Source: Halobellus litoreus
GTDB lineage: Archaea; Halobacteriota; Halobacteria; Halobacteriales; Haloferacaceae
Reading direction: 5' to 3'
Assembly (NCBI RefSeq): GCF_024464595.1
Contig: NZ_JANHAW010000004.1
Span: 124,001-188,000 of the forward strand
Length of the DNA: 64,000 bases
Under the pieces are notes generated by a model. It was not told the DNA's origin and ran no database searches. It was given only the letters and a program-made list of their open reading frames with translations. A program made the position numbers and the translations under genes. Below are positions 1 to 64,000 of this stretch, one piece after another (the stretch's first letter is position 1; each line of letters starts with the position of its first letter).

Positions 1-1
1 T

Positions 2-433
2 GATGCTCAGGAGAAATACACCGAAAACCGCAAGCTCCGCCATATTAGCGGCATTTCGACTCAAAAGAAACTCTCCATCTACGCCGTGGCGGCGACGGCC
101 AACTACGCAAGAGAACATCCTGAGTGGATCCCTGCTGGACCTGCGTTCAAGACGTACCAATTCATTGCTGATACGATGGACGCAGACCAGTACAGTCGCG
201 AGACGTTCGTGAATCACGTCACAGAGCAGAGTACGTACGGTGTGTTGGACTTCGAGCGTCGAGGCAAGGGGCGAGGCAGAGGAGTGCATATGTATTTCTC
301 CCTCTCCGAGGATCCGGAAACGATTATGGAGACTATACGTGAGGATTCCCGGTTCGAAGATCTAGCTCACGAAGAGGCGACTATCAGCGCGGTTGTCCGC
401 GAACGGTTGAAGCAGTTCCGTAGCAAGAACTAA
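2..433 (+). CDS. Orc1/Cdc6 replication initiator, C-terminal part (cut by window start)
   Basis: The reading frame is open from base 2 and ends at 433, leaving about 143 C-terminal residues. They match the winged-helix end of archaeal Orc1/Cdc6: a helical stretch ending STQKKLSIYAVAATANYA, then a recognition region and the wing GVLDFERRGKGRGRGVHMY. This domain binds origin boxes, while the AAA+ ATPase part lies outside the window. The gene is followed after 23 bp by four origin-box repeats, so the two probably form a replication unit. The ATG at 86 is internal, not a true start. The family call is firm. Which of the many haloarchaeal Orc paralogues it is cannot be told. Confidence 0.88.
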   Translation, partial: DAQEKYTENRKLRHISGISTQKKLSIYAVAATANYAREHPEWIPAGPAFKTYQFIADTMDADQYSRETFVNHVTEQSTYGVLDFERRGKGRGRGVHMYFSLSEDPETIMETIREDSRFEDLAHEEATISAVVRERLKQFRSKN

Positions 434-456
434 TCTCGCTCAGATCCGCCCCGCGC

Positions 457-650
457 TTACTACTCGAAAACGGGGGGTGTTCGCGGCTCGGGTGGTACGT
501 TACAGCTCGAAAACGGGGGGTATCACCGTCGGAATTTCTCGTTACTACTCGAAAACGGGGGGTGGGTGACCTTAGAGATCCGACGTTCTATTGTATGTGA
601 TGTGCCATCTCCACGCCCTCTCCCATTTACAACTCGAAAACGGGGGGTGT
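457..650 (+). repeat. Four origin recognition boxes (ORB-like, G-string type)
   Basis: Four direct repeats of TTAC-NN-CTCGAAAACGGGGGG lie at 457-480, 500-522, 542-564 and 627-650, all in the same orientation. The run of six G matches the halophile G-string known from haloarchaeal origin boxes. Start-to-start distances are 43, 42 and 85 bp, close to 4, 4 and 8 helical turns. They sit directly downstream of the orc1/cdc6 gene, so they are probably its binding sites. The interval holds no convincing gene. Confidence 0.82.
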
Positions 651-664
651 CCTCCCATTCGAGT

Positions 665-988
665 TCATTCGTCTGGATTGACTGGGCCTTTGTATTTGGA
701 GGTCACCTTGTCGCCTTCTCTCCATTGCCAGTAGTAGTAGCGGTTGTCGTTGATCTCCTTGATCGTGATCGTCGCTTTGGCAGGGACATCGTCCGGGAGG
801 TCGTCTGGTCGCTCATCCACCTCGTCTTGGTCTGCCTCCTCTTCGAGACGGGCCTCACGTTCCTTGTGCTCGGCTAGCGCTTCGGCGTACGTTGAAACGT
901 CTCGGAGTCGGTTCGGAGTCGACTCGTTGAGGACGTTGACGATTTCCGTCGGAAAGCTCGACGGTGGGGCCGGTGGTTCGTAGGACAT
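665..988 (-). CDS. Small conserved haloarchaeal protein (DUF6788-like)
   Basis: A 107-residue acidic protein. I start it at the ATG at 988 (MSYEPPAPP); a longer reading begins at 1015 but runs into the upstream dyad. The middle is a charged helix (AEALAEHKEREARLEEEAD), and the C-terminus RYYYWQWREGDKVTSKY resembles the small DUF6788 type of protein seen near replication and integration genes in archaea. The function is unknown. Its promoter region faces the regulator gene at 1127, and a TTAACCAA dyad lies between them, so the two genes may share control. The family name is from memory. Confidence 0.62.
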   Translation of the reverse strand: MSYEPPAPPSSFPTEIVNVLNESTPNRLRDVSTYAEALAEHKEREARLEEEADQDEVDERPDDLPDDVPAKATITIKEINDNRYYYWQWREGDKVTSKYKGPVNPDE

Positions 989-1002
989 CGGCTCTCTCCG
1001 TA

Positions 1003-1043
1003 TTAACCAATACAATCCGCAAATGCAAAGCTCTGTTGGTTAA
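1003..1043. promoter_or_regulatory. TTAACCAA dyad between divergent genes
   Basis: TTAACCAA at 1003-1010 and its inverse TTGGTTAA at 1036-1043 are separated by 25 bp. The same dyad occurs at 41803-41844 and 47395-47436. Here it lies between the DUF6788-like gene (start 988) and the regulator gene (about 1127), which suits an operator. Confidence 0.5.
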
Positions 1044-1126
1044 GTTGAGAGGGTCGCCCTCCAATCCTACTGTCTGTAACATTTGTCGAAACTTATTTAT
1101 AAATTAGTTTCGTACTGTGTTACATC

Positions 1127-2047
1127 ATACTCCGGCGCATCGAACTCGAGGTCCTCGCCATCGTCGAACGCGGCGACACGATCTCCGAGCTCGCGACAAA
1201 GCTTGACCACAGCGAGAGCTACCTCTCACGTGCTGTCGGCGACCTCGTCGAGAAGGGTCTCGTCTACACGGAACGCGACGGCCGCCGAAAGCGGATTATT
1301 CCCTCGGACGCCCGGGCAGTCGAAGCCTACCAGGACCTCGTCCGCCAGCACTCCCATATCGAATTCCCCGAGCTGTTGACCGGGAAGACTCTCGAGGTAC
1401 TCTACTATCTCGACAAGCCACGAACCGTCGCCGACATCGCCGACCGGACCGACAACTACCGCAACACCGTCAACCGCATCCTCAAGCGGTTTCGCGACCG
1501 CGGGCTCATCGGGTCGGACGAGGGCCGCTATGACTTCAACGCCGACTTCGACCGCCTCCACGAGTTCGCTCGTGAACTTGCACACCATCTACACCGCCAA
1601 CGCCTGGAATCCGTCGCCCCGAAGGGAACGATTCTCTGGGGGGACTACGACGAATTTCTCGCGCAGACCGAGACGGAAATCGACGTGGAGGGGTTCCACG
1701 AAACCGGCCTCGCTCGGTTTGCCGTGTTCGACCTTCAGTTTCTGCTTACCAGCCACCGCTACTACCTCTTCTCCGAGGAACTCGACGCAGTCTCGCCGGC
1801 GGAGCTGTGCTGTCACACGCTGCTCATCGACGACGGCAGCCGCCACCGCTCGTACTGTCTCCTCCTGCTCAGCCACGTCGACGTCGACGAGGACGACCTC
1901 CGAGAGCAGGCGGCGACGTATGGCCTCGAAGACGAAATCGACGCTCTGCTCCGCTATCTCGAGACGCACGGCGAGGTCGACGACGACCGGCTTCCTAAGT
2001 GGTCCGAGTTCCAGAAGCTGGCGGCTGACTACGAAATCGAACAGTAA
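1127..2047 (+). CDS. MarR-like winged-helix regulator without a normal start codon
   Basis: The frame is open from a stop at 1100 to 2047. It holds two winged-helix segments, LAIVERGDTISELATKLDHS at the N-terminus and YYLDKPRTVADIADRTDNYR near residue 90, followed by about 150 residues of effector-like domain (GTILWGDYDEFLAQTE onwards). It is a haloarchaeal DNA-binding regulator of unknown target. No ATG, GTG or TTG occurs in frame between 1103 and 1375, although the conserved-looking helix-turn-helix is upstream of 1376. A TATA-like TTTATAAA at 1096-1103 sits about 27 bp before an ATA codon at 1127, where a leaderless start would fall. The start codon is either lost or non-standard; the downstream TTG at 1376 would delete the first helix-turn-helix. 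Confidence 0.7.
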   Translation: MLRRIELEVLAIVERGDTISELATKLDHSESYLSRAVGDLVEKGLVYTERDGRRKRIIPSDARAVEAYQDLVRQHSHIEFPELLTGKTLEVLYYLDKPRTVADIADRTDNYRNTVNRILKRFRDRGLIGSDEGRYDFNADFDRLHEFARELAHHLHRQRLESVAPKGTILWGDYDEFLAQTETEIDVEGFHETGLARFAVFDLQFLLTSHRYYLFSEELDAVSPAELCCHTLLIDDGSRHRSYCLLLLSHVDVDEDDLREQAATYGLEDEIDALLRYLETHGEVDDDRLPKWSEFQKLAADYEIEQ

Positions 2048-2080
2048 TCGAGTGCTGACACGGAGCCGATTCTGCAGGAG

Positions 2081-2494
2081 TTACGCGCCGTCCGGGCGGG
2101 GGGCGTTCTCGTACTTGACCATCTTCTCGGGCTTGTCAGCGATAGTGTCGTAGATTTGCTGGAGCGTCTCCTCCGCGGCGAGCAGGTTGTGCTTCTCCAG
2201 GAATTCGCGGCCGTCTTCGGTGAGCCCGTAGAACTTCCAGGGGTAGCTCTGCCGGCGCTGATCGTCATCGAGGGCGACCTCTTTGACGATACCTGCGTCG
2301 ATCAGCTTCTGAATGTGTTTGTAGACAGTAGCGTCGCTCACGCTGGGGTTGAGTTCCTCGAGTTCGTACATCGAGGGGAGTTGCTCGGGATGCTGGAGGA
2401 AATTGTTGATCAGCGCGAACCGCGTCTGTTGGGTAACAAAGTGGACGAGTTCGCGGGATGTCGTGTCGTCGCCGACACTCGAACCAGCGTTCAT
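2081..2494 (-). CDS. PadR/ArsR-like winged-helix regulator
   Basis: A 137-residue regulator. A winged helix spans about residues 22-95 (TRFALINNFLQHPEQLPSM, then SDATVYKHIQKLIDAGIVKE and the wing FYGLTEDGREFLEK), followed by a C-terminal helix that probably dimerises. It is paralogous to the protein at 3515-4003, with the shared features FYG-T--G and a -APRP tail. A 24-bp palindrome lies 29 bp upstream of the ATG across the promoter, which strongly suggests autoregulation. The neighbour at 2599-3399 is on the same strand but is separated by the palindrome, so it is probably a separate unit. The target genes are unknown. Confidence 0.82.
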   Translation of the reverse strand: MNAGSSVGDDTTSRELVHFVTQQTRFALINNFLQHPEQLPSMYELEELNPSVSDATVYKHIQKLIDAGIVKEVALDDDQRRQSYPWKFYGLTEDGREFLEKHNLLAAEETLQQIYDTIADKPEKMVKYENAPRPDGA

Positions 2495-2522
2495 AACGAT
2501 GTGTTCAACCGGGCGTAGTAAA

Positions 2523-2546
2523 GTAGTTTACTCGAGAGTAAACTAC
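2523..2546. promoter_or_regulatory. Perfect palindromic operator upstream of the winged-helix gene
   Basis: GTAGTTTACTC (2523-2533), a GA spacer and GAGTAAACTAC (2536-2546) form perfect 11-bp arms. It overlaps the likely TATA region of the minus-strand regulator starting at 2494, and it fits the binding site of a dimeric winged-helix repressor. Confidence 0.65.
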
Positions 2547-2598
2547 CACATCGACTCACTCTGATGGGTGTGTAGCCGAGCGAGGAGGGCAGGCTCGT

Positions 2599-3399
2599 TC
2601 ACCGTTCCCCACTTGCTTCCCACTGCGGACGTGGTGTTGGGGACGGGAGGTCGCTAACCACAGTGCGGAGTTCCTCCTCTGTCGTCCACGGGAAGCACCG
2701 ATTGTGGAGTTCGAATTTGCGGAACTTGTTGAGATGGACCCAGCTGTACGTCGCTGGCTCTGCTCCCGTATTTAGCCGATCGTCGACCACATCCCAAACC
2801 TCCTGTTCGTCGATGTCAAACCTGCTCTTTCGTGCGCGATCAACAAGCGAATCAACCTTTAATTGGACTTCATCCTCCGACAAATCGTCTGCGAACGCAA
2901 TCTCGAGAGCGGCCTGAATGACGTGCTGTTTCGAGTCAAGGTTCTCGTCAGCCACCCACGCGTAATCGCGCGGGAACACGTACGACTTGTCGAAATACGG
3001 CGGGTCATCGATCTCGCCCAATTCAGGAGCCTCACCACCACTCTCCTTCTCGAATACCCCGACGATGTAGTCGCTGTAGGTCGCGAGCAACGAAAACATA
3101 ATATCGAACGTATTGAGCCGGTCAGTCGGGAGTTCGAGGAGATCACCCATGATGAACGGATAGGCACCGAGCTGCTTCGTGAGTTCGTTCTGGACGGCGC
3201 GGAGCCGGCGGAGATAGGGGTCGCGATAGCTCCCCAGGATGAAATACGATGTCCGCTGACTCCAGAGGTACGGCAATTCGCGCTGTGTGAACCGCCAAAT
3301 CTCTCGTTTCTCTGCAGGCTCAAGTTCGATGCCCCCGATGGCCTCGTGAACAACGGTCATAATGTCCCCAGCGTCCGGCGGCGGGCTTGGGTCGGTCAT
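2599..3399 (-). CDS. Unrecognised protein with possible TIR/nucleoside-deoxyribosyltransferase-like core
   Basis: A 266-residue soluble protein. The ATG at 3399 (MTDPSPPPDAGD) is preferred over the TTG at 3414. Residues about 45-140 read as alternating strands and helices: strand SYFILGSYRD, helix YLRRLRAVQNELTKQ, strand YPFIMGDLLEL, a helix, then strand DYIVGVFEKESGGEAPELGE. The last motif recalls the glycine-glutamate-leucine-glycine active-site region of nucleoside deoxyribosyltransferases and related TIR-like folds. The C-terminal half is helical and ends in a WVHLNKFRKFELHN region. It sits between two paralogous winged-helix regulator genes, which suggests a regulated sensor or effector. 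The fold is an inference and no family is recognised with confidence. Confidence 0.6.
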   Translation of the reverse strand: MTDPSPPPDAGDIMTVVHEAIGGIELEPAEKREIWRFTQRELPYLWSQRTSYFILGSYRDPYLRRLRAVQNELTKQLGAYPFIMGDLLELPTDRLNTFDIMFSLLATYSDYIVGVFEKESGGEAPELGEIDDPPYFDKSYVFPRDYAWVADENLDSKQHVIQAALEIAFADDLSEDEVQLKVDSLVDRARKSRFDIDEQEVWDVVDDRLNTGAEPATYSWVHLNKFRKFELHNRCFPWTTEEELRTVVSDLPSPTPRPQWEASGER

Positions 3400-3437
3400 T
3401 AACTGCCGATTCAAACCACACCTCCTTATCCTTTCTG

Positions 3438-3467
3438 AACCACTTTGGTTTTCTCTGACTTAACCAA
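3438..3467. promoter_or_regulatory. Dyad and TTAACCAA half-site in a divergent promoter
   Basis: The 115-bp divergent region between 3399 and 3515 holds AACCA-CTT-TGGTT (3438-3450) and a TTAACCAA half-site (3460-3467). Both resemble half of the longer TTAACCAA dyads elsewhere in the window. A TATA-like GTTATAG lies about 28 bp before the ATG at 3515. Confidence 0.4.
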
Positions 3468-3514
3468 CTTGGATGGCCCTAACTGTTATAGCGCCCTACC
3501 TCGTACCATCACAT

Positions 3515-4003
3515 ATGAGCGAAACCGACACTGGCGCGGCCGATGCAGGGCCGTTCGCGGAACAACAGCGGCTGTTCAAGCTGCTGTCCCAGGATACGCG
3601 CCATCTCATCATCCAAGAGCTGCTGGGCCACCCCGCACATCTGATGTCGCTCGCCGAACTCGAGTACATGACTGGAAAGAGCCAAGCAGCTATCAAAGAT
3701 CAGCTGGAGACGTTGATCGACGCCGGGCTCCTCGCACGCTACACGTACGACCCAAGTGAGGGAAAACGTGATCTCCCTTCCCAGTTCTACGGGTTCACGG
3801 AGCGGGGCGTCGAGATCCTCCACGACTACAAGTATCTCCGTGGCCTCCCGGTCGCACGCGCCCTCTACGAGAACACGCGGAAGACCGAGAAAATCGAGCG
3901 CCACGAATCGGCGCCTCGGCCGGAGATTCCGGATGCTGTCGCGCAAGCTCTTGAGTTTGACGAGCCCGATCTCGGCACCGTCGATGGTGGTACAACCCGA
4001 TAG
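3515..4003 (+). CDS. Winged-helix regulator, paralogue of the 2.1-kb regulator
   Basis: A 162-residue protein, starting at the ATG MSETDTGAADAG with a TATA-like element about 28 bp upstream. A winged helix spans about residues 20-105: DTRHLIIQELLGHPAHLMSL, recognition helix AAIKDQLETLIDAGLLARY, and wing FYGFTERGVEILHD. It resembles the 137-residue regulator at 2081-2494 in both the domain and the APRPE tail. It is transcribed away from the unknown gene at 2599-3399. The IS1341-type element at 4022 was inserted only 18 bp after its stop codon. Its target is unknown. Confidence 0.8.
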   Translation: MSETDTGAADAGPFAEQQRLFKLLSQDTRHLIIQELLGHPAHLMSLAELEYMTGKSQAAIKDQLETLIDAGLLARYTYDPSEGKRDLPSQFYGFTERGVEILHDYKYLRGLPVARALYENTRKTEKIERHESAPRPEIPDAVAQALEFDEPDLGTVDGGTTR

Positions 4004-4021
4004 TTCGTCGGCGAACCATCG

Positions 4022-5431
4022 CTTTCAACTGAAGCGGTAGCGCGGAGTCCCCTTCCTCAACGAACGAGCGAAGCGAGTGAGTAGGGCGGAGCGCGTTCGT
4101 ATTGGCTACAACCACTAACCTACAAATAGCCACGTATCTACATTGAAACTGTGGCGGATGACTACGTGCGTCGGACAGCAATAACCCGTCTCTCGGTAGA
4201 CGGTGAGCAACGCGAGTTGCTCGAGGAGACCATCTCCGAGTGGAAACGTGGGTGCCAACTCGCCACCGACATAGCGTGGGGCAGGTGCAACGCGAAAAGC
4301 GACGTACAGCCCCTCGCCTACGACGACGTGCGCGAACACACCGGCCTCGGGAGTCAGCACGCGATTCTCGCCACTCACCAGGCTGCAGAGGCCATCACTG
4401 GCTGTCTCGAACACCGGTCCAACGGCAAGAAAGTCAGCAAGCCGACCTTCACCGCACCCACAGTGACGTACGACACTCGAACCATGACGCTGTTCGATGA
4501 TGATACGGTGTCGCTCACCACCACGGAGAGTCGCGTCCGGTGTCCGCTTGCGCTCCCCGACGCCGACGATGGCTACCAACGGCAGTACCTCGACTCCGAC
4601 GAATGGAGCGTCACCGAAAGCACGCTCACTGCCCGCGACGGCGACTACTTTTTACATATCGGGTTCCGCCGACCCAAGACCGATACCGAACGGAACACCG
4701 CCGAGGACGGAACGGTCCTCGGGGTCGATCTCGGCATGGAAAACCTCGCCGTCACCAGCACCGCCTCATTCGTCAGCGGGCGGGAGTTGACCCACAACCT
4801 CCGCGAGTTCGAGACAGTTCGCGCCGGGCTCCAACAGACTGGCACACGAAGCGCTCACCGAACGCTCGAACAGTCGAGTGGCCGAGAACTGCGATACATC
4901 CGCGACGTACTCCACCGAGCGTCGAACGCCATCGTGAACGAAGCACTCCGCTATGAGTGCGACGTGATTGCGTTCGAGGACTTGACCCACATCCGCGACC
5001 GCACGGGTGCGTCGTGGGGACACAAGTGGGCGTTCCGAACGCTCTCTGAGCAAGTTGAGTACAAAGCCGAAGCGGAAGGCATCGCGGTGAAACAGGTGGG
5101 GTCGGCGTACACGTCGAAGCGGTGCGCCGAGTGTGGCTTCACAGCGAACGAGAATCGCTTGACTCGTGACGATTTCCGGTGTGTGAAGTGCGGGGCCGAA
5201 GCGAATGCAGATTACAACGCGGCAAAGAACATCGGGATGCGATACGTCCGTCGAGGCCAACAGTCGTCTCGGCGGACGGGCAACAGTCAGCTTGCCCTAA
5301 AGTCTGGAACTGTGACGCCGAGTGGTGGATTCACCGCCCACCCGGAAGGGTTCGAGGCCGAGTTCATGGACAAGTCCCACCCTCCACGAGCGAACCCGCC
5401 AGGGTGAGCGAAGTAGGGTGGGGTAGTTGAC
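4022..5431 (+). mobile_element. IS1341-type (IS200/IS605) element, copy 1, with ends defined by comparison
   Basis: Alignment with the related element at 58605-60010 sets the ends. Both left ends begin CTTTCAA-Y-TGAAGCGGTAGC, and both right ends finish GGGGTAGTTGAC. The flanking sequences differ. The element carries only tnpB, with no tnpA. The tail of tnpB and the following 24 bp fold into a hairpin (CCCACCCT paired with AGGGTGGG), which is where the guide (omega/re) RNA of TnpB elements normally ends. There are no terminal inverted repeats and no target duplication, as expected for this family. Confidence 0.75.
4151..5407 (+). CDS. tnpB: TnpB, RNA-guided endonuclease of an IS1341-type element
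   Basis: A 418-residue TnpB starting at GTG 4151. The N-terminal OrfB helix-turn-helix region is followed by a split RuvC-like nuclease: VDLGMENLAV near residue 200 (first Asp), FEDLTHIRDRTG near 280 (catalytic Glu), and ADYNAAKNIG near 360 (last Asp). Between the last two is a zinc ribbon, CAECG and CVKCG. All expected catalytic residues are present, so it should be active. In this family TnpB cuts DNA matching the guide at the right end of its transposon, which helps keep the element in place. It is close in length and sequence to the protein at 58620-59876. Confidence 0.93.
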   Translation: MADDYVRRTAITRLSVDGEQRELLEETISEWKRGCQLATDIAWGRCNAKSDVQPLAYDDVREHTGLGSQHAILATHQAAEAITGCLEHRSNGKKVSKPTFTAPTVTYDTRTMTLFDDDTVSLTTTESRVRCPLALPDADDGYQRQYLDSDEWSVTESTLTARDGDYFLHIGFRRPKTDTERNTAEDGTVLGVDLGMENLAVTSTASFVSGRELTHNLREFETVRAGLQQTGTRSAHRTLEQSSGRELRYIRDVLHRASNAIVNEALRYECDVIAFEDLTHIRDRTGASWGHKWAFRTLSEQVEYKAEAEGIAVKQVGSAYTSKRCAECGFTANENRLTRDDFRCVKCGAEANADYNAAKNIGMRYVRRGQQSSRRTGNSQLALKSGTVTPSGGFTAHPEGFEAEFMDKSHPPRANPPG

Positions 5432-5491
5432 CACTCAAACCTGAAGGAGCGTTGATTTCGAACCGTCCTGTGGAGTAGCTCAATCGCTATG

Positions 5492-6863
5492 CTACGAGGA
5501 GGGAAGCCGGCCGTCTGGTCGGGGAACACGGCCCCGTTTGATTTCGTGATCGACGCGACGCAGGTGCTTACAGCCACCCTCGGGCGAGCGCTGCTGCCAG
5601 TCGGGACAGGAACACGACTCGTCGATGACGTCGACTTCGTACCTGTTGCCGGACGCGGACTGTACCTCGTAGCGGCCACCTTTCGAGAGGAGCGAGACGT
5701 CCATCGTTTCGTTGACGGCACGCTTGGTACGAGGCTCGAGGTCATTCTGCGACTGTGCGCTCTCGTCGACGACCAGCCGGTCGCGAACGTCGCCCGTTCG
5801 GCCACCGTCCGGAGCGACGGCTTCCGCAGGGCCATTGAGCCGCTCGTGGAGTACTTCTTCCACCGGATGGCCTTCCGGCCATATGTAGTGGACCTCGCGG
5901 CGCTCGCGATGGTCGTAGGAGCCGCACGCGGCCGCGCTGCCGGTCCAGACGCGCCAGGCACCGAGCGCGCCCATTATGTCCACGATAGTGCGTGGAACTG
6001 TCTGGTGGTCGTCCGGGAAGAACACCCGGAAGCGGGTACACGCTTCTTGCGGCGGGACGATTTCCCACCAGTCTACGCTGGTGCTCCAGTTGTCGAACAT
6101 CGCACCGTCGCTGCCGTAACCGACAGTAATGCCGTCCATCGGCGTCCAATCCGTCGGCAGGTGGTTTGCCTGCCCTTCGAGCATCCGGAGGACGGCGTAG
6201 CGAAGGTACTCGTGGGCTTGGTTATCCACCGTTCGAGCGACCTGGTCGTACGCGCCGTCGACGCGCTCTATGTTGTCGTCGAGCGACTCGACGAGTGCCC
6301 GGTAGACGGTTGCCGCCGACGCGTACCGCTCCTGCTCGCGGTACTCCCGCGAATCGAACCACTGCGTGAAGTCGATGGGATCGAAGACAACGTGGTACTC
6401 AGGATTTGTCTCTTCGAACCGCCGGTCGATCGAGGCGCGAAGCTCGTCAGCCGACTGTCTCGTCGGCTCGCCGACTCGGGCGAGAAACCGGGGCGCGGAG
6501 ATCCGCATCGGTCGCGAGTTCGTCACGCAGGAACGCGCGGAGATCGTCGGCGTCGACGCCATCGAGTGCGGCGTCGAGTTGATCGTCTTCGTCTGGCGGT
6601 GGGTCGTCAACACACCGAAGCAACACGGCGACGGCGTGCTTGCACGCTCCCGGCCCGTCGTACGGACAATCGCACCACGGGGCAAACCCGTCGGTGGCGA
6701 GGTCAACACGGACATCGTACTGACGGCTGCCGCTCACGACGGCGGTTACGGTGGTGTCGACGCGGTGCATTTCGTGGATACGGCCCTCAGTAAGATATCG
6801 TTCGCCACGTTCGAAGACCGCGTCCGTGCAGACATCTCGAACCGTGTCCTCGGTTACGTCTAT
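5492..6863 (-). pseudogene. SWIM zinc-finger protein, frameshifted and lacking a start
   Basis: Two minus-strand frames together give one SWIM protein of about 455 residues. The first part (from about 6863) has a SWIM motif, WCDCPYDGPGACKH. The second (to 5492) has the body (VVFDPIDFTQWFDSREY onwards) and another SWIM-like motif, CSCPDWQQRSPEGGCKH. They join if one base is removed from the CCCC run (plus-strand G run 6490-6493), restoring DADLRA-RFLARVGEP. No ATG, GTG or TTG precedes the first helix in frame; an ATA at 6863 stands where a start would be. SWIM domains bind DNA or protein. The long plus-strand frame over this region is antisense. Confidence 0.72.
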
Positions 6864-7021
6864 GTGCGTGGACGATGTTCGAGTGCGAACGGCAAAACCG
6901 ATACGTCGATCCCTGGGCCTGGGGAAGGGGTGAGGATGGAGGCGGTATAGCCGACGTTTCTCGTCGTATCTCGGTCTGATGCCTGTGGCACTCCGTGCAC
7001 GGGTCCGAAGACGAGAAGGTA

Positions 7022-8812
7022 TCACCCCGAGTTGGGGGTCTCTTCCTCTAGCCAGTCGAACTCCAGGCCGCTCGAGACATCTCCACGGCCAACCTGTGCC
7101 GTTCGGCCACTCCAGACTCTGGTCGAGCCGTCCATCCATCGCGCGAGTTGGTAGGTTCGCGTCACCGTCGTCCCGGCCCGTGAGACCTCTTCCTCGGGGA
7201 TGTCGAGGTCCTGTTCGTCGAGGATGCGCCCGTGTGGCGCACTGGCCGACTCCGGGTCGGTAGAGAGCAGTCGACCGAGTTTCAGGTGTATCTCGCCGAT
7301 TGCACCCGGAGTGGCTGGCTGGGGCAGGAGGGGGAACCAGTACTCGGGAACGGAGCCCATCAACCGATACACCGCCTCACTCTCGCCCGCCTCGACGGGC
7401 CCTGCTGTGGGTTCGGTAGGCGGTGCTGTCGCACCTGACCTCGCTTCTTCCCGGCTGAGTGCTTGACCGATGGACCCCTCGACCGTCCGTTCGATCGCCC
7501 ACCCGACGTTCGCCATCTCGTCGCGTGCGAACTCCACCTCCTCTACGGCCTCCGTTTCGAGCGTGTCTGCGAGCAGGGGTGGGAGGAACAGTCCCGGACC
7601 GCTCCCATCCGCCGTCTCGGGGAACGTGTACATGTTCCACAGGGAAGTTCCCTCGCCCCGGTCTTCCTCGAGCAGTGAGTCGATCTCGTGACGCTCTCCG
7701 AACGTCGTCGTGACTTCGAGGTTCGTAATCCTGCCGAGTGACCCGACGGTCATCGGGACGGGGGCGACGAACCAGTCGTCACCGGAGACGAGACCGAACT
7801 CCTGGATGATCAGCCGCGAGAGGTCCTCTGCGGCCATGTCGATGGCCGGGAGGTTGACGTTTCCGTCTTCGAACTCCCAGTACCGTGGTGCGGGCATCCC
7901 GGGATAACTCGCGACGGTCGGAACCATCCGATTCTCGCGGGTTTCCGTGGCCGGTTCACCCTCGGGTTCTGTCGGCTCTGCTTCGCCCTCAGCTTCGGTC
8001 TGGAGCGAGCGGTCGTCGTCGACTGAAAACGAGTGCCAGTCGAGGTGTCCCGACTCGTACGAATCTGCTTCGAAGACGGTCTCCGTCGCATCGGCACCTG
8101 TCGACACCGCGAACCGGTACTCCATCCGGTCTGGATCCCACGCCGAACTCTCGTCCGGCGCAGGTTCGTCGTACATGTCCCGGTACCAGGTACAGAATCG
8201 GGTGACGGCCTCCTCGTATCGCTCTCTATCGAGGTTCTGGATCGCAGCAGGAGTCGGGTGCTCTCTCGTATCGTCCTCGAAGGCCTGCAACAACGCCTCC
8301 CCATCCAGCACGCGACCACTGACGACCATCGCGTATCGCTCTTCTTCCTCGTCCAGCTCGGCAGCGTCCCACTCTGCCGCGTCGAGCCGGAACTCCGGGA
8401 AGTCTGCAGGTTCGAGTGGCGACCCGTCCTGCCCGGTTACCTCGGCCTGGCGGAGCAATCGGAGGAAGTGTTCGCCAGCTTCGACGGCCTGTCGGATGTC
8501 TGTCCGGCTCTCGTTCGTCCGTGGTCGAACGGGTTCACGTTCGACGAGGGGTTCGAGCGGTGGACTCTCGCTCCCGTCGCCGCTACCTCCGTAGGGCTGG
8601 GGCTCACCGTCGCCCAGTTGATAGCGGGTCATCGAATCCGATACGAGCGCATAGGAGAGCTCGATCGGGGAGCCTGCATCTTCCCCTTCGAATTCACCGA
8701 ACTGCCACTGCCGGCCCAGTAACCAGAGTGGATCGTGGACACACGCGTTCCGAGCGGGCAGTTCCTCACTTCTCGCTTCCGGCTCTACTCGGATCCAGTT
8801 CGTCAGTGTCAT
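7022..8812 (-). CDS. Fifth gene of the giant operon, unknown 596-residue protein
   Basis: The last gene of the 18-kb operon, starting with an ATG that overlaps the stop of the 2214-residue gene by 4 bp, so translation is probably coupled. Residues 27-50 hold a very conserved-looking block, DPLWLLGRQWQFGEF followed by EGEDAGSP. I recall similar text in unannotated bacterial proteins that co-occur with the larger proteins of this operon. An acidic low-complexity stretch (E/P/T-rich, about 265-300) separates the halves. There is no signal peptide or membrane segment, so it is probably cytoplasmic or exported with a partner. No function is known. It must act with its operon partners, given the coupling. 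Confidence 0.93.
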   Translation of the reverse strand: MTLTNWIRVEPEARSEELPARNACVHDPLWLLGRQWQFGEFEGEDAGSPIELSYALVSDSMTRYQLGDGEPQPYGGSGDGSESPPLEPLVEREPVRPRTNESRTDIRQAVEAGEHFLRLLRQAEVTGQDGSPLEPADFPEFRLDAAEWDAAELDEEEERYAMVVSGRVLDGEALLQAFEDDTREHPTPAAIQNLDRERYEEAVTRFCTWYRDMYDEPAPDESSAWDPDRMEYRFAVSTGADATETVFEADSYESGHLDWHSFSVDDDRSLQTEAEGEAEPTEPEGEPATETRENRMVPTVASYPGMPAPRYWEFEDGNVNLPAIDMAAEDLSRLIIQEFGLVSGDDWFVAPVPMTVGSLGRITNLEVTTTFGERHEIDSLLEEDRGEGTSLWNMYTFPETADGSGPGLFLPPLLADTLETEAVEEVEFARDEMANVGWAIERTVEGSIGQALSREEARSGATAPPTEPTAGPVEAGESEAVYRLMGSVPEYWFPLLPQPATPGAIGEIHLKLGRLLSTDPESASAPHGRILDEQDLDIPEEEVSRAGTTVTRTYQLARWMDGSTRVWSGRTAQVGRGDVSSGLEFDWLEEETPNSG

Positions 8813-11800
8813 CGTGTCTCACCCGTCCAGCCGCTGACCAGGAATCCCTGTAGCGGGTCGGGCAACGTCTCGGTGAAGTCGATGGAGATGGTGTCTGGCC
8901 CGCCCACTATCCCCCCCGAGTTCTCTGCGAAGCACAGTGCGGGAAGGAAGTGTCCGAGTCCGTGGTCGTCCTGCACGTCCGCCTCGCTGAGCGCGTCCGG
9001 GTCGACCGTTCTGAGCTTCGCCAGGTCGAGGCTCTCTTCGACTGAGTCTGCCAGCGCCTCCAGACTCCACCCCTCGTCCGATGGCGGTACGGCGAGTAAC
9101 AGGGATTGCGGAGCCCGACTGCTCGGTCGGTCGAAGTGGAACGAGAGTCCGGTTGTCTCTGATTTCGCCGGGACGGTCTCGACCCACTCGTCGACGAAGA
9201 ATCCGGCCATAGCACTCCCCGTCTCCACCTCGTCGTAGAGGTGAGCGACGAGCGATAGCCGCCCGCCCCGGCGATCCTCGTCCGCGACGGGCCACGCTTC
9301 GGGCAGGCCAACCCACGTATCGGCTGCACGGTGCGGTAACTGTCCGGTCTGCAGGCGGGGATCGTGCGACCGATTCAGGTCGCCCAGCGACTCTCCATAC
9401 GTGAAGGCCCGTTGGAGTGTCCTGGGCTGGTCTCGGACGCGGGCGACACGCTGAAACCACGTCTCCACGTTCGTCACGTCTCCGTCTTGCAAGGTTTCGT
9501 TGTTCGCGGCGGTGAACGTCTCTCGAAGCTCTGGCTTGTTCGGTGGCTCGAACGGCGGGAGGACGACGAACGATTCGCCGAGCAATGCCCCGAGTCGGTC
9601 GCGGTGGTGGTCGGCACCCGGGTCACCCTGTGGTGGCGGGCCGATGGACGTCGCCTGATCGAGTCGGTCTGCGATCTCCTCGACGATGGACGTCGCCTGC
9701 GAGGCGAGTGTCGTCGCAGCGTCGGAACTCGTCCCCGTCGCAGACTGCGGAATCGAACCGTGGATACCGAAATACGACGCCCGGACGAGTGCGGTTCGAA
9801 GCGCCTCGATCCCCTCCGATTCCAGTCTACCGACGTCGACCGTGGTATCGAGTACGGCGTCGAACCCGGACAGCTCCGTCGTCAGACGGTCTATCAGTTC
9901 GTCGAGGGATTCCTGGAGCTCCGCCCGTCCACGGGGCGTAGATACCCGTCCAAAGAGCGGATGAGACGTCGCGTCCGCGCCGGGCGGCACCTGTGGCGTA
10001 TCACTGGCGTAGTCTTCGGAGAGGCTCGATAGCTGCTCCCAGAGGTCGAGGTCGTCAGGGGCTGAACCAAATCCTGGGAGCGTGATAGACGCGTCGAGGA
10101 TTCGCTCCCAACTCGTCTGCACTCGTGGCTCCGGCGCGAGGACCTCGGTGACAGCCTCTCGAACGACCGCTGCGAATGTTTCCTCGTCGGAGGTGGCATC
10201 GAACGCAGAGACCGACGCCAGTCCACTCCGGAGGTCCACGCTCTCGGTGGCAAGCGAGTCAAAGTCCGACGAGAGCGCCGAGACAGTACGCAGGCCCGGT
10301 ATCCAGTCGTCCTGACGATGTTCGGGTCGGTAGCGCCTCACCACACGTCCTGGTGCGGTGATCCGGGAGGACGCTGCAGCGGTCTCGGTACCGACACCAT
10401 CGACGAGCGTCGCCGTTACGGTGAACTCGGTCTCGGTGGTGACACCGGTGAAGTCGAACGACGCTTCGAACCGACCGGTCTCTCCGACGGTCGCTTCTTC
10501 CTCGTGCTGTACCTCACGACGACGGCCTCCGACCGAGATCGATATCCTGCTCCCCGGCTCGGCAGCCGCCCAGCCCCCGATTCGCTGGTTCTCTGCTGGC
10601 CGGACCAGGAGTTCGTCAGCTCCCCTCGACAGGGTGAGTCCGTGCTCGACGACCTCGTGTAACCGGGAGATATCGTACGTGAGTTGCTCTCCCGATAACG
10701 ACCCGAGCTCCCTCTCGATCGTCTCCAGTGTCTCTCTGGAGAGACGACCGCTCGCTGCGTTCACGCCCTCGTGTAACTCGGTCAGTAGCTCGATCGGTGA
10801 ACCGTTCCCCGGGGGCGCTTCGAACAGCGGAGCGATCGACTTCAGTCGCTGCTGGACGTCGGCGAGCTGTTGCTGAGCCGTGTCCGCCCGAGATCCCAGT
10901 ACGGCCGTGAACGTGGTGTCTGCCTCGCGTTCGGGAAGCGCGAGATCCTGGGCATCCGCGGCACGGCCACTGGTTACCAGATCTCGGGCGACGCTCGCGA
11001 CTTCCAGTACCTCCCCGACGCTGACGTCCTCGACTGGGTCGACCCCCAGTGGTTCGGGGCCTGCACTCCACTCGTCGAGAGGGCCGAACGTGATGGATAT
11101 CTCACCGTCGGGCGCGACGTCGTCGGGGCCCTCTCGCAGCACGTGGTACACCACTCGTTGTTCGAGTTCCGAGCGTCGAGCGTCCGCGGGTTCTTCTGTG
11201 AGATAGAGCAGATCTAGAGGCGAGAGTCCGAGCTCCGACAACCGCACCACGGTCGACGCCCGTGCTGGTTCCGATTCAGTTCCAGAATCGTCGGGAGCAG
11301 CGCCGTTGCTGGTCGTAACCTCGTACTCGACCAGACAACAGACACGTGTCGGTGAGCCGAAGAGGTCACCGACGAACGCATTCAGGTTCGGTTCCACTGT
11401 GGCTCTGATCTCGGCCTCCGGCGTCGATTCCCACACCGGGTCGTGGTTCGTGGCTCCATCGAAGAGTATCAACATCCGGTGAGTGACACCGATGCCGGTC
11501 CGCGGCGTCTCGACGACGTCCAGATCCGGTGGGGCCTCCCCTCTCGAGAGTGCATCCAGCGACCCACCAGCCCGCGAGGGGTTGCCGTTGACCAGCTGAT
11601 GGAGTCCCTCTGCAGTCATGACGTCCCGGACGGCGTCGATCCGTTCTTCCAGTCCCTCGAACGCCTCGGAGATGGCGTCGAAATCTGGCGTTCCTTCGAC
11701 AGGGAGGGCCACGGTCTCGGATCCGGGGTTCGTCCCCCACGGAATGGCGTCCTCTCTCCACGACCGATTCAACGCGACGCCGTCTACGACGTCTCGAGTG

Positions 11801-14800
11801 GCTACGACGTCTTCTGACGCCGTCTGTTCGGTGTCGTCGTCGAGTGGCCCCTTTCCAGCAACTAACGGGGCCACGACTCGGAACGTGGGGATGTACTGGT
11901 CCAGGTCGTGCTCGTGTTCGTGCAATCGCCGTTCGAACTGGTAGCCGAGCAACGCTCCGAGTGGCTGTCCCTGCCGAACGCCGTCGACGAGTTCCAGTGC
12001 GGTTCGGACCCGGTCGGCAGAGAGATCGACAGAGAGCAGCTCGCCTCGTTCAGTCCCTCTGTGGGTCTGGTACCCACTCCTAAGGACGGCAGCGGTCGTC
12101 GCCTGTGGGAGGGATGGTGCGTGGAGGTAGCCAGCAGACGCGGGGTCACCGGATGGCTCCAGGTTCTCGACGACGCCGTACGCCCCGACGTGGATCCCAG
12201 CCTCACTCGCCGTCTGGTGCTCCCGGATCGACGAGACCCGTCTCGTCGCGACAGACGTCGCCCACGCGTCGAGGCGATGGCTGGCGAGGTCCAGTGTCTC
12301 CGTGAGGAGTTGCTCGAGCGATGCGGTATCGACCTCCTGCAGAGCCGTGATCGCTTCCCGGGTGTCGGCGAACGCATCGTCGATCTCGGGGTAGTCTCTG
12401 ACCGTGTTCGCGAAGGACGTCGACTCTGGAATATCGAGGTGGTCGGCGAGTTCGTACGGAATGGGCTGGTCGAGTTTGTCCCAAGCACGGGTTCCCGAGT
12501 CGGGGACGATCCACTCTGCCTCTGGAATGACGTCCCACACGTCACGACCACGCGGTTCCAGTCGCGACTGGTCTTCGTCCGTATAGTGGAAGTTCCCGAG
12601 GCGGGCACGCGCCATCAGATACTCCTGCAGGAGTGCGTAGTATACCAACAAATCGAGCAGGGCGTCCATCCCCGGGTTCGTATCCCCGTCGTCCGTTGAG
12701 TCCCAGGTACGGAGGACACCGACGGGATCCTCTAGCACTGACTGCATGACGTCGTACGATCCGTCCCCGACCAGCGACTCGATCGGACCGGCGGCTCGGT
12801 TTCTGAACACTAGCTTGGCGATACGGGGTGTGGGTAGCGACCCCGTCCCTCCCGGGTGGCCCGTCGGGAGGTCGCTGGCAACGCCTTCGAGCCAGTCTCG
12901 AAGCTCGGACTCTCGAGACTCTTCCTGATAGGCTCGCAAGAGAGCGACGGTGGACTCGTCGAGGTTCTCAAGCAGGTCGGGGTCGATCCCCTCGAGAGTG
13001 AAGTATTCGTCGCCGGTCAGGAGCGAGAGGATCCCGTACTCCCCGAAGAGTTCCCGCACACGGTGACGACTGGCTGTCGCCGCCATACTGCTTATGTCGA
13101 CGAACGTCTCGATGGGGTCGGTCCCCCCGTCTACGGTTGGGACCGATCGCACGCCAGGTTCGAACGCCTCGCGGAGCCGCTGAATCTGTGTTACGAGCGT
13201 CTCGTCGATGCTGGGGACGACGAGTCCGTCTCTCTGTCCAAGTCTGCCAGTCGTCTCCGACTCGGTCAGTTCTGGGATCGCCTCGTACTCCGAGAGATTC
13301 GTCACCGGCAACACCCCGTAGGGTTGCTCTCCGACTCGGAGTGCAGGAACCGGGCCTCGGGCTCTGACGTACCGGACGAAGTGGCGACGGTACGCTTCGA
13401 GATGGCGCAGAAACGTCTCTGCCGCGTCGTCTGACCACCGTGATAAGTGGTCCCTGGAGAGCAACATATGGGGGACGAAGTATCCCCACGTCGCGGACCA
13501 CAACCCGGCGTTCACGTGTCGTGCATTCGTCTGCTCGGTCTGGCCGCTACCGGCGACCCGTGCGAACACGTGGTCCTCTCCGGGTTGTCCCGTCCCGAGC
13601 TGTGCCGGGTCTATCCCGAGCATTCGTGCAGCGATCTCACCGTCGCTCCCGTCACCGGTACTGACGAGCGGTCTCTCACACTCGACGCCGAGGCTGCTCG
13701 CCGGGTCTACCGTCGAGTTAAACGTCGATGCCTCCTCCACCGTGTTGTTCGTCGGCGTCCCCTGAGAGAGGACTTCCAGGCCGTCCGTGTAATGGTGTGC
13801 ATCGAGAAGATCACGGAGGCGAGTGGCCGATGAATCGTCGTCCAGACTGGTCTTGACCCCGACGACGACGAGCCGATCGATCCCGGCATCGAGGTGCTCG
13901 GCAGTGAGGGGAATCTCCAGGCCCATCCCGACCGCTTTCGCCGTCTCGAAATCGAACATCCAGTCCATCTCTCCGCCGGTCAGAGCCTCTACCCCGTCGG
14001 CAGACCGCTCGCTCCGCTCGCCGTCGGTGTGTGCCGTTGCCCCAATGGTGTCCGGGTCGGGACCAACGCCGAGCGGCTCTCGGATCGGCCTGCTGCGAGC
14101 GGTCAGTACCTCCCCATCCGAGTACGCGAACGCCACCCACCGATCCGGCAGTAACCGGGCACGAGGGGGCCGCGTCCAGGCGTCCGGGCGACGTTTGGCA
14201 TCACGGGCCAGACGCTCGAAGTCTGGCTCGGGGACGTGGCCGGTGTCTTCCCGAGCGAGGATGGCATCTTTCTGTTCGGGGGCGACGACACGCTTGATCC
14301 AGGCGGCCCGCTCGTCACCAAATCGCTCCACCAACTGTCCCCAGACCCGTTCTTTGATTGCCTCGAATCGAACGTCGGCCTCGTCCGGGAGTGATTCCAG
14401 GTCGACGTACTGGTCGATACTCTCCGGAACGTGTGTCGGACGCAGTTCGGACGTGGCCCTGTCCTCGTTCGCCCACCACCACACCTGCCGCCAGAAATGC
14501 AGACCCCACTCTCGCTCGTCCGCCGTCAGCTCACGGTCGTGCGTGTCGATGTGGATGTCGTCGGGGTACGTCCGGACCAGGAGCTTGCCGTCGGTGTCCT
14601 CGTCCTCGTCGGCTGTTCGGAACCGGGTCTCGAGTCGAACTGGCATCAGCAGAACCGGCTGGTGGTCGGTCAGTCCTGGCAGCTCGGACGCTGGATCGTC
14701 CGGATACTGTCCTGCCCGTCTGGCGTTGAGTGCGTTCAGCCGATCGCGGTGATGGTCTGCGATGGACTCCAGTGCGTCGATGGCCCCGCCCAGCCGCTTC

Positions 14801-15453
14801 AGAGATCGGTCGACCTGCTCATCGTCTCCGCCACCGTAGCTCTCCTCGAGCCCCTCTAGAGCCGACCGGAGACGGTCTGGGTCGAGTGCGGAGCGCACGT
14901 TCTTGTACCGAACCTCGATGCGCCGCTGAATCTGCTCGAAGTCCTCTAGATCCTGGTCTGCCAACCGACGTTCGAGACGTTCCAGGTGCTCGTCGAACCG
15001 ATCTGTATCACGATCTCCTACTGCCGTGGTCAGCCCATCGAGGACTTCCAGAATCTCCTCTGCGTCGAGTTCGCGAGCCGCGGTACGGAGGATCCGAACG
15101 AGTCGAGTTACTCGGGCGACCGCCGTCTCGACCTCTCCTCGCGGCTGTTCTGCCCATACCTCGAACGACTCGGAGAGCTCCTCGAAGAGTTCCTCGAAAC
15201 TCTCGACTTCGAGGTCGTCGAACGGGTCCGGGATGGACCAGTCTGCTGTATACTCCCAGGTCTCGACGAGTGACTGGAACTCGTCGGTCAGTGCGTGAAA
15301 TTCCTCTTCGTTCCCGACACCGCGACTCGAGTCGTCGATCTCTGCGTTCAGTTCGGACAGGAGTGCTGTTGCCTGTCTCGTATCTGTCTCTGCTGTCTCG
15401 AGAGCGGTTCGGGCCTGTGCAACCTCCGTCTGTAGTGAGTCGTCTCCGTTCAT
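8809..15453 (-). CDS. Fourth gene of the giant operon, unknown 2214-residue protein
   Basis: A very large acidic protein. Residues 1-260 form helical coiled coil (TALETAETDTRQATALLSEL and following). Near residue 280-310 comes a block with LLVRTYPDDIHIDTHDRELT, near 660 ATWGYFVPHML, and near 705 ALRVGEQPYGVLPVT. These blocks look strongly conserved and match, from memory, unannotated giant proteins of actinobacteria and other bacteria. Around 1620-1710 a beta-rich stretch (ISISVGGRRREVQ ... FEASFDFTGVTTETEFTVTA) looks like an immunoglobulin-type domain. No signal peptide, ATPase or nuclease motif was seen. It starts 72 bp after the preceding gene and overlaps the next by 4 bp. Scaffold or structural roles are plausible guesses only. 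Confidence 0.94.
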   Translation of the reverse strand: MNGDDSLQTEVAQARTALETAETDTRQATALLSELNAEIDDSSRGVGNEEEFHALTDEFQSLVETWEYTADWSIPDPFDDLEVESFEELFEELSESFEVWAEQPRGEVETAVARVTRLVRILRTAARELDAEEILEVLDGLTTAVGDRDTDRFDEHLERLERRLADQDLEDFEQIQRRIEVRYKNVRSALDPDRLRSALEGLEESYGGGDDEQVDRSLKRLGGAIDALESIADHHRDRLNALNARRAGQYPDDPASELPGLTDHQPVLLMPVRLETRFRTADEDEDTDGKLLVRTYPDDIHIDTHDRELTADEREWGLHFWRQVWWWANEDRATSELRPTHVPESIDQYVDLESLPDEADVRFEAIKERVWGQLVERFGDERAAWIKRVVAPEQKDAILAREDTGHVPEPDFERLARDAKRRPDAWTRPPRARLLPDRWVAFAYSDGEVLTARSRPIREPLGVGPDPDTIGATAHTDGERSERSADGVEALTGGEMDWMFDFETAKAVGMGLEIPLTAEHLDAGIDRLVVVGVKTSLDDDSSATRLRDLLDAHHYTDGLEVLSQGTPTNNTVEEASTFNSTVDPASSLGVECERPLVSTGDGSDGEIAARMLGIDPAQLGTGQPGEDHVFARVAGSGQTEQTNARHVNAGLWSATWGYFVPHMLLSRDHLSRWSDDAAETFLRHLEAYRRHFVRYVRARGPVPALRVGEQPYGVLPVTNLSEYEAIPELTESETTGRLGQRDGLVVPSIDETLVTQIQRLREAFEPGVRSVPTVDGGTDPIETFVDISSMAATASRHRVRELFGEYGILSLLTGDEYFTLEGIDPDLLENLDESTVALLRAYQEESRESELRDWLEGVASDLPTGHPGGTGSLPTPRIAKLVFRNRAAGPIESLVGDGSYDVMQSVLEDPVGVLRTWDSTDDGDTNPGMDALLDLLVYYALLQEYLMARARLGNFHYTDEDQSRLEPRGRDVWDVIPEAEWIVPDSGTRAWDKLDQPIPYELADHLDIPESTSFANTVRDYPEIDDAFADTREAITALQEVDTASLEQLLTETLDLASHRLDAWATSVATRRVSSIREHQTASEAGIHVGAYGVVENLEPSGDPASAGYLHAPSLPQATTAAVLRSGYQTHRGTERGELLSVDLSADRVRTALELVDGVRQGQPLGALLGYQFERRLHEHEHDLDQYIPTFRVVAPLVAGKGPLDDDTEQTASEDVVATRDVVDGVALNRSWREDAIPWGTNPGSETVALPVEGTPDFDAISEAFEGLEERIDAVRDVMTAEGLHQLVNGNPSRAGGSLDALSRGEAPPDLDVVETPRTGIGVTHRMLILFDGATNHDPVWESTPEAEIRATVEPNLNAFVGDLFGSPTRVCCLVEYEVTTSNGAAPDDSGTESEPARASTVVRLSELGLSPLDLLYLTEEPADARRSELEQRVVYHVLREGPDDVAPDGEISITFGPLDEWSAGPEPLGVDPVEDVSVGEVLEVASVARDLVTSGRAADAQDLALPEREADTTFTAVLGSRADTAQQQLADVQQRLKSIAPLFEAPPGNGSPIELLTELHEGVNAASGRLSRETLETIERELGSLSGEQLTYDISRLHEVVEHGLTLSRGADELLVRPAENQRIGGWAAAEPGSRISISVGGRRREVQHEEEATVGETGRFEASFDFTGVTTETEFTVTATLVDGVGTETAAASSRITAPGRVVRRYRPEHRQDDWIPGLRTVSALSSDFDSLATESVDLRSGLASVSAFDATSDEETFAAVVREAVTEVLAPEPRVQTSWERILDASITLPGFGSAPDDLDLWEQLSSLSEDYASDTPQVPPGADATSHPLFGRVSTPRGRAELQESLDELIDRLTTELSGFDAVLDTTVDVGRLESEGIEALRTALVRASYFGIHGSIPQSATGTSSDAATTLASQATSIVEEIADRLDQATSIGPPPQGDPGADHHRDRLGALLGESFVVLPPFEPPNKPELRETFTAANNETLQDGDVTNVETWFQRVARVRDQPRTLQRAFTYGESLGDLNRSHDPRLQTGQLPHRAADTWVGLPEAWPVADEDRRGGRLSLVAHLYDEVETGSAMAGFFVDEWVETVPAKSETTGLSFHFDRPSSRAPQSLLLAVPPSDEGWSLEALADSVEESLDLAKLRTVDPDALSEADVQDDHGLGHFLPALCFAENSGGIVGGPDTISIDFTETLPDPLQGFLVSGWTGETR

Positions 15454-15525
15454 GCGATCTCTCCGCCGCTGGTGATTGGTCGTCGGTCCGACGCTGGCGT
15501 ACCGGCCAGACCGGTGCTGAACATC

Positions 15526-18500
15526 TCACTGACCACCCGCCGGATTCGTCGGGAGCATATCGTCTGCGTGGACTGCCTTGCGGAAGGGACGCTGCCAGGT
15601 GACCGAGGCCATATGCGCCGAATTCTTCCCCCACACGACGTCGCCTATCTTCTTCCCGACGAGGTCACTGGAACCGGCTCCCTGTCCCCCTGCCAGGCTC
15701 GCGAGCTCGACGTACGATGCCGCCCCCTCTGGACTCAGGTGCCCCCAATCGAGATCGTCCCAGGTCTTGAGTGAGGAGCACTCGCCACTCGGGCTCTCTC
15801 CTGGTTCGTCGAGGCCAAAGCGGGGGTCTCCGGGTGGCTCTTCGAGTACGAAGAACCAGCCGAGGTCGTCCGCTTCGGTAGTGGTGCCGAACGCCTCGTC
15901 CGGCGTCAGATCGAACCCGAGGAAGGTGATGTCTGGCTCGAGGGTCCCGCGGAAGACGGGGTACTTCGTCGACCCTGTTTGGTCACTGGGGTCGGTCGCG
16001 CTGGGGTCCGGGAGGTCGGGGATCCGGGGGATCGGTTCCCCCTCGGCATACGGGCCCTCCCCCTCTGGGATCGCTTCGGCGGCGTAGATCGTGGTATTCG
16101 GGAAGCGCTCGAGGAGCTCACCCCGGATCAGCAGGACGATACTCGGTTCGACTGCCGTCCCGTCCTCGGACGGTTGGTCGCCCAGCGCGACGTCGTCTCT
16201 CCACGTGTGGACGGGGTTGATATCGTCGAGTTCGTCGGCAGTCGGCTCCGGAACGGTCCCCCGACGGTCCCAGAAACGCCGAAAGTAGGTCCACCGAAGG
16301 TCGGTCGGATACTCGTGCCAGCGGAGTTCACGACCCATCTCGTGGCTGAGCCCGACCATGTAGGCCTCCACGAACGCAGGATTGGTTTCGAGGACGCCCA
16401 CCGAATCCATCGGGATCTCACCAACGCTGGGCAAGAGATACTCCTCGGAGAGGTCCCGCAAGGGCTCGTACATCGGTTGTGTGAACTCTGGGGACTCGAT
16501 GATCTGCTCGAGTGCATCCGCTCGTGAGGTGAGGTCCACACCCCCGAGACGTCCCGATATCCGTCTCGGGATGGTCGAACGGGGATCGATAGCTGCCGTG
16601 ATCCCGCCGCTCACGGCGCCGATATCGAGCGGCGGGTCCGGTTCGGTGGGCGGTGGGCCGCAGACACCCGGACCGAGCTGTTCGGCCACGTGGTCGACCG
16701 GGTACTCTGCGAGCCTGCCCTCGAGCCTCTCGAGAATGGCTGCAAACTCGTCACACTCCTCACCGAGGTCGTCGAGCGCGGGGCCGATCGCATCGAGCCA
16801 CTTCTCCCGCGAGGCAGTACTTCGGATCCTGCTGATGAGGTACCGAACCCGCTCCAGGACCTGCCGTAGTTCTCGGAGGGTGGTGCGCACGCTGTCGACG
16901 TCACCATCCCTGATGTCCTCGTTCAGTTCCGCAAGCACTCGATCGGCATCGAGCACGTCGGTGACCGTCTCTCCCTCGCCACACACGTCACGACAGAGCT
17001 CGTCGATGCGATCGACGTGTCGAGTTACGTCTTCGTACGACTCCGCTTCCCGGCACTGTTCGAGCGCATCTCTCACAGCCAAGAGTGAATCGCGGGCACC
17101 GAGGCAGTGGTGTGCGAGCAGTGCTGCCCCGAACCTGACGATCAGGAGGTGGAAGCGTGATTCGAGCTGGTCGCAGTCTTCTCGAAGCGTTTCACGGAGC
17201 ACCTCGGTGTCGTCTTCTTCACCAGCCGCCGTCACTAGCTCCTCCGTGAGCTCGAGTGCGACCGCTACGTGATCCTGTAGCTCGACGATCACCCGTACGA
17301 TCTCGGGGAGCGACTCGTCACCGATGGCGGTTCTGAGGTCGCCCAGCAGCGAATCCTCCCACCCCTCTCGTTCGTTCCCACAGATCGCCTCACACTCCGA
17401 TCGGAGATCGTCGACGAGCTGCTGGAGCCTGCCGCCACCTCTGGATGGCCGAGCGCCGCTCGACGGAAGCGCACGAACGACCTCCTGACACCGTTCGACT
17501 AACTCCTGGAGCAACTGACCATCGTCCCAGTACTCGTCGCGGGTGAGACTCCACTCCCGGCGCCGTTCCTCGACCGACGCCACGCGGGCTCGCGCGTTCG
17601 CACAGAGCATGCTGGCGAGGGAGTCGTCGTCGACCGTGAGGTCGAGCGTCGCCATCCCCGAGGGAGGCGACTCAGTTCCGAGCGTCAGTGAGCCGTCGTT
17701 GAGCCCTCGTATGGCATCGGGAACGCTAAGCGTCGCATCTGCGGTCTCGAATCGGCGGGCGATCGATCCGCCAGTCCGGGTCAGGCGCCGGAACGACGGT
17801 GAAAGAACCGCCCGAGGGAGTCGACTCTCGTCGATTCGGTGGCGGGCTGTCGCCGCCGTCGACTGGTCGTCCTCCCAGTTGACTCGTGCATGCAAGCTTG
17901 CGGTGAGTTGCAGCAAGGAGGGTGCGTCGAGGTCGGCGAGGTCGTCGTGGATCCCTCGGCTGGGTTCACGCCCAAACTGGCCGAACCGGAGGATCTGATT
18001 TGCCTGCCGAAGCGACCCGACCTGCTCCCAGGCCGAGGCCAGGAGATGCTCCTGCTGGTCTCGGACCACCCGTGTCCCGAACCCGGCGGGAAGACGGAAT
18101 CTGGGATCGAGGTTTAGCTCTCGGAGCCACACTGGCTGCCCACCCGAATCGGGGACGAGCGGCTCTGCGACAGGCCACTGTCCGTACAATGGGGGACCGA
18201 GCGTCGGTGTGTCTCCTTCCGGGCCCTGGAGTTCGATCGGATCCGAAAGTGCGCTCGCCCGATTTAGGATGTCGCGGAGAGTGCGCTGCTTGTCTGGATC
18301 GTAGCTTCGGGGTGGCGCTGGCTGTCCATCTGGGCTGGCACTTCCTGAGGAGGGTTCGACGGACCGTAGCGCACCTTCCAGATCGACGGTCTCTTCTCCT
18401 GCCGATTCCAGTGCGGTCGGCCCGGGATCGCTCGCATCAACCGCCCGGATTCCAAGCCCCGAGTGTTGTTCCGGAGTGAGGCGACGAACGAGCGACTCGA

Positions 18501-19338
18501 AATCACCGGCGGGCCCCGTGGAGAACTCCCAGTGGTAGTACACCGGCAGTCGGATCTGCCCAGTCGACTCGCCGTCGTCCCACGCGGGATCGACGATGCG
18601 GTCGTCGCCGGGATAGGGGTCCTTCCCGAGGCCAGCACGGACTCCTGGTTCGAACGTCGGGACGACACACGCGTGGTACGATTCGTTCTCCTGGAGCCGT
18701 CTCGGTGAGAGCAGCCGGGAGAGCGTCACGTTCGACTGGCCACGAAATGTCGACCGGATCGCGGCAGAGTCGGACGTCTGGATGTTGCCGACGAGCTGCG
18801 TATGCGCCCACGCCCAGCACTCCGAGAGGTCGGGTAATTCCGCGCCGGGGTCGGCTGGTCCACCGATTTCCAGCACCGGGAGGGGGTTCGACCGATTCCC
18901 GCCCTGCCCACCGTGTTGCAGGGTGACGCCATCCTGATCCCGGACGGTCACGAGGCACAGCCACGGTCGGAGTCGGCCGTCACTTGCTGTCGCCTTCGCC
19001 GGCGTAAACAACCAGGGTATGTCGGGTCTGTCGAACTCGACCGCGGGGAAGTAGTTCGGCGGAAAGTTCGCGGTCCCCGACTCTGGTTCTGTCCGGACGA
19101 CCTGCCGGTGGTCGATCCCCGTCACTTCACCCGGACCGTACACGTCGAGTTGCTTCGTGACCGTCTCTTCTGCCTTCGGCCCACCCGTCTCGGCTGGTGG
19201 ACTCCCCGTTACGGTCGTCTCGAGAGCGAGCTTTCCATGGGTGAGTGGTCCGCTCCCCGGATCCTCGTTCGTGGGGATGTAGCCCCCCCGGACGAACGGG
19301 AAGAAGTGGTACTGCGTCTGTCTGGGGTTGTTGCTCAT
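15526..19338 (-). CDS. Third gene of the giant operon, unknown 1270-residue protein
   Basis: The start codon directly follows the stop of the 1169-residue gene with no gap. The N-terminus begins HFFPFVRGGYIP, then LDVYGPGEVTGIDHRQVVRT near residue 63-85 and DRPDIPWLFTPA near 105, blocks that look well conserved. Residues about 590-900 are helical and hold ten cysteines (for example SECEAICGNE, ELCRDVCGEG, GVCGPPP), which is unusual for a haloarchaeal protein and suggests metal binding or disulfides. The C-terminal part (FRRFWDRRG near 1010, then SVTWQRPFRKA at the end) again looks ordered. No signal peptide or catalytic motif is recognised. The function is unknown. Confidence 0.94.
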   Translation of the reverse strand: MSNNPRQTQYHFFPFVRGGYIPTNEDPGSGPLTHGKLALETTVTGSPPAETGGPKAEETVTKQLDVYGPGEVTGIDHRQVVRTEPESGTANFPPNYFPAVEFDRPDIPWLFTPAKATASDGRLRPWLCLVTVRDQDGVTLQHGGQGGNRSNPLPVLEIGGPADPGAELPDLSECWAWAHTQLVGNIQTSDSAAIRSTFRGQSNVTLSRLLSPRRLQENESYHACVVPTFEPGVRAGLGKDPYPGDDRIVDPAWDDGESTGQIRLPVYYHWEFSTGPAGDFESLVRRLTPEQHSGLGIRAVDASDPGPTALESAGEETVDLEGALRSVEPSSGSASPDGQPAPPRSYDPDKQRTLRDILNRASALSDPIELQGPEGDTPTLGPPLYGQWPVAEPLVPDSGGQPVWLRELNLDPRFRLPAGFGTRVVRDQQEHLLASAWEQVGSLRQANQILRFGQFGREPSRGIHDDLADLDAPSLLQLTASLHARVNWEDDQSTAATARHRIDESRLPRAVLSPSFRRLTRTGGSIARRFETADATLSVPDAIRGLNDGSLTLGTESPPSGMATLDLTVDDDSLASMLCANARARVASVEERRREWSLTRDEYWDDGQLLQELVERCQEVVRALPSSGARPSRGGGRLQQLVDDLRSECEAICGNEREGWEDSLLGDLRTAIGDESLPEIVRVIVELQDHVAVALELTEELVTAAGEEDDTEVLRETLREDCDQLESRFHLLIVRFGAALLAHHCLGARDSLLAVRDALEQCREAESYEDVTRHVDRIDELCRDVCGEGETVTDVLDADRVLAELNEDIRDGDVDSVRTTLRELRQVLERVRYLISRIRSTASREKWLDAIGPALDDLGEECDEFAAILERLEGRLAEYPVDHVAEQLGPGVCGPPPTEPDPPLDIGAVSGGITAAIDPRSTIPRRISGRLGGVDLTSRADALEQIIESPEFTQPMYEPLRDLSEEYLLPSVGEIPMDSVGVLETNPAFVEAYMVGLSHEMGRELRWHEYPTDLRWTYFRRFWDRRGTVPEPTADELDDINPVHTWRDDVALGDQPSEDGTAVEPSIVLLIRGELLERFPNTTIYAAEAIPEGEGPYAEGEPIPRIPDLPDPSATDPSDQTGSTKYPVFRGTLEPDITFLGFDLTPDEAFGTTTEADDLGWFFVLEEPPGDPRFGLDEPGESPSGECSSLKTWDDLDWGHLSPEGAASYVELASLAGGQGAGSSDLVGKKIGDVVWGKNSAHMASVTWQRPFRKAVHADDMLPTNPAGGQ

Positions 19339-22300
19339 TCAGCTAATCCCTCCATCACTCGCTTCGTGCATCGCGACGACCTGAAGGTCGCCAGACTTCT
19401 CTGGATGCTCGTCTACGTGTCGGCTCAACGCCTGCTCGGCCTCGGTCCGCGTCGCACCATCGATGACGACGCCTTCCCGAGACAGGTCGGCAGAACTAGC
19501 GACGACGTACCCAGTCTCTTCCACGTCGATGCGCTGGTCCGGGCCGTCGTACTTCGCCTGCCCTGTAGTGCGTGTCTCTGCCTGGGCGACCGCACTCGAA
19601 TTCGCCAGCGCGTTGGCGACATCGAGCGGCAGGCCGAGTGGGTCATCGAAGGGTTTGGCGTACACGTCGAGCGACGCATCGTCGACGTCGGTCTCGTACT
19701 CGAGCGTCGTGGTCGTGATGAGCGACGGGTCGGATTCGCCGCCGTACGCCAGGAGGTCGTTCCCGATTCGTCTGCCTGCAGGGAGTCGCTCGAATCCAGG
19801 GCGGGAGAGCTTCTCGTCGTCCGTCAGGTCGAAGTACTGGGCCGGTGCGAACTGCTCTCGAATCGCCTCCCCTGCCGGGGGTCGTGGCTGCTCTGCCGTC
19901 CCTGGCTGTGTCTGTGAGCTCCCCTCGATGGAGACGTCCGTGATCCCGAACGTATCGTATCTGAGCGGGGCTGCGCTACCGTATCTGTCGATCGCGATGT
20001 CGAGGGGGACGACTCGCTGGCGAACACTGAGCGTGCCGAGGGGGTGTGCGAGGACCTCTCCGTCGGTGGCGTCCACGTCACGGAGCGAGACGACAGTCCG
20101 GTTGTCTTCGGGGAGCTGGGCTGCCCAGTTCCCGTCTCGCTCGATTGCCGCCTGCAGTTCACCGAGGACGTCCGGCGGTGGAAGCGTGGACGGGTCGGCT
20201 CGCTCGCCGAACTTTTTCTCGACGCTGACCGAGAACGAGAAGAACAGTATCTTGAACTTCGCTCGGCCTTTGACGTGCCACGGCGCTGGCCCCGAGAACA
20301 TCCCCTCGAACGAGATGGACATCAGCGTCGAGCCGCCGACTTTGAGGGCGACCCCTGCAGCCACGTCGACCACGAATTTGAACGGATCGAACTGGAAGAG
20401 GGCGTCGAAGCCGAGGTATCCACTGATGCTGAACTTCCCGGCTGCCGCGTAGAGGTCGACTCGAGCCCCGAACTGCACCGTATTCGAGGTGACCGCGAAG
20501 TAGCCAGCGAGTCGTAATCGCGGGTTGTTCCCCGGACAGAGGTTGAGCGAGAGTCGCCGGAGGTCGGGGAACTCTGGCGGTGGGGTGAATCGCGGATTGA
20601 ATCCACCGACCGACAACCCGAACCCCGGATTATCCCCCCAGCTCGAACGTAACGCCATATCTCCGGTGATGACGAGCGTGACGATCCGGGAATCGGAGAG
20701 GCTGGCGTCCACGGAGGCCGTCCCCTCACCGAAGTCGACGACTCCGAGGGCGTCCATATTGAGTTCGATGAGTGCGCCTTCTTCGGCGGGCAGCACGGCG
20801 CTGATTCTGCCGAGGATAGCCAGCCGGATCGGTGCCGGGAGCTCCAGGAGGATGCCGACGTCGGCGGTGACGATGGGTGGGGTCCCCCACGCGAATCGCG
20901 CCATCGGCCCGATCACGTGTCGGTCGTTCATCGGTGGGAAGATGCTACGGAGGTCGCTGATGAGCTGTGGTGCGTTCCGAACGGGATCTTCCGGGAAGAG
21001 GACGGACTTCATCGATCCCTTCTTGAGCCCGGATCGCAGGACGTCGAACTGGGTCGTCCGGTTGACGCCGAGCAGTCCACCGAGTGCGTTGAGCGTGACG
21101 CCCATCCCGAGTTGGATCGGGGGGAACTCACCGGAGATGATGATCAGCAGCGAGAACCCATCCTCGCCGCCTGGGAGTCGGGTCGTAAGCAGGCCGACCG
21201 CGTTGACGACGATGTCCCCGAACGCGAGCTTCAGCGTTCCCTCGTATCGCTCGTTTTCGGCGTCGAACGAGAGATAGCCCTCACCGGTCACCGCGCTTGC
21301 GTCTATCGAGATACCGAATCCTTTCGGTGGGCTGAACCCTACGTCCGCATCGACCGGACCGAACGTTCCGTCGCGCCCCGCAGGGAAGTCGATCTCGGCC
21401 TCGATTCCGATACGTTCGACGACACCCGAGATGGGTCCGAGCGTGACACCGATCGAGGCGGTTCCCTCCATCACGACGCCCCGGTCGGCGACGGAGAGGC
21501 CGAGGAAGATCTCGGAGAGCGTCACCGGACCGAGCGACCGATGCTGGGGGAGCGAGACGGAGAGCGAACCGCCACCTTGGAAGAAGAGGCCGGAGTCCGA
21601 GGACCACCCCACGGAGGTGTCGATGTCGGTTTCGATACCACTGGCGGGGAGGATCGACCGCAGGAAGCCGTCCGCCTCGGCGGGTATGACGGCCAGGCGC
21701 GTTCCGACGGGGAGTTCGACGAGGAAGGAGGCGTCGTCGCCAGAGTACTCGACGGCAGCACGGGCCGATACAGAGGTCAGCGAGAGGTTACTGGCACTCT
21801 CGTCGCCGAGTAACACGGTCGGGTCGCCGTCCACCGTGCTTCGTTCGAGTTCGACCGACCCCCGGAGTTCCGTCGGCGTGCTGGTACTGCCGGGTGTGAG
21901 GAGCGTCGCACCGCCGGGACGAACGACGAGAGCGCAGTCCGTGGCTCCCGCGGCGGAGAGGTCGATGGAGAACGTCCAGTCGTCGTCGAGACGCACCGTC
22001 TCGTCCAGTCGTCCGTCCGCGGAACCGGCTCCCGTCAGTGACTGGAGACCGTACGGAGCGATGGCGATCCCGGGGGGCCGACCGAGCGGCGACGACGGCG
22101 CCGTGACTAAGAACAGCCCCGCTTCTCTTTCGCCTTCAGCCGTGTCGAGGTAGACGATCGGGATCCGAAGCCGTTCCGTGACGAGATCCCCGTCCCCTGG
22201 GGCGATACTCCGCCACCGCTCGGTCGGTGGTTGCGGCTCGAGACTTGCTGGGATTTTCAATCCAAGGAGGATACCTCGTAGGTGTGAGAGCAGCTGAAGG

Positions 22301-22848
22301 CCGTCGAACGCCTCACTCCCCCATCGGTATCGCCGACGCACGTACTGATTCGGTGATGTCAGCGAATCCACCAGACGTCCGAAGTCGAGCGCTTCGGGAT
22401 ACCCCCGTTCGTCCTCCGATACAGCGCCGACGATCTGGATCAGATCGAAGAGTTGCGGATGTTCTTCGGAGACGTACCTGACGAGAAGGTAGTCGAAGAG
22501 GGGTTCGACGACGTCCGGGTCGTCGACGTACGCTTCGAATTGCAGGTCGTCCAGCCGATGAACTGCGTCGACCAGCGTCTTCGAGAGAGAGACGATCCGG
22601 GATAGGTCCTCGACGTCCGGTGGCTCGTCACCAGTCAACAGCGACTCTAGCGTCTGATACGCGTCGGAGACATCGTTCGCGATGGATTCGAGATTACTCT
22701 TGTCTGCTAGAACGTACTCCAGGTCGACTCCCGCCTCCGTCGCGAGGAAGACGAGTCCGTCCGGTCCATCCTCCGCTGCGGTTCCGAGTGGTTCGACGAA
22801 CTTCCTGAACTCTGCCGCGATCCCGACTTTCGTGTGCTGGGGTGCCAT
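19339..22848 (-). CDS. Second gene of the giant operon, DUF6603-like beta-rich protein
   Basis: A protein of 1169 residues. The first 200 residues are helical. From about 200 onwards it is almost all short alternating beta strands with few charges (SVSLPQHRSLGPVTLSEIFL, GISIDASAVTGEGYLSFD, GFSLLIIISGEFPPIQLG). Residues about 590-885 match my memory of DUF6603, with FNPRFTPPPEFPDLRRL and VSVEKKFGE. Such continuous beta sheet could form a long groove or barrel-like rod, but that is inference. The C-terminal 280 residues are more polar and end in a small domain with YVVASSADLSREGVVIDG. It begins 12 bp after the first gene and abuts the third. No enzymatic motif is visible. Confidence 0.93.
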   Translation of the reverse strand: MAPQHTKVGIAAEFRKFVEPLGTAAEDGPDGLVFLATEAGVDLEYVLADKSNLESIANDVSDAYQTLESLLTGDEPPDVEDLSRIVSLSKTLVDAVHRLDDLQFEAYVDDPDVVEPLFDYLLVRYVSEEHPQLFDLIQIVGAVSEDERGYPEALDFGRLVDSLTSPNQYVRRRYRWGSEAFDGLQLLSHLRGILLGLKIPASLEPQPPTERWRSIAPGDGDLVTERLRIPIVYLDTAEGEREAGLFLVTAPSSPLGRPPGIAIAPYGLQSLTGAGSADGRLDETVRLDDDWTFSIDLSAAGATDCALVVRPGGATLLTPGSTSTPTELRGSVELERSTVDGDPTVLLGDESASNLSLTSVSARAAVEYSGDDASFLVELPVGTRLAVIPAEADGFLRSILPASGIETDIDTSVGWSSDSGLFFQGGGSLSVSLPQHRSLGPVTLSEIFLGLSVADRGVVMEGTASIGVTLGPISGVVERIGIEAEIDFPAGRDGTFGPVDADVGFSPPKGFGISIDASAVTGEGYLSFDAENERYEGTLKLAFGDIVVNAVGLLTTRLPGGEDGFSLLIIISGEFPPIQLGMGVTLNALGGLLGVNRTTQFDVLRSGLKKGSMKSVLFPEDPVRNAPQLISDLRSIFPPMNDRHVIGPMARFAWGTPPIVTADVGILLELPAPIRLAILGRISAVLPAEEGALIELNMDALGVVDFGEGTASVDASLSDSRIVTLVITGDMALRSSWGDNPGFGLSVGGFNPRFTPPPEFPDLRRLSLNLCPGNNPRLRLAGYFAVTSNTVQFGARVDLYAAAGKFSISGYLGFDALFQFDPFKFVVDVAAGVALKVGGSTLMSISFEGMFSGPAPWHVKGRAKFKILFFSFSVSVEKKFGERADPSTLPPPDVLGELQAAIERDGNWAAQLPEDNRTVVSLRDVDATDGEVLAHPLGTLSVRQRVVPLDIAIDRYGSAAPLRYDTFGITDVSIEGSSQTQPGTAEQPRPPAGEAIREQFAPAQYFDLTDDEKLSRPGFERLPAGRRIGNDLLAYGGESDPSLITTTTLEYETDVDDASLDVYAKPFDDPLGLPLDVANALANSSAVAQAETRTTGQAKYDGPDQRIDVEETGYVVASSADLSREGVVIDGATRTEAEQALSRHVDEHPEKSGDLQVVAMHEASDGGIS

Positions 22849-22860
22849 CGAAGACTCTCC

Positions 22861-25026
22861 TCAGAGGTCCTCGTCTATCTTCGCTCGTCCCCGGACGACG
22901 AACGGACTTCGGTGCGTTTCGCTCTCGATCGCCCCGCCAGCCACGTCCGGGAACAGATCGGGCTGGAGGAGTTCCACCTCTACCCATCCCTGTTGGCCAG
23001 GCGCAGTCAGTTCCTGTCGCGAGACGCCGAACACGTCTTCGCAATCTGCGCTCTCGAGTGTTCCCCAGAACGACGTGACTTCCTGTTCATCCCTCCCCTT
23101 ACTGCCCGGACATTTGAACTGGAACTCGAACTCGGCACCGTTCTCGGCTTTGCCGGAGATCTTCGGATACACCGTCTTGAATTCGTTCCAACTCTTGGAT
23201 AGATCTGGCACCCGGAATCTGTGTGTCACCGGAGCGAGTCCCGATACCTTCGTGTTGCCCTTGGCTTTCTGTAGAAGGTGCCGGAGAGGGAAGATACTCC
23301 AGTACTGGCTGAGCCCGGGCAAGAACTTCTCGACGGGGACTGTCACCCACGGTCGGACGTTTATCTGTGTGTGCGAGCGGGTGGATTTCAACTCGCTCAC
23401 CTCCAGCTTCGTCTTGAACTCCCCACTCTCGTACTTCAGGTCGGGCTCGTCGAGTTTGAACCCCCGCTGCATCGAGAACCACGCGGACAACTGCCGGGGG
23501 AAGTTCGGTCTCCAGAGTCGGAGGTCCTTCTTCGGATCGCGGAACTCTCCCCACTTGAATGCCATCTCGCTCGGATCCTCGTACTTGGCGGCTGTCTTCA
23601 GGAGGGCATCCACAGAGCCACCCTGCAACGCTTCGATGGGGTCGAACCACTCCGTCCCGAAATAGGAGTTCTGTAACCAGCGCTCGATGGGGGAATCGGC
23701 GCTGAAGATGATCAAGAGGGTTCCGACGGCAAGAACGAGGAGCCCTACTGGACCCAGAACTGACGTGTACGCGACAGTCGATAGCAACAGGAGGCCCTGA
23801 CCGCCGGCAGCGAGGAAGGCACCGGTCGCGACCGACTTATCTCCGTATCGCAAGGCTGACTGAGCGCGTTTCAGATCGAGGCACATATCCACCACTGAGA
23901 AGACTGCGAGCGTCTTCCCGAGGAAGGACCGGAAGGTCTTCCGCAGTCTCTTGAGGTTGTGTTTTGCGTCCTTGGCGACGATATCTGCGAGCCGATCGTA
24001 CAGCCGCAGCCCGTCGTCGATGACCTCGGCGAAGATCTTGGTGAACTCGAATACGTTCTGGAGCGTGGGATCGCCCAGCACCTTGTCGAACTGTAATATC
24101 GCTCGCGGAATCCGGATCGCTGCGGCGATGACTGTGTTTGCGATGACCGCGTTTCTCCCGGTCATCAGCCGCTCGGCGTCGGGTTTGGTACTCTTCCCTA
24201 TCTTGGACTCCTCGTCCTTGACGATCTCCTCCCCGATCGCGACCATCTGGTCCTCGAAGCTCTGTGCGAGTTTGCTCGCCTCCCCCGCCCCCGAGGTCTG
24301 CTGAAGCTTCGTCGGGTCGACGAACTTCGAGATCAGTGTCCGCCAGAACTGGTTCGCTTTCTTCACCTCCTCCGTGGTGTGTTTGGTTCGGAGGAACTGG
24401 ACGATACCCGGGAACATATTCATCGCGAACGTCGACAGCTTCTCGTACTCGGAGAGGTGTTGCCTGAACTCCGATACCTGCTCGTCGAGTGATTTCGAGG
24501 GGTCGATCTGGTGTCCGGGGAACTGTTCCAGAAGGACATTCGGCGGAAACACCGGGGTCTCATCGCTGAACTGGCGTCGAATGAAGTCGAGTCCCACCTT
24601 GGTTCCGGACAGACCTTCGATCAACTCCGCCGCTTTCTGTTCCATCCCGGGAGGAAGCGTGGTCGACTGCTGGGGGGACTTCGTTCGCCAGAACGCCTGC
24701 CTGAACGACGGACTTTCGAGGTGGGTGACCAGCCTGTCGGTGCTCCGTTCGAGTTTCTCTCTCCGTCGTTCTACGACGGAGGAGTATCTCTTGTACCTGG
24801 GGTCGAGAACGTCTTTCAGGTCCTGATGACTCGGGAGATCGTCGTCCTTTCCCCACTCCTCGTTCTGACTGGTCTCCCGGAGGTTGTCGATCCAGGACCA
24901 CAGGGTGAGCTTTCCCTTCGGTTTGGACGTGACCCTTCGCCAATCGACGAGTGCGTTCTCGAAGCTCTTGTGGAGCACCAGAGCCTCGCCCACCGGCCCG
25001 TACGTGCCTGCTACTTTCCCCGCCAT
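22861..25026 (-). CDS. First gene of the giant operon, pore-toxin-like 721-residue protein
   Basis: The operon's first gene, starting at the ATG MAGKVAGTYGPVGEAL. The N-terminal 390 residues are helical and unusually rich in lysine for a haloarchaeon. Residues about 395-445 form two hydrophobic segments (ATGAFLAAGGQGLLLLSTVA and GPVGLLVLAVGTLLIIF). They are followed by SPIERWLQNSYFG, a tryptophan-leucine ... phenylalanine-glycine motif that recalls the region after the membrane segments of VasX-like type VI secretion effectors. The C-terminal 260 residues are beta-rich. This suggests a membrane-active or pore-forming protein, but the likeness is from motif memory only. Its basic composition contrasts with the acidic partners encoded next to it. 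Confidence 0.92.
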   Translation of the reverse strand: MAGKVAGTYGPVGEALVLHKSFENALVDWRRVTSKPKGKLTLWSWIDNLRETSQNEEWGKDDDLPSHQDLKDVLDPRYKRYSSVVERRREKLERSTDRLVTHLESPSFRQAFWRTKSPQQSTTLPPGMEQKAAELIEGLSGTKVGLDFIRRQFSDETPVFPPNVLLEQFPGHQIDPSKSLDEQVSEFRQHLSEYEKLSTFAMNMFPGIVQFLRTKHTTEEVKKANQFWRTLISKFVDPTKLQQTSGAGEASKLAQSFEDQMVAIGEEIVKDEESKIGKSTKPDAERLMTGRNAVIANTVIAAAIRIPRAILQFDKVLGDPTLQNVFEFTKIFAEVIDDGLRLYDRLADIVAKDAKHNLKRLRKTFRSFLGKTLAVFSVVDMCLDLKRAQSALRYGDKSVATGAFLAAGGQGLLLLSTVAYTSVLGPVGLLVLAVGTLLIIFSADSPIERWLQNSYFGTEWFDPIEALQGGSVDALLKTAAKYEDPSEMAFKWGEFRDPKKDLRLWRPNFPRQLSAWFSMQRGFKLDEPDLKYESGEFKTKLEVSELKSTRSHTQINVRPWVTVPVEKFLPGLSQYWSIFPLRHLLQKAKGNTKVSGLAPVTHRFRVPDLSKSWNEFKTVYPKISGKAENGAEFEFQFKCPGSKGRDEQEVTSFWGTLESADCEDVFGVSRQELTAPGQQGWVEVELLQPDLFPDVAGGAIESETHRSPFVVRGRAKIDEDL

Positions 25027-25160
25027 TTTCTCGTGGACTGTGTGTCCTCTGGCAATCTACTACCTCTCGAGGTGGTCTGACGATTCTGTGACTGGAGCGT
25101 CATCATGTCCGTGATAGATACACTCGGAGCACGCTCGCGAAGTGTGGTGTGTTATCAATC

Positions 25161-25176
25161 ATATGGCCGACCATAT
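25161..25176. promoter_or_regulatory. Palindrome and TATA elements upstream of the giant operon
   Basis: ATATGG-CCGA-CCATAT (25161-25176) is a perfect dyad in an AT-rich patch that also holds TATA-like sequences on the minus strand (25171-25190). It lies about 135 bp before the first gene of the operon. The remaining 25027-25160 shows no gene and would be a leader if transcription starts here. Confidence 0.45.
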
Positions 25177-25358
25177 AATGGCATATTATCGACATCGCTA
25201 AAAGGATTTTTCACCCCCTGGGAGAATATCTCGAAGATGAGTGTATAGCGAGGCACTACGTCGGTGAGACACCGGGTTTCAGTCAACTGGTGATATTTAT
25301 GCGACTTTACTGATAGCCCCCCCGGAGTTAATATACTGATGGCTAAGTTTGAACTCGT

Positions 25359-25775
25359 ATGACGGAGCAACCTCTCACCGATCCTCCCGGCGCTCTAACC
25401 CAGGATAGCCTACCGATCGCGGGGGTTGGAGGCTCGTATTGCTCGTTCGGGGCCTCTACACGGTCGGTCTGGGCGCCGGATTGTTCATCAACGTGCTCAC
25501 CGACACCTTGCTGTCCGTCGAGACTCTTCTCCTCCTCTTCGGGTTGCTCACCCTGGTCGATGGTGGACTGCTCCTACTCACTGCGGTCGACATCACCGAA
25601 CGGCGTATCGATAGCTGGTGGCTCACCACGAGCGACCTGTTCGGCCTCGGGAGAGGGCTGATACTGCTGGGTCTCGCGTATCGGGGCACGGGAGGGATTG
25701 GCATCCTGACCATACTGCTCGCCGTATGGACACTCTCGGCAGGAACCTGCTCGTACGTCGCTGGATACGTACTGG
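25359..25775 (+). pseudogene. Membrane-protein gene, frameshifted
   Basis: A TATA-like TTAATATAC (25329-25337) lies 28 bp before an ATG at 25359, as in leaderless haloarchaeal genes. The reading MTEQPLTDPPGALTQDSLPI then meets a G run at 25421-25425. Adding one G would join it to the frame RLVLLVRGLYTVGLGAGL, which holds about four membrane segments (TLLLLFGLLTLVDGGLLLL, GILTILLAVWTLSAGTCSY). So the gene is either frameshifted or carries a base-calling error. Its end is altered by the palindromic insertion at 25776: without the insertion the frame would stop at a TGA right after the target TA. The function is unknown. Confidence 0.55.
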
Positions 25776-25855
25776 TAGTGTTTACTGTAACTGTTTACCG
25801 GCGCTCCGCCGACCCGTCTTGGCGGAGCGCCGGTAATGACTTACAGTAAACACTA
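25776..25855. mobile_element. 80-bp nested palindromic MITE-like insertion flanked by TA
   Basis: TAGTGTTTACTGTAA (25776-25790) is the exact inverse of 25841-25855. Inside it TTACCGGCGCTCCGCC (25795-25810) is the exact inverse of 25821-25836, around a 10-bp loop. The outermost TA on each side is probably a duplicated TA target, which would make it a 76-bp non-autonomous element of IS630/Tc1-mariner type. It carries no gene. It separates the two membrane-protein frames. Confidence 0.65.
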
Positions 25856-26275
25856 TGAGACATCAGGTCGGTCTGGCCTGGCCGTGAGTGGTGCAGTTAC
25901 GACCGCGTTCGGCCTCATCACGGGCGGGTTCTGGCTCGAACGTGTGGCCGTCGACACTCTGGCAATATCTGGGGCGACGTATCTGCTGACTGTTGGGGCC
26001 GTCTATCTGACTCTGAGTCTCCAGACCCACACCGTCCAGCCACCTGATTCGGGGAAGATTACTGGTCTCGCTAGCCACCTCGACGTCGCGATCGAGACGT
26101 ACGGGGTAGACCTTTCGACGTACAGGAATCAGTTAGGGGGATCTCGCACGGCCCCTCACGTCGAGAAAGCGACCCGAGCGATTGAGGAGGCAAATCAGAT
26201 GCTCGGCAAGGCGAGTCAGCGTCTGGAACAGGGGGACCTGATCGCCTGCCTCGAGTACTTCACCGTACCGATGTG
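25856..26275 (+). pseudogene. Remnant of a membrane/helical protein, 5' end disturbed by the MITE
   Basis: The frame from inside the MITE reads ETSGRSGLAVSGAVTTAFG, two hydrophobic segments (FGLITGGFWLERVAVDTLAI and YLLTVGAVYLTLSL), then a soluble helical part (ATRAIEEANQMLGKASQRLE) to about EYFTVP at 26270. After that the frame only reads the antisense of the zinc-finger fragment, so the original 3' end was lost at a junction near 26275. The ATG at 25836 lies inside the MITE and is not the original start. It was probably the second gene of a small membrane-protein pair. The function is unknown. Confidence 0.45.
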
Positions 26276-26345
26276 CGGAGGCAATATGGCCACCGAGGTT
26301 GCTGACCGCTTCGAACGTGGCATCACAGTAGTCGCATTCGTACAT
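26275..26345 (-). pseudogene. Truncated C2H2 zinc-finger gene
   Basis: The minus strand from the ATG at 26345 reads MYECDYCDATFEAVSNLGGH and then IASAH, a canonical C-X2-C-X12-H-X4-H finger. After about RYGEVLEAG the frame enters the antisense of the membrane-protein remnant, so the gene is cut at a recombination junction near 26275. Small C2H2 proteins are common in haloarchaea. Confidence 0.55.
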
Positions 26346-26520
26346 CTTTGTGTCACTCGCCGGTCTGCTTGCGCTGGCACCCATCGCGGCGCCAGAAAAA
26401 CTGTTCTCAAGGTCGTGGCTGCGCGCACAGCGACCACCGGGACGAGCACGGAGCGGAGGGTGGGGCGGCGGGGTCTGGGTCGGTCCGGCACGTAGCAAAA
26501 AAGAGAGCCGCGATGACCGG

Positions 26521-27417
26521 CTACTCCCACCACCGACCGCGCTCGGGGAAATGCAGGGTCGACCACCCAGTGACGGCCAGTGAGACGCGTCCTTCGTACC
26601 AATTTCTCGCCGCTCCGTGAATACGCACCTGTTCGCCTTCTTCGATCCACGGGGCATTCGATTTCTCCCAGATCGTCACCTTGGTTTTCCCGCTCTCGTC
26701 CGCGATGAGGCCAACTTGAGCGATGGCTGGTGAGTCACTATCCCAGAGCACCTCGATTTGACCTTCAACACTCATCTCTTTGCGATTGACGTCCTCGAGC
26801 ATCCCGATGGGAACTACCTGTCCCGGCGCGGTCTGCAACTCCTCAAACACCCCGACGACCGCACCCATCAGGTCTTTTCCACCGACGACGGCTTCACCCA
26901 GCCGCCGACCAATCGCTGCTCGTGACCAGCCATCCAGCTTCTTCGCCAGCCGCATCGACTGCTTGTTCACTGCCGCCAACTGCTCCTGCGTGAGTTCTGC
27001 ACGGGGATCACCTCGTTCCGGGTCAGCCATCGGATTCACGCTCGCCGCCCGCTTCTGGAACTCTGCACGCCGCTCAGCGCTCCTCCTCGCCGCGATGTCT
27101 CGTGTCCGCTTCTCCCGACCTTCCTGCGTCCCCAGCTCTGCCTGGGCACTGATGCGCTCCAGTTCGGCTTCCCGCGCCCGAATGCGCTCTTCCTGTTCAA
27201 GGGTCGCACCGTAAATCCGCTCTTCGCTGGTGTCGACCATCCCGTCCGGGTGGTTTGCATCGACCTTTGCCTGTACCTCCATCTGCACCGTCGCCTGGAA
27301 CTCCGGGGTCTCATCGACGACCTCGAAGCCCTCTTCATCGACCGCCGCTTCGTCCGCTTTTTCGAATGCCTGTTCATCGACCGAAACTACTTGACTGGTA
27401 ACGTTCTTACTTGACAT
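26521..27417 (-). CDS. OB-fold (RPA/SSB-like) nucleic-acid binding protein
   Basis: A 298-residue acidic protein. The N-terminal half is charged helix (DTSEERIYGATLEQEERIRA, then AARRSAERRAEFQKRAASVN). The middle is helical (AVNKQSMRLAKKLDGWSR), and residues about 210-298 form an OB fold of the tRNA/helicase type (SVEGQIEVLWDSDSPAIAQV, GKTKVTIWEKSNAPWI, GEQVRIHGAARNWYEGR). Such proteins bind single-stranded DNA and are frequent on haloarchaeal plasmids, so a role in replication or repair is likely. The upstream 150 bp hold three strong palindromes. No partner gene is adjacent. Confidence 0.78.
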   Translation of the reverse strand: MSSKNVTSQVVSVDEQAFEKADEAAVDEEGFEVVDETPEFQATVQMEVQAKVDANHPDGMVDTSEERIYGATLEQEERIRAREAELERISAQAELGTQEGREKRTRDIAARRSAERRAEFQKRAASVNPMADPERGDPRAELTQEQLAAVNKQSMRLAKKLDGWSRAAIGRRLGEAVVGGKDLMGAVVGVFEELQTAPGQVVPIGMLEDVNRKEMSVEGQIEVLWDSDSPAIAQVGLIADESGKTKVTIWEKSNAPWIEEGEQVRIHGAARNWYEGRVSLAVTGWSTLHFPERGRWWE

Positions 27418-27436
27418 TGGATCTCACTGATCCGAA

Positions 27437-27562
27437 GGCGCTCAGCGCCCGACACCGCGATGCTCCTACATCGCGGCTCTTCGACGACAACGCCCGACAG
27501 AACCATCTGCGCGCTCTCGCTCGCGCCTTCGTGAGCGCCCCTTGGGGCGCGAGCGAGAGCGC
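27437..27562. repeat. Cluster of three GC-rich palindromes upstream of the OB-fold gene
   Basis: GGCGCT-C-AGCGCC (27437-27449), CCGCGATG and CATCGCGG (27455-27462 and 27469-27476), and a 17-bp arm GCGCTCTCGCTCGCGCC (27511-27527) inverted at 27546-27562. All could form cruciforms. They lie 20-145 bp upstream of a single-strand-binding-type gene. They may be regulatory or part of an origin. Confidence 0.55.
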
Positions 27563-27830
27563 GCCAAAGGAAGGTCACCAAACCAGCACCGCGCGCCGTC
27601 TCACCGAGCGAAGCGAGGTGAGGCTTGGAAGACGAACGAAGTGAGTCTTCCAGCGACCCGCACGGAGCGAGCGGCCAGCTTTAAGCCGTTTCTCGTGTCC
27701 GGCCCGGACTGCGGGTCCGTGTCCAGGGCGACGGTCGTGAGCACGGCGAGCCGTGGGGTGGCTCGCCGTGCGGAACGGCCCAAAGCGCTGGAACGCGAAA
27801 GCCCGCGAGGGGCGCAACCGAAAACGCGCT
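27563..27830. other. Intergenic GC-rich stretch without a supported gene
   Basis: Several open frames cross this stretch on both strands, but they have arginine-rich, repetitive compositions typical of shadow frames in GC-rich DNA, and none has a convincing promoter. I see no gene here. Confidence 0.5.
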
Positions 27831-27960
27831 TAATGCTGGCGTCGAGACCAGATTCACTTTAGCCCGGAATGGGCGCGGGCGGTGCGGAGAGCGCCCACAC
27901 GCCCGGAATGGTCGGTCGCGAGCGATGCGGAGGGCGGAATGCGGCGAGCGGGGCGGGCCG
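27831..27960. repeat. Dispersed 130-bp repeat, copy A
   Basis: About 90 percent identical by eye to 35302-35431. Shared landmarks are GCTGGCGTCGAG, AGCCCGGAA, GCGGTGCGGAGAGCGCCC and ACGCCCGGAATGGTCGGTCG. It is not coding in any consistent frame in both copies. It may be a non-coding RNA, a recombination site or a replication element. The region 27961-28217 after it shows no gene. Confidence 0.65.
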
Positions 27961-28217
27961 GAGAGAAACACCAAAATAGGAGGTGTCAGTGCGCCTGCTT
28001 ACCGAACATCGATCTTGTGCTGAAATTCCTGTAATTTGAGAGAACGGGCCTGCTGCATACAGAGGATGTAGTCAGCAGCAGCCCATCCTTCATTCCAGCA
28101 CATCAACGACGAAACAGCCGTTAGTTAGAAGTGCGAATTGACCACTGAACGTTCTGCCAGTTCAAAGAAGTTGTTCGACAGCCGTGCGAGATACAACGCG
28201 CATATCTCAAAGCGTCG

Positions 28218-29378
28218 TTAGTCAGGGCTGTTTGTCCGGCTCAACACAGCTTGAAGAAGAGATGGCGAGATCAATACGGACACCAGTACGAGCGCTACGA
28301 AGGCCGAGAACAGCCGTCCTGAGATGAATCCCGCTGCGAGAGCGGTGCTGATGATCGCCAGTCCGACTCCCGTCTTCGGAGTCATACCGACGCCGATCGC
28401 GGCGGACTCGCGGATATCTCCGCCCGCAATCAGGTTGCCGACGAACCCGCCGACAAACTTCGCTGTTAGACCGAATGTAACGACGGCGATGACGAATGCG
28501 TCAAGAGTGGTCAGGACACGGAGATCGATTTGTGCTCCCACGCCTGCGAAAAAAAGCGGAATAAACATCCCGTACGCGATACCGGCGACACCCTCACGGA
28601 CTTCCAACCGCGAGAGACGCTCATCTTCACCCACAAGCAGCCCAATAATGAGCGCTCCGAGAGTAACATCGAGACCGACCGCCTCCGCGCTGAAACTAAC
28701 GAGGAAAATCACACTAAAGAGGGCCAGTATGTCTGCTTCTATCTGTCGTGAGCGCGCCAACAGTGACGAGAGTTGTTGGATAACGGTGAACCGAGCGATC
28801 ACCGCCAGGGCAAAGAACCCAATCACTTGTCCAAGAGTCGCCACGGCCTCGATGGTACCGTCCCCGGAGACTGCGAGCAAGAGCAGTGCAAACGCGAGAA
28901 GGCCTACGACGTCGTCCACGACCGCGGCCCCGACAACACGATGCCCGACACGCGAATCGAGCTGGTGTAGGTCAAGTAACGTTCGAGCGGTTACGGCGAT
29001 AGAAGTCACCGAGAGCGCGAGTGCCAGAAAAGCACTCTCGGCGACGCTATAGTCGAACGCGAGGCCGAGTACGAGGCCGGTGCCTGCGGGTATTATCATC
29101 CCAAATAGCGCGATACTGATGGCGGCAGAACCAACTGACAGGAGTTCTGTGAGGTCGAGGTGTTCGTAGCCGATATCGAAAAAGAGGAGCATTGCGCCGA
29201 TCATCCCGAACACGGCGAATGTCTCATCGTAGTCAATGAGACCAATGATAGACGGCCCGAGAACCAGTCCTGCGATGATCTCACCGACGAGAGCAGGTTC
29301 ACCCACCCGTTCGAGGACCTCGCCGAAAACAAAGGCGACCAACAACGTCACGCCGACCACCAGCAGTATATCCGCCAT
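28218..29378 (-). CDS. CPA2-type cation:proton antiporter (Kef/NapA-like)
   Basis: A 386-residue, very hydrophobic membrane protein, started at the ATG (MADILLVVGVTLLVA) six bases inside a longer TTG reading. It has about 12 membrane segments with the conserved antiporter core: GEIIAGLVLGPSIIGL near residue 35, SVTSIAVTARTLLDL near 128, VVDDVVGLLAF near 155 (the Asp-Asp pair of electrogenic Na+/H+ exchangers), and LGALIIGLLVGEDE. It lacks the cytoplasmic TrkA-N domain of Kef channels, so simple Na+ or K+ for H+ exchange at the cytoplasmic membrane is likely. In a halophile it would help ion homeostasis. It stands alone without an operon partner. Confidence 0.88.
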   Translation of the reverse strand: MADILLVVGVTLLVAFVFGEVLERVGEPALVGEIIAGLVLGPSIIGLIDYDETFAVFGMIGAMLLFFDIGYEHLDLTELLSVGSAAISIALFGMIIPAGTGLVLGLAFDYSVAESAFLALALSVTSIAVTARTLLDLHQLDSRVGHRVVGAAVVDDVVGLLAFALLLLAVSGDGTIEAVATLGQVIGFFALAVIARFTVIQQLSSLLARSRQIEADILALFSVIFLVSFSAEAVGLDVTLGALIIGLLVGEDERLSRLEVREGVAGIAYGMFIPLFFAGVGAQIDLRVLTTLDAFVIAVVTFGLTAKFVGGFVGNLIAGGDIRESAAIGVGMTPKTGVGLAIISTALAAGFISGRLFSAFVALVLVSVLISPSLLQAVLSRTNSPD

Positions 29379-29718
29379 CAGCAACGAGATGCGCTCGAAT
29401 ATGCTTGTTTCTTGCTCCCAAGGTGAGAACTTTGACTAACAAAACGCACGAGTGTAGCGACTGTTCCGCCGTTCCATACACGCTCTGAATCGAACGATCT
29501 CAGCCTCAGCGAAATTGGGGTACTCACGCGCGAGATACCCGCTGTGTGTCTTGCACGACCGCTCTCGATCTACCCGGCTGCTGTCAGAAGTGCCGTTCAA
29601 GATATAGAGCATGAGTTTAGCACGACAGTAGAAGTAGGGGTAGCGGTTCATAAGCAGCGAACTGGATCGTCTGCTGAATAGACTGGCGAACGAACGCTAA
29701 TCATCGCTATCTGTCCAG

Positions 29719-29924
29719 CTATTCAGTCGTGTCGGATTCATTACTAACGAGATGGTATAGGTAGTAGGTCACAGATAATCCAAACCCAATTCCGACAGCA
29801 GAGGGAACTACTTCCTGCAGCGGATCTCTAAAGCCACCAAAGCCGATTAGAGTGCCGATGACGGTGGCAAGGACAAACAAATCACAGCCCTTCGAAACGG
29901 CCGCTGTGGCTCGTCACTCTCTAT
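29719..29924 (-). pseudogene. Small two-segment membrane protein, frameshifted, start lost
   Basis: The C-terminal frame reads LFVLATVIGTLIGFGGFRDP, then PSAVGIGFGLSVTYYLYHLV and SNESDTTE before a stop at 29719. The apparent N-terminus ESDEPQRPFRRAVIC lies in another frame just upstream and begins with ATA at 29924 rather than ATG. One frameshift near 29880 would join them into a protein of about 67 residues with two membrane helices. The function is unknown. Confidence 0.45.
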
Positions 29925-30178
29925 GCAGACCAAACACATCAATATCTGATTAGTGTTCCGTCGTGGTGAATCCGTCACTCGACGACTTTTGGCGTCCAAT
30001 GACTGCTCTTTTTGACCAGTATCGGTATCTGCTGTATTAAGTAGTCACAATTGCTGAGAGAAGGAGTCTCCGGCTAAGATTCGTGTACGACCAGAACCAA
30101 CTGCTGAAGACGAGCTGTGAATTCAGCCCGCCTTCTAACCACTGTCATCGACTGTGGAGGTAACGAGGGCTCTCTCGC
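29925..30178. other. Intergenic region with a short coding remnant
   Basis: The plus strand at 29966-30040 reads VNPSLDDFWRPMTALFDQYR followed by YLLY and a stop, with a stop just upstream as well. It looks like the C-terminal tail of a lost gene. Nothing else is supported here. The stretch 29379-29718 also shows no convincing gene. Confidence 0.35.
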
Positions 30179-31198
30179 CTATAGTTCCGTTCGTCCAGCG
30201 GTTTCAGTCACTGACTGTGTGAACTCCCGTACAAGCTGGATAGCACGGTCGGCATCGGGGCCGATCCAGACGAGGTGGTCGGCCTCGACGCGGTGAAGTT
30301 CGACGTCGGGCACCGTCTCGGCGAGAAACTCGGCGTGGGAGATGGGAACCGCCGCGTCAAACTCTCCGTGGACCACGAGCGTGGGACACCGTATCTCCCC
30401 GTAGTCGACGAGGGGGAGTTCCCGGCACCATCGTTCATCGTTGCGCGTCCCATCAATACGTACACTCGTGGGGAGGACTGTCGGGATGAATTCTAGCGAC
30501 CGTTCGCGTTGTTCCGGGGTCGCCCTGACGAACTCGACGTACTCTTCGAGATCTGCTCCCTCCAGCGTCGACAGACTCCCGTGCATGAGTCCGAGGAGGT
30601 GGTCCGGATTAGCGCGACGGAGAAGTTCCATAAGGCCAGACGTGGCGTCGAGGACCGGTGTGGACGTTAGTATCGGATCGGCGATGGGGCTGCCCGTATC
30701 GAACATTCGGTCGTCGATCTCTGTGGAGATAGCCGATGCGAGCACGAGGCCCGTGACGCGCTCGGGATACTCAGACGCCAAGTGGAGAGCGGACGGGCCG
30801 CCAGCCGAGAGTCCGATGACCAGCGCCTCCTCAACCTCAAGTTTGTCCAGCAGTGCGTCGAGCAGAGCCGCCTGATCGCTCGGGGTGGCGGCACCGTCAA
30901 GCGGCGTCCGCAGGTAGCCCGGGCGAGAAGGGGCGATGAGTTCGACGCCGTCGTCGACCATCGCTTCGCCGAACGCGAGCGCCTGGTCGTACCCGCCCGG
31001 GGCGCCGTGGAGGACGAGGACGGGCGAACCCGAGCCCCGTCGCGAAACTTCAATCGCACCGTGGTCGGTCTCGACGAGTTCACTGCCTGTCGCTAGGTCG
31101 GCGAGCCGGCGATGCTTCCAGCGCCACAGCGCAGCGCCCGCTACCCCGAATAGGAGCCCCACGCCACCAGCAGTCCACCGTGTCCAGTTTCGACTCAT
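30179..31198 (-). CDS. Membrane-anchored alpha/beta hydrolase
   Basis: A 339-residue alpha/beta hydrolase. An N-terminal hydrophobic helix (WTAGGVGLLFGVAGAALW) may anchor it in the membrane. The hydrolase fold follows: oxyanion region LHGAPGGYDQAL, nucleophile elbow GLSAGGPS (Ser about 146), acid region VHGEFDAAVPISHAEF (Asp about 287) and DHLVWIG (catalytic His). The triad is complete, so it should be active as an esterase, lipase or C-C hydrolase. The substrate cannot be told. It stands alone, with the antiporter remnants downstream and a transposon upstream. Confidence 0.88.
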   Translation of the reverse strand: MSRNWTRWTAGGVGLLFGVAGAALWRWKHRRLADLATGSELVETDHGAIEVSRRGSGSPVLVLHGAPGGYDQALAFGEAMVDDGVELIAPSRPGYLRTPLDGAATPSDQAALLDALLDKLEVEEALVIGLSAGGPSALHLASEYPERVTGLVLASAISTEIDDRMFDTGSPIADPILTSTPVLDATSGLMELLRRANPDHLLGLMHGSLSTLEGADLEEYVEFVRATPEQRERSLEFIPTVLPTSVRIDGTRNDERWCRELPLVDYGEIRCPTLVVHGEFDAAVPISHAEFLAETVPDVELHRVEADHLVWIGPDADRAIQLVREFTQSVTETAGRTEL

Positions 31199-31560
31199 AC
31201 TAGTCTAGAAGCTGCAAGACAAGATAGTCATTCCCGGTGGTTGCCACGTGCCGAGAACGCTGGCTGTCGTTGACATGGTTATTCCAGCTTGATCTTCGCC
31301 CACGATAACCATAGTCCCACTTTCCATTCCAATACCACCAACCTTTGATTGGTAATGAGTACTTGGTGAATAAGCGCTGTGTATGCAGCACGCTCCTGAG
31401 AATGTGTCTGAATTTAGTAATACATTCAGAGCTGTAATAGTTGTGTTCGGCGTATCAGTTCAAAAAGCGAGCGTCCAGCGGGTCGACATCCACTCCATTC
31501 GTAGGAGCGTCCGCTCGCTAGCGTCGATGACGCTACGGCGGCACCTTGCGGGTTTATGCG

Positions 31561-32801
31561 CTATTCGTTGGGCAACACCGCGGCACCCTCGACGGGATGC
31601 CACTGGTGATCGTCCCACTGGAACCGCACGGGCCGTGCCGTCGGCCTGACTGTCGGGCTCGTCGCCTGCGCAAGCAACGCTTTCGACGCAACGAGATCAG
31701 CGTGTCCCTCGAAGCCACACGGGCAGGTGAGTGTCTCTTGATGCCGGCGTGTTCGGTCCCGCTCGCCACACTTCGGACAGGTCTGGGACGTCCACGCCTC
31801 GGAGATTGTTTCTACGTCAATCCCGTACTCTTCGCAGACGGATGAGAGTCGATCAATGCACTGTCGGTGTGCCCAGAACGACCGTGCCTTGAGGTTCGCC
31901 TCCACCGACCAGTACTCGCCGGCACCCCGGTGAGATCGCCGTGGTAGAGCGTTGAGATACCAGCTGCCTCTAAGCGCTCGACTAAGTCCCGAAGGAGTGC
32001 GTTTACTGCGTGGTCACGTCGCCGCGAGCGTTTGCGATAGAGTCGTTTGATTCGTTGACTCGTGTGTTGTCCATCAGGGAGTTTCGCTTGAGCGCTGGCG
32101 ATAGCGTTAGTCGTCTCGCGAAACTGCTCGAATGGGTGGTGGCCACTGTAGAGATACTGCCCACCGGTTGTTGTCGTACAAGCAACGAGCACGTTTGCGC
32201 CGAGATCGAGTGCAGCGGCCTCAGAGCCATCTGGTCTGCTCTCTTCGACATCGCCGATGGTTACGGATTGATGCACACGGTACGTCTCTTCGACCGGGTC
32301 GTACGAGATTTCGAGTCGACCACCGTCACCACACCACTTCGGATTGCCCCGAACCGGTAACCGAAGCCGTTCGTACATTCCGAATCCGTATTCGTCTTTG
32401 AGATCCATACCGATGCGGATTTCCAGTCGGGACCGCCTATTCCACTGAATGGTGTACGAATCGTTTCGAATGTAGGTTCGGAGCTCTCGGCCATCGTCTT
32501 GATTCCCCCAGTAGCCGGGGGGACTCGGATCGTACTCAGGATCGCCGAGAAGTTCGAAGAAGGATCGCCACGCAGTATCGTTCACGCGAGCGATCTGTTG
32601 GGTCGTCGCTCCGCTTAGCACGTCGACGTACTCGTCGTAGTAGCCATCGCACTCCCAGACACTTTCGCCATCGAAGAACTGCTGGCGGCGGTCGTAGGTG
32701 AGTTTATTCCAGAGGCTTGCCGACGCGTCCAGCACTCGCGTAAGGATCTCTTCTGTTGTTTCAGAGTCGGGAGCGATATCGAACGTATTCGTTCGTTTCA
32801 T
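31561..32801 (-). pseudogene. tnpB: TnpB of an IS1341-type element, frameshifted
   Basis: Two minus-strand frames, 32801 to about 31920 and about 31905 to 31561, make one TnpB of about 410 residues. The first holds ALDLGANVLVACTTT (first RuvC Asp) and YHGDLTGV, where the usual catalytic Glu position is Gly. The second holds a zinc ribbon (CPKCG, CPCGF) and [12 protein letters not shown] (last Asp). A single-base indel near 31910 breaks the frame between GDLTGV and EYWSVEANL. The hairpin GCGCCCG/CGGGCG near 32955 on the minus side is probably the left end, and the palindromic stretch near 31500 the right end. The element is probably immobile by its own means. Confidence 0.78.
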
Positions 32802-32999
32802 GGCTCTGAACGATATTGCATCCAGGGCACGCCTTCGCAGATTCCAGTTGACTGCACGATTCTCGGAAAACTACTGTCGGGTTTGGTCTGGCAACGTCGT
32901 CTCATTTTCAATTCCTCTCTGGTGAAGGCACGATCACGTCGCGCCTCCGCCCGTTCCGGGCGCGAAAAACCAACACAAGCACGTCGAGTTGGAGTCACA

Positions 33000-33176
33000 T
33001 CATCGGTCGCTGTGGCCCCACATCCGCGGGACATAGCCGAGATACTCGATGTCGTCAGCGTAGTCACGAAGTAGCCCGATGAGGACGACTTCGGGGATGC
33101 CATTCTCGGCCTGTCCGACTAGCCACTCCTCCAGTTCGACTTCAGTCTCCTCGATCTCTGTGAGGTCAACCGACAT
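33000..33176 (-). CDS. Small 58-residue acidic protein
   Basis: The minus strand from the ATG at 33176 reads MSVDLTEIEETEVELEEWLV, continues LLRDYADDIEYLGYVPRMWG and stops at 33000. The strong acidic bias and even codon use look genuine for a haloarchaeal protein. An even shorter frame just upstream (MQHHQQQMYRQQGAR) precedes it. The function is unknown; similar short proteins occur near integrated elements. Confidence 0.55.
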   Translation of the reverse strand: MSVDLTEIEETEVELEEWLVGQAENGIPEVVLIGLLRDYADDIEYLGYVPRMWGHSDR

Positions 33177-33486
33177 CGGTCATCGCGCTCCCTGCTGACG
33201 GTACATCTGTTGCTGGTGGTGTTGCATCTCGAATCACCTGTGCTGTGCAGGCACGACCGAACGCGCCTGCACCCTTTGCAGGCGCTCAAAAACACTACTG
33301 TACTACACAGTCAGAATCGGGTGCTGTAGAACAGCTGTCATACTTGGCTCAGGGCGATAAGTACAGACGAGCTACGTAGCAGCAGCCCGGCCAGCCTTGA
33401 CTACTGCCCGATACTGGAGATGCCAACCGAGAGTGCGTCACATTCACGGCGTCGGCAAATTGCACGCCGAGGTTCAGGACGGGTTC
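33177..33486. other. Intergenic region, no further gene seen
   Basis: Apart from the 15-codon frame just upstream of the 58-residue gene, no coding frame or RNA gene is recognised. A short GCAGGCGC-type dyad (CGCCTGCACCCTTTGCAGGCG) lies near 33270. Confidence 0.4.
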
Positions 33487-34269
33487 TCAGTGTGACGTGG
33501 CGTTGGCTTTGACTTGGTCGTACTTCTCCGCTGCCCACTCTAGGAGTTCCGAGTGCGACGGGGCCTCTAGCACTGAATGGGTTCGCATTCGTTCGTCGAA
33601 CGCCCCGAGGAGGACCGTGTCATCGACGATTCCGAGTGCGTACTCCGGAACCGTACTTGATTCGTAGAGCGTGATGTTCTTGGACGCGTTGATAGCCTTG
33701 AGCGCCTCGTCGTAGTCAGGACTCGCAGATTCGTATCCCCCCGGCGGGACGACGATATCAAGAGTCAGATCCTCGACAATACACTCGTGAAGTGTCTCGA
33801 TGTAGAGCGGATTGACTGTCGGAAGGAATCCCCTGACAGAAGTCGAATTCATCACGCTCCGGCGGACGTGGTAGAGCGGCTCGAAGGGGGTGTCGGTCGT
33901 GGACACCGTTATGTCACACGACGTCAGCGTGTCCGGACTGACCGGGAGACCGGCCGGGAAACGCTCGAAGAAGGGGCCGAGAGACGACCCGAGCTCAACC
34001 GCCGAGAGTGCGTCTCCCACTGCTTCGCACGCGATTTCACCCGCTACGGTGATCTCGTATCTGTTCTCCGTTACGACATGGGAGATGTACCCCTGTTCCT
34101 CAAGGGCAGTGAGGTTCCGCCGAAGCGTCGATCGGGGTAAGTCGAGTTCCTCGCCGAGCGCGTCGCCCGGTGCCGCACTCTCGGAGAGCAACCGCAGTAA
34201 TCGGTACCGATTCGGGGACGCAACGAGGAACTCTAGTCGCTCAAGTGCGACCTCAACTGAGCTCTCCAT
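33487..34269 (-). CDS. Haloarchaeal HTH regulator with FilR1-like middle domain
   Basis: A 260-residue regulator started at the ATG at 34269. An N-terminal winged helix (NRYRLLRLLSESAAPGDALG, LPRSTLRRNLTALEEQGYIS) is followed by an alpha/beta effector domain (LYHVRRSVMNSTSVRGFLPT, LTLDIVVPPGGYE, GIVDDTVLLGAFDERMRTHS). This matches the DUF1724/FilR1 layout of archaeal regulators, which probably bind a small ligand or act by protein contacts. It is transcribed away from the HAD gene at 34399, with 129 bp between them, and could regulate that gene. The ligand is unknown. Confidence 0.85.
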   Translation of the reverse strand: MESSVEVALERLEFLVASPNRYRLLRLLSESAAPGDALGEELDLPRSTLRRNLTALEEQGYISHVVTENRYEITVAGEIACEAVGDALSAVELGSSLGPFFERFPAGLPVSPDTLTSCDITVSTTDTPFEPLYHVRRSVMNSTSVRGFLPTVNPLYIETLHECIVEDLTLDIVVPPGGYESASPDYDEALKAINASKNITLYESSTVPEYALGIVDDTVLLGAFDERMRTHSVLEAPSHSELLEWAAEKYDQVKANATSH

Positions 34270-34398
34270 AACTCCGTCACAAGTGTTTTGACACTTCCTT
34301 GTTTCGATGCGCTACGTCCACCCCCTGAACACTGCTCACCCCTCGAACACCTCCCACCAGATAGCGTTATTCATCTGACGGAATAGCTTCCGTTCACG

Positions 34399-35049
34399 AT
34401 GAGCTACGATACGGTACTGTTCGACTGTGACGGTGTTATCGCAGAAATGCCCGACAGGACGGCCATGACAGAGGCGATGCGCCGTGTACAGCGACGGTTC
34501 GAACTGTCCACTCCACCCGAGCAGATACTTTCAGACTTCTTGCGGGGCAACCTCTCGTCCATTACCGAGCGCTGTCGGTCGGCTGAAATCGAACGTGATA
34601 CCTTCTTTGCGGCGGCCGCCCGCGAAGGAGTTCAGGCGCAACTAACCGAGATTCGGTCGGGTCTTCGCTCAGTGTATGACGACATCGACGCCGTTCGGCA
34701 GCTGAACTACCCGATGGGCGTGGTCAGTGACAACCATCCCCGCGTTCTCTCGTTCCTCCTGCAACAGTTCAACCTGGCGAGCTGCTTCGAGACGGTGCAG
34801 GGCTGTCGGTTCACGCCGTCCGAATTCCAACGCCGGAAGCCTAACCCATACAACCTCAAGATTGCAATGGAGACGCTTGATGCCGAGAGTGCATTGTACG
34901 TTGGGGACCGAGAAATAGACATCAAAGCGGCCGATAACGTCGGGATTGACTCAGCACTGCTACTACGCGACCACACGGCCGAGAGCGAGGCTGATGTTGC
35001 TCCGACATACGAGGTCTCCTCGCTCTGGCAACTCCACAACGCACTCTAA
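34399..35049 (+). CDS. HAD-superfamily phosphatase
   Basis: A 216-residue HAD hydrolase. Motif I is FDCDGVIAEMPD (nucleophile Asp near residue 9), motif II VVSDNHPR, motif III RRKPNPYN (Lys) and motif IV VGDREIDIKAADN. The helical cap lies between motifs I and II (about residues 15-90), as in subclass C1 enzymes such as phosphoglycolate phosphatase. It should hydrolyse a small phosphate ester in the cytoplasm; the substrate is unknown. It is a single gene divergent from the FilR1-like regulator. Confidence 0.9.
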   Translation: MSYDTVLFDCDGVIAEMPDRTAMTEAMRRVQRRFELSTPPEQILSDFLRGNLSSITERCRSAEIERDTFFAAAAREGVQAQLTEIRSGLRSVYDDIDAVRQLNYPMGVVSDNHPRVLSFLLQQFNLASCFETVQGCRFTPSEFQRRKPNPYNLKIAMETLDAESALYVGDREIDIKAADNVGIDSALLLRDHTAESEADVAPTYEVSSLWQLHNAL

Positions 35050-35301
35050 AGTAGAGTTCCGAAGCCAACAAGACCGTTCATGCGACTCCCGCTTCACTGA
35101 CGGAGATAGAAACACTTGTTTGTCGAATAGTCATCAGCGGCCGGAGGAAACGACCGAAACAAAACTCGGTGGGTAAATCTACTATCAGCGGATTCAGCAA
35201 TCCCTGGGACGAAAACAACCATTATGTCCGCAGTTCTTTGGCACCTTGATCAGAGCTTTCCCAGTCGGTGGTGAGCAGCCACGCCGCGCAACCCCCCGCA
35301 C
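35050..35301. other. Intergenic region, no gene seen
   Basis: A few short frames occur, none with a promoter, good start or recognisable protein. The region leads into the dispersed repeat. Confidence 0.4.
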
Positions 35302-35431
35302 TTACCCGCTGGCGTCGAGGGCACATACATTTGAGCCCGGAACGGGCGCTCGCGGTGCGGAGAGCGCCCGCACGCCCGGAATGGTCGGTCGCGAGCGACG
35401 CGGAGGGCGGAAGCGGCGAGCGAGGCGGGCC
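35302..35431. repeat. Dispersed 130-bp repeat, copy B
   Basis: The second copy of the repeat at 27831-27960, in the same orientation. The differences are scattered single bases and a one-base gap near 35411, which argues against a conserved reading frame. 35432-35762, up to the ABC operon end, shows no supported gene. Confidence 0.65.
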
Positions 35432-35762
35432 GTCACGTACACATCTGTCTAGCTGGCCACGTCGCTCGGTGCGGCAGCTACCGCCCTAGTCGGACTCAGA
35501 AAGGGCGAGGGCACCACAGATAGCGGGAGATGATGTCTCTCGAGCGCATAGCGCAAGGCGGTAGGATATCTCCCGGACCCACAATACTGTAAGACTGAGG
35601 CGCACAGAGGTTCTTGGACGACCTGAACGAGGGGGAGTAAGACCGCCTCTCGCACCGTCACAGGACTGTAATGAGTTGAGGCTTTTACGCAGCTGGAGTC
35701 TGGCGGGTATTTTCTGCCAAATCAACACACCGTTGGTCGATTTTTCCAGATCACCGATGCAG

Positions 35763-36560
35763 CTACTCTCGAGACTCTTGCGGCATGATCACGATTTCGT
35801 CGTCGACTTCGTGAATTGTGACGTCGATGCCGTACACATTCGACACATCAGCTGCCGTCAAAGAGCTCGGGGGGCCTTGCGAATAGACCCCGTCTTCGCC
35901 GAGTAGCACGATCCGGTCGCTGTATCTCGTTGCGAGCGTCAGATCGTGCATCGCGTGTAAGATTCCGAGGCCGTTGGGAGCCTCATCCCGAAGTAGTGAA
36001 AGCGCCTCCACTTCGTGCCGGATGTCGAGATCACTTGTCGGCTCGTCCAAGATCAGCCCGCGGGGCTCCTGAGCCAACACGCGAGCGAGGATCACTTTCT
36101 GATGTTGGCCACCGCTGAGTGAGTTTACATCTCGCATCGCGAACTCGTCAAGTTCCAACCAATCCAATAAGGTCGCGACGACTTGGCGATCACGCGGCCC
36201 TGGCCGTGTGCCAAAGTGTGGTTTTCGCCCCATGAGTACTGTTTGGAACACTGTCCGGGGGAAGTTCGTCGGCTCGCTCTGGGGCACATATCCGACAGTA
36301 CGTGCGAGCGCATCTCGTTCGTAGTCGTCGACGGGACGACCGTTGACACGGACCGAACCGGATAGTGGGTCAAGGATCCCGACAGCACACTTCAGAAGCG
36401 TACTCTTCCCGACGCCGTTAGGGCCCAATAATCCGACGATTTCGCCGCTTTGTACGTCAAAGGAAATGTCAGAGATGACGGCTGAGCCGTCGTATCCAGC
36501 ACTTACTCCATCGAACGTGATCGTCGGCGGATCTGTCGGGTCAGTCGGTTCGGTAGTCAC
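35763..36560 (-). CDS. ABC importer ATP-binding protein (BtuD/FepC type)
   Basis: A 265-residue ATPase with Walker A LLGPNGVGKSTLLK (about residue 40), signature SLSGGQHQKV (about 143), Walker B GLILDEPTSDLD (about 163) and the H-loop HAMHDLTLATRYSD. These are the hallmarks of importers for metal-siderophore complexes, cobalamin or similar chelates. It overlaps the permease gene by 4 bp, so the two are translationally coupled. It powers transport at the inner face of the membrane. The substrate cannot be told from the ATPase. Confidence 0.93.
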   Translation of the reverse strand: MTTEPTDPTDPPTITFDGVSAGYDGSAVISDISFDVQSGEIVGLLGPNGVGKSTLLKCAVGILDPLSGSVRVNGRPVDDYERDALARTVGYVPQSEPTNFPRTVFQTVLMGRKPHFGTRPGPRDRQVVATLLDWLELDEFAMRDVNSLSGGQHQKVILARVLAQEPRGLILDEPTSDLDIRHEVEALSLLRDEAPNGLGILHAMHDLTLATRYSDRIVLLGEDGVYSQGPPSSLTAADVSNVYGIDVTIHEVDDEIVIMPQESRE

Positions 36561-37720
36561 CAGTACTCCCTCCCTTGGAGAATCAGGTACAAGAACAGTG
36601 GAACGCCGACAAAGGACGTGACGATCCCGACCGGGAGGACGATTGGTGAGATGATCGTCCGTGCCACCGTATCGGCCGAGAGCAGTAACGCGCCGCCGGC
36701 GACCGTCGATGCGGGAATCAGGATCCGTTCTTCGCCGCCGAGGAGGCGTCGCGTGATATGGGGTACTACGAGCCCAACGAATCCGATAATGCCAAACATC
36801 GCGACAACAAGCGCCGTTATGAACGACGCGAATACCATTCCTGTGAGACGGGTTCGTTCTACCGAGACGCCCAGACTCCGAGCGGTCTCATCACCTGCAT
36901 TCAGCACTGTGTATGCCCACGCACGCTGAATGAAGTACGCTGTCACGAGTATAACGCCGAGCCACAGGAGGCCGTTGAACTCCCAGGTGGCGCCCCCGAC
37001 GTCGCCGAACTTCCAGTACACCAACGCGGCAAGTTCGGTGTTCGTCGCGAAGTACTCTATACTGGTCGTTCCCGCGGTGTATAGGGACGCGAGAGCGATC
37101 CCCGTCAGAATCAACGTTTCGGGCGAGGCACGCTTGTATTTCGCGACGAGAAAGATCGCTGCTGTCGACGAGAGCGCACCCACGAACGCCGAGACTGTGG
37201 TGAGATACGGGTCTACGACCGAGAGGATCGGCCCACTGCCACTCGTTGTACCAGTCCCTAACACGACGATCGAGAACGCGGCACCGAACGCCGCTCCTTG
37301 AGAGATACCCAACGTGTACGGCGAGGCAAGCGGATTCCGGAGAACGCTCTGTAGCACCGTCCCTGCGACGGCTAACCCCGCGCCAGCGCCGACGGCGGCA
37401 ACGATCCGTGGGAGTCGGATGTTCCAGACGGCTTGATACGCGGTTCCGGTGTCTCGTCCGGCGGCGATCGCGATGAGGTCCGTGAACGACACATCGATCG
37501 GACCCGTGATGACCGCATACATCCAGACGGCAACAAGCAGTCCCAACACGACGGCGATGACTGAGAGCTTTCTCCGGTACCGCTGCTGGTATCGATCCAG
37601 TAGCGCACTGGCTGTCGACGTTCCTCCATCTAGGGTGTTCGGTCCGGGCGACTGCACGTCGACGCACCACCCGTCGGCTGGCGGCGTCCGTTTGTCCCCC
37701 GACTGTGACTGATCCTCCAT
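36557..37720 (-). CDS. ABC importer permease (BtuC/FecCD type)
   Basis: A 387-residue permease with about ten membrane segments, typical of FecCD/BtuC. Diagnostic stretches are RLPRIVAAVGAGAGLAVAGT, LASPYTLGISQGAAFGAAFS and GFVGLVVPHITRRLLGGEER, the last including the cytoplasmic coupling loop. The N-terminal 50 residues are polar (DRYQQRYRRKLS before the first segment). It lies 9 bp after the binding-protein gene and overlaps the ATPase gene, giving the usual order of binding protein, permease, ATPase. Confidence 0.93.
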   Translation of the reverse strand: MEDQSQSGDKRTPPADGWCVDVQSPGPNTLDGGTSTASALLDRYQQRYRRKLSVIAVVLGLLVAVWMYAVITGPIDVSFTDLIAIAAGRDTGTAYQAVWNIRLPRIVAAVGAGAGLAVAGTVLQSVLRNPLASPYTLGISQGAAFGAAFSIVVLGTGTTSGSGPILSVVDPYLTTVSAFVGALSSTAAIFLVAKYKRASPETLILTGIALASLYTAGTTSIEYFATNTELAALVYWKFGDVGGATWEFNGLLWLGVILVTAYFIQRAWAYTVLNAGDETARSLGVSVERTRLTGMVFASFITALVVAMFGIIGFVGLVVPHITRRLLGGEERILIPASTVAGGALLLSADTVARTIISPIVLPVGIVTSFVGVPLFLYLILQGREYW

Positions 37721-37729
37721 CGATACTGC

Positions 37730-38902
37730 CTAGAACTCGAGACGGCCGAACCCACGCCCGTACGGTCCCGTGAGGTCGTCGTAGACGGGTGCACCGACGT
37801 ACTCCTCGTAGATCTCGTCCGCTTTCGAGACTGGATCGACGTCGCTGAACCGATCGGGGTAGAGCACGCTCCCGGCGTAGTATGCGTTGGCGAGCGCGGT
37901 CCCGAAGTTGATCGAGTACTCCCGGACCGGGAACAGCGTGTACACGTCCTCGTTCTGAATGGCAGTGACGGATTGGTACTGTTCCTCCAAGAGCGCGTCG
38001 TACTGGACCGTCCCCATATCAATAAATATGTAGCTTGGGTCTTGCTCGATGATCTCCTCGGGGTCGATATCGATCCGGGCGGCTCCTTTGGTGGTTGTGA
38101 GCGTTCCGGTAAGGTTGCTTGCAACGTTGTTCGCGTTCACGAACTCAAGCGGGGTGTAGAGCGGCTGTGTGCGTGTCAGACCGTGGTTCCCTCGTCCAAG
38201 GTAGCCGACGTAGCTTCTCGGCCGGTCCTCGTCAGAAACGTCATCCGTCCGGGAAGCAAGGTCGTCGATGGTCTCCGTCGTGAACTGTTGGAGGTTCTCA
38301 GCGGTCTCAGACGTCCCCATGATCTCCCCCAGTAAGTCGAGCGAGCCGAAGAACTGGGGCCGGTTCTCTTCGTTGATATCACCCGGCTGGACCACGACAA
38401 CTGGCGTCTCGATCTGGTTCTGTAAGTCGTTCGCATCCCCGGCTTCTGCCCAGCCCCAGAACACGACATCAGGGTCCTGCTGAAGCAGAAGTTCCGCATC
38501 CGGCCGGTTCCGGCGGCCGACGGACGGGAGTTCGGAGAGCTCGGGATTGGCGTGAATATACGGTCGGAACGGGCGCTTCTCGTTCGTCGTTTCGAGCTCC
38601 TCGACAGCGATAACCTCCTCCGTTGCGTCGATATACGTCAGGAGTCGAAGTGCTCCTGACCCGACGGCGATGACGCTATCGACCGATCCCGGAATTTCTA
38701 CCGTGCGACCGACCATATCCTCGATCTCCCGAGTTGAACTCCCTTCGGTAGTGGTCGTCGATGTCGGTGAGTCCGTTTGAGTTGACTGATCAGTGGTGTC
38801 GGTGGAAGTCGGTTGACCGCCGCTGCAGCCAGCAAGCCCGGTAATCGCCCCAGCCGCGATCGCCGTTCGAAGGAATTGTCGTCGATTTCGCTGTTTCGAC
38901 AT
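37730..38902 (-). CDS. Tat-exported lipoprotein binding protein of the chelate importer
   Basis: A 390-residue solute-binding protein. The N-terminus RNRRQFLRTAIAAGA carries a twin-arginine signal, and LAGCSGGQ is a lipobox, so it should be exported folded and lipid-anchored outside the cell. A Thr/Ser/Asp-rich linker follows, then a BtuF/FepB-like domain (MVGRTVEIPGSVDSVIAVGS, LLQQDPDVVFWGW, DPSYIFIDMGTVQYDALLEE, YTLFPVREYSINFGTALANA). It resembles archaeal binding proteins for iron, cobalamin or related complexes. It is the first gene of the operon and is divergent from the TiaS-like gene, sharing a 49-bp promoter region with it. Confidence 0.92.
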   Translation of the reverse strand: MSKQRNRRQFLRTAIAAGAITGLAGCSGGQPTSTDTTDQSTQTDSPTSTTTTEGSSTREIEDMVGRTVEIPGSVDSVIAVGSGALRLLTYIDATEEVIAVEELETTNEKRPFRPYIHANPELSELPSVGRRNRPDAELLLQQDPDVVFWGWAEAGDANDLQNQIETPVVVVQPGDINEENRPQFFGSLDLLGEIMGTSETAENLQQFTTETIDDLASRTDDVSDEDRPRSYVGYLGRGNHGLTRTQPLYTPLEFVNANNVASNLTGTLTTTKGAARIDIDPEEIIEQDPSYIFIDMGTVQYDALLEEQYQSVTAIQNEDVYTLFPVREYSINFGTALANAYYAGSVLYPDRFSDVDPVSKADEIYEEYVGAPVYDDLTGPYGRGFGRLEF

Positions 38903-38951
38903 TGATACAACGATGGGTTGACTATAAGTATATAACTCCTGTGTTCACACC
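38903..38951. promoter_or_regulatory. Compact divergent promoter
   Basis: Only 49 bp separate the binding-protein ATG from the ATG at 38952. The core CTATAAGTATATAAC (about 38920-38934) can serve as a TATA box on both strands, so the importer and the TiaS-like gene probably compete for or share one promoter region. Confidence 0.55.
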
Positions 38952-39698
38952 ATGCATGTTGATCCTGACACCCTGATCGAGGAGTCGACGTATTTGATCG
39001 GCATCGACGATACTGACACGATCGACAGCGAGTACGGGACCGGAAAGGTCAGCCGACTCTTGGGCGATCATCTGACAACGGCCTTACCGTCGGTGGAGTG
39101 GCGTGGAAGCGTTCGTCAGCAACTGCTCGTTGACCCACGAGTTCCCTACACGACGCACAATAGTTCCGCGACGCTCATCTGTGCAACTCCAGAAGGGACG
39201 TCACGTGAAGATCTCGTCAACGTTTGTTCGACCTTCCTCACCGATATCGCAGCGGACGGGTCCGATCCCGGGCTATGTGTGGGCCGCCGATCGTCGGTCA
39301 GTCGGTCCGTTCGTGCTTTCGGGCTCACTGCAGCGGAAGAACTGGTCGAAGAGCGGCAAGCGTACGAACTCGCTGAAGCGTCTGGGCTGTTCCTCGACGA
39401 GTACGGCGGAACCGGCGAGGGCGTGATTGGAGCACTCGCCGGCGTTGGTCGAACAGCGAGTCTGAACCACGGACGGTTCATCGAATATGGGCACATCCGT
39501 GAGTTTGACGGAGCCGTTTCGGTGGCAGAGCTTCGAGCTGATGGTATCGTCGTCGACCTTGCCGACGGCGGGGAACTACAGACGGGAACCGTCGAAACTG
39601 AGGGATGGGTTCGACCACTCCTCGGGCGTGGACGCCCTGTCCTCGAAGTCGAACCCGTTTCGAACGGGAGCTACCGTGCGACGAACCTTGATGAATAA
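38952..39698 (+). CDS. TiaS-like (tRNA agmatidine synthetase-related) domain protein
   Basis: A 248-residue protein with an N-terminal LIGIDDTDTIDSEYGTGKVS. This Asp-Asp-Thr-Asp motif is typical of TiaS and related archaeal proteins. It is followed by TTALPSVEWRGSVRQQLL, SVSRSVRAFGLTAAEELVEE and GGTGEGVIGALAGVGRTASL. At 248 residues it lacks the zinc-finger and OB parts of full TiaS (about 400 or more), so it probably does another job, like the TiaS-related methanogen marker proteins. Its divergent pairing with a chelate importer suggests a role linked to the imported compound. The function is unproven. Confidence 0.7.
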   Translation: MHVDPDTLIEESTYLIGIDDTDTIDSEYGTGKVSRLLGDHLTTALPSVEWRGSVRQQLLVDPRVPYTTHNSSATLICATPEGTSREDLVNVCSTFLTDIAADGSDPGLCVGRRSSVSRSVRAFGLTAAEELVEERQAYELAEASGLFLDEYGGTGEGVIGALAGVGRTASLNHGRFIEYGHIREFDGAVSVAELRADGIVVDLADGGELQTGTVETEGWVRPLLGRGRPVLEVEPVSNGSYRATNLDE

Positions 39699-39721
39699 GC
39701 CGTCGGCGATGTGGAGCCGGC

Positions 39722-40321
39722 TCACGCGTCGTCAGCCGCGTCGCCGTCGTCGATGTCCAACTCGCCGATTCCCGCCCCATTTTCCTTGATTTCGTAGTGC
39801 TCGTGAACGACCGGCCGGAGCGCCTGGAGGATCATCTCCGCAGCAAACGGCGAGATATCGAGATCCTCAGCCACCATCCGATGGGTCACATTGCCGCGTT
39901 CGCGGGCGACGGCGTAAGTGAGCGTCGTCGCCAGGCCGGCGACGCCGTGGCGGTCGATGTAGGTGTCGATATCGTCGTTGGTTTCGGCACGACCGACCGC
40001 GTCGATCAGCACTGGCGTGATCGTGTACTCACGGTCACCGGCGGCTGTCGTCACGGTCAGGTCGATCTCGCGGGCGGCGTACCGCCGAGGTTGCTCGTCG
40101 TGGGTGACCTCGACGACGCCGGCGTCGACAAGCCGGTTGACGTTTCTGTAGGCCGTCCCCTGGGAGAGCTCGAGGTCTTCTATCACGTCCTGGACGGTCG
40201 CCTCGTCTTCGTGAACGAGGTACGCGTACAGTTGGGCGAGCTGCGACTCCTTGAGGAGGTTCGCAACCGAGAGGAAGTCGCGGATGATGTCGCCATCAGC
40301 ACGATTCGAGGTGCGTGACAC
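39722..40321 (-). CDS. Haloarchaeal winged-helix regulator
   Basis: A 199-residue regulator. The N-terminal winged helix is LAQLYAYLVHEDEATVQDVI, then GTAYRNVNRLVDAGVVEVTH with the wing EQPRRYAAREIDL. A second domain begins YTITPVLIDAVGRAETNDDI and ends in a short helical part (YAVARERGNVTHRMVAEDLD). This layout is common among uncharacterised haloarchaeal regulators on plasmids. It is convergent with the TiaS-like gene (23-bp gap). It could control the neighbouring importer, but no operator was identified. Confidence 0.82.
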   Translation of the reverse strand: MSRTSNRADGDIIRDFLSVANLLKESQLAQLYAYLVHEDEATVQDVIEDLELSQGTAYRNVNRLVDAGVVEVTHDEQPRRYAAREIDLTVTTAAGDREYTITPVLIDAVGRAETNDDIDTYIDRHGVAGLATTLTYAVARERGNVTHRMVAEDLDISPFAAEMILQALRPVVHEHYEIKENGAGIGELDIDDGDAADDA

Positions 40322-40370
40322 GGGTCGTTCCTAATGACCGTTTCCAGCGAAACAGTAGAGAGTGTTTGGG

Positions 40371-40706
40371 TCACTCCGCCGGCGCCGTGACAAGGTGCTC
40401 CTCGAGGTCGCGCGTCCAGTAGGTAGCTGGCCCGCCGGGACTACACCGGGCGCAGAGTTGGAGTGGGCCTTCTAGGTGGCCGAGTTCCACTCGGAACCGC
40501 GTCAGCGCCGCGATCGTGTCAACGACGAGCCCACACCCGTCGCAGGCGTGGTAATCGCGCTCGTCGGGATCCGGCCGCGTCTGGATGGCGCAGTCGACAC
40601 AGATCGGGTGGGTGACCCGCTCGTCCTGCCCCCAGGTATGGGCTTCACCGGCTTCGGTGCCGGGTGGGGCGTCACAGAAGGCACAGCCAGTGAGCGTCTG
40701 CTGCAT
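40371..40706 (-). CDS. Zinc-ribbon plasmid protein, intact copy A
   Basis: A 111-residue protein begun at the ATG MQQTLTGCAFCDAPPG. Its A is shared with the stop of the upstream gene (TGATG), which indicates coupling. It holds four cysteine pairs (CAFC, CVDC, CDGC, CARC), likely two zinc ribbons, and a C-terminal YWTRDLEEHLV. Two further copies lie at 46559-46934 and 53165-53549, but both are broken by the same 49-bp insertion; this one is intact. The function is unknown. Its constant neighbour is the 96-residue protein encoded just upstream. Confidence 0.78.
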   Translation of the reverse strand: MQQTLTGCAFCDAPPGTEAGEAHTWGQDERVTHPICVDCAIQTRPDPDERDYHACDGCGLVVDTIAALTRFRVELGHLEGPLQLCARCSPGGPATYWTRDLEEHLVTAPAE

Positions 40707-40996
40707 CACTCACCTTCCACGTCGGCGTCGCGACCGGCCGTCCAACCACGGTGGAAGACGGCCAGCTGCGTGGCTGAATCGAACGCAGTACCACTCGGCT
40801 CGTGAACCAGAACTTGGTCCTCGGGAACCGGAGTGACGACGTCCGCGTCGATGAGGTCGTCGACCAAGCGACGGGCTGTGGCATCGTCGACGTCCGCCGT
40901 GTCGACGCTGGTGGCGTCGCGGTCCTGGGCGAGCAACTCTTTCTCGAACTGTTCGTGGTCGGCACTCGTGTCGTGGTGAGGATCGGGACCAGCCAT
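40706..40996 (-). CDS. 96-residue acidic plasmid protein, copy A
   Basis: An acidic helical protein (EQFEKELLAQDRDATSVDTA, RRLVDDLIDADVVTPVPEDQ, VLVHEPSGTAFDSATQLAVF). It is nearly identical to copies at 46934-47224 and 52875-53165. It always precedes the zinc-ribbon gene, with overlapping stop and start codons. No known domain is recognised. At this locus it is preceded by the nuclease gene at 41126-41671, so the three probably form one maintenance or defence module. Confidence 0.8.
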   Translation of the reverse strand: MAGPDPHHDTSADHEQFEKELLAQDRDATSVDTADVDDATARRLVDDLIDADVVTPVPEDQVLVHEPSGTAFDSATQLAVFHRGWTAGRDADVEGE

Positions 40997-41125
40997 AATG
41001 GGTCACGCAGCGCACACTGTCGCGCGCTTCACGCCTTCCGGCGTGCACGAGAAACAGCGTTCTCGTGCGCACACCAGAACGCTCCGCGTTCTGGGGACGC
41101 GGATAAACAGTCAGGAGGGACAGCG

Positions 41126-41671
41126 TTAGTCAGGTCGCGGATCGCGATAGCCGATGACGGCGACGTCGTCGATGAACAGGACGCCCTTGATAAAGTCGAG
41201 CTTGGTCAGACTGTGCTGGTAGAGGTTATGCCGGCCGAGATAGTTCACCGGCACCACCAGACAGCTGAACTCGATCTTCGGTCGGCCGTCTTTCTGGGTG
41301 CGGTACCCCTTCTGGAACTTGAGGAGGTCGTCGCTGACGTTCTTGCGCTCGCTTTTCTCGACCTCGATGGCGATGCGGGCGTCGTCGTCGTAGAGGTCGA
41401 CGCTGTAGTGAAACCCCTGATGCGACCAGAGCTTGCAGTTCGGGTTGTAGCCGCCGGCGGCGTCCCCTTCGTACTCGTACTGCGAGAGCCCGTCGGCGAT
41501 CGCGGCATCGAAGCCGCCGACCTCCGTGTGTTTCGTCGAGCCGTCGAAGACGCTGGCCGGGACGGCTTCGACGGCCGACCGAATCGACGCCAGCGCATCG
41601 TCCGGAAACGCCTCGGACGAGGTTTGGGTACGGCGCTCGCTCAGTTTGGTGACCTCCTCGACGACGACCAT
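41126..41671 (-). CDS. BglII/BstYI-like nuclease
   Basis: A 181-residue protein started at the ATG MVVVEEVTKLSERR; the longer frame crosses the upstream dyad. The core HYSVDLYDDDARIAIEVEKS contains the spaced Asp and Glu-Val-Glu-Lys of a PD-(D/E)XK nuclease, and the pattern resembles the BglII/BstYI restriction enzyme family as annotated in haloarchaea. A C-terminal IEFSCLVVPVNYLGRHNLYQ follows. No modification methyltransferase of the matching type is adjacent (the methyltransferase at 41878 looks like a small-molecule type), so it may not be a classical restriction enzyme. Only its last 20 codons survive at 47299-47358. Confidence 0.72.
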   Translation of the reverse strand: MVVVEEVTKLSERRTQTSSEAFPDDALASIRSAVEAVPASVFDGSTKHTEVGGFDAAIADGLSQYEYEGDAAGGYNPNCKLWSHQGFHYSVDLYDDDARIAIEVEKSERKNVSDDLLKFQKGYRTQKDGRPKIEFSCLVVPVNYLGRHNLYQHSLTKLDFIKGVLFIDDVAVIGYRDPRPD

Positions 41672-41802
41672 ACTCGCTCTCGACGAACAGTGGCCCGATA
41701 AAACCCGTCGCGACGGCCGTTCGAGCCCACCGGCCGCCAGGATACACTCACTCGAGGAGTCGGGTGGAGGGTGGGGGCGAGGGAGTGGATCCAGCCCCAG
41801 CG

Positions 41803-41844
41803 TTAACCAACACTGTGTCGGTATTGATTCGAAATGTTGGTTAA
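41803..41844. promoter_or_regulatory. TTAACCAA dyad upstream of the nuclease module, copy A
   Basis: CGTTAACCAACACTG begins the left half (41803-41810) and TGTTGGTTAAGA the right half (41837-41844), with 26 bp between. The first 15 bases are identical to those at 47393-47407. It could be an operator or a recombination site of the module. Confidence 0.5.
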
Positions 41845-41877
41845 GATATCTGGCCGGCCCCATATACAACAGGACCG

Positions 41878-42636
41878 TCAGGTCGGCAACCGGAAGGCGA
41901 GGCTGTACATCCGGCCGGTCGACTCGTTACCGATTTCGGCAGCGAGGCGCTCGGCTCTCGCGGCGAGCGAATCGCCAACATCGTCGGGACAGTTGACGGC
42001 GAACGAAGCGGCCGCGTCGGCGTGGGCCGAGAGGTGACTCGCAGTCCAGGGGACTGGATCGAGCAGCGTTCGCTCGCGATCGAAGGTCCACCCGTCGCCT
42101 ACGAACAGATCCCGGAGGAACGACGACGGGTAGAACGTCAGGGCGGATCGACCGGTCGCCAGTTCGGCCACGGCGTTCTCGACGGCGAACAGGTCTCGGA
42201 TGGCGGCGTCATCGGGGAGCGGATCATAGTCGTCGACGACGAGGTGTGATCCGGGAGCGGCCACGCGGTGGAGTTCATCGACGACCGCCGAAAGCGCTGC
42301 GGGGTTGAGGACGTTACAGAGCCCGTGAGCGGTAATCAGGTCGACTGACTTGTCAGGTAATGGAATCGCGTGGAGATCAGCTTCGAGGACGGCCAGTCGG
42401 TCGGCGGTCCCAGATCGCTCTCCGTTGGCCCCAACCAATCGTCCACTTTCGCCTCCGACTCGTTCCAGAGTCGTTCGTGCGTGTTCGCGGTCGTCCGTGA
42501 CCGCGTAGACGCGACTCGCGCCCGCGGCAAGCAGCCCCCCGCTCGTCGATCCGACGCCGGCACCGGCCTCGAGACAGCGCCGGCCCTCGACGGGCCGGTC
42601 GGCGAGCGCGACGGTGACCGTTCGAGGAACGTCCAT
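41878..42636 (-). CDS. Class I SAM-dependent methyltransferase
   Basis: A 252-residue Rossmann-fold methyltransferase. The SAM motif is CLEAGAGVGSTSGGLLAAGA (about residue 21), then an acidic second-strand end (YAVTDD), LEADLHAIPLPDKSVDLITA (about 86) and VVDDYDPLPDD (about 138). The UbiE-like pattern suggests a small-molecule or lipid substrate. It ends 7 bp from the start side of the aldo/keto reductase gene's end, so the two minus-strand genes are close and may be cotranscribed. The substrate is not known. Confidence 0.85.
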   Translation of the reverse strand: MDVPRTVTVALADRPVEGRRCLEAGAGVGSTSGGLLAAGASRVYAVTDDREHARTTLERVGGESGRLVGANGERSGTADRLAVLEADLHAIPLPDKSVDLITAHGLCNVLNPAALSAVVDELHRVAAPGSHLVVDDYDPLPDDAAIRDLFAVENAVAELATGRSALTFYPSSFLRDLFVGDGWTFDRERTLLDPVPWTASHLSAHADAAASFAVNCPDDVGDSLAARAERLAAEIGNESTGRMYSLAFRLPT

Positions 42637-42643
42637 CCCCGCG

Positions 42644-43528
42644 TCAGTGGTGGAGCTGTTCGGGCACCGGACTGTCGTCGTGGCGCGCGGCCTCGATCAG
42701 CGACCGCTGAGCGGCCTCGTCGATGCCGTCGTAGTCGGCGGCGGCTTCAAGAATCATCGTTACCAGTTTCGGGTCACCGGCACTGACGACGCTGGTCAGC
42801 CCCCGCGAGGCCGCGAAGTCGAAGCGGTCCCGGATCTCGTCGGGCGCACAGACCGGTCGATACCAGTTACAGAAGGGACGGTCCCGCTCGGGTAACTCAT
42901 CCGTGTCGGGCCATGATTCTGCGGCGAAGGCTTTGATACCTAGCGTGCCGATGTTTTCCTTGTTGGCCTGCTGGAGGACGGTCTCGTAATCGTACTTATC
43001 ATCGTCCTTGCCGGCGACCACAGGATTGAGTGGGAACATCAGTGATTCCAGATCATCGATGCGGTTGATAGCGTCGAGGATGAGATTCGGCCGGCTGTGG
43101 CTCGTCAGGCCAATATGGTCGATCAGTCCCTCCGCTTTGGCCTCGCGGAAGGCTTCCAGTGCGCCGCCGTCGGAAGTGATCTCATCGAGTTCCTCGTCGT
43201 ATTCGAGCCCGTGGACTTGATAGAGGTCGATCTTCTCAACGCCGAGGCGATCGAGCGACTGTTCGAGGCGCTGCCACGCGCCTTCGTAGTCCCGTTTCTC
43301 GGTCTTACACCCGAGGAAGATCTCCCCACGGTGCTGGCGGAGTTTGGGACCGAGTTTCAGTTCCGCGTCACCGTACATCGGAGCCACGTCGAAGTGATTG
43401 ACGCCGTAATCGAGGACGTGCTCGACCATCTGGTTCGCGCCGTCCTGTTCGAGCCAGTTGAGCGCGATCGTTCCGAATGTCATGACGGTGCTGTCGTGAC
43501 CGGTCTTGCCGAGCGGACGTGTCTCCAT
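42644..43528 (-). CDS. Aldo/keto reductase
   Basis: A 294-residue reductase, started at the ATG METRPLGKTGHDSTVM; a TATA-like AAATATAA lies about 20 bp upstream (43537-43544). The catalytic set is visible: Asp and Tyr in FDVAPMYGDAE, Lys in FLGCKTEK and His in YQVHGLEYD. It probably reduces or oxidises a carbonyl compound with NADPH. The stop lies 7 bp from the start of the downstream methyltransferase gene. The substrate is unknown. Confidence 0.9.
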   Translation of the reverse strand: METRPLGKTGHDSTVMTFGTIALNWLEQDGANQMVEHVLDYGVNHFDVAPMYGDAELKLGPKLRQHRGEIFLGCKTEKRDYEGAWQRLEQSLDRLGVEKIDLYQVHGLEYDEELDEITSDGGALEAFREAKAEGLIDHIGLTSHSRPNLILDAINRIDDLESLMFPLNPVVAGKDDDKYDYETVLQQANKENIGTLGIKAFAAESWPDTDELPERDRPFCNWYRPVCAPDEIRDRFDFAASRGLTSVVSAGDPKLVTMILEAAADYDGIDEAAQRSLIEAARHDDSPVPEQLHH

Positions 43529-43859
43529 ACACCTGTTCGAAACGGGACAAATATAATGGTTTGCAGGTCGTTTTGGCCGTGTAGGAGGACTAGCACGATG
43601 ATACCGGCCGTAGCCACGAAACTCATTCACAAAAACTCAAAAGTTGTGTCCACCACACCCGTGTCGGCACAACGAGAATCCACCGGCAAGCCCACGGCTG
43701 AAGCCGTGGATCGTTGACGCAGTCCAGATTATACCGTGTGAATCGAAATCTATGTGGCCTATTGGATCGTATCGAGAGACGCAGTGAGCTTCTGTTGCAG
43801 ACCGAGACCCGTGTGGTACCGATTAACGATTGCTTCTTGATGGTTTGGACAGGCGAGGA
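43529..43859. other. Intergenic region with IS200/IS605 right-end remnant
   Basis: GCCCACGGCTGAAGCCGTGG (43689-43708) is a hairpin followed by ATCGTTGAC, which looks like the right end of an IS200/IS605-type element whose gene is gone. The minus strand at 43759-43860 carries a short frame with no recognisable product. The stretch ends at the IS6 element. Confidence 0.45.
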
Positions 43860-44556
43860 GGTCGTGTTTAGTTTGGAGCATTGAACCAGGCGGCAAATGC
43901 TTGGAGCCAATTTTCAGCAGTTTGCGGCTCAACGTGGCTGAAACAGTTTGAGAACGGGGAAGTTCTGCGCTTGAGCTCTCGAAAGATTCGTTCGATGGCG
44001 TTCCGATTTCCATTTCGTTCAGTTTGAAATCGGAGGCCAGATCTGGCCAGCGCAGTTTGGAGGTGTTGAGCGCCATCGACCAGAAACACGGCGGATTCGA
44101 TATCGTGTTTCTGGCGGAGTTCTCGCAGAAAAATCTCAGTTAATGCGGTCGTTGTTGTGGAAAATAGCCGCAGATGCAGCAGATAGTTTGTCTCGGGATC
44201 GGCGGCGGCGTACAGCCAGAATTGCTCGTTATTGATTCGAATCACGGTTTCGTCGAGCGCAACGTGAGTCGGGCTGCGGCCATCTATGGGCTGTAGATCG
44301 GCCTTTTGCACCCAATCGTGGATTGCTTTACGAGAGCGCTCGACACCCAACTCTTCGAGAATAGAGACAGTATTCGACAGCGACAGCCCCGCTAACTGGA
44401 GTTGAATACCGAGCTTCATCGCACGCTCGGGTGTCCGCTGTCGCTCCACAAAATTCAAATCAATCCAGTCCGTGCATCCGCTGAGGCGGGCGATTTCTGC
44501 CATAGACCAGCAAGAAATTCTCCCGCCTCACTCTTCATCCTTAACTAAACACGACC
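43860..44556 (-). mobile_element. IS6-family insertion sequence (697 bp)
   Basis: Terminal inverted repeats GGTCGTGTTTAGTT (43860-43873) and its inverse (44543-44556) bound a single transposase gene. The 8 bp on each side (GGCGAGGA and GACACACC) do not match, so a target duplication is missing, which suggests later recombination between copies. Confidence 0.8.
43868..44503 (-). CDS. IS6-family transposase
   Basis: A 211-residue transposase of usual IS6 length. The N-terminal helix-turn-helix (SNTVSILEELGVERSRKAIH) is followed by the DDE catalytic core: HVALDETVIRI (first Asp near residue 83), VFLVDGAQHL (second Asp near 140) and RNAIERIFRELKRRT (Glu near 171). All three acidic residues are present, so it looks active. 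IS6 enzymes move by replicative cointegration, which can fuse plasmids. It fills the element almost end to end. Confidence 0.93.
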   Translation of the reverse strand: MAEIARLSGCTDWIDLNFVERQRTPERAMKLGIQLQLAGLSLSNTVSILEELGVERSRKAIHDWVQKADLQPIDGRSPTHVALDETVIRINNEQFWLYAAADPETNYLLHLRLFSTTTTALTEIFLRELRQKHDIESAVFLVDGAQHLQTALARSGLRFQTERNGNRNAIERIFRELKRRTSPFSNCFSHVEPQTAENWLQAFAAWFNAPN

Positions 44557-44587
44557 GACACACCCTTCCGAATCCGGCAGATACGGG

Positions 44588-44689
44588 GCGGTGACATCCT
44601 CCCCGCCGTTCACGGAGAGGGACTACGTCCCTCAGGCAGCCGGGCTTCGCCCGATGGCGGCGGGGCTTCCCGTATCGCGGTTGGGATAT
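44588..44689 (-). mobile_element. Solo right-end/guide-RNA remnant of an IS1341-type element
   Basis: GACATCCTCCCCGCCG opens a long hairpin-rich block that closes with GGCGGGGCTTCCC and GTTGGGATATT. The same GACATCCTCCCCGCCC and GTTGGGATATT marks occur at the right end of the TnpB element near 54546 and 55953. No tnpB is attached here. It directly abuts the stop codon of the PIN gene. Confidence 0.55.
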
Positions 44690-45259
44690 TCACGCGTCGA
44701 GGCGCTGGAGCAACTGCGTGACGTAGGGACTATTCTCCCAGCTCCGATGCGGGCTAATCGTCGTGATCAGCGTTCGAGCTTCCTCGTGACTCAGATGCCC
44801 GTTCCGAGCGTAGTCGACGATGAGCCGCGGCGTCGGGACGATCCGCGGCCCCTGCAGTACGGCGTGGATGAGTGGGAAGTTCGTCCCGCCGAACTCGTCG
44901 GTGAGAAACCCATCGACCCCGAGCGCGTTTGCAAGGACGATCCCGTCGGTTTCGCCGTCGTCGAGCCCGAACGTCGGTCGGGAGTCCGGTGTCTCTTCGC
45001 GCTCGTAGGGGTCTTCAACCGTGTAGTAGCTACGGGCCGCGAGGACGTTGTTCGCAGCCGCGGCGTGGATGTCCTGGTACTGCGTGATGTCACGGAGTTC
45101 CGCGACCACTTCTGGTGGTACGAATACATCACACGACGTGAGTAGATACTGAAACGGGTCCGGAGTGTCAGTGTCGACAGCCGCATCGGCTCTGGGAACC
45201 GCGAGACTGACGAGCGCACTAGTGTCGGCGACGACCGTCCGCAGTCGCCGGCCGCTCAT
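44690..45259 (-). CDS. PIN-domain ribonuclease toxin
   Basis: A 189-residue PIN protein with the first Asp in RTVVADTSALVSLAV (about residue 12), further acids in GLDDGETDGIVLANALGVD (about 100-110) and FLTDEFGGTNF (about 122). These match the metal-binding quartet of PIN nucleases. Its ATG overlaps the stop of the upstream RHH gene by 4 bp, the classic order of antitoxin then toxin, so it is probably a VapC-like RNase restrained by its partner. It is longer than typical VapC (about 130), owing to an insert at residues 30-90. Confidence 0.85.
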   Translation of the reverse strand: MSGRRLRTVVADTSALVSLAVPRADAAVDTDTPDPFQYLLTSCDVFVPPEVVAELRDITQYQDIHAAAANNVLAARSYYTVEDPYEREETPDSRPTFGLDDGETDGIVLANALGVDGFLTDEFGGTNFPLIHAVLQGPRIVPTPRLIVDYARNGHLSHEEARTLITTISPHRSWENSPYVTQLLQRLDA

Positions 45260-45624
45260 TGCTCGTCGTCGGCTGCGGTATCGACCGCCGTCGCGTCGCC
45301 ATCGTAGACGTCGACGTCGTCGGGGGCAGCAAGATCGAGTGGTTCATCCTCGAGATCCGCTTTGAGAAGCCGGAGGCGCTGGGCAGTCTCGGCGCCGACC
45401 AGCTGCTTGACCGTCTCGAACGCAAGCTGGTCGTCGTAGTACTTCGTCGCGACGAGTTCCTGGAACGTCTCGCTATCGGCGGTGTCTTCGATGTACTCAC
45501 GAATCGCCTCGACAAGCAGATCCGTCCGATCCTTGTCGAAGAGCTCCGCGATCGCATCCAGCCGGTCGACGAGATACTCCGGCGACTGGAAATGGACCCG
45601 TCGCGGATCATCACTAGCGCTCAT
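45256..45624 (-). CDS. Ribbon-helix-helix antitoxin
   Basis: A 122-residue protein started at the ATG MSASDDPRRVHFQSPEYLVD; the longer frame would run through the operator. Residues 9-48 form a ribbon-helix-helix (RRVHFQSPEYLVDRLDAIAE, DKDRTDLLVEAIREYIED), and the acidic C-terminus (LEDEPLDLAAPDDVDVYDGD) probably wraps and inhibits the PIN toxin. The start codon sits directly at a perfect 23-bp dyad, so it should repress its own promoter. Confidence 0.83.
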   Translation of the reverse strand: MSASDDPRRVHFQSPEYLVDRLDAIAELFDKDRTDLLVEAIREYIEDTADSETFQELVATKYYDDQLAFETVKQLVGAETAQRLRLLKADLEDEPLDLAAPDDVDVYDGDATAVDTAADDEQ

Positions 45625-45625
45625 T

Positions 45626-45648
45626 CTATGTGCACGTTCTGCACATAG
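45626..45648. promoter_or_regulatory. Palindromic operator of the PIN/RHH toxin-antitoxin operon
   Basis: CTATGTGCA (45626-45634), spacer CGTTC, TGCACATAG (45640-45648): perfect 9-bp arms touching the antitoxin start. Further TGCACA half-sites follow at about 45668-45685 (TATGCACAGAGCTTGCACAT). Confidence 0.65.
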
Positions 45649-45716
45649 AGTGATAACCGTTTCGGCGTATGCACAGAGCTTGCACATCGGGCCCTGACGG
45701 GGCCGTCCCGCCAGTC

Positions 45717-46046
45717 TCAGCCGTCATCCTGTTCGTTCAGCTCCTCGAGGAACCAGCTGGCAGCGGTCCCGATCCGAACGCCGTCGGCGTTGCGCATCTC
45801 AAGGCCGTTCGTGGCGGTCCGAAACGGCTCGTCGTCGACGAGGATCCGGTGAATGACTGTGCGGACGGGATCGGTCCCGTAGGTATCAATAACGGTCGCC
45901 ATCGTCCTGTCGAAATGCGCATCCTCGTGCTCGGCTCGCGGGTTCTGCGCTCGGTGGATCACGAGGTCGACCACGTCGTCGACCGATGCGTGCTCGGGAT
46001 TCCCGGTTTGCTCACGAACGTTATAGCGGGGCTCAGCATCAGGCAT
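45717..46046 (-). CDS. Unknown 109-residue plasmid protein
   Basis: A small acidic protein with helices HASVDDVVDLVIHRAQNPRA and FDRTMATVIDTYGTDPVRTV and a C-terminal IGTAASWFLEELNEQ. No family is recognised. It starts 6 bp after the zinc-ribbon gene at 46053 ends, so the two form a small operon. The location among maintenance genes suggests plasmid upkeep. Confidence 0.7.
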   Translation of the reverse strand: MPDAEPRYNVREQTGNPEHASVDDVVDLVIHRAQNPRAEHEDAHFDRTMATVIDTYGTDPVRTVIHRILVDDEPFRTATNGLEMRNADGVRIGTAASWFLEELNEQDDG

Positions 46047-46052
46047 TGCAAG

Positions 46053-46403
46053 TCACTCCGTCGCGTCGTCCGTATCTTTCCTCGCCGGGTCGGTTGCTCG
46101 TTGCCGGCGGATTGCAGCCAGCGTCTCCTCGAGCGTGTCCACACTCTCGATCGACGCGAGTTCATCGGTAATCCCGTCGATGAGTGCGGCTCGCTCGACG
46201 GCAGTCTCGTCGCCTGCGGTCGTGTCGATCGATGCGACGCGAAGCGCCCGCGTTTCGTGCCAGCCACAGTCCCAACAGTCTCGGGTCACCCCGATATGCT
46301 CGTCCTCTTCCGCTGCAAGGACTGCGTCGGACAGCGACGTCGAAAGCGGCCGGTCGGGTCCGACCTCGAGGGTGACGGGGGACCCGCACGCGGGGCAGTC
46401 CAT
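46053..46403 (-). CDS. Zinc-ribbon protein of unknown function
   Basis: A 116-residue protein, started at the ATG MDCPACGSPVTLEVG. Paired cysteines (CPACG near residue 3 and CWDCGWHE near 45) form one zinc ribbon. The rest is helical (SDAVLAAEEDEHIGVT; ALIDGITDELASIESVDTLE). The gene is directly upstream of, and probably cotranscribed with, the 109-residue gene. Similar small zinc-ribbon proteins are common on haloarchaeal plasmids; a nucleic-acid role is only a guess. Confidence 0.72.
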   Translation of the reverse strand: MDCPACGSPVTLEVGPDRPLSTSLSDAVLAAEEDEHIGVTRDCWDCGWHETRALRVASIDTTAGDETAVERAALIDGITDELASIESVDTLEETLAAIRRQRATDPARKDTDDATE

Positions 46404-46558
46404 AGTAATCCCGAGGAGCGCCCGTCTGTTGAAGATAGCGGAGCGACGGGACAGCGACACAAACAGCGCTGTTGGGGCCGTGGGATAGTGTAGCCACGGG
46501 CAGCTGTGGACCTACCGCAGTGAGGGCGTTCCACTCGCGTCGACGACCGCTCGGCGGG

Positions 46559-46934
46559 TCAGTCAGAGACGATGTGCGCCTCGAGATCGCTCGTCCAGTA
46601 CGTCGCAAGCCCGCCCGGGCTACAGCGAGCGCACAGCTGCAACGGCCCTTCGAGATGCCCCAGTTCGACCCGAAACCGCGTGAGCTGGGCGGGACCGAAG
46701 GTCCCGCTAGAAGCCGGCGTGAAACGTCGGCGACGCCGTGAGCGCGTCGACGACGAGCCCACAGCCGTCGCAGGCGTAGTGATCGCGCTCGTCGGGATCT
46801 GGTTCCGTCTGGATCGCGCAGTCGACGCAGATGGGATGGGTGTCCCGTTCATCTTCGCCCCAGGTATGCGCCTCGCCAGCTTCGGTACCGGGCGGGGCGT
46901 CGCAGAACGCACACCCCGTGAGCGTCTGCTGCAT
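46559..46934 (-). pseudogene. Zinc-ribbon plasmid protein, copy B, broken by a 49-bp insertion
   Basis: The N-terminal 76 residues match copy A (CAFC, CVDC, CDGC) but run into PTFHAGF and a stop. The C-terminal part (LTRFRVELGHLEGPLQLCAR) continues in another frame to 46559. The break is a 49-bp insertion containing the hairpin GCGGGACC-TTC-GGTCCCGC. The same insertion is found in copy C, so it predates the separation of B and C. The truncated product may still be made. Confidence 0.75.
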
Positions 46935-47224
46935 CACTCGCCCTCCGCGTCGGCGTCACGGCCGGCCGTCCAGCCACGGTGGAAGACAGCCAGTTGCGTC
47001 GTCGAGTCGAACGCGGTACCGCTCGGCTCGTGAACGAGGACGCGATCCTCGGGAACGGGTGTGACGACGTCCACGTTGATGAGATCGTCGACCAGGCGAC
47101 GGGCGGTCGTGTCGTCGACGTCCGCCGTGTCGACGCCAGCGGCGTCGCGGTCCTGGGCGAGCTGTTCCTTCTCGAACTGTTCGTGGTCGCGACTCGTGTT
47201 GTCGTGAGGGTCGGGACCAGCCAT
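46934..47224 (-). CDS. 96-residue acidic plasmid protein, copy B
   Basis: It is nearly identical to copy A (EQFEKEQLAQDRDAAGVDTA, RRLVDDLINVDVVTPVPEDR). The stop overlaps the ATG of the zinc-ribbon copy. Upstream lies only the tail of the nuclease gene, so this module copy has lost its nuclease. The reading frame itself is intact and probably expressed. The function is unknown. Confidence 0.78.
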   Translation of the reverse strand: MAGPDPHDNTSRDHEQFEKEQLAQDRDAAGVDTADVDDTTARRLVDDLINVDVVTPVPEDRVLVHEPSGTAFDSTTQLAVFHRGWTAGRDADAEGE

Positions 47225-47298
47225 AATGGGTCACGCAGCGCTCATAGTCGCGCGCTGCACGGCTCGCGACGCTGATAAACAGCTACAGCGGGGTAGTG

Positions 47299-47358
47299 TC
47301 AGTCCGGGTGCGGATCGCGATAGCCGATAACGGCAACGTCGTGGAGGAACAGGGCGGT
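47299..47358 (-). pseudogene. C-terminal remnant of the BglII-like nuclease gene
   Basis: The minus strand reads LFLHDVAVIGYRDPHPD and stops, matching the end of the intact copy (LFIDDVAVIGYRDPRPD at 41126). The rest of the gene is missing. A TTAACCAA dyad follows at 47395, as it does upstream of the intact copy. Confidence 0.68.
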
Positions 47359-47394
47359 TGGCGGGGGTTGAGGGCATGAATTCTGGCAACGTCG

Positions 47395-47436
47395 TTAACC
47401 AACACTGCGCCAGGACTGGTCCAGGGTGTTGGTTAA
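47395..47436. promoter_or_regulatory. TTAACCAA dyad upstream of module copy B
   Basis: TTAACCAA (47395-47402) and TTGGTTAA (47429-47436), 26 bp apart. The spacing and flanks (CGTTAACCAACACTG) match the dyad at 41803. It marks the upstream edge of the module. Confidence 0.5.
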
Positions 47437-47444
47437 GAGTGTGG

Positions 47445-47882
47445 CTATGGAGTCTGGAGTTCTCGAACTGGCTTCACGGTGAACGTGTCTGGCTCGCTTG
47501 CTGCTGCCTCTCGCGTATCCGCCGGCGGGGATGCCGATCGAGTGAGCTGGGTGATGAGTTCGTCGCGAACGATCTTTCGAGGGACGGTAGTCTCGTTCCA
47601 CCCAAGCCGACTGTCGAAGTGTCCCTTCTGGAAATGCTGGCCGACGTCGTCGACGGCGACGTACTGCGTGCGTTTCGTCCCCCACACCTGCTGGGCAACG
47701 ACGACTGCCCCCACCTGTTCGTGAGTCAGTTCGACGAGGGCACACTCAACAAGCGCGACGAGCGACGCGTGATCCCGATCGCTTGGGATTGCCACCTCGA
47801 GGTCCGCCCACGGAGCCTCCCCGTCGGAGTTGGTTGCTGCTTGCTGTACCGTCTGCGTCTGGGTCGTATGTTCCGAAGCCAT
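47445..47882 (-). CDS. Unknown 145-residue plasmid protein
   Basis: A soluble protein with an alpha/beta pattern (LVALVECALVELTHEQVGAV, AVDDVGQHFQKGHFDSRLGW) and a disordered C-terminal tail. No family is recognised. It lies downstream of the PrimPol-type genes on the same strand, with 74 bp in between, so it may be the last gene of that replication operon. The DNA-binding-like charge pattern is weak evidence only. Confidence 0.65.
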   Translation of the reverse strand: MASEHTTQTQTVQQAATNSDGEAPWADLEVAIPSDRDHASLVALVECALVELTHEQVGAVVVAQQVWGTKRTQYVAVDDVGQHFQKGHFDSRLGWNETTVPRKIVRDELITQLTRSASPPADTREAAASEPDTFTVKPVRELQTP

Positions 47883-47956
47883 CGTTTATCGGGGGCACGT
47901 GATGTGCCCCGCCACCCCCTGGTGGGGGCGACAGACGTGCCGTTGCTGTCGCGACG

Positions 47957-48607
47957 CTACTCGGACCGACCGCCGAATAACCGACTCAACATAGAGGATG
48001 GCCCTGACTCAGCACCGTTCTCACTCGCAGTAGAGACGTGCCCGCCCTGGGACTCCTCCTCCTGGCCACGGGTGGCGAGTTCGTCAGTGAGTCGCTCGAT
48101 CTCCGCTTCGAGAGCGTCGATCCGCTTGGTTTTCTCCGCTAGTGTCGCCTCGAGTTCGTCGACACGCTCGCTCAATATCCGATTCTTCTCGGCGAGATAC
48201 GCGCGACTCCGCTCCGAGTCAGCAGCGCCGACGTCCGGAGACGATCCGTCGCGGGTGTCGTCCGCGGTATCGTCGCCGGCGTTCGGGTCGTAGAACTCGG
48301 AAGTAGTCGCAATCGCTCGTTCGATGGTCTTCTCGCCGTACGTCGACCCATCAGCGTAGTGGACCTCGTCCCACTTCTCCCGAAGCAATCCTGACTGCCG
48401 GAACAGCTGCTCCATCTGCGTCCGGTCGCCGCCGGTCCAGAACGCCAGCAGACAGCACAGCGCCATGTCGGCCTCGGACTGGCTGTCGTAGCCGGCTGTG
48501 TTCCCGTTCCAGAGCCGCTCGAACTTCTCGCCGTTCGACGCATTCCGTGCCTTCTCCAGGAGGTCCTCGTCGTCGAGGTCGACGTCAACGTCGACAGCAT
48601 CGGTCAT
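47957..48607 (-). CDS. PrimPol-type replication protein, C-terminal part
   Basis: A 216-residue protein, started at the ATG MTDAVDVDVDLDDEDLLEKA. Residues about 20-115 (GEKFERLWNGNTAGYDSQSE, MALCCLLAFWTGGDRTQMEQ, LLREKWDEVHYADGSTYGEK) match the helix-bundle domain that follows the polymerase domain in NrS-1-like primase-polymerases. The rest is a coiled coil (ILSERVDELEATLAEKTKRI). The frame extends upstream to overlap the primase-domain gene, suggesting the two were once one protein and that an indel near 48660 split them. It may still work as a separate subunit. Confidence 0.72.
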   Translation of the reverse strand: MTDAVDVDVDLDDEDLLEKARNASNGEKFERLWNGNTAGYDSQSEADMALCCLLAFWTGGDRTQMEQLFRQSGLLREKWDEVHYADGSTYGEKTIERAIATTSEFYDPNAGDDTADDTRDGSSPDVGAADSERSRAYLAEKNRILSERVDELEATLAEKTKRIDALEAEIERLTDELATRGQEEESQGGHVSTASENGAESGPSSMLSRLFGGRSE

Positions 48608-48656
48608 CGGTGCCCGGTCGTTAGCGCCACCACGCTGTTCGGACTCGGATGCTGTG

Positions 48657-49211
48657 TCACGCTCGGTGTTCCTGGACGTACTCGCGGTGAATCGCTGTGA
48701 GCGCGTCCTGTCGGCGTGCAACGCGCGTCGGGGTCCGCTCGACGTGGTCGCCAGTAACGGTGAAAAAGCGTGCCGTGTCGTACAGTTCGACGCTCCCGCG
48801 ACGGTTCCGCCCGTCGGGGAGTTCGCCGGTAATCAGGACGTGATAGCCAGTACCGGACGGTGACACCTCCGTATAGGAGTCGAGTCGTGCGATGATGTCC
48901 AGCGCGACGTCGTCGGCGTCGCCGGTTTCAGGATCGCGGCAGTCGTCCAGATCCACGCCGACGATGGGATCGTCGTCAGTAAACACGAACCCGATGCCAT
49001 CGGCGTGCTCTGTCTCGGTGTAGTCACGTGCTGCCTCGAAACTCGCCCAGGTCTCCGACTCGGTTGCTGACGCGAACCCCCCAGCCCCTGGCGTCACCGG
49101 AATCTTCGTTGGCTTGCCGTCTCGCTTCTCTTCGCGCCAGCACACCCACTGGTCCCGTTCGCGTAGCGTCTCCGGAATCGCCTCCGGCTTGTCGATCATA
49201 GGCTCACTCAT
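48657..49211 (-). CDS. PrimPol-type replication protein, catalytic N-terminal part
   Basis: A 184-residue domain of the NrS-1-like bifunctional DNA primase/polymerase type: DQWVCWREEKRDGKPTKIPV near the start, catalytic acids in DDDPIVGVDLDDC (about residue 85), SPSGTGYHVLITGELPDG (about 120) and a C-terminal RRGSVELYDTARFFTVTGDH. It would prime and copy plasmid DNA. It ends with a stop at 48657 just where the frame of the C-terminal part begins. Iterons lie directly upstream (49336-49512), as expected for a replication initiation locus. The ATG at 49211 is preferred over the GTG at 49217. Confidence 0.8.
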   Translation of the reverse strand: MSEPMIDKPEAIPETLRERDQWVCWREEKRDGKPTKIPVTPGAGGFASATESETWASFEAARDYTETEHADGIGFVFTDDDPIVGVDLDDCRDPETGDADDVALDIIARLDSYTEVSPSGTGYHVLITGELPDGRNRRGSVELYDTARFFTVTGDHVERTPTRVARRQDALTAIHREYVQEHRA

Positions 49212-49335
49212 CCTCACGTAGCACCTCGCATGGCTCTCACTGGCTCTGAGCCAGCACAGAACTCTCTCTGCTGTACGTCGCGATCCAATCCCTTGGTCCC
49301 AACGGGGACCCCCCGTTCTATCCTAGTTGGTTGTT

Positions 49336-49512
49336 GGGTGGAACACTCACTATCGCTGGTTGCAAACCGCTGGACGTGAGCGTGTTCCACCCATTTCGCT
49401 CGGTTCGTTGGTGTTCCACCCATTGGGTATTTGGGTGGAACATGCCGCCGTCTGGTGGTTTCCGACCTACGAATTTGAGCGGATGGGGTCATGATTCTAT
49501 CTGGGTGGAACA
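49336..49512. repeat. Five iterons GGGTGGAACA upstream of the PrimPol gene
   Basis: The 10-bp box occurs forward at 49336-49345, 49433-49442 and 49503-49512, and inverted (TGTTCCACCC) at 49383-49392 and 49412-49421. The 350-bp gap 49212-49562 holds no gene. The arrangement beside a primase-polymerase gene suggests a replication origin or its regulatory region. Confidence 0.65.
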
Positions 49513-49562
49513 GCTCCCGAGAACTCGCGATAAAATCGGGAATTGGACTGTGTACGTCCGTT

Positions 49563-52500
49563 TCATGGCTGAAAGTCCTCCTCAGAGCGAATGCGGACAC
49601 CAGTGTAATGCCGGACGGGTTCCCCGTCGATTCGCTTCTTCGTGGAGTCCACCTCGATATGGGTGTTGAGCTTCCGTGTGAACCAGCTCTTATTCAGCGG
49701 ATCGTCGATGTCATGCGCCTCTGCCCAGTCGTTGTAAAGGCCGAATACGTCATCTTTCGGCACGGCTCCATCCGCGTCTTCGACAAGATATTCGTCGACG
49801 AACGATTCGAACGACGGTGGCGATGGGTCTTCTTGCTTCTCTTCGACCGGCTCATTGGCCTGGTCGGTCTGACTAAGTGGTTCGTCAGCAGCCGATGATT
49901 CCGACGATGCGGGACGGAGTGCCCCGTCAGTGATTGTCGAGAGTGGCCGCTTCTCACCGTCTTCATACACGACCGATTCCGCCTCATCGTGAAGGATGAC
50001 GATGCCGTACGTCGAACGTGTGTAGTCTGGTACGGGGATTTCGGCTTCGGGGACGAATGGTTTCTTGACACGCACCCAGTCGTCCTCGAACGCCGATTTC
50101 GTCTCGTAGATGTGTTGCTCACCGTGCTCGTATACCACGTACTCGTCGGCAGCGTGATCGTAGCTGTAGATGGCCGGAACACGATCTTTCGAGAGTTTTC
50201 CAAGCGACGGGAGGCGTATGTGTTCCGTCCCGCTGGCATCACGAAGGACGATCTCGTCGCCATCACGCTGCCAGATATTCTGGGTCCCGTTCTCGTCCCC
50301 GGTCGCCGGTCGCACGGCCGTCACTCCACCTTCTTCGGTCGCTCCACCGTTGAACGTGAGATTCGAGTCAGTCGTGTAGAACCGTGTCTCACCATTCTGG
50401 AGGGTACGGACGGGTGGTGTGAGAATGCCGTCGACACGCTCGGCCCACTCAGTTTCGTCTGTTCCTGGTCGAACGACAAACAGCGGGATATCCCCTGCTT
50501 CTTGGGCCTTCCGGAGATTCGTGAGCACTTTCGCGGGATTCTCGGGTGTCGTCGTTTCGACTTCGATGGCGAATCGGTCGTCAACGTCGGGGTGGCTCGC
50601 CCTCGCGTCAGGTTTCTCGCTGCCATCCTGTGCGAGGATCGAGACAGTGAAGCCGAGTGCGGTGAGCTCTTCTTCGATCTGGCGGAGTGCTGCGTCGTGA
50701 GCACTTCCACCAGCGGCCTGCACGCCACCAGTATCGGGTGTCGCGACTGCTTCTCCGGCTTCAGTGAGCCGGATGCGGAGCTCGTCGGCGTCGATATCGA
50801 CGGTCGTATCCAGGTATCGTGATCGTTCTCGGATGTCTGCGAGTGCATCATACGATGGCGGCTCGGCGTCGACGTCGTCGAAGAGCCGTCTGAGTTCGTC
50901 GTCAACTGCTTCAACGGCCACCCAGCCGTTCTCCTCGCGGCAGCCCTCTCGAAGCTGCAGACTCCGAACTACGTTCGCAATCGCGACGTCCAGGTCGTCG
51001 CTCCCGATATCGAGCACCTCGTGTCCGTCGGTCGGTGTTCTCGTTGTTGAGGCGTCTGTTGCGGCCGGCACGCCGTGTTCGTCACTGATGTGCTCGTGCA
51101 TCGAGGAGAGCGTCTCAGTGAACTGCTCCTCTTCACGCGCTGTGAGTGGGGATTCGCTTTCGGGGTGGCCCGGTGGAATCGGGAGTGGTTCGAGACTGAA
51201 CGGATACGGCCCCGTTTCACCGAACGTCGGGCTTGGCAGGCTGGCGATCCACTCTCCGCGCGGCAACGAACGAATTCGATTGGCGAAATCCGCGGGGTCC
51301 ATTTCTTCGTGGGCCATCGCTCGTGCCAGTTCCCGGTCGACGTTGATTTTCCCGATGAGCGAACTACCGATGTTGTTCAGAGCGTTCAGGTAGATCTTCC
51401 GCCCACCTTCAGCCTCCATCTGTTCGGGGAACTGCATCGACAGGCCAACAGAGAGCCGGAATCCCCGGCCCTTCTCGAGGAGATCGTTCATGATGTCGGA
51501 GACCACGACCGACGCTGCCTCGTCGACGAGCAAGTTCACGACGTAGTCGTCCGGGTGCTGGGAGAGCGCCTGTTTGCGATCTTTGAGAGCTGCATCGAGA
51601 TTGGTCAGGATCACACCGGTCATAATCCGGGCAGCATCGTCGCGGAGGTCTCCGAGGTCGAAGAGGATGACTGTATCCTCGCCGAGGAGATCCCGGAAGT
51701 CGAACTGGTTCTCGGTATTATTGAAGATCTGACGCAGGTGCGTATCCTGTGAAATATAGGCGAGACGGTTTCCGACACCGCCCATCACGTTCCCGAAGGT
51801 GTTCGAATCTAACTGGAGTTGTCGCCGGATCGTCCGTGTGACTTCCTCGCTGCTCGACCGTGGGGCGTCGCCGATGTTCTCGTTCGGTGGTCCGGCCTCC
51901 CAGAGCTGGTCAACGGCGTGTTCCAGCTGTCGGTGGGCGAAGTAGTCAGTCGACGCTCGGTACTGCCCGTTCTCACGCCCGTATTCCTCGTCGAACAGTG
52001 CCTTGATGAGTGTCTTGATGAGGGTCGGGGCCACAGTTGCCCGCTCGTAACGATCGGTTCCCATCACGAGCTTCAAAATCTCTTCGTAGTGGTCGGCCTT
52101 CCGTTGGACGGCGTCTTCGCGGCGCCGTCCGCTCTCCATCGACGGTTCGAGATCGAAAAACGAGAACCCGGGGAGGACGTCTGGTACCGGGAAGTAGACG
52201 ACGTTCTCTTCGAGGTCGGTCATTCCAAACCGACGCGCGTGAGCCCGCATGTAGTTCTGGACCATGTTGTCGTTTTTTGGATTGATGAAGATCGTCGGCC
52301 CCTCGGTGTTGTCGTACAGCGACAGCAGATCGTTGATCAGGGCTTTCGACTTCCCAGAGCCGGTTGTTCCGAACCGGCCGTAATGAGTGGGCAACAGTCG
52401 GGGCGGGATATGTGTCGGCACGTCTTCGGCCTCGCCGGTGTCGTCGAGAGCATACCCGATTGCCATCCCGTCTCGGAACTCACGCATGAGGTCCTGATGA

Positions 52501-52799
52501 GGACGGGGCAACGGATTCCGACTCTGCTGTTCCGCACGCGTCCCACGTGTCCCCTCGACAGTAAGCTGTTCCGAGGAGGGGACGAGGACGAAGTGCGCGA
52601 GTTCTCGGCCGCTCAGGACGAACTCCGGTCGGGTCTTTCCACGGCCAGTCGTGATCTCACGATCCAAGATCCGCTGCAGCGCCGCTCGTGCGTTCCGGTC
52701 TTTCGTGGCTTCCCGCAAGCCGTTGTCGCGTACCCGTTCGGCAGCAACCTCATAGTACGGCCCGTCAAGCGGGTCGAATACCGGAACAAGTGATTGCAT
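49563..52799 (-). pseudogene. HerA/TraG-like ATPase with nuclease-like domain, 5' end lost
   Basis: About 1080 residues remain. The motor has Walker A GRFGTTGSGKSKALIND and Walker B VVNLLVDEAASVVV, as in VirB4/TraG/HerA ATPases of haloarchaeal plasmids. Further on, ASHPDVDDRFAIEVETTTPE looks like a PD-(D/E)XK nuclease core, and the C-terminus (VFGLYNDWAEAHDIDDPLNK) resembles the winged helix of plasmid primases. Upstream of about 52860 the frame only reads the antisense of the 96-residue gene copy C, so the original N-terminus was cut off when that module arrived. A shortened protein from ATG 52799 (MQSLVPVFDPLDG) is possible. Its role was probably DNA transfer or partition. Confidence 0.72.
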
Positions 52800-52874
52800 C
52801 CGCTCATCGAGATCATCGTGACCGTCACTACCGGATGGAATCCCGACTACTCGAATGTTCGCGGTGAACGACCT

Positions 52875-53165
52875 ATGGCTACTCCCGATATCCACGACGA
52901 CACGAGTGCCGACTACGAACAGTTCGAGAAAGGGTTGCTCGCCCAAGACCACGACGCCGCCAGGGTCGACACGGCGGACGTCGACGATGCCACAGCCCGT
53001 CGCTTGGTCGACGACCTCATCGACGCGGACGTCGTCACTCCAGTTCCCGAGGACCGCGTTCTGGTTCACGAGCCGAGCGGCACCGCGTTCGACTCACCGA
53101 CGCAGCTAGCCGTCTACCACCGGGTCTGGACGGCCGCTCGCGACGCCGACGTGGAAGGTGAGTGA
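52875..53165 (+). CDS. 96-residue acidic plasmid protein, copy C
   Basis: Started at the ATG MATPDIHDDTSADYEQFEKG, and closely related to copies A and B (RRLVDDLIDADVVTPVPEDR, VLVHEPSGTAFDSPTQLAVY). It lies on the opposite strand from the truncated ATPase and covers its lost 5' region. The stop overlaps the ATG of the zinc-ribbon copy C. No nuclease gene or remnant is seen next to this copy. Confidence 0.78.
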   Translation: MATPDIHDDTSADYEQFEKGLLAQDHDAARVDTADVDDATARRLVDDLIDADVVTPVPEDRVLVHEPSGTAFDSPTQLAVYHRVWTAARDADVEGE

Positions 53166-53549
53166 TGCAGCAAACGCTCGTTGGCTGTGCCTTCTGCGAC
53201 GCCCCTCCTGGCACCGAGACTGGCGAGGCCCACACCTGGGGCCAGGACGAGCGGGTCACTCACCCGATCTGTTTCGACTGTGCCATCCAGACACGGCCAG
53301 ACCCCGACAAGCACGACCAGCACGCTTGCGACGGGTGTGGGCTCGTCGTCGACGCGCTCGCAGCGTCGCCGGCGTTTCACGCCGGCTTCTAGCGGGACCT
53401 TCGGTCCCGCCCAGCTCACGCGATTCCGCGTGTAGGTTAGCCATCTCGAGGGGCCGTTGCAACTGTGCGAGCGGTGTAGTCCAGGCGGGCTCGCGACGTA
53501 CTGGACGCGCGACCTCGAGGAACATCTCGTCGCAACGCCAGCGGAGTGA
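53165..53549 (+). pseudogene. Zinc-ribbon plasmid protein, copy C, broken by the same insertion
   Basis: The N-terminal 75 residues are intact (CAFC, CFDC, CDGC) and end in PAFHAGF and a stop at 53392. The former C-terminal part continues, degenerate, to 53549 (YWTRDLEEHLV is still readable). The break is the same 49-bp insertion with the hairpin GCGGGACC-TTC-GGTCCCGC as in copy B. The short product may be stable. Confidence 0.75.
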
Positions 53550-53638
53550 CCCCCTCCCGCATTTCTGGGCACGGAAACACCCGTCCACAGTAACAAACAT
53601 ACCAAACAACTATTTTCCAACAGTCCCAACACTAGTCT

Positions 53639-53998
53639 ATGTCGAGCGGCACCATCGATATCGACGAGTTCGAAAACGCTGACGCCGACGAATTCGAGGA
53701 ACGGAATGATACCGAGCGGATCGTGCTGTTCCTCGACAAGAATGACGATCGAGCGTGGAAGGCGACAACGATCGCCGAGCACCTAGGGCTGGATACAGAC
53801 GCCGTCAGTGCGATTCTCTCGCGATTGAAGGAACGAGGTCTCGTGCGGCACAAGCGCCCATACTGGGCGATCACGGACGATGAGGAACGGCTCCAATCTG
53901 CCTACCGGCTACACCGACACTACGAGACTGCAGACGAACAATACGGGGAGGAGCGTCTTGAGGACCTCCAAACCGACGAGATGGAAGACGTACAGTGA
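53639..53998 (+). CDS. Winged-helix protein, probable antitoxin of a MazF-like toxin
   Basis: A 119-residue acidic protein. The helix-turn-helix is WKATTIAEHLGLDTDAVSAI, followed by LKERGLVRHKRPYWAITDDE; the rest is a charged helix (YRLHRHYETADEQYGEERLE). Its stop overlaps the GTG of the next gene, a MazF-like toxin, in the usual antitoxin-then-toxin order. Winged-helix antitoxins for MazF-type toxins are less usual than AbrB or RHH ones. It probably binds its own promoter just upstream. Confidence 0.78.
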   Translation: MSSGTIDIDEFENADADEFEERNDTERIVLFLDKNDDRAWKATTIAEHLGLDTDAVSAILSRLKERGLVRHKRPYWAITDDEERLQSAYRLHRHYETADEQYGEERLEDLQTDEMEDVQ

Positions 53999-54336
53999 CT
54001 GCGTTCGAGGAACTGGAACGCGGTGACATCGTGTGGGCGACCGACCCACTCTCGGAGAAAGGTCGCCCGATGCTTGTGCTGGGAGCGCCTCAACTCCCGA
54101 ACCACGGTACCCAACTCATCACGGTCCTGCTCTCCACGAAGACCTATCACGAGGAGGCACTTACACTCCGAGACGACGACTACGAGGGTGACCCACTCGG
54201 AGAACGAAGTCACGTCCTCCCGTGGTCGCTCGCGACCCTCAACAGTGCTGCGAACGTAGAGCACTATCTGACCTCTCTCATCGACGAACGAACTGAGGAT
54301 GTGGCGAGCCAATTGATCGACTACATATCGTCTTGA
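53995..54336 (+). CDS. MazF/PemK-like toxin
   Basis: A 113-residue protein beginning at GTG 53995. The N-terminal ELERGDIVWATDPLSEKGRP and MLVLGAP match the MazF/PemK fold (the Gly-Asp-Ile-Val strand and Arg-Pro strand), followed by QLITVLLSTKTYHEEALTLR and SHVLPWSLATLN. Such toxins cut mRNA or rRNA at short sequences. It overlaps its putative antitoxin gene. A Doc fragment begins 6 bp after its stop, so several TA remnants are packed together. Confidence 0.78.
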   Translation: MTAFEELERGDIVWATDPLSEKGRPMLVLGAPQLPNHGTQLITVLLSTKTYHEEALTLRDDDYEGDPLGERSHVLPWSLATLNSAANVEHYLTSLIDERTEDVASQLIDYISS

Positions 54337-54341
54337 GGTGA

Positions 54342-54548
54342 CTGCTCGTTGCGGAGCATCCATTCGTCGACGGAAACAAACGAACAGCGCTCCGAACGGT
54401 GGTCGTTTTCTATATGCTGAACGGGTACACGTTCGACTACGGTGATGAAATTCGGGCCCTCTTGCACCGCTTCGCAGCTGACGAAGCCGCAGTCGACACA
54501 GAGACTGCAGTCATCTACTTCCGGACCTGCGCTCGTCGCAACCGTTGA
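54342..54548 (+). pseudogene. C-terminal fragment of a Doc/Fic toxin
   Basis: The frame opens after a stop at 54341 and reads EHPFVDGNKRTALRTVVVFY, then DEIRALLHRFAADEAAVDTE. HPFVDGNKR is the classic Fic/Doc active-site motif. The N-terminal half of the protein is missing. The fragment ends where the right end of the TnpB element begins (54545). Confidence 0.75.
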
Positions 54549-54566
54549 CATCCTCCCCGCCCTGAA

Positions 54567-55928
54567 CAGTAGTTGCCGAACCTAACTGAGATTCTTCACG
54601 CTGGGCTGCGTTGGTCGAAAGATGGTACAGACAACAGAGGTGAAACAAGTCTGTCGTGCTGCTTCGACGTTGCTATTCTCGGAGCTGGATTTTGGTGTCA
54701 AATCGTGCGGTGAGTACACGAGAGAGGATTTCGAGGAAATCCTCTCTCGTATCGCCTTCGATCACGAGTTCGCAAACACGGGTGGCAAAACGCTCCAACT
54801 TGACCGTGACGAGCAAGTGGACCTCACAGCCACAACTCGGAACCCTCTCGCTAAATCGCTGTTGTACCACCTGCGAAATCTTTCGACGGACGCTATCGAC
54901 GATCAGTTCGATGGCGTCCAGGATCGATTATTCGAAGTCCTCCGATCACAGCGGCGACTCCCCGATTTCGTCGATGTTGCCATCGATCTTCACGAGTGGC
55001 GCTTCTACGGATCAGCCGACACTGACCACGTGATAACGACGTATCCTGATTTAGGAACGAACAGAGCGTTTTGCTTCGCAACGCTGTGTATCGTTGCACC
55101 TCGCACTCGGTTCACGCTTGCTGTGCTGCCGATGGACGCGAACGGCTTTCGCGCCAAGCGCGAAGCCGTTCGCTCCTTACTCGAAACTGCGCGTGAGTAC
55201 GTCTCAATTCGGCACGTCTACCTCGACCGTGGATTCTACCAGGTCCACGTCGTTGCGGAGTTAGAGCAGTTGGGTGTTGACTACATCGTTCGTGCGCGAC
55301 CGAGTAGCGGAATGAAAGGCCGTCTCAGCGCCGGCGCTGAGACGGTCACCGACGAGTACACGATGCGACGAAAGCGAAAACCAACTGCGTCGGTAGACGT
55401 CACAGTCTTCGCAGTTCCGCACCGCACAATCGAAGACGAGCACGTCTGGTTCGTAACAAGCTTAGATGTAGATCCGGCGACAGCGAAGGCGTACGCGGCG
55501 GCGTTCCGCCGCCGCTGGGGCATCGAGACCTCGTATCGACAGATCGGTGACTTTCTTCCGAGAACGTCGTCGCCGACGTTCTCGGTGCGATTGTTCTACT
55601 TTCTGTTCGCGGTTTCGCTGTACAATCTCTGGGTGCTAGCCAACGTGTTAGCTTCAGCTGACACAGTTCCAAAGACACCGCCGATCTCAACACGAATCTT
55701 CCGTAGATTCGTTCTCTCAACAGACTACGGCTGAATACGCATTCGAGTCCGACCGGGATGACCGGTGAGTGCGCCCTGTTGTGGAGAGGCATCGCTCGGG
55801 AGCGCCGCTGGCGCGGCGCTCCCTCGCTCTCTCAGAGAATCTGTCATAGCGCAATTCGACACGACGGCGAGATCTCCGATCTCAACGGCTTTCTCAGCGC
55901 GGAGCAGAATCTGATTCGGCAACTACTG
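54567..55928 (+). mobile_element. ISH3-like insertion sequence (1362 bp)
   Basis: Terminal inverted repeats CAGTAGTTGCCGAA (54567-54580) and TTCGGCAACTACTG (55915-55928) bound one transposase gene. TGAA is present on both sides (54563-54566 and 55929-55932) and may be a target duplication. The 190 bp after the transposase gene hold a large hairpin (GGAGCGCCG/CGGCGCTCC) but no gene. Confidence 0.75.
54622..55734 (+). CDS. ISH3-like DDE transposase
   Basis: A 370-residue transposase. The first catalytic Asp is in DVAIDLHEWRFYG (about residue 122), the second in HVYLDRGFYQVH (about 199), and the Glu in RRRWGIETSYRQIGDF (about 303). The Tyr-Asp-Arg-Gly-Phe-Tyr and Gly-Ile-Glu-Thr-Ser-Tyr blocks are typical of ISH3 and related haloarchaeal elements. 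The C-terminus ends a little early (RRFVLSTDYG), without the arginine-rich tail of some relatives. It looks complete and active. The family name rests on motif memory. Confidence 0.82.
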   Translation: MVQTTEVKQVCRAASTLLFSELDFGVKSCGEYTREDFEEILSRIAFDHEFANTGGKTLQLDRDEQVDLTATTRNPLAKSLLYHLRNLSTDAIDDQFDGVQDRLFEVLRSQRRLPDFVDVAIDLHEWRFYGSADTDHVITTYPDLGTNRAFCFATLCIVAPRTRFTLAVLPMDANGFRAKREAVRSLLETAREYVSIRHVYLDRGFYQVHVVAELEQLGVDYIVRARPSSGMKGRLSAGAETVTDEYTMRRKRKPTASVDVTVFAVPHRTIEDEHVWFVTSLDVDPATAKAYAAAFRRRWGIETSYRQIGDFLPRTSSPTFSVRLFYFLFAVSLYNLWVLANVLASADTVPKTPPISTRIFRRFVLSTDYG

Positions 55929-55959
55929 TGAAGGGCGAGGATTCCCGAGCGTTGGGATA

Positions 55960-57228
55960 TTACGGTTCGCAACCCACCTGTTCCCTCGGGCGGAACGACC
56001 CAGAGGTTTGGTTGAACAGGTAGGCTACTGGCCGTGCCAAACGACCGTTACTCATATCCTCCGTTGGGGGATTCTGAGTTATCTTTCTGCGAATATTCAC
56101 CGCACCATTCACGTCCGCGTTCATCGTTGCACAGCACGATTCACAGACGTACAGGCCACGTTCCACACGGTTGGCGTCACGCTTCCGTCCACAGCACGAA
56201 CACGTCTTCGACGTATCTCTCTCGGAAACACGGTCAACAAGGATTCCGTGTTCCTCTGCTTTGTACTCCAAGAGCGTCGTGAAGCGGTCAAACTCCCACC
56301 CGTGGAGTTTCTTGTTCCCGCTTCGACCCCAGTCCCGTGACTCTCCGTTCTCGTCTTCATGAATATCGCTCAAGTCACCGATGGCAATACGACCAACTTC
56401 GTGGCCGATGCACCGCTCTACAACGTGCTTGGCGAGCGAGTGCAGGAAGTGGTCTTTCCGACGCGAGAGTTTCTGTCGGGCGCGAAGCGCACGGTGTGAC
56501 GGGCCGTTCTCGCCCTCTGTGTCGTACTCGTCACGAGTGAAGTAGTGCTTGTCCTGCTTCAGCACGTTCCCCGGATACAACTCGGCGTCACCGTTGTCGT
56601 AAGCGATCGCGAGGTAGTTCTTGATGCCGAGGTCGATCCCCGCCGTGTTGTCTCCCGGTGCGTCCTCGACGGGAATTTCGACCTTACAGACGAGGTGCAG
56701 TTCCCAGCGGTCGCCGTTCCAGACGGCGCGAACCTGCTGGATGTTCTCCACAGTCACGTCTGGTCGTGTTTTGTACTCACAGAGGATGAAGTCCGAGCGG
56801 TGGTTCTTTAGGTTGAATCCCTTGCTTAGACGAAGTTGGTTGTGCTTCGTGTCGTGCTTGATGCCTTTCTGCTTCCACGTCACGGTGGAGCGCGGGTGTT
56901 CGTCGCCGTGTTTGCGATAGCCCGGTGGGTTGGCGTCCTCGTCTCCGCGTTGGCGTGCTTTGTACCAACTGGTGAACGACTCAGCAAGCTCTTCAAGAAC
57001 TCGCTGACTTGACTGAGAATGTAGGTCACTGTATCGTTCGTGTTCCTTGAGTTCGGATTTGAGTTCGCCGTCGTCGGGGATTTCCCCGTCTTCATCCCAT
57101 CGGCCTTGCGTGTAGTATCGGGCGACATTCCACAGTTTCGACGCGGAGAACCCGCACTGGTTGAGGTCGTCACTCACCTGTTGGTGGTTAACGATTTTCG
57201 CCCGATAGGTGCGAGTTGTCTCCAGCAT
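55960..57228 (-). CDS. tnpB: TnpB of a second IS1341 subfamily, Glu to Gly at RuvC-II
   Basis: A 422-residue TnpB, started at the ATG MLETTRTYRAKIVNHQQVSD. RuvC motifs are NTAGIDLGIKNYLAIAYDNG (first Asp), RIAIGDLSDIHEDENGESRD and MNADVNGAVNIRRK (last Asp), with a zinc ribbon CSCCG and CESCC. At the position where copies 1 and 3 have FEDL, this protein has IGDL, with Gly in place of the catalytic Glu. Acidic residues follow closely (DIHEDE) and may substitute, or the nuclease may be weak or dead. It is only distantly related to the protein at 4151-5407. Confidence 0.88.
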   Translation of the reverse strand: MLETTRTYRAKIVNHQQVSDDLNQCGFSASKLWNVARYYTQGRWDEDGEIPDDGELKSELKEHERYSDLHSQSSQRVLEELAESFTSWYKARQRGDEDANPPGYRKHGDEHPRSTVTWKQKGIKHDTKHNQLRLSKGFNLKNHRSDFILCEYKTRPDVTVENIQQVRAVWNGDRWELHLVCKVEIPVEDAPGDNTAGIDLGIKNYLAIAYDNGDAELYPGNVLKQDKHYFTRDEYDTEGENGPSHRALRARQKLSRRKDHFLHSLAKHVVERCIGHEVGRIAIGDLSDIHEDENGESRDWGRSGNKKLHGWEFDRFTTLLEYKAEEHGILVDRVSERDTSKTCSCCGRKRDANRVERGLYVCESCCATMNADVNGAVNIRRKITQNPPTEDMSNGRLARPVAYLFNQTSGSFRPREQVGCEP

Positions 57229-57419
57229 CGGACTGTGTTCATAACCAGTTATGGGAGATTGTATATTAAAGGCAACGATTGGGCGTGGAATATCCAGCAG
57301 TGTCATGGAACGTGGTTAGTGGAGGAGTTGTCGGCTGTATCCCCGCCCTGAAGGACGGGGTTTTAGCCTTGCATCTCGCATAAAAGCGGGACTGCTTTAC
57401 CCACTTCCCACGAATACGC

Positions 57420-58313
57420 ATGAAGATGGCTCGGCTCGTCTTCTATCATCACCCACAGGCCGAGAATTTCTCACTCAAATATAGCTCGGCATCGGTAGCA
57501 GAGATCCGGTCTCAGCGAGAGCAATCCGACGAGTCGACAAAGCTCATCGGGTACCCCTTCGAAGCTCCGGTCTATGTGCTCTACGAAGGTGATTCAGAAA
57601 TCGAATCAGCCCAAGATATTGACTTCGATCAGGAATGGCTGAGCGACCGTATTCGTGACCTCTCCCGTCCTGGGCAGGTTGTCGCCTTCCGGTTAGTGGA
57701 ATTGCTCGAAGCTGCTGTCGATGTCCGAGATGAGGATGAGTTTCGGCTCTACAAGGAGTTCGAACCACAAAAGATCCAGCAGGCACTCGATCACGTATCC
57801 TGGGGAGCTCCACTTCCGAACGTCGCTGGAGAAGTGATGTCGAATTTGATTCTCCGACATTCCCTCCCGAATGCGAATCATCGGACTGGTATCGCGATGC
57901 TTCAGTTCTGTATTGAGAGTGTGGACCCGGATTTTGAGATGCCACGAACGCACGTCGACGACGACACCTGGCGAGAGTGGGTCGATCCCTACATCATTGA
58001 TTCCAAGCGGCTCATCACGGTCCGCCGGAACAACCTCCGTTTCAAGCAACTCGAAGAGTTGGACGTCGACCTCGTCGAACGGAAAGACAGGATCCAAATT
58101 CGATTAGCCGAGTTCGAGTTGGATATGCACTGGCGAGAAGCCCTGTCGAAGTACGCTGAGCAGCATGAATCCCACTGTACGGACTTCGCGCAGGCAGTTC
58201 TCGAACGAGCAGAACGAGACGATCTACTCGACCGTCAAGGACCAACGAGACAAGAGTTCATCACGTATCTGGAGGACGGACTCGTCGAACGAGACTTCAG
58301 AGAAATGTTCTGA
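57420..58313 (+). CDS. Divergent Fic-like protein
   Basis: A 297-residue protein started at MKMARLVFYHHPQAENF. Around residue 150 the motif HSLPNANHR follows the spacing of the Fic active site (H-P-F-X-X-G-N-X-R) with Leu for Phe and Ala for Gly. It is preceded by a helix (AGEVMSNLILR) and followed by TGIAMLQFCIES, as in Fic folds. The C-terminal half is helical and charged (RLAEFELDMHWREALSKYAE). It may transfer AMP or another nucleotide to a target, or act as a toxin. It lies between two TnpB elements and abuts a 34-codon gene on the other strand. Confidence 0.65.
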   Translation: MKMARLVFYHHPQAENFSLKYSSASVAEIRSQREQSDESTKLIGYPFEAPVYVLYEGDSEIESAQDIDFDQEWLSDRIRDLSRPGQVVAFRLVELLEAAVDVRDEDEFRLYKEFEPQKIQQALDHVSWGAPLPNVAGEVMSNLILRHSLPNANHRTGIAMLQFCIESVDPDFEMPRTHVDDDTWREWVDPYIIDSKRLITVRRNNLRFKQLEELDVDLVERKDRIQIRLAEFELDMHWREALSKYAEQHESHCTDFAQAVLERAERDDLLDRQGPTRQEFITYLEDGLVERDFREMF

Positions 58314-58418
58314 TCAGTCGCGAAGCTCGGCGACCGACTGACCGACCTCACGGACGTGCTCACTTCGCTCGAGGTCAAGTTCCTCGGCGAGATAGTCAAC
58401 CGTCTCTTCAAGGCTCAT
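58314..58418 (-). CDS. Tiny 34-residue acidic helical protein
   Basis: From the ATG at 58418 the minus strand reads MSLEETVDYLAEELDLERSE, then VREVGQSVAELRD and a stop that abuts the stop of the Fic-like gene. The amphipathic acidic helix looks genuine. It may be the remnant or partner (antitoxin-like) of the convergent Fic-like gene, but this is only suggested by position. Confidence 0.45.
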   Translation of the reverse strand: MSLEETVDYLAEELDLERSEHVREVGQSVAELRD

Positions 58419-58604
58419 ACTGGAAAGAAATCCGTCTAGCGGTATAAACCTAGTGCTGGAGCAGCTATGTAGCCCATCAGGGAAAGCGTCTGTTCATACC
58501 GAACCACGTACCACTCTGCTGAAAACTGTGGAAACGGTGACCGCATAGCGATACCCACCGAAATTACGCAGTGTCGCCATTTGCTGTCCACCAACCGAAC
58601 TCAA

Positions 58605-60010
58605 GTCAACTACCCCGTCCTACTCGCGCTGACCCGCTCGTTGAGGACGGGGCTTGTCCATGAGCTCGGCCTCGAACCCTTGCGGGTGGGCGGTGAATTC
58701 GCCGTTCGGCGTCACGGCCCCAGACTTTAGGGCAAGTTGACTGTCGCCCGTCCGCCGAGACGACTGTTGGCCTCGACGGACGTACCGCATCCCGATGTTC
58801 TTCGCCGCGTTGTAGTCCGCGTTCGCTTCCGACTCGCACTTCAGGCATCGGAAGTCATTTCTCGTCGGACGATTCTCGTCTGCCGTGAACCCACACTCGG
58901 CGCACCGCTGAGACGTGTACGCTGACCCGACTTCCTTCACCGAGGTTCCTTCCGCTTCGGCTTTGTACTCCACTTGCTCGTAGAGCGTTCTGAAGGCCCA
59001 CTTGTGACCCCACGACGCATTCGTTCGGTCGCGGATGTCGGTCAGGTCCTCGAATGCAATTATGTCACAGTCGTATCGGAGTGCTTCGCTTATCAGCGCG
59101 TTCGACGCTCGGTGGAGTACGTCACGGACGTAGCGAAGTTCCCGGCCGCTCGACTGTTCGAGCGTTCGGTGGGCGCTTCGCGTCCCGGTCTGTTGGAGTC
59201 CGGCACGCACCTTCTCAAACTCGCGGAGGTCGTGTGTTAACTCTCGCCCACTGAAGAAGTAGGCAGTGCTGGTGACGGCGAGGTTTTCGATACCGAGGTC
59301 AACCCCGAGGACCGTTCCGTCCTCGGCGGTGTTCCGCTCGGTGTCGGTCTTGTGGCGGCGGAATCCAATATGCAAGAAGTAGTCGCCGTCACGGGCGGTG
59401 AGGGTGCTTTCCGTGACGCTCCATTCGTCGGCGTCGATGTACTGCTGTTGGTAGCCATCGTCGGCGTCAGGCAGAGCAAGATCACACCGGATGCGACTCT
59501 CCGTGGTGGCGAGGGACACCGTATCGTCGTCAAACAGTGTCATTGTCCGAGTGTCGTATTTCACGGTCGGTGCGGTGAAGGTGGGCTTGCTCACCGTCTT
59601 GCCTTTTGACCGGCGTTCGATACAGCCGGTGATGGCTTGGGCGGCTTGGTGGGTGGCGAGAATCGCGTGCTGACTCCCGAGGTCGGTGTGTTCGCGCACG
59701 TCGTCGTAGGCGAGGGGTTGGATGTCGCTTTTGGCGTTGCACTTGCCCCACGCTATGTCCGTGGCGAGTTGGCACCCACGCTTCCACTCGGAGATGGTCT
59801 CTTCGAGGAGGTTGCATTGCTCGTCCGTAACTTCGAGACGAGTGATTGCCGTCCGACGAACGTAGTCGTCTGCCACTCTTTCAATGCAGACTGGAGGATA
59901 CTTATAGATGCGTGTTTGTAACCAAAACGTACGTGCTCCTCCCCTCCCTACTCGCTCCCGTTGGTCGCTCCTTGAGGAAGACGACTCCACGCTACCGCTT
60001 CAATTGAAAG
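58605..60010 (-). mobile_element. IS1341-type element, copy 3, sister of the element at 4022
   Basis: On the minus strand the left end CTTTCAATTGAAGCGGTAGC (down from 60010) and right end GGGGTAGTTGAC (finishing at 58605) match the element at 4022-5431. The hairpin CCCCGTCCT/AGGACGGGG before the end differs in sequence but keeps its pairing, which supports a structured guide RNA. Flanks differ between the two copies, so both ends are defined. Confidence 0.75.
58620..59876 (-). CDS. tnpB: TnpB, RNA-guided endonuclease, sister of copy 1
   Basis: A 418-residue TnpB started at GTG 59876 (ADDYVRRTAITRLEV), matching the start used for the copy at 4151; the longer frame upstream lies in the left end. 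RuvC motifs VDLGIENLAV, FEDLTDIRDRTN and ADYNAAKNIG and the zinc ribbon CAECG/CLKCE are present, although the last cysteine pair reads CLKCE rather than CVKCG. By eye the two proteins are about 90 percent identical, so they moved recently. It should be an active guide-RNA nuclease. Confidence 0.93.
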   Translation of the reverse strand: MADDYVRRTAITRLEVTDEQCNLLEETISEWKRGCQLATDIAWGKCNAKSDIQPLAYDDVREHTDLGSQHAILATHQAAQAITGCIERRSKGKTVSKPTFTAPTVKYDTRTMTLFDDDTVSLATTESRIRCDLALPDADDGYQQQYIDADEWSVTESTLTARDGDYFLHIGFRRHKTDTERNTAEDGTVLGVDLGIENLAVTSTAYFFSGRELTHDLREFEKVRAGLQQTGTRSAHRTLEQSSGRELRYVRDVLHRASNALISEALRYDCDIIAFEDLTDIRDRTNASWGHKWAFRTLYEQVEYKAEAEGTSVKEVGSAYTSQRCAECGFTADENRPTRNDFRCLKCESEANADYNAAKNIGMRYVRRGQQSSRRTGDSQLALKSGAVTPNGEFTAHPQGFEAELMDKPRPQRAGQRE

Positions 60011-60037
60011 AAGCCCTCCGAAGCGATCGAGAGCGTT

Positions 60038-62200
60038 TCAGTCAGCGGGTTGTACCGCCGTAGCTGGTGTCCCGGTTGGAATCTCGGGGATGGACAGGTC
60101 CACGCGGCGGAGCAGCTGGGCGTTGATCGCGACGATCACCGTACTCAGCGACATCAGGAGCGCACCCACAGCGGGGGAGAGCAGGATCCCGATCGGTGCC
60201 AAGACGCCTGCTGCGAGCGGAATCGCGAACACGTTGTAGCCGGCGGCCCAGACGATATTCTCCTGCATCTTTCGGTAGCTTGCCTTGCTGAGCTTTACGA
60301 GTCGCACCACGTCCATCGGGTTGTTCTGAACGAGGATGACATCCGCCGACTGGACGGCGACGTCGGTGCCGCTCCCGATCGCGATACCGACGTCGGCCCG
60401 CGTCAGCGCCGGCGCGTCGTTGACGCCGTCGCCGACCATCCCCACGAGCTTGCCTTGGTCCTGGAGCTCCTGCACCTTCTCGTCCTTGTCTTCCGGGAGG
60501 ACCTCCGCGAACACCGTGTCGATGCCTAGTTCGTCGGCGACAGCGTTGGCGACGTCTTGGGAGTCCCCAGTCAGCATCGCTACCTCGATGCCCAGATCGT
60601 GGAGGGCGTCGACGACGCGGAAACTCTCCTCGCGGATCACATCGGCCATCGCGAAGGCGGCGATCAACTCCCCATCACGGACGAGATACACCACCGTCTG
60701 TGCGTTCTCTCCCGCATCGTCAGCGAACCGCTGAAGGTGGCCCGGAACCTCGCTATCGAGCTGTGAGAGCAGATTCGGACCGCCGACGTACACCTCGCTC
60801 CCATCGACGTTCGCGCGAACCCCTCGCCCTTTGATCGCCTCGAAGTCGGCCGCATCAGGGGCGCTGAGATAGCGCTCGTCAGCCGCCTCGCGGATGGCTC
60901 GCGCGATCATGTGCTCGGAGTCGCTTTCGACGGCCGCCGCGAGCGCGAGCGCGTCGTCCTCGTCGACGCCCTCGACGGTCGCCATATCCACGACGCCGTG
61001 CTCGCCTTCGGTGAGCGTCCCCGTCTTGTCGAAGATGATCGCGTCCAGCTTCCGTGCGTCCTCCATCGCGATGCGGTCGCGGACGAGCATCCCGTTGCGC
61101 GCCGCCAGGGAGGTGTTGATTGCGACGACGAGGGGGATGGCGAGTCCAAGGGCGTGTGGGCAGGCGATGACGAGCACCGTGACGACGCGCTCGATGACGG
61201 TCGCATCGAACGACACCGCTACCGTCCACGCGATTGCGGTCACGACTGCCGCCCCGAGCGCGACGTAGAACAGCCAGCCGGCCGCGCGGTCGGCCAGCAC
61301 CTGCGTCTTGGACTTGCTCTGCTGAGCTTCCTCGACGAGCCGCATGATGCCAGCAAGCGTCGTCTCCTCGCCTGTCGCACCGACACGGACACGGAGACTG
61401 CCGTCACCGTTGATCGTCCCACCGATGACCTCGTCGCCGGGTTCCTTCGAGACTGGCTTGGACTCACCCGTGATCATCGACTCGTTGACGTCCGAATCGC
61501 CTTCCTCGACGACGCCGTCGGCGGGCACGCTCGCACCCGGCCGGACGAGCACGAGGTCCCCCTCCGAGAGTTCACTGACAGGGACCTCTTCGGTCTCGCC
61601 GTCTTCGGTGAGTCGTTCCGCTGTGTCCGGCATCAGTTTTGCCAGCTCGTCGACGGCGCTCGAGGCCCGCCGGACCGACCGCATCTCGATCCAGTGCCCG
61701 AGCAGCATGATGTCGATGAGCGTCACGAGCTCCCAGAAGAACGCCGACTGCGTGGGGAAGACCACGCTCGCGAGACTGTAGACGAACGCGACCGAGATGG
61801 CCATCGAGATGAGCGTCATCATCCCCGGTGCCCGGTCTTTCAGCTCCGGCACTGCCATCTGGAGGAACGGAACCCCACCGTAGGCGAAGACGATGACCGC
61901 GAAGACGGGATTGATCCACTCGCTCCCCGGGAACGCCGGGACGGAGAACCCGAGCCACTCCTGAAGCATTTCGCTGTACAGGAGGACGGGAATCGACAGG
62001 AGTGTCGAGACGAAGAAACGCCGGCGGAACATCTGCTCGTGGCCTTCGTGCATCCCGCCATGTCCCTCACCGTGTCCCTCGTGGGAACCGTGGCCGTGTC
62101 CTTCGCCCTCGTGGCCAGCGTGTTCGTGCTGCTGACTGCTGGTGTCCTGCTGGCCCTCTCCTCCCTGGGACTTCTCAGTAGTATCTTTGTGGTCGTCCAT
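60038..62200 (-). CDS. copB: Copper-type P1B ATPase (CopB-like)
   Basis: A 720-residue heavy-metal ATPase. Residues 1-60 are histidine-rich ([20 protein letters not shown]), a metal-binding tail. The core has TGES (phosphatase), [10 protein letters not shown] in the sixth membrane segment, [12 protein letters not shown] (phosphorylation Asp), HMIARAI and [11 protein letters not shown]. The Cys-Pro-His motif is that of CopB-type pumps for Cu(II) or Cu(I)/Ag(I) rather than the Cys-Pro-Cys of CopA. It exports copper across the membrane. The HMA chaperone gene lies 146 bp upstream on the same strand. Confidence 0.92.
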
Positions 62201-62346
62201 AGGTCATATGCTCTTTATGAGTGGATCCGCTGGCTTCCTGAATCTTCGCCCCTGAAACCGTACAGCAGGACCATCCTGGGCAAACGCCAGAGACAACTGT
62301 AGGCCGTCGTCTCGAAGCGGTCCGTGCTATCCGCTGATCCCTATAC

Positions 62347-62544
62347 TCAGGCGTGAGCGTTGTACCCTGCGTCTTCGACGGCCTCCACAAGGGCAGTGAC
62401 CTCTGCCTCACCGTCGACACTTGCCTGTTCGCTCTCCCTGTCGACGGTCACAGCAGTCACGCCAGAGACCTCTTCAAGTGCCTCTTCGACCGTCTGCTCA
62501 CAGTGACCGCATGACATTCCTTCCACGGTGATAGTCGTCGTCAT
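62347..62544 (-). CDS. HMA-domain copper chaperone
   Basis: A 65-residue heavy-metal-associated domain, started at the ATG MTTTITVEGMSCGHCEQTVE. GMSCGHC carries the Cys-X2-Cys copper-binding loop, followed by the usual pattern ALEEVSGVTAVTVDRESEQA and VEAVEDAGYNAHA. It probably carries Cu(I) in the cytoplasm to the neighbouring ATPase. It has the typical CopZ length. Confidence 0.92.
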   Translation of the reverse strand: MTTTITVEGMSCGHCEQTVEEALEEVSGVTAVTVDRESEQASVDGEAEVTALVEAVEDAGYNAHA

Positions 62545-62690
62545 ACAGGGATACATACGGTCTCCTCTCTTTAGCGGATTTCCCCTTCGATTATACTGAT
62601 TTCTTGGAGGTCAAACTTTAGATTCAAAGTGATACCTGCAGCCGCAACGAACCAAGTTTCAGATTCACCGGCTGCCGATGGCGGGAAGAC

Positions 62691-63077
62691 TCAGGTATCG
62701 TTGTGGCGCTCTCGGTACGTCTTCGCTGCTAAAAAGACGTATAATGCGCCGATAGCCCGAACGCCAGAACTGAATCCCTCGTTCCATTCCATCAACTCCG
62801 GACGCTCGTACAGGAATGCGGTAGCAAATTTCCGATACAGGTCGGGAAACAGGAGCACGATCGCGCCGGTAAGATTCATCAGCCACGCATACGCCCGACC
62901 GTCGAAGAAGGAGATCACAGCGATCAGAACCCCCTCCGACCGGATTGCTGGACGGACCCACCCGCTTACCGTCCCCTCGTTCGGGTTCGCAATCGCGAGT
63001 TTCTCAAAAATCTCGACAATTTCGTCTGGGAACAGTGCTGAGAGAGTGCCGAGGACACCAACGAGTGTTCGAATCAT
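62691..63077 (-). CDS. Small haloarchaeal membrane protein of unknown function
   Basis: A 128-residue protein with about three hydrophobic segments (MIRTLVGVLGTLSALFPDEI, GVLIAVISFFDGRAYAW with LMNLTGAIVLLFPD, VRAIGALYVFLAAKTY) and polar loops. It looks like a small integral membrane protein of a type often found in haloarchaea. It lies within the copper cluster on the same strand, but separated by gaps of about 140 bp on each side, so it is probably its own unit. Confidence 0.78.
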   Translation of the reverse strand: MIRTLVGVLGTLSALFPDEIVEIFEKLAIANPNEGTVSGWVRPAIRSEGVLIAVISFFDGRAYAWLMNLTGAIVLLFPDLYRKFATAFLYERPELMEWNEGFSSGVRAIGALYVFLAAKTYRERHNDT

Positions 63078-63217
63078 ACGGTATGGTACGATTGATACGG
63101 ATATAATTCTCGCTGTGGTCCGACACTATCGAGAACGAGGGAAGACCGAACAGTACCAGCTTCGAACCGGGAACGAGATGCAGAAAGGAGTAACTGCGGG
63201 TGTACCTTAGCGGACGG

Positions 63218-63571
63218 TCACTCTGATTGTTCGAGTTTGTTTCGGCGGGATTCGAACTCTTCGTCCGTAAGATCGCCACGGGCGTACGCCAGACGTAATT
63301 CTTCCATCGCGGGATTGTAGGACGTTTGTGTTTCGCTCACCCGTCTGAAGAGGAGATAGCCACCGCCGAGAAGCGCAACGAAGAAAACGAGTGGTACAAG
63401 CATTCCGATGACGGGCCACCAGCCGCCGGTACTACCGTACTGGCCCATCATTCCTCCGTATCCCATCATCCCGCCGAACCCCATCCCCATGGTGAGCAAC
63501 GGAAGGAGGATGAACGCTCCGAGGATCAGGAGCAGTATCGTCGTTGTGTCCAGTTGATTCGATGAAGCCAT
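63218..63571 (-). CDS. SHOCT-domain membrane protein
   Basis: A 117-residue protein. Two membrane segments (TTILLLILGAFILLPLLTMG and WWPVIGMLVPLVFFVALLGG) flank a methionine/glycine-rich loop (GFGGMMGYGGMMGQYG) that could bind copper. The C-terminus NPAMEELRLAYARGDLTDEE is a SHOCT motif, a short oligomerisation domain. Its stop side faces the small membrane protein; its start lies 6 bp after the DUF302 gene, so these two are cotranscribed. A role in envelope copper handling is likely but unproven. Confidence 0.83.
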   Translation of the reverse strand: MASSNQLDTTTILLLILGAFILLPLLTMGMGFGGMMGYGGMMGQYGSTGGWWPVIGMLVPLVFFVALLGGGYLLFRRVSETQTSYNPAMEELRLAYARGDLTDEEFESRRNKLEQSE

Positions 63572-63577
63572 CGACGA

Positions 63578-63994
63578 TCAGGCCTCCAACGCGGGGTCGA
63601 ACTCGTCTCTAACGGCTGCCAGTACACGATCAAATCGCTCGGTGACCTCGGTTGCGATGGAATCAAGCGCGTCGTTATCAGCTATTCCGACCAACTGTTC
63701 CGGATCGACCGCACTCACCACGATGTCGCCGTCATCAGTCTCATAGACGATGACGTTACAGGGTAAGAGCGCACCAAGCTCGATTTCCTCGGTTAACCCT
63801 TCGTATGCTAGCGGTGGGTTGCATGCACCGAGAATGCGGTACTGGCGGAATTCTTCGCCGAGTTTCTCCTCGAGTGTCGCCTGGATGTCGATGTCACAGA
63901 GGACGCCGAATCCTTCGTCTTCGAGCGCAGCAATCGTCGTGTCGACGACGTCGTCGAACTCACCGGTGACTGAAGTCTGTATTGTGTATTCCAT
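63578..63994 (-). CDS. DUF302-family protein
   Basis: A 138-residue protein with the DUF302 pattern: TIAALEDEGFGVLCDIDIQA, FRQYRILGACNPPLAYEGLT and LPCNVIVYETDDGDIVVSAV. The conserved Cys in GACNPP and in LPCN may bind metal or heme-related ligands. DUF302 genes commonly sit with copper or redox genes in haloarchaea, as here. It precedes the SHOCT gene by 6 bp and is probably the first gene of that pair. Confidence 0.88.
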   Translation of the reverse strand: MEYTIQTSVTGEFDDVVDTTIAALEDEGFGVLCDIDIQATLEEKLGEEFRQYRILGACNPPLAYEGLTEEIELGALLPCNVIVYETDDGDIVVSAVDPEQLVGIADNDALDSIATEVTERFDRVLAAVRDEFDPALEA

Positions 63995-64000
63995 GGAATA

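Follow-up and report, generated by a model that had tools for sequence, protein, structure and literature searches.

A short non-coding site in the window (the whole 64,000-nucleotide stretch of Halobellus litoreus DNA that was analysed) consists of an iteron array and a conserved core, and we read it, with slightly better than even confidence, as a decayed version of a widespread oriT-like candidate element carried by conjugative plasmids and integrative elements of haloarchaea. Intact modules in relatives have the order T4SS genes, VirB4, coupling protein (T4CP), iteron array, core and primase-polymerase (PrimPol) with its helix-bundle domain (HBD). The T4CP gene of the window was truncated, its PrimPol gene was broken, and the genome of the strain held no close VirB4 (the best match, on another contig, was 24% identical), so the window copy was taken to be a relic; its module is probably dead or retained as a cis site only.

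An exact match search located five copies of GGGTGGAACA at 49336-49512 in the orientation + - - + +, namely iteron 1 (49336..49345, +), iteron 2 (49383..49392, -), iteron 3 (49412..49421, -), iteron 4 (49433..49442, +) and iteron 5 (49503..49512, +). The first-pass annotation had described, upstream of an NrS-1-like PrimPol, five iterons that point both ways, which these exact sites and the match of the PrimPol ORF to the NrS-1 primase structure 6a9w (E 8.5e-24, an alignment that includes the DxD and SPSGxGxH stretches) bear out. The array lies between two minus-strand ORFs, one of 1168 aa with its stop at 49563 and the PrimPol ORF (48657-49217), whose start faces the array. The 3.86-Mb genome contained 13 exact GGGTGGAACA sites, five of them inside one 177-bp stretch, so the clustering is not due to chance. 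A lack of iterons upstream of homologous genes had been named in the annotation as telling against an origin; relatives keep the array. In those carrying the same repeat (class A), all five GGGTGGAACA sites were present at the same positions, spacing and orientation as in the window, with the exception of L044 and L066 (four sites) and L055 (two exact ones). Iteron bases were invariant at 39/45 positions as against 29/138 in the spacers among 20 class A loci, and at 29/45 as against 18/136 among 12 class B loci, a difference which suggests selection on the repeats.

Between the iterons and PrimPol lies a conserved core, CCAACTAGGATAG...CCCCGTTGG, at 49299..49330 (minus strand), which in the window has an inverted repeat, CCAAC (49326-49330) and GTTGG (49299-49303), around a TAG(T/G)ATAG stretch. 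The motif CCAACTAGTATAG was found at all 80 distinct loci where a T4CP C-terminus is adjacent and was missing at 10/12 loci where none is, as counted with a regular expression that was written after seeing these loci and that matched 17/2300 shuffled regions. The two core-bearing loci without an adjacent T4CP comprised L122, which resembles a chance match, and L095, which looks like a genuine core next to a T4CP that is broken. The groups with and without an adjacent T4CP overlapped in PrimPol identity. The consensus from 61 sequences was AAAACC(A/G)ACTAGTATAG, after which G-rich sequence and CCCCGTTGG come in most of them; the right arm was missing in L075, L076, L079, L080, L086, L089, L091, L097 and L117. 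The idea that the core is mainly a stable DNA hairpin was weakly supported: 87% of cells in the outer inverted repeat were paired, both sides were changed in 10/305 cells (modest compensation), and folding of the core as ssDNA was poor, with z below -2 in 1/6 cases. The core is therefore termed an inverted repeat. Convincing covariation was not found for an alternative inner stem. The complement of the core, TAGT(T/C)GGTTTT, shares TTGGTT with TTTGGTTA, given as the NrS-1 primase template recognition sequence in the available part of PMC8718748, only in CCAAC variants and not in CCGAC ones, which may be a coincidence.

The gene on the array's other side (49566..52799, minus strand, 5'-truncated) encodes a T4SS coupling-protein-like ATPase of the VirD4/TraD/HerA superfamily, as judged by weak profile matches and by its context in relatives. 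The similarity of the protein (P0003) to TraD, CedB, HerA, DUF87 and TraG was consistent though weak, below the curated cut-offs. Its relatives in public plasmids are annotated as conjugal transfer protein, primase-like DNA-binding domain-containing protein and others. Intact plasmids encode a T4CP of about 1440-1470 aa, of which about 330-370 N-terminal residues are missing in the window copy (in tblastn, the aligned part begins at residue 331 of 1469). The truncated 5' end runs into, and is overlapped by, an inverted 83% copy (52874-53531) of a cassette comprising a 96-aa ORF and DUF7558 (46568..47225, minus strand). This stretch was present in three copies in the window (80-85% identical) in both orientations, at 46568-47264, 40368-41036 and 52874-53552. 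A structure model of the whole truncated T4CP had a mean pLDDT of 34 and was left out of all inferences. An invariant pattern of D731, E746 and E748 at aa ~700-780 resembles what we would guess to be a PD-(D/E)XK nuclease motif; Pfam gave no support for such a nuclease in T4CP. The C-terminus (49566..49820, minus strand) is a predicted winged helix of Pox_D5/RFX-like type, with a Pox_D5 match at E 2.9e-7 and 31.3 bits against a curated cut-off of 21.4. Its model (pLDDT 67) gave middling Z scores in the fold comparison, both with the RFX DNA-binding domain (6.8) and with the NrS-1 C-terminal region (5.2). Foldseek returned no match to it at E 0.001 or better, and a sequence search of the PDB yielded weak matches only (a designed protein, E 0.0016, and RFX5, E 1.5).

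The repeats are exchanged together with this winged helix. Relatives with PrimPol about 80-90% identical carried other repeats in place of GGGTGGAACA, namely class B (TTACGGCAA), class C (GGTCAGGGG), class D (TTCAGGGCA) and class E (TGTCCACGC). Iteron similarity tracked winged-helix identity with a rank r of 0.65 at 63 of the 76 distinct loci, a correlation which alone is no proof of binding, since the winged-helix end and the iterons are contiguous and one recombination carries both. Dropped from the comparison were L033, L065, L083, L084 and L087, whose upstream frame was non-homologous or broken, and eight of the 76 loci at which fewer than four repeats were found (L075, L079, L080, L093, L097, L101, L106 and L117); the latter weaken the claim of a clear array at every locus. 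The partial r was 0.63 given the identities of PrimPol, the mid-region and the presumed nuclease region (T4CP aa 690-800, the label being presumed only), a value reached by 0/500 permutations; the partials of these three were 0.21, -0.06 and -0.10, respectively. Among pairs whose PrimPol identity was 85% or more, the 271 with different iterons had a median winged-helix identity of 34% and a presumed nuclease region at 93%, as against a winged helix at 92% in the 211 pairs with the same iterons. On the PrimPol tree (63 rows), the iteron class changed at least 28 times. Eight independent contrasts of class A against its winged-helix cluster gave a mean of 7.6 in the same direction and none in the opposite one. 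Class B iterons paired with four winged-helix clusters, and their contrasts gave four in the same direction and four without difference when taken strictly, or 8/8 when grouped post hoc. L108, with a PrimPol only 64-65% identical, had a class A-like winged helix (56%) and, at 1281-1330, repeats that resemble those of class A and are spaced almost as they are. If the module is a start site, the repeated exchange of reader domain and site would amount to a natural set of specificity swaps.

The genomic setting of the relatives was that of a conjugation system. Twenty-eight loci in named genomes were found, 23 of which hold T4CP and PrimPol with enough flank; L061 and L063-L066, which are degenerate or cut by contig ends, were left out of the VirB4 count. 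VirB4 was located directly upstream of T4CP in 23/23, so that a HerA/VirD4-superfamily P-loop ATPase (weak matches) adjoins VirB4, as in the VirD4/TraD type, and the site lay between the T4CP gene and PrimPol in the same 23/23. The operon of NZ_CP101324.1 comprised a pilin-like ORF (weak TrbC match), ORFs with signal or membrane stretches, TrbL/VirB6 (PF19590, E 1.2e-138), a further ORF, VirB4, T4CP and PrimPol. Genes for the large and small subunits of exonuclease VII, a single-strand exonuclease, were found just upstream of it (L139:23288-24525) and may belong to DNA transfer. At L111 and L123, PrimPol began less than 10 bp after VirB4, with no T4CP between them and no core. Copies of T4CP and core were also present on contigs of 2.8-3.6 Mb (L086, L091, L093, L097 and L106), presumably chromosomes, as expected of integrative conjugative elements.

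Twelve complete plasmids were chosen by hand from the PrimPol-bearing plasmid matches listed. All twelve encode Orc1/Cdc6, and the module is therefore not the only replication gene set of those plasmids. Pfam searches found neither the relaxase family PF03432 nor TrwC (PF08751) in any of the twelve (0/12 each); a relaxase outside these two families could exist. PLSDB typed 128/130 PrimPol-bearing plasmids as non-mobilizable and, despite such typing of most, listed MPF_T for 12/12 plasmids examined.

The PrimPol gene of the window is divided between two frames on the minus strand. The 186-aa NrS-1-like catalytic domain (48657..49217), which also matched phage primase PHROGs, is separated from the HBD by a frame change. 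The rest of the gene (47957..48619), with the HBD (PF22763, E 7.3e-32) and a C-terminal coiled coil, is in another frame, whose first ATG at 48607 agrees with the start that the first-pass annotation had given for the next domain. That annotation had left it to orthologues to decide whether the split is damage. An intact relative had PF22763 in the same frame as PrimPol, and PrimPol-HBD was one open frame of 434-459 aa in 20/20 relatives (L010-L029, 87-93% identical, the best 20 among the matches listed). Alignment with them revealed one extra base in the window, in the linker between catalytic domain and HBD, so the split reflects either a one-base lesion or a sequencing error. A natural gene split or a programmed frameshift giving two proteins could draw on the HBD frame having its own ATG, but was rejected as very improbable indeed in view of the single frame in those relatives and the extra base. 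The intact gene (417 aa) ends after the HBD and coiled coil, with no fused SF3 helicase and tail; a tail-like domain is found on T4CP instead. A 145-aa ORF follows 3' of PrimPol (47445..47882, minus strand), and some intact plasmids have a hypothetical gene of 147-aa size at the corresponding location.

Parts of the two genes flanking the site may derive from one phage-type enzyme. The phage primase profile phrog_1829 (772 positions) was matched at 4-335 by intact PrimPol-HBD and at 671-758 by the T4CP tail, the simplest reading being that parts of a phage-type PrimPol-helicase are now on two neighbouring genes. From these profile matches, we infer that the PrimPol and the tail of such an enzyme were split over two genes, with a T4SS motor in the place of the helicase. 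The primase-polymerase of phage NrS-1 has the order PrimPol, HBD, SF3 helicase and tail, and the modules resemble it in the PrimPol stretches, in the HBD and in a T4CP tail that matches the end of the same profile and aligns with the NrS-1 C-terminal region; they differ from it in that no SF3 helicase was matched in the gene, in the location of the tail-like domain on the neighbouring T4CP, and in their plasmid or integrative element context (on NrS-1 primase, the available parts of PMC7102993 and PMC8718748; on AEP families, that of PMC5862659). T4CP relatives were not found on viral contigs in two scans, and PrimPol relatives in phages were found only below 60% identity in the phage scan.

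In bacteria, a nicking enzyme (relaxase) is used to start conjugative transfer. The site resembles a bacterial oriT as a non-coding site with repeats and an inverted repeat beside the T4CP gene of a T4SS operon, but PF03432 and PF08751 were not found in the 12 plasmids, a PrimPol adjoins the site, and the presumed DNA-address domain is on the coupling protein itself. In the mechanism proposed for the transfer origin, the C-terminal winged helix of T4CP, which co-varies with the iterons, would bind the array, and the array would give each element its own address. The T4CP ATPase would open or pump DNA at the array, and PrimPol-HBD would start DNA synthesis de novo beside the core, making or replacing the transferred strand. 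Given such a de novo start, no classical relaxase would be needed. Tentatively, and with more doubt than confidence, we extend this to a relaxase-free start of conjugation in archaea, in which T4CP itself would read a swappable iteron address through a winged helix taken from a phage-type PrimPol-helicase and open the DNA, and PrimPol would begin a strand de novo at the core. If true, a phage-like replicase and the motor of conjugation would have become a single initiator of transfer and replication, with iterons and winged helix as exchangeable specificity (incompatibility) cassettes. If the site is a start site, the question is directly testable in cultivable haloarchaea, as the region is short and clonable and the two proteins are named.

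Sulfolobus plasmids, Thermococcus pT33-3 and the Ced/Ted systems have VirB4 and VirD4/HerA-like ATPases and, according to the available parts of PMC12857230 and PMC9905601, no recognised relaxase, and HerA-NurA resection is proposed instead in that of PMC9905601 (on archaeal T4SS and missing relaxases, see also those of PMC3158045 and PMC6563490). The modules described here have these ATPases in common with them, and differ in the repeat array, the core and the linked PrimPol by which a candidate start site is marked here. Rep-Arvir (DUF7845) proteins of haloarchaea are rolling-circle initiators with a hairpin origin (PMC13107129, in the part available). Like the candidate site described here, they involve a start point on an archaeal mobile element that has an inverted repeat, but DUF7845 was not found in 11/12 plasmids and was represented by a broken fragment in 1/12. 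A description of a T4CP-iteron-core-PrimPol module was not found in the available texts of the one bounded literature collection searched.

Against the transfer reading is the fact that iterons beside a PrimPol also look like a replication origin. The site would then be a vegetative origin (oriV) of an iteron-PrimPol replicon that acts besides or instead of Orc1/Cdc6, for example after excision or on entry into a recipient. The iterons, the NrS-1-like PrimPol and the D5-type winged helix are indeed replication parts, phrog_1829 is common to PrimPol-HBD and the T4CP tail, and in iteron plasmid origins a gene of replication type is likewise preceded by an array of short repeats of either orientation. 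We nevertheless consider a vegetative origin unlikely and a transfer origin the better fit, because Orc1/Cdc6 is also present in all twelve plasmids, the candidate binder is a coupling ATPase and no Rep, with the repeats following its winged helix, no SF3 helicase was matched in T4CP or PrimPol, and the core is missing from ten of the twelve PrimPol loci without an adjacent T4CP. The iterons might alternatively be operators, bound either by the winged helix of T4CP or by some unrelated regulator to control transcription of PrimPol and of the transfer genes, as could be argued from the location of the array in the presumed PrimPol promoter region and from its fixed position and orientation. This seems quite improbable for a winged helix that sits on a large ATPase and is exchanged as a reader together with its sites, and an origin is also the better explanation for five widely spaced sites and for the deep conservation of the core that lies beyond them.

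The first-pass annotation had proposed that the window may hold origins of two different plasmid types. One half of this proposal is sustained by an Orc1/Cdc6 gene, ending at position 304 of the window, and by four 23-nt repeats (TTACNNCTCGAAAACGGGGGGTG-like) after it at 457-649, which make a neighbouring Orc1-type origin plausible; the repeats are likely the vegetative origin. The other half, an origin of a second plasmid type, gives way to the transfer origin reading in view of the T4CP/VirB4 context, Orc1/Cdc6 in 12/12 plasmids, the copies on contigs of 2.8-3.6 Mb and the co-exchange with the winged helix. Elsewhere in the window, four very large adjacent ORFs of 2214, 1270, 1169 and 721 aa occupy 8809-25026; one of them matched Pfam (DUF6603) and the others nothing. 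Two inverted TnpB/OrfB-type (IS605) genes, 84% identical and about 54 kb apart, are located at 4022-5431 and 58605-60010, and further TnpB-like ORFs at 31812-32801 and 55960-57306.
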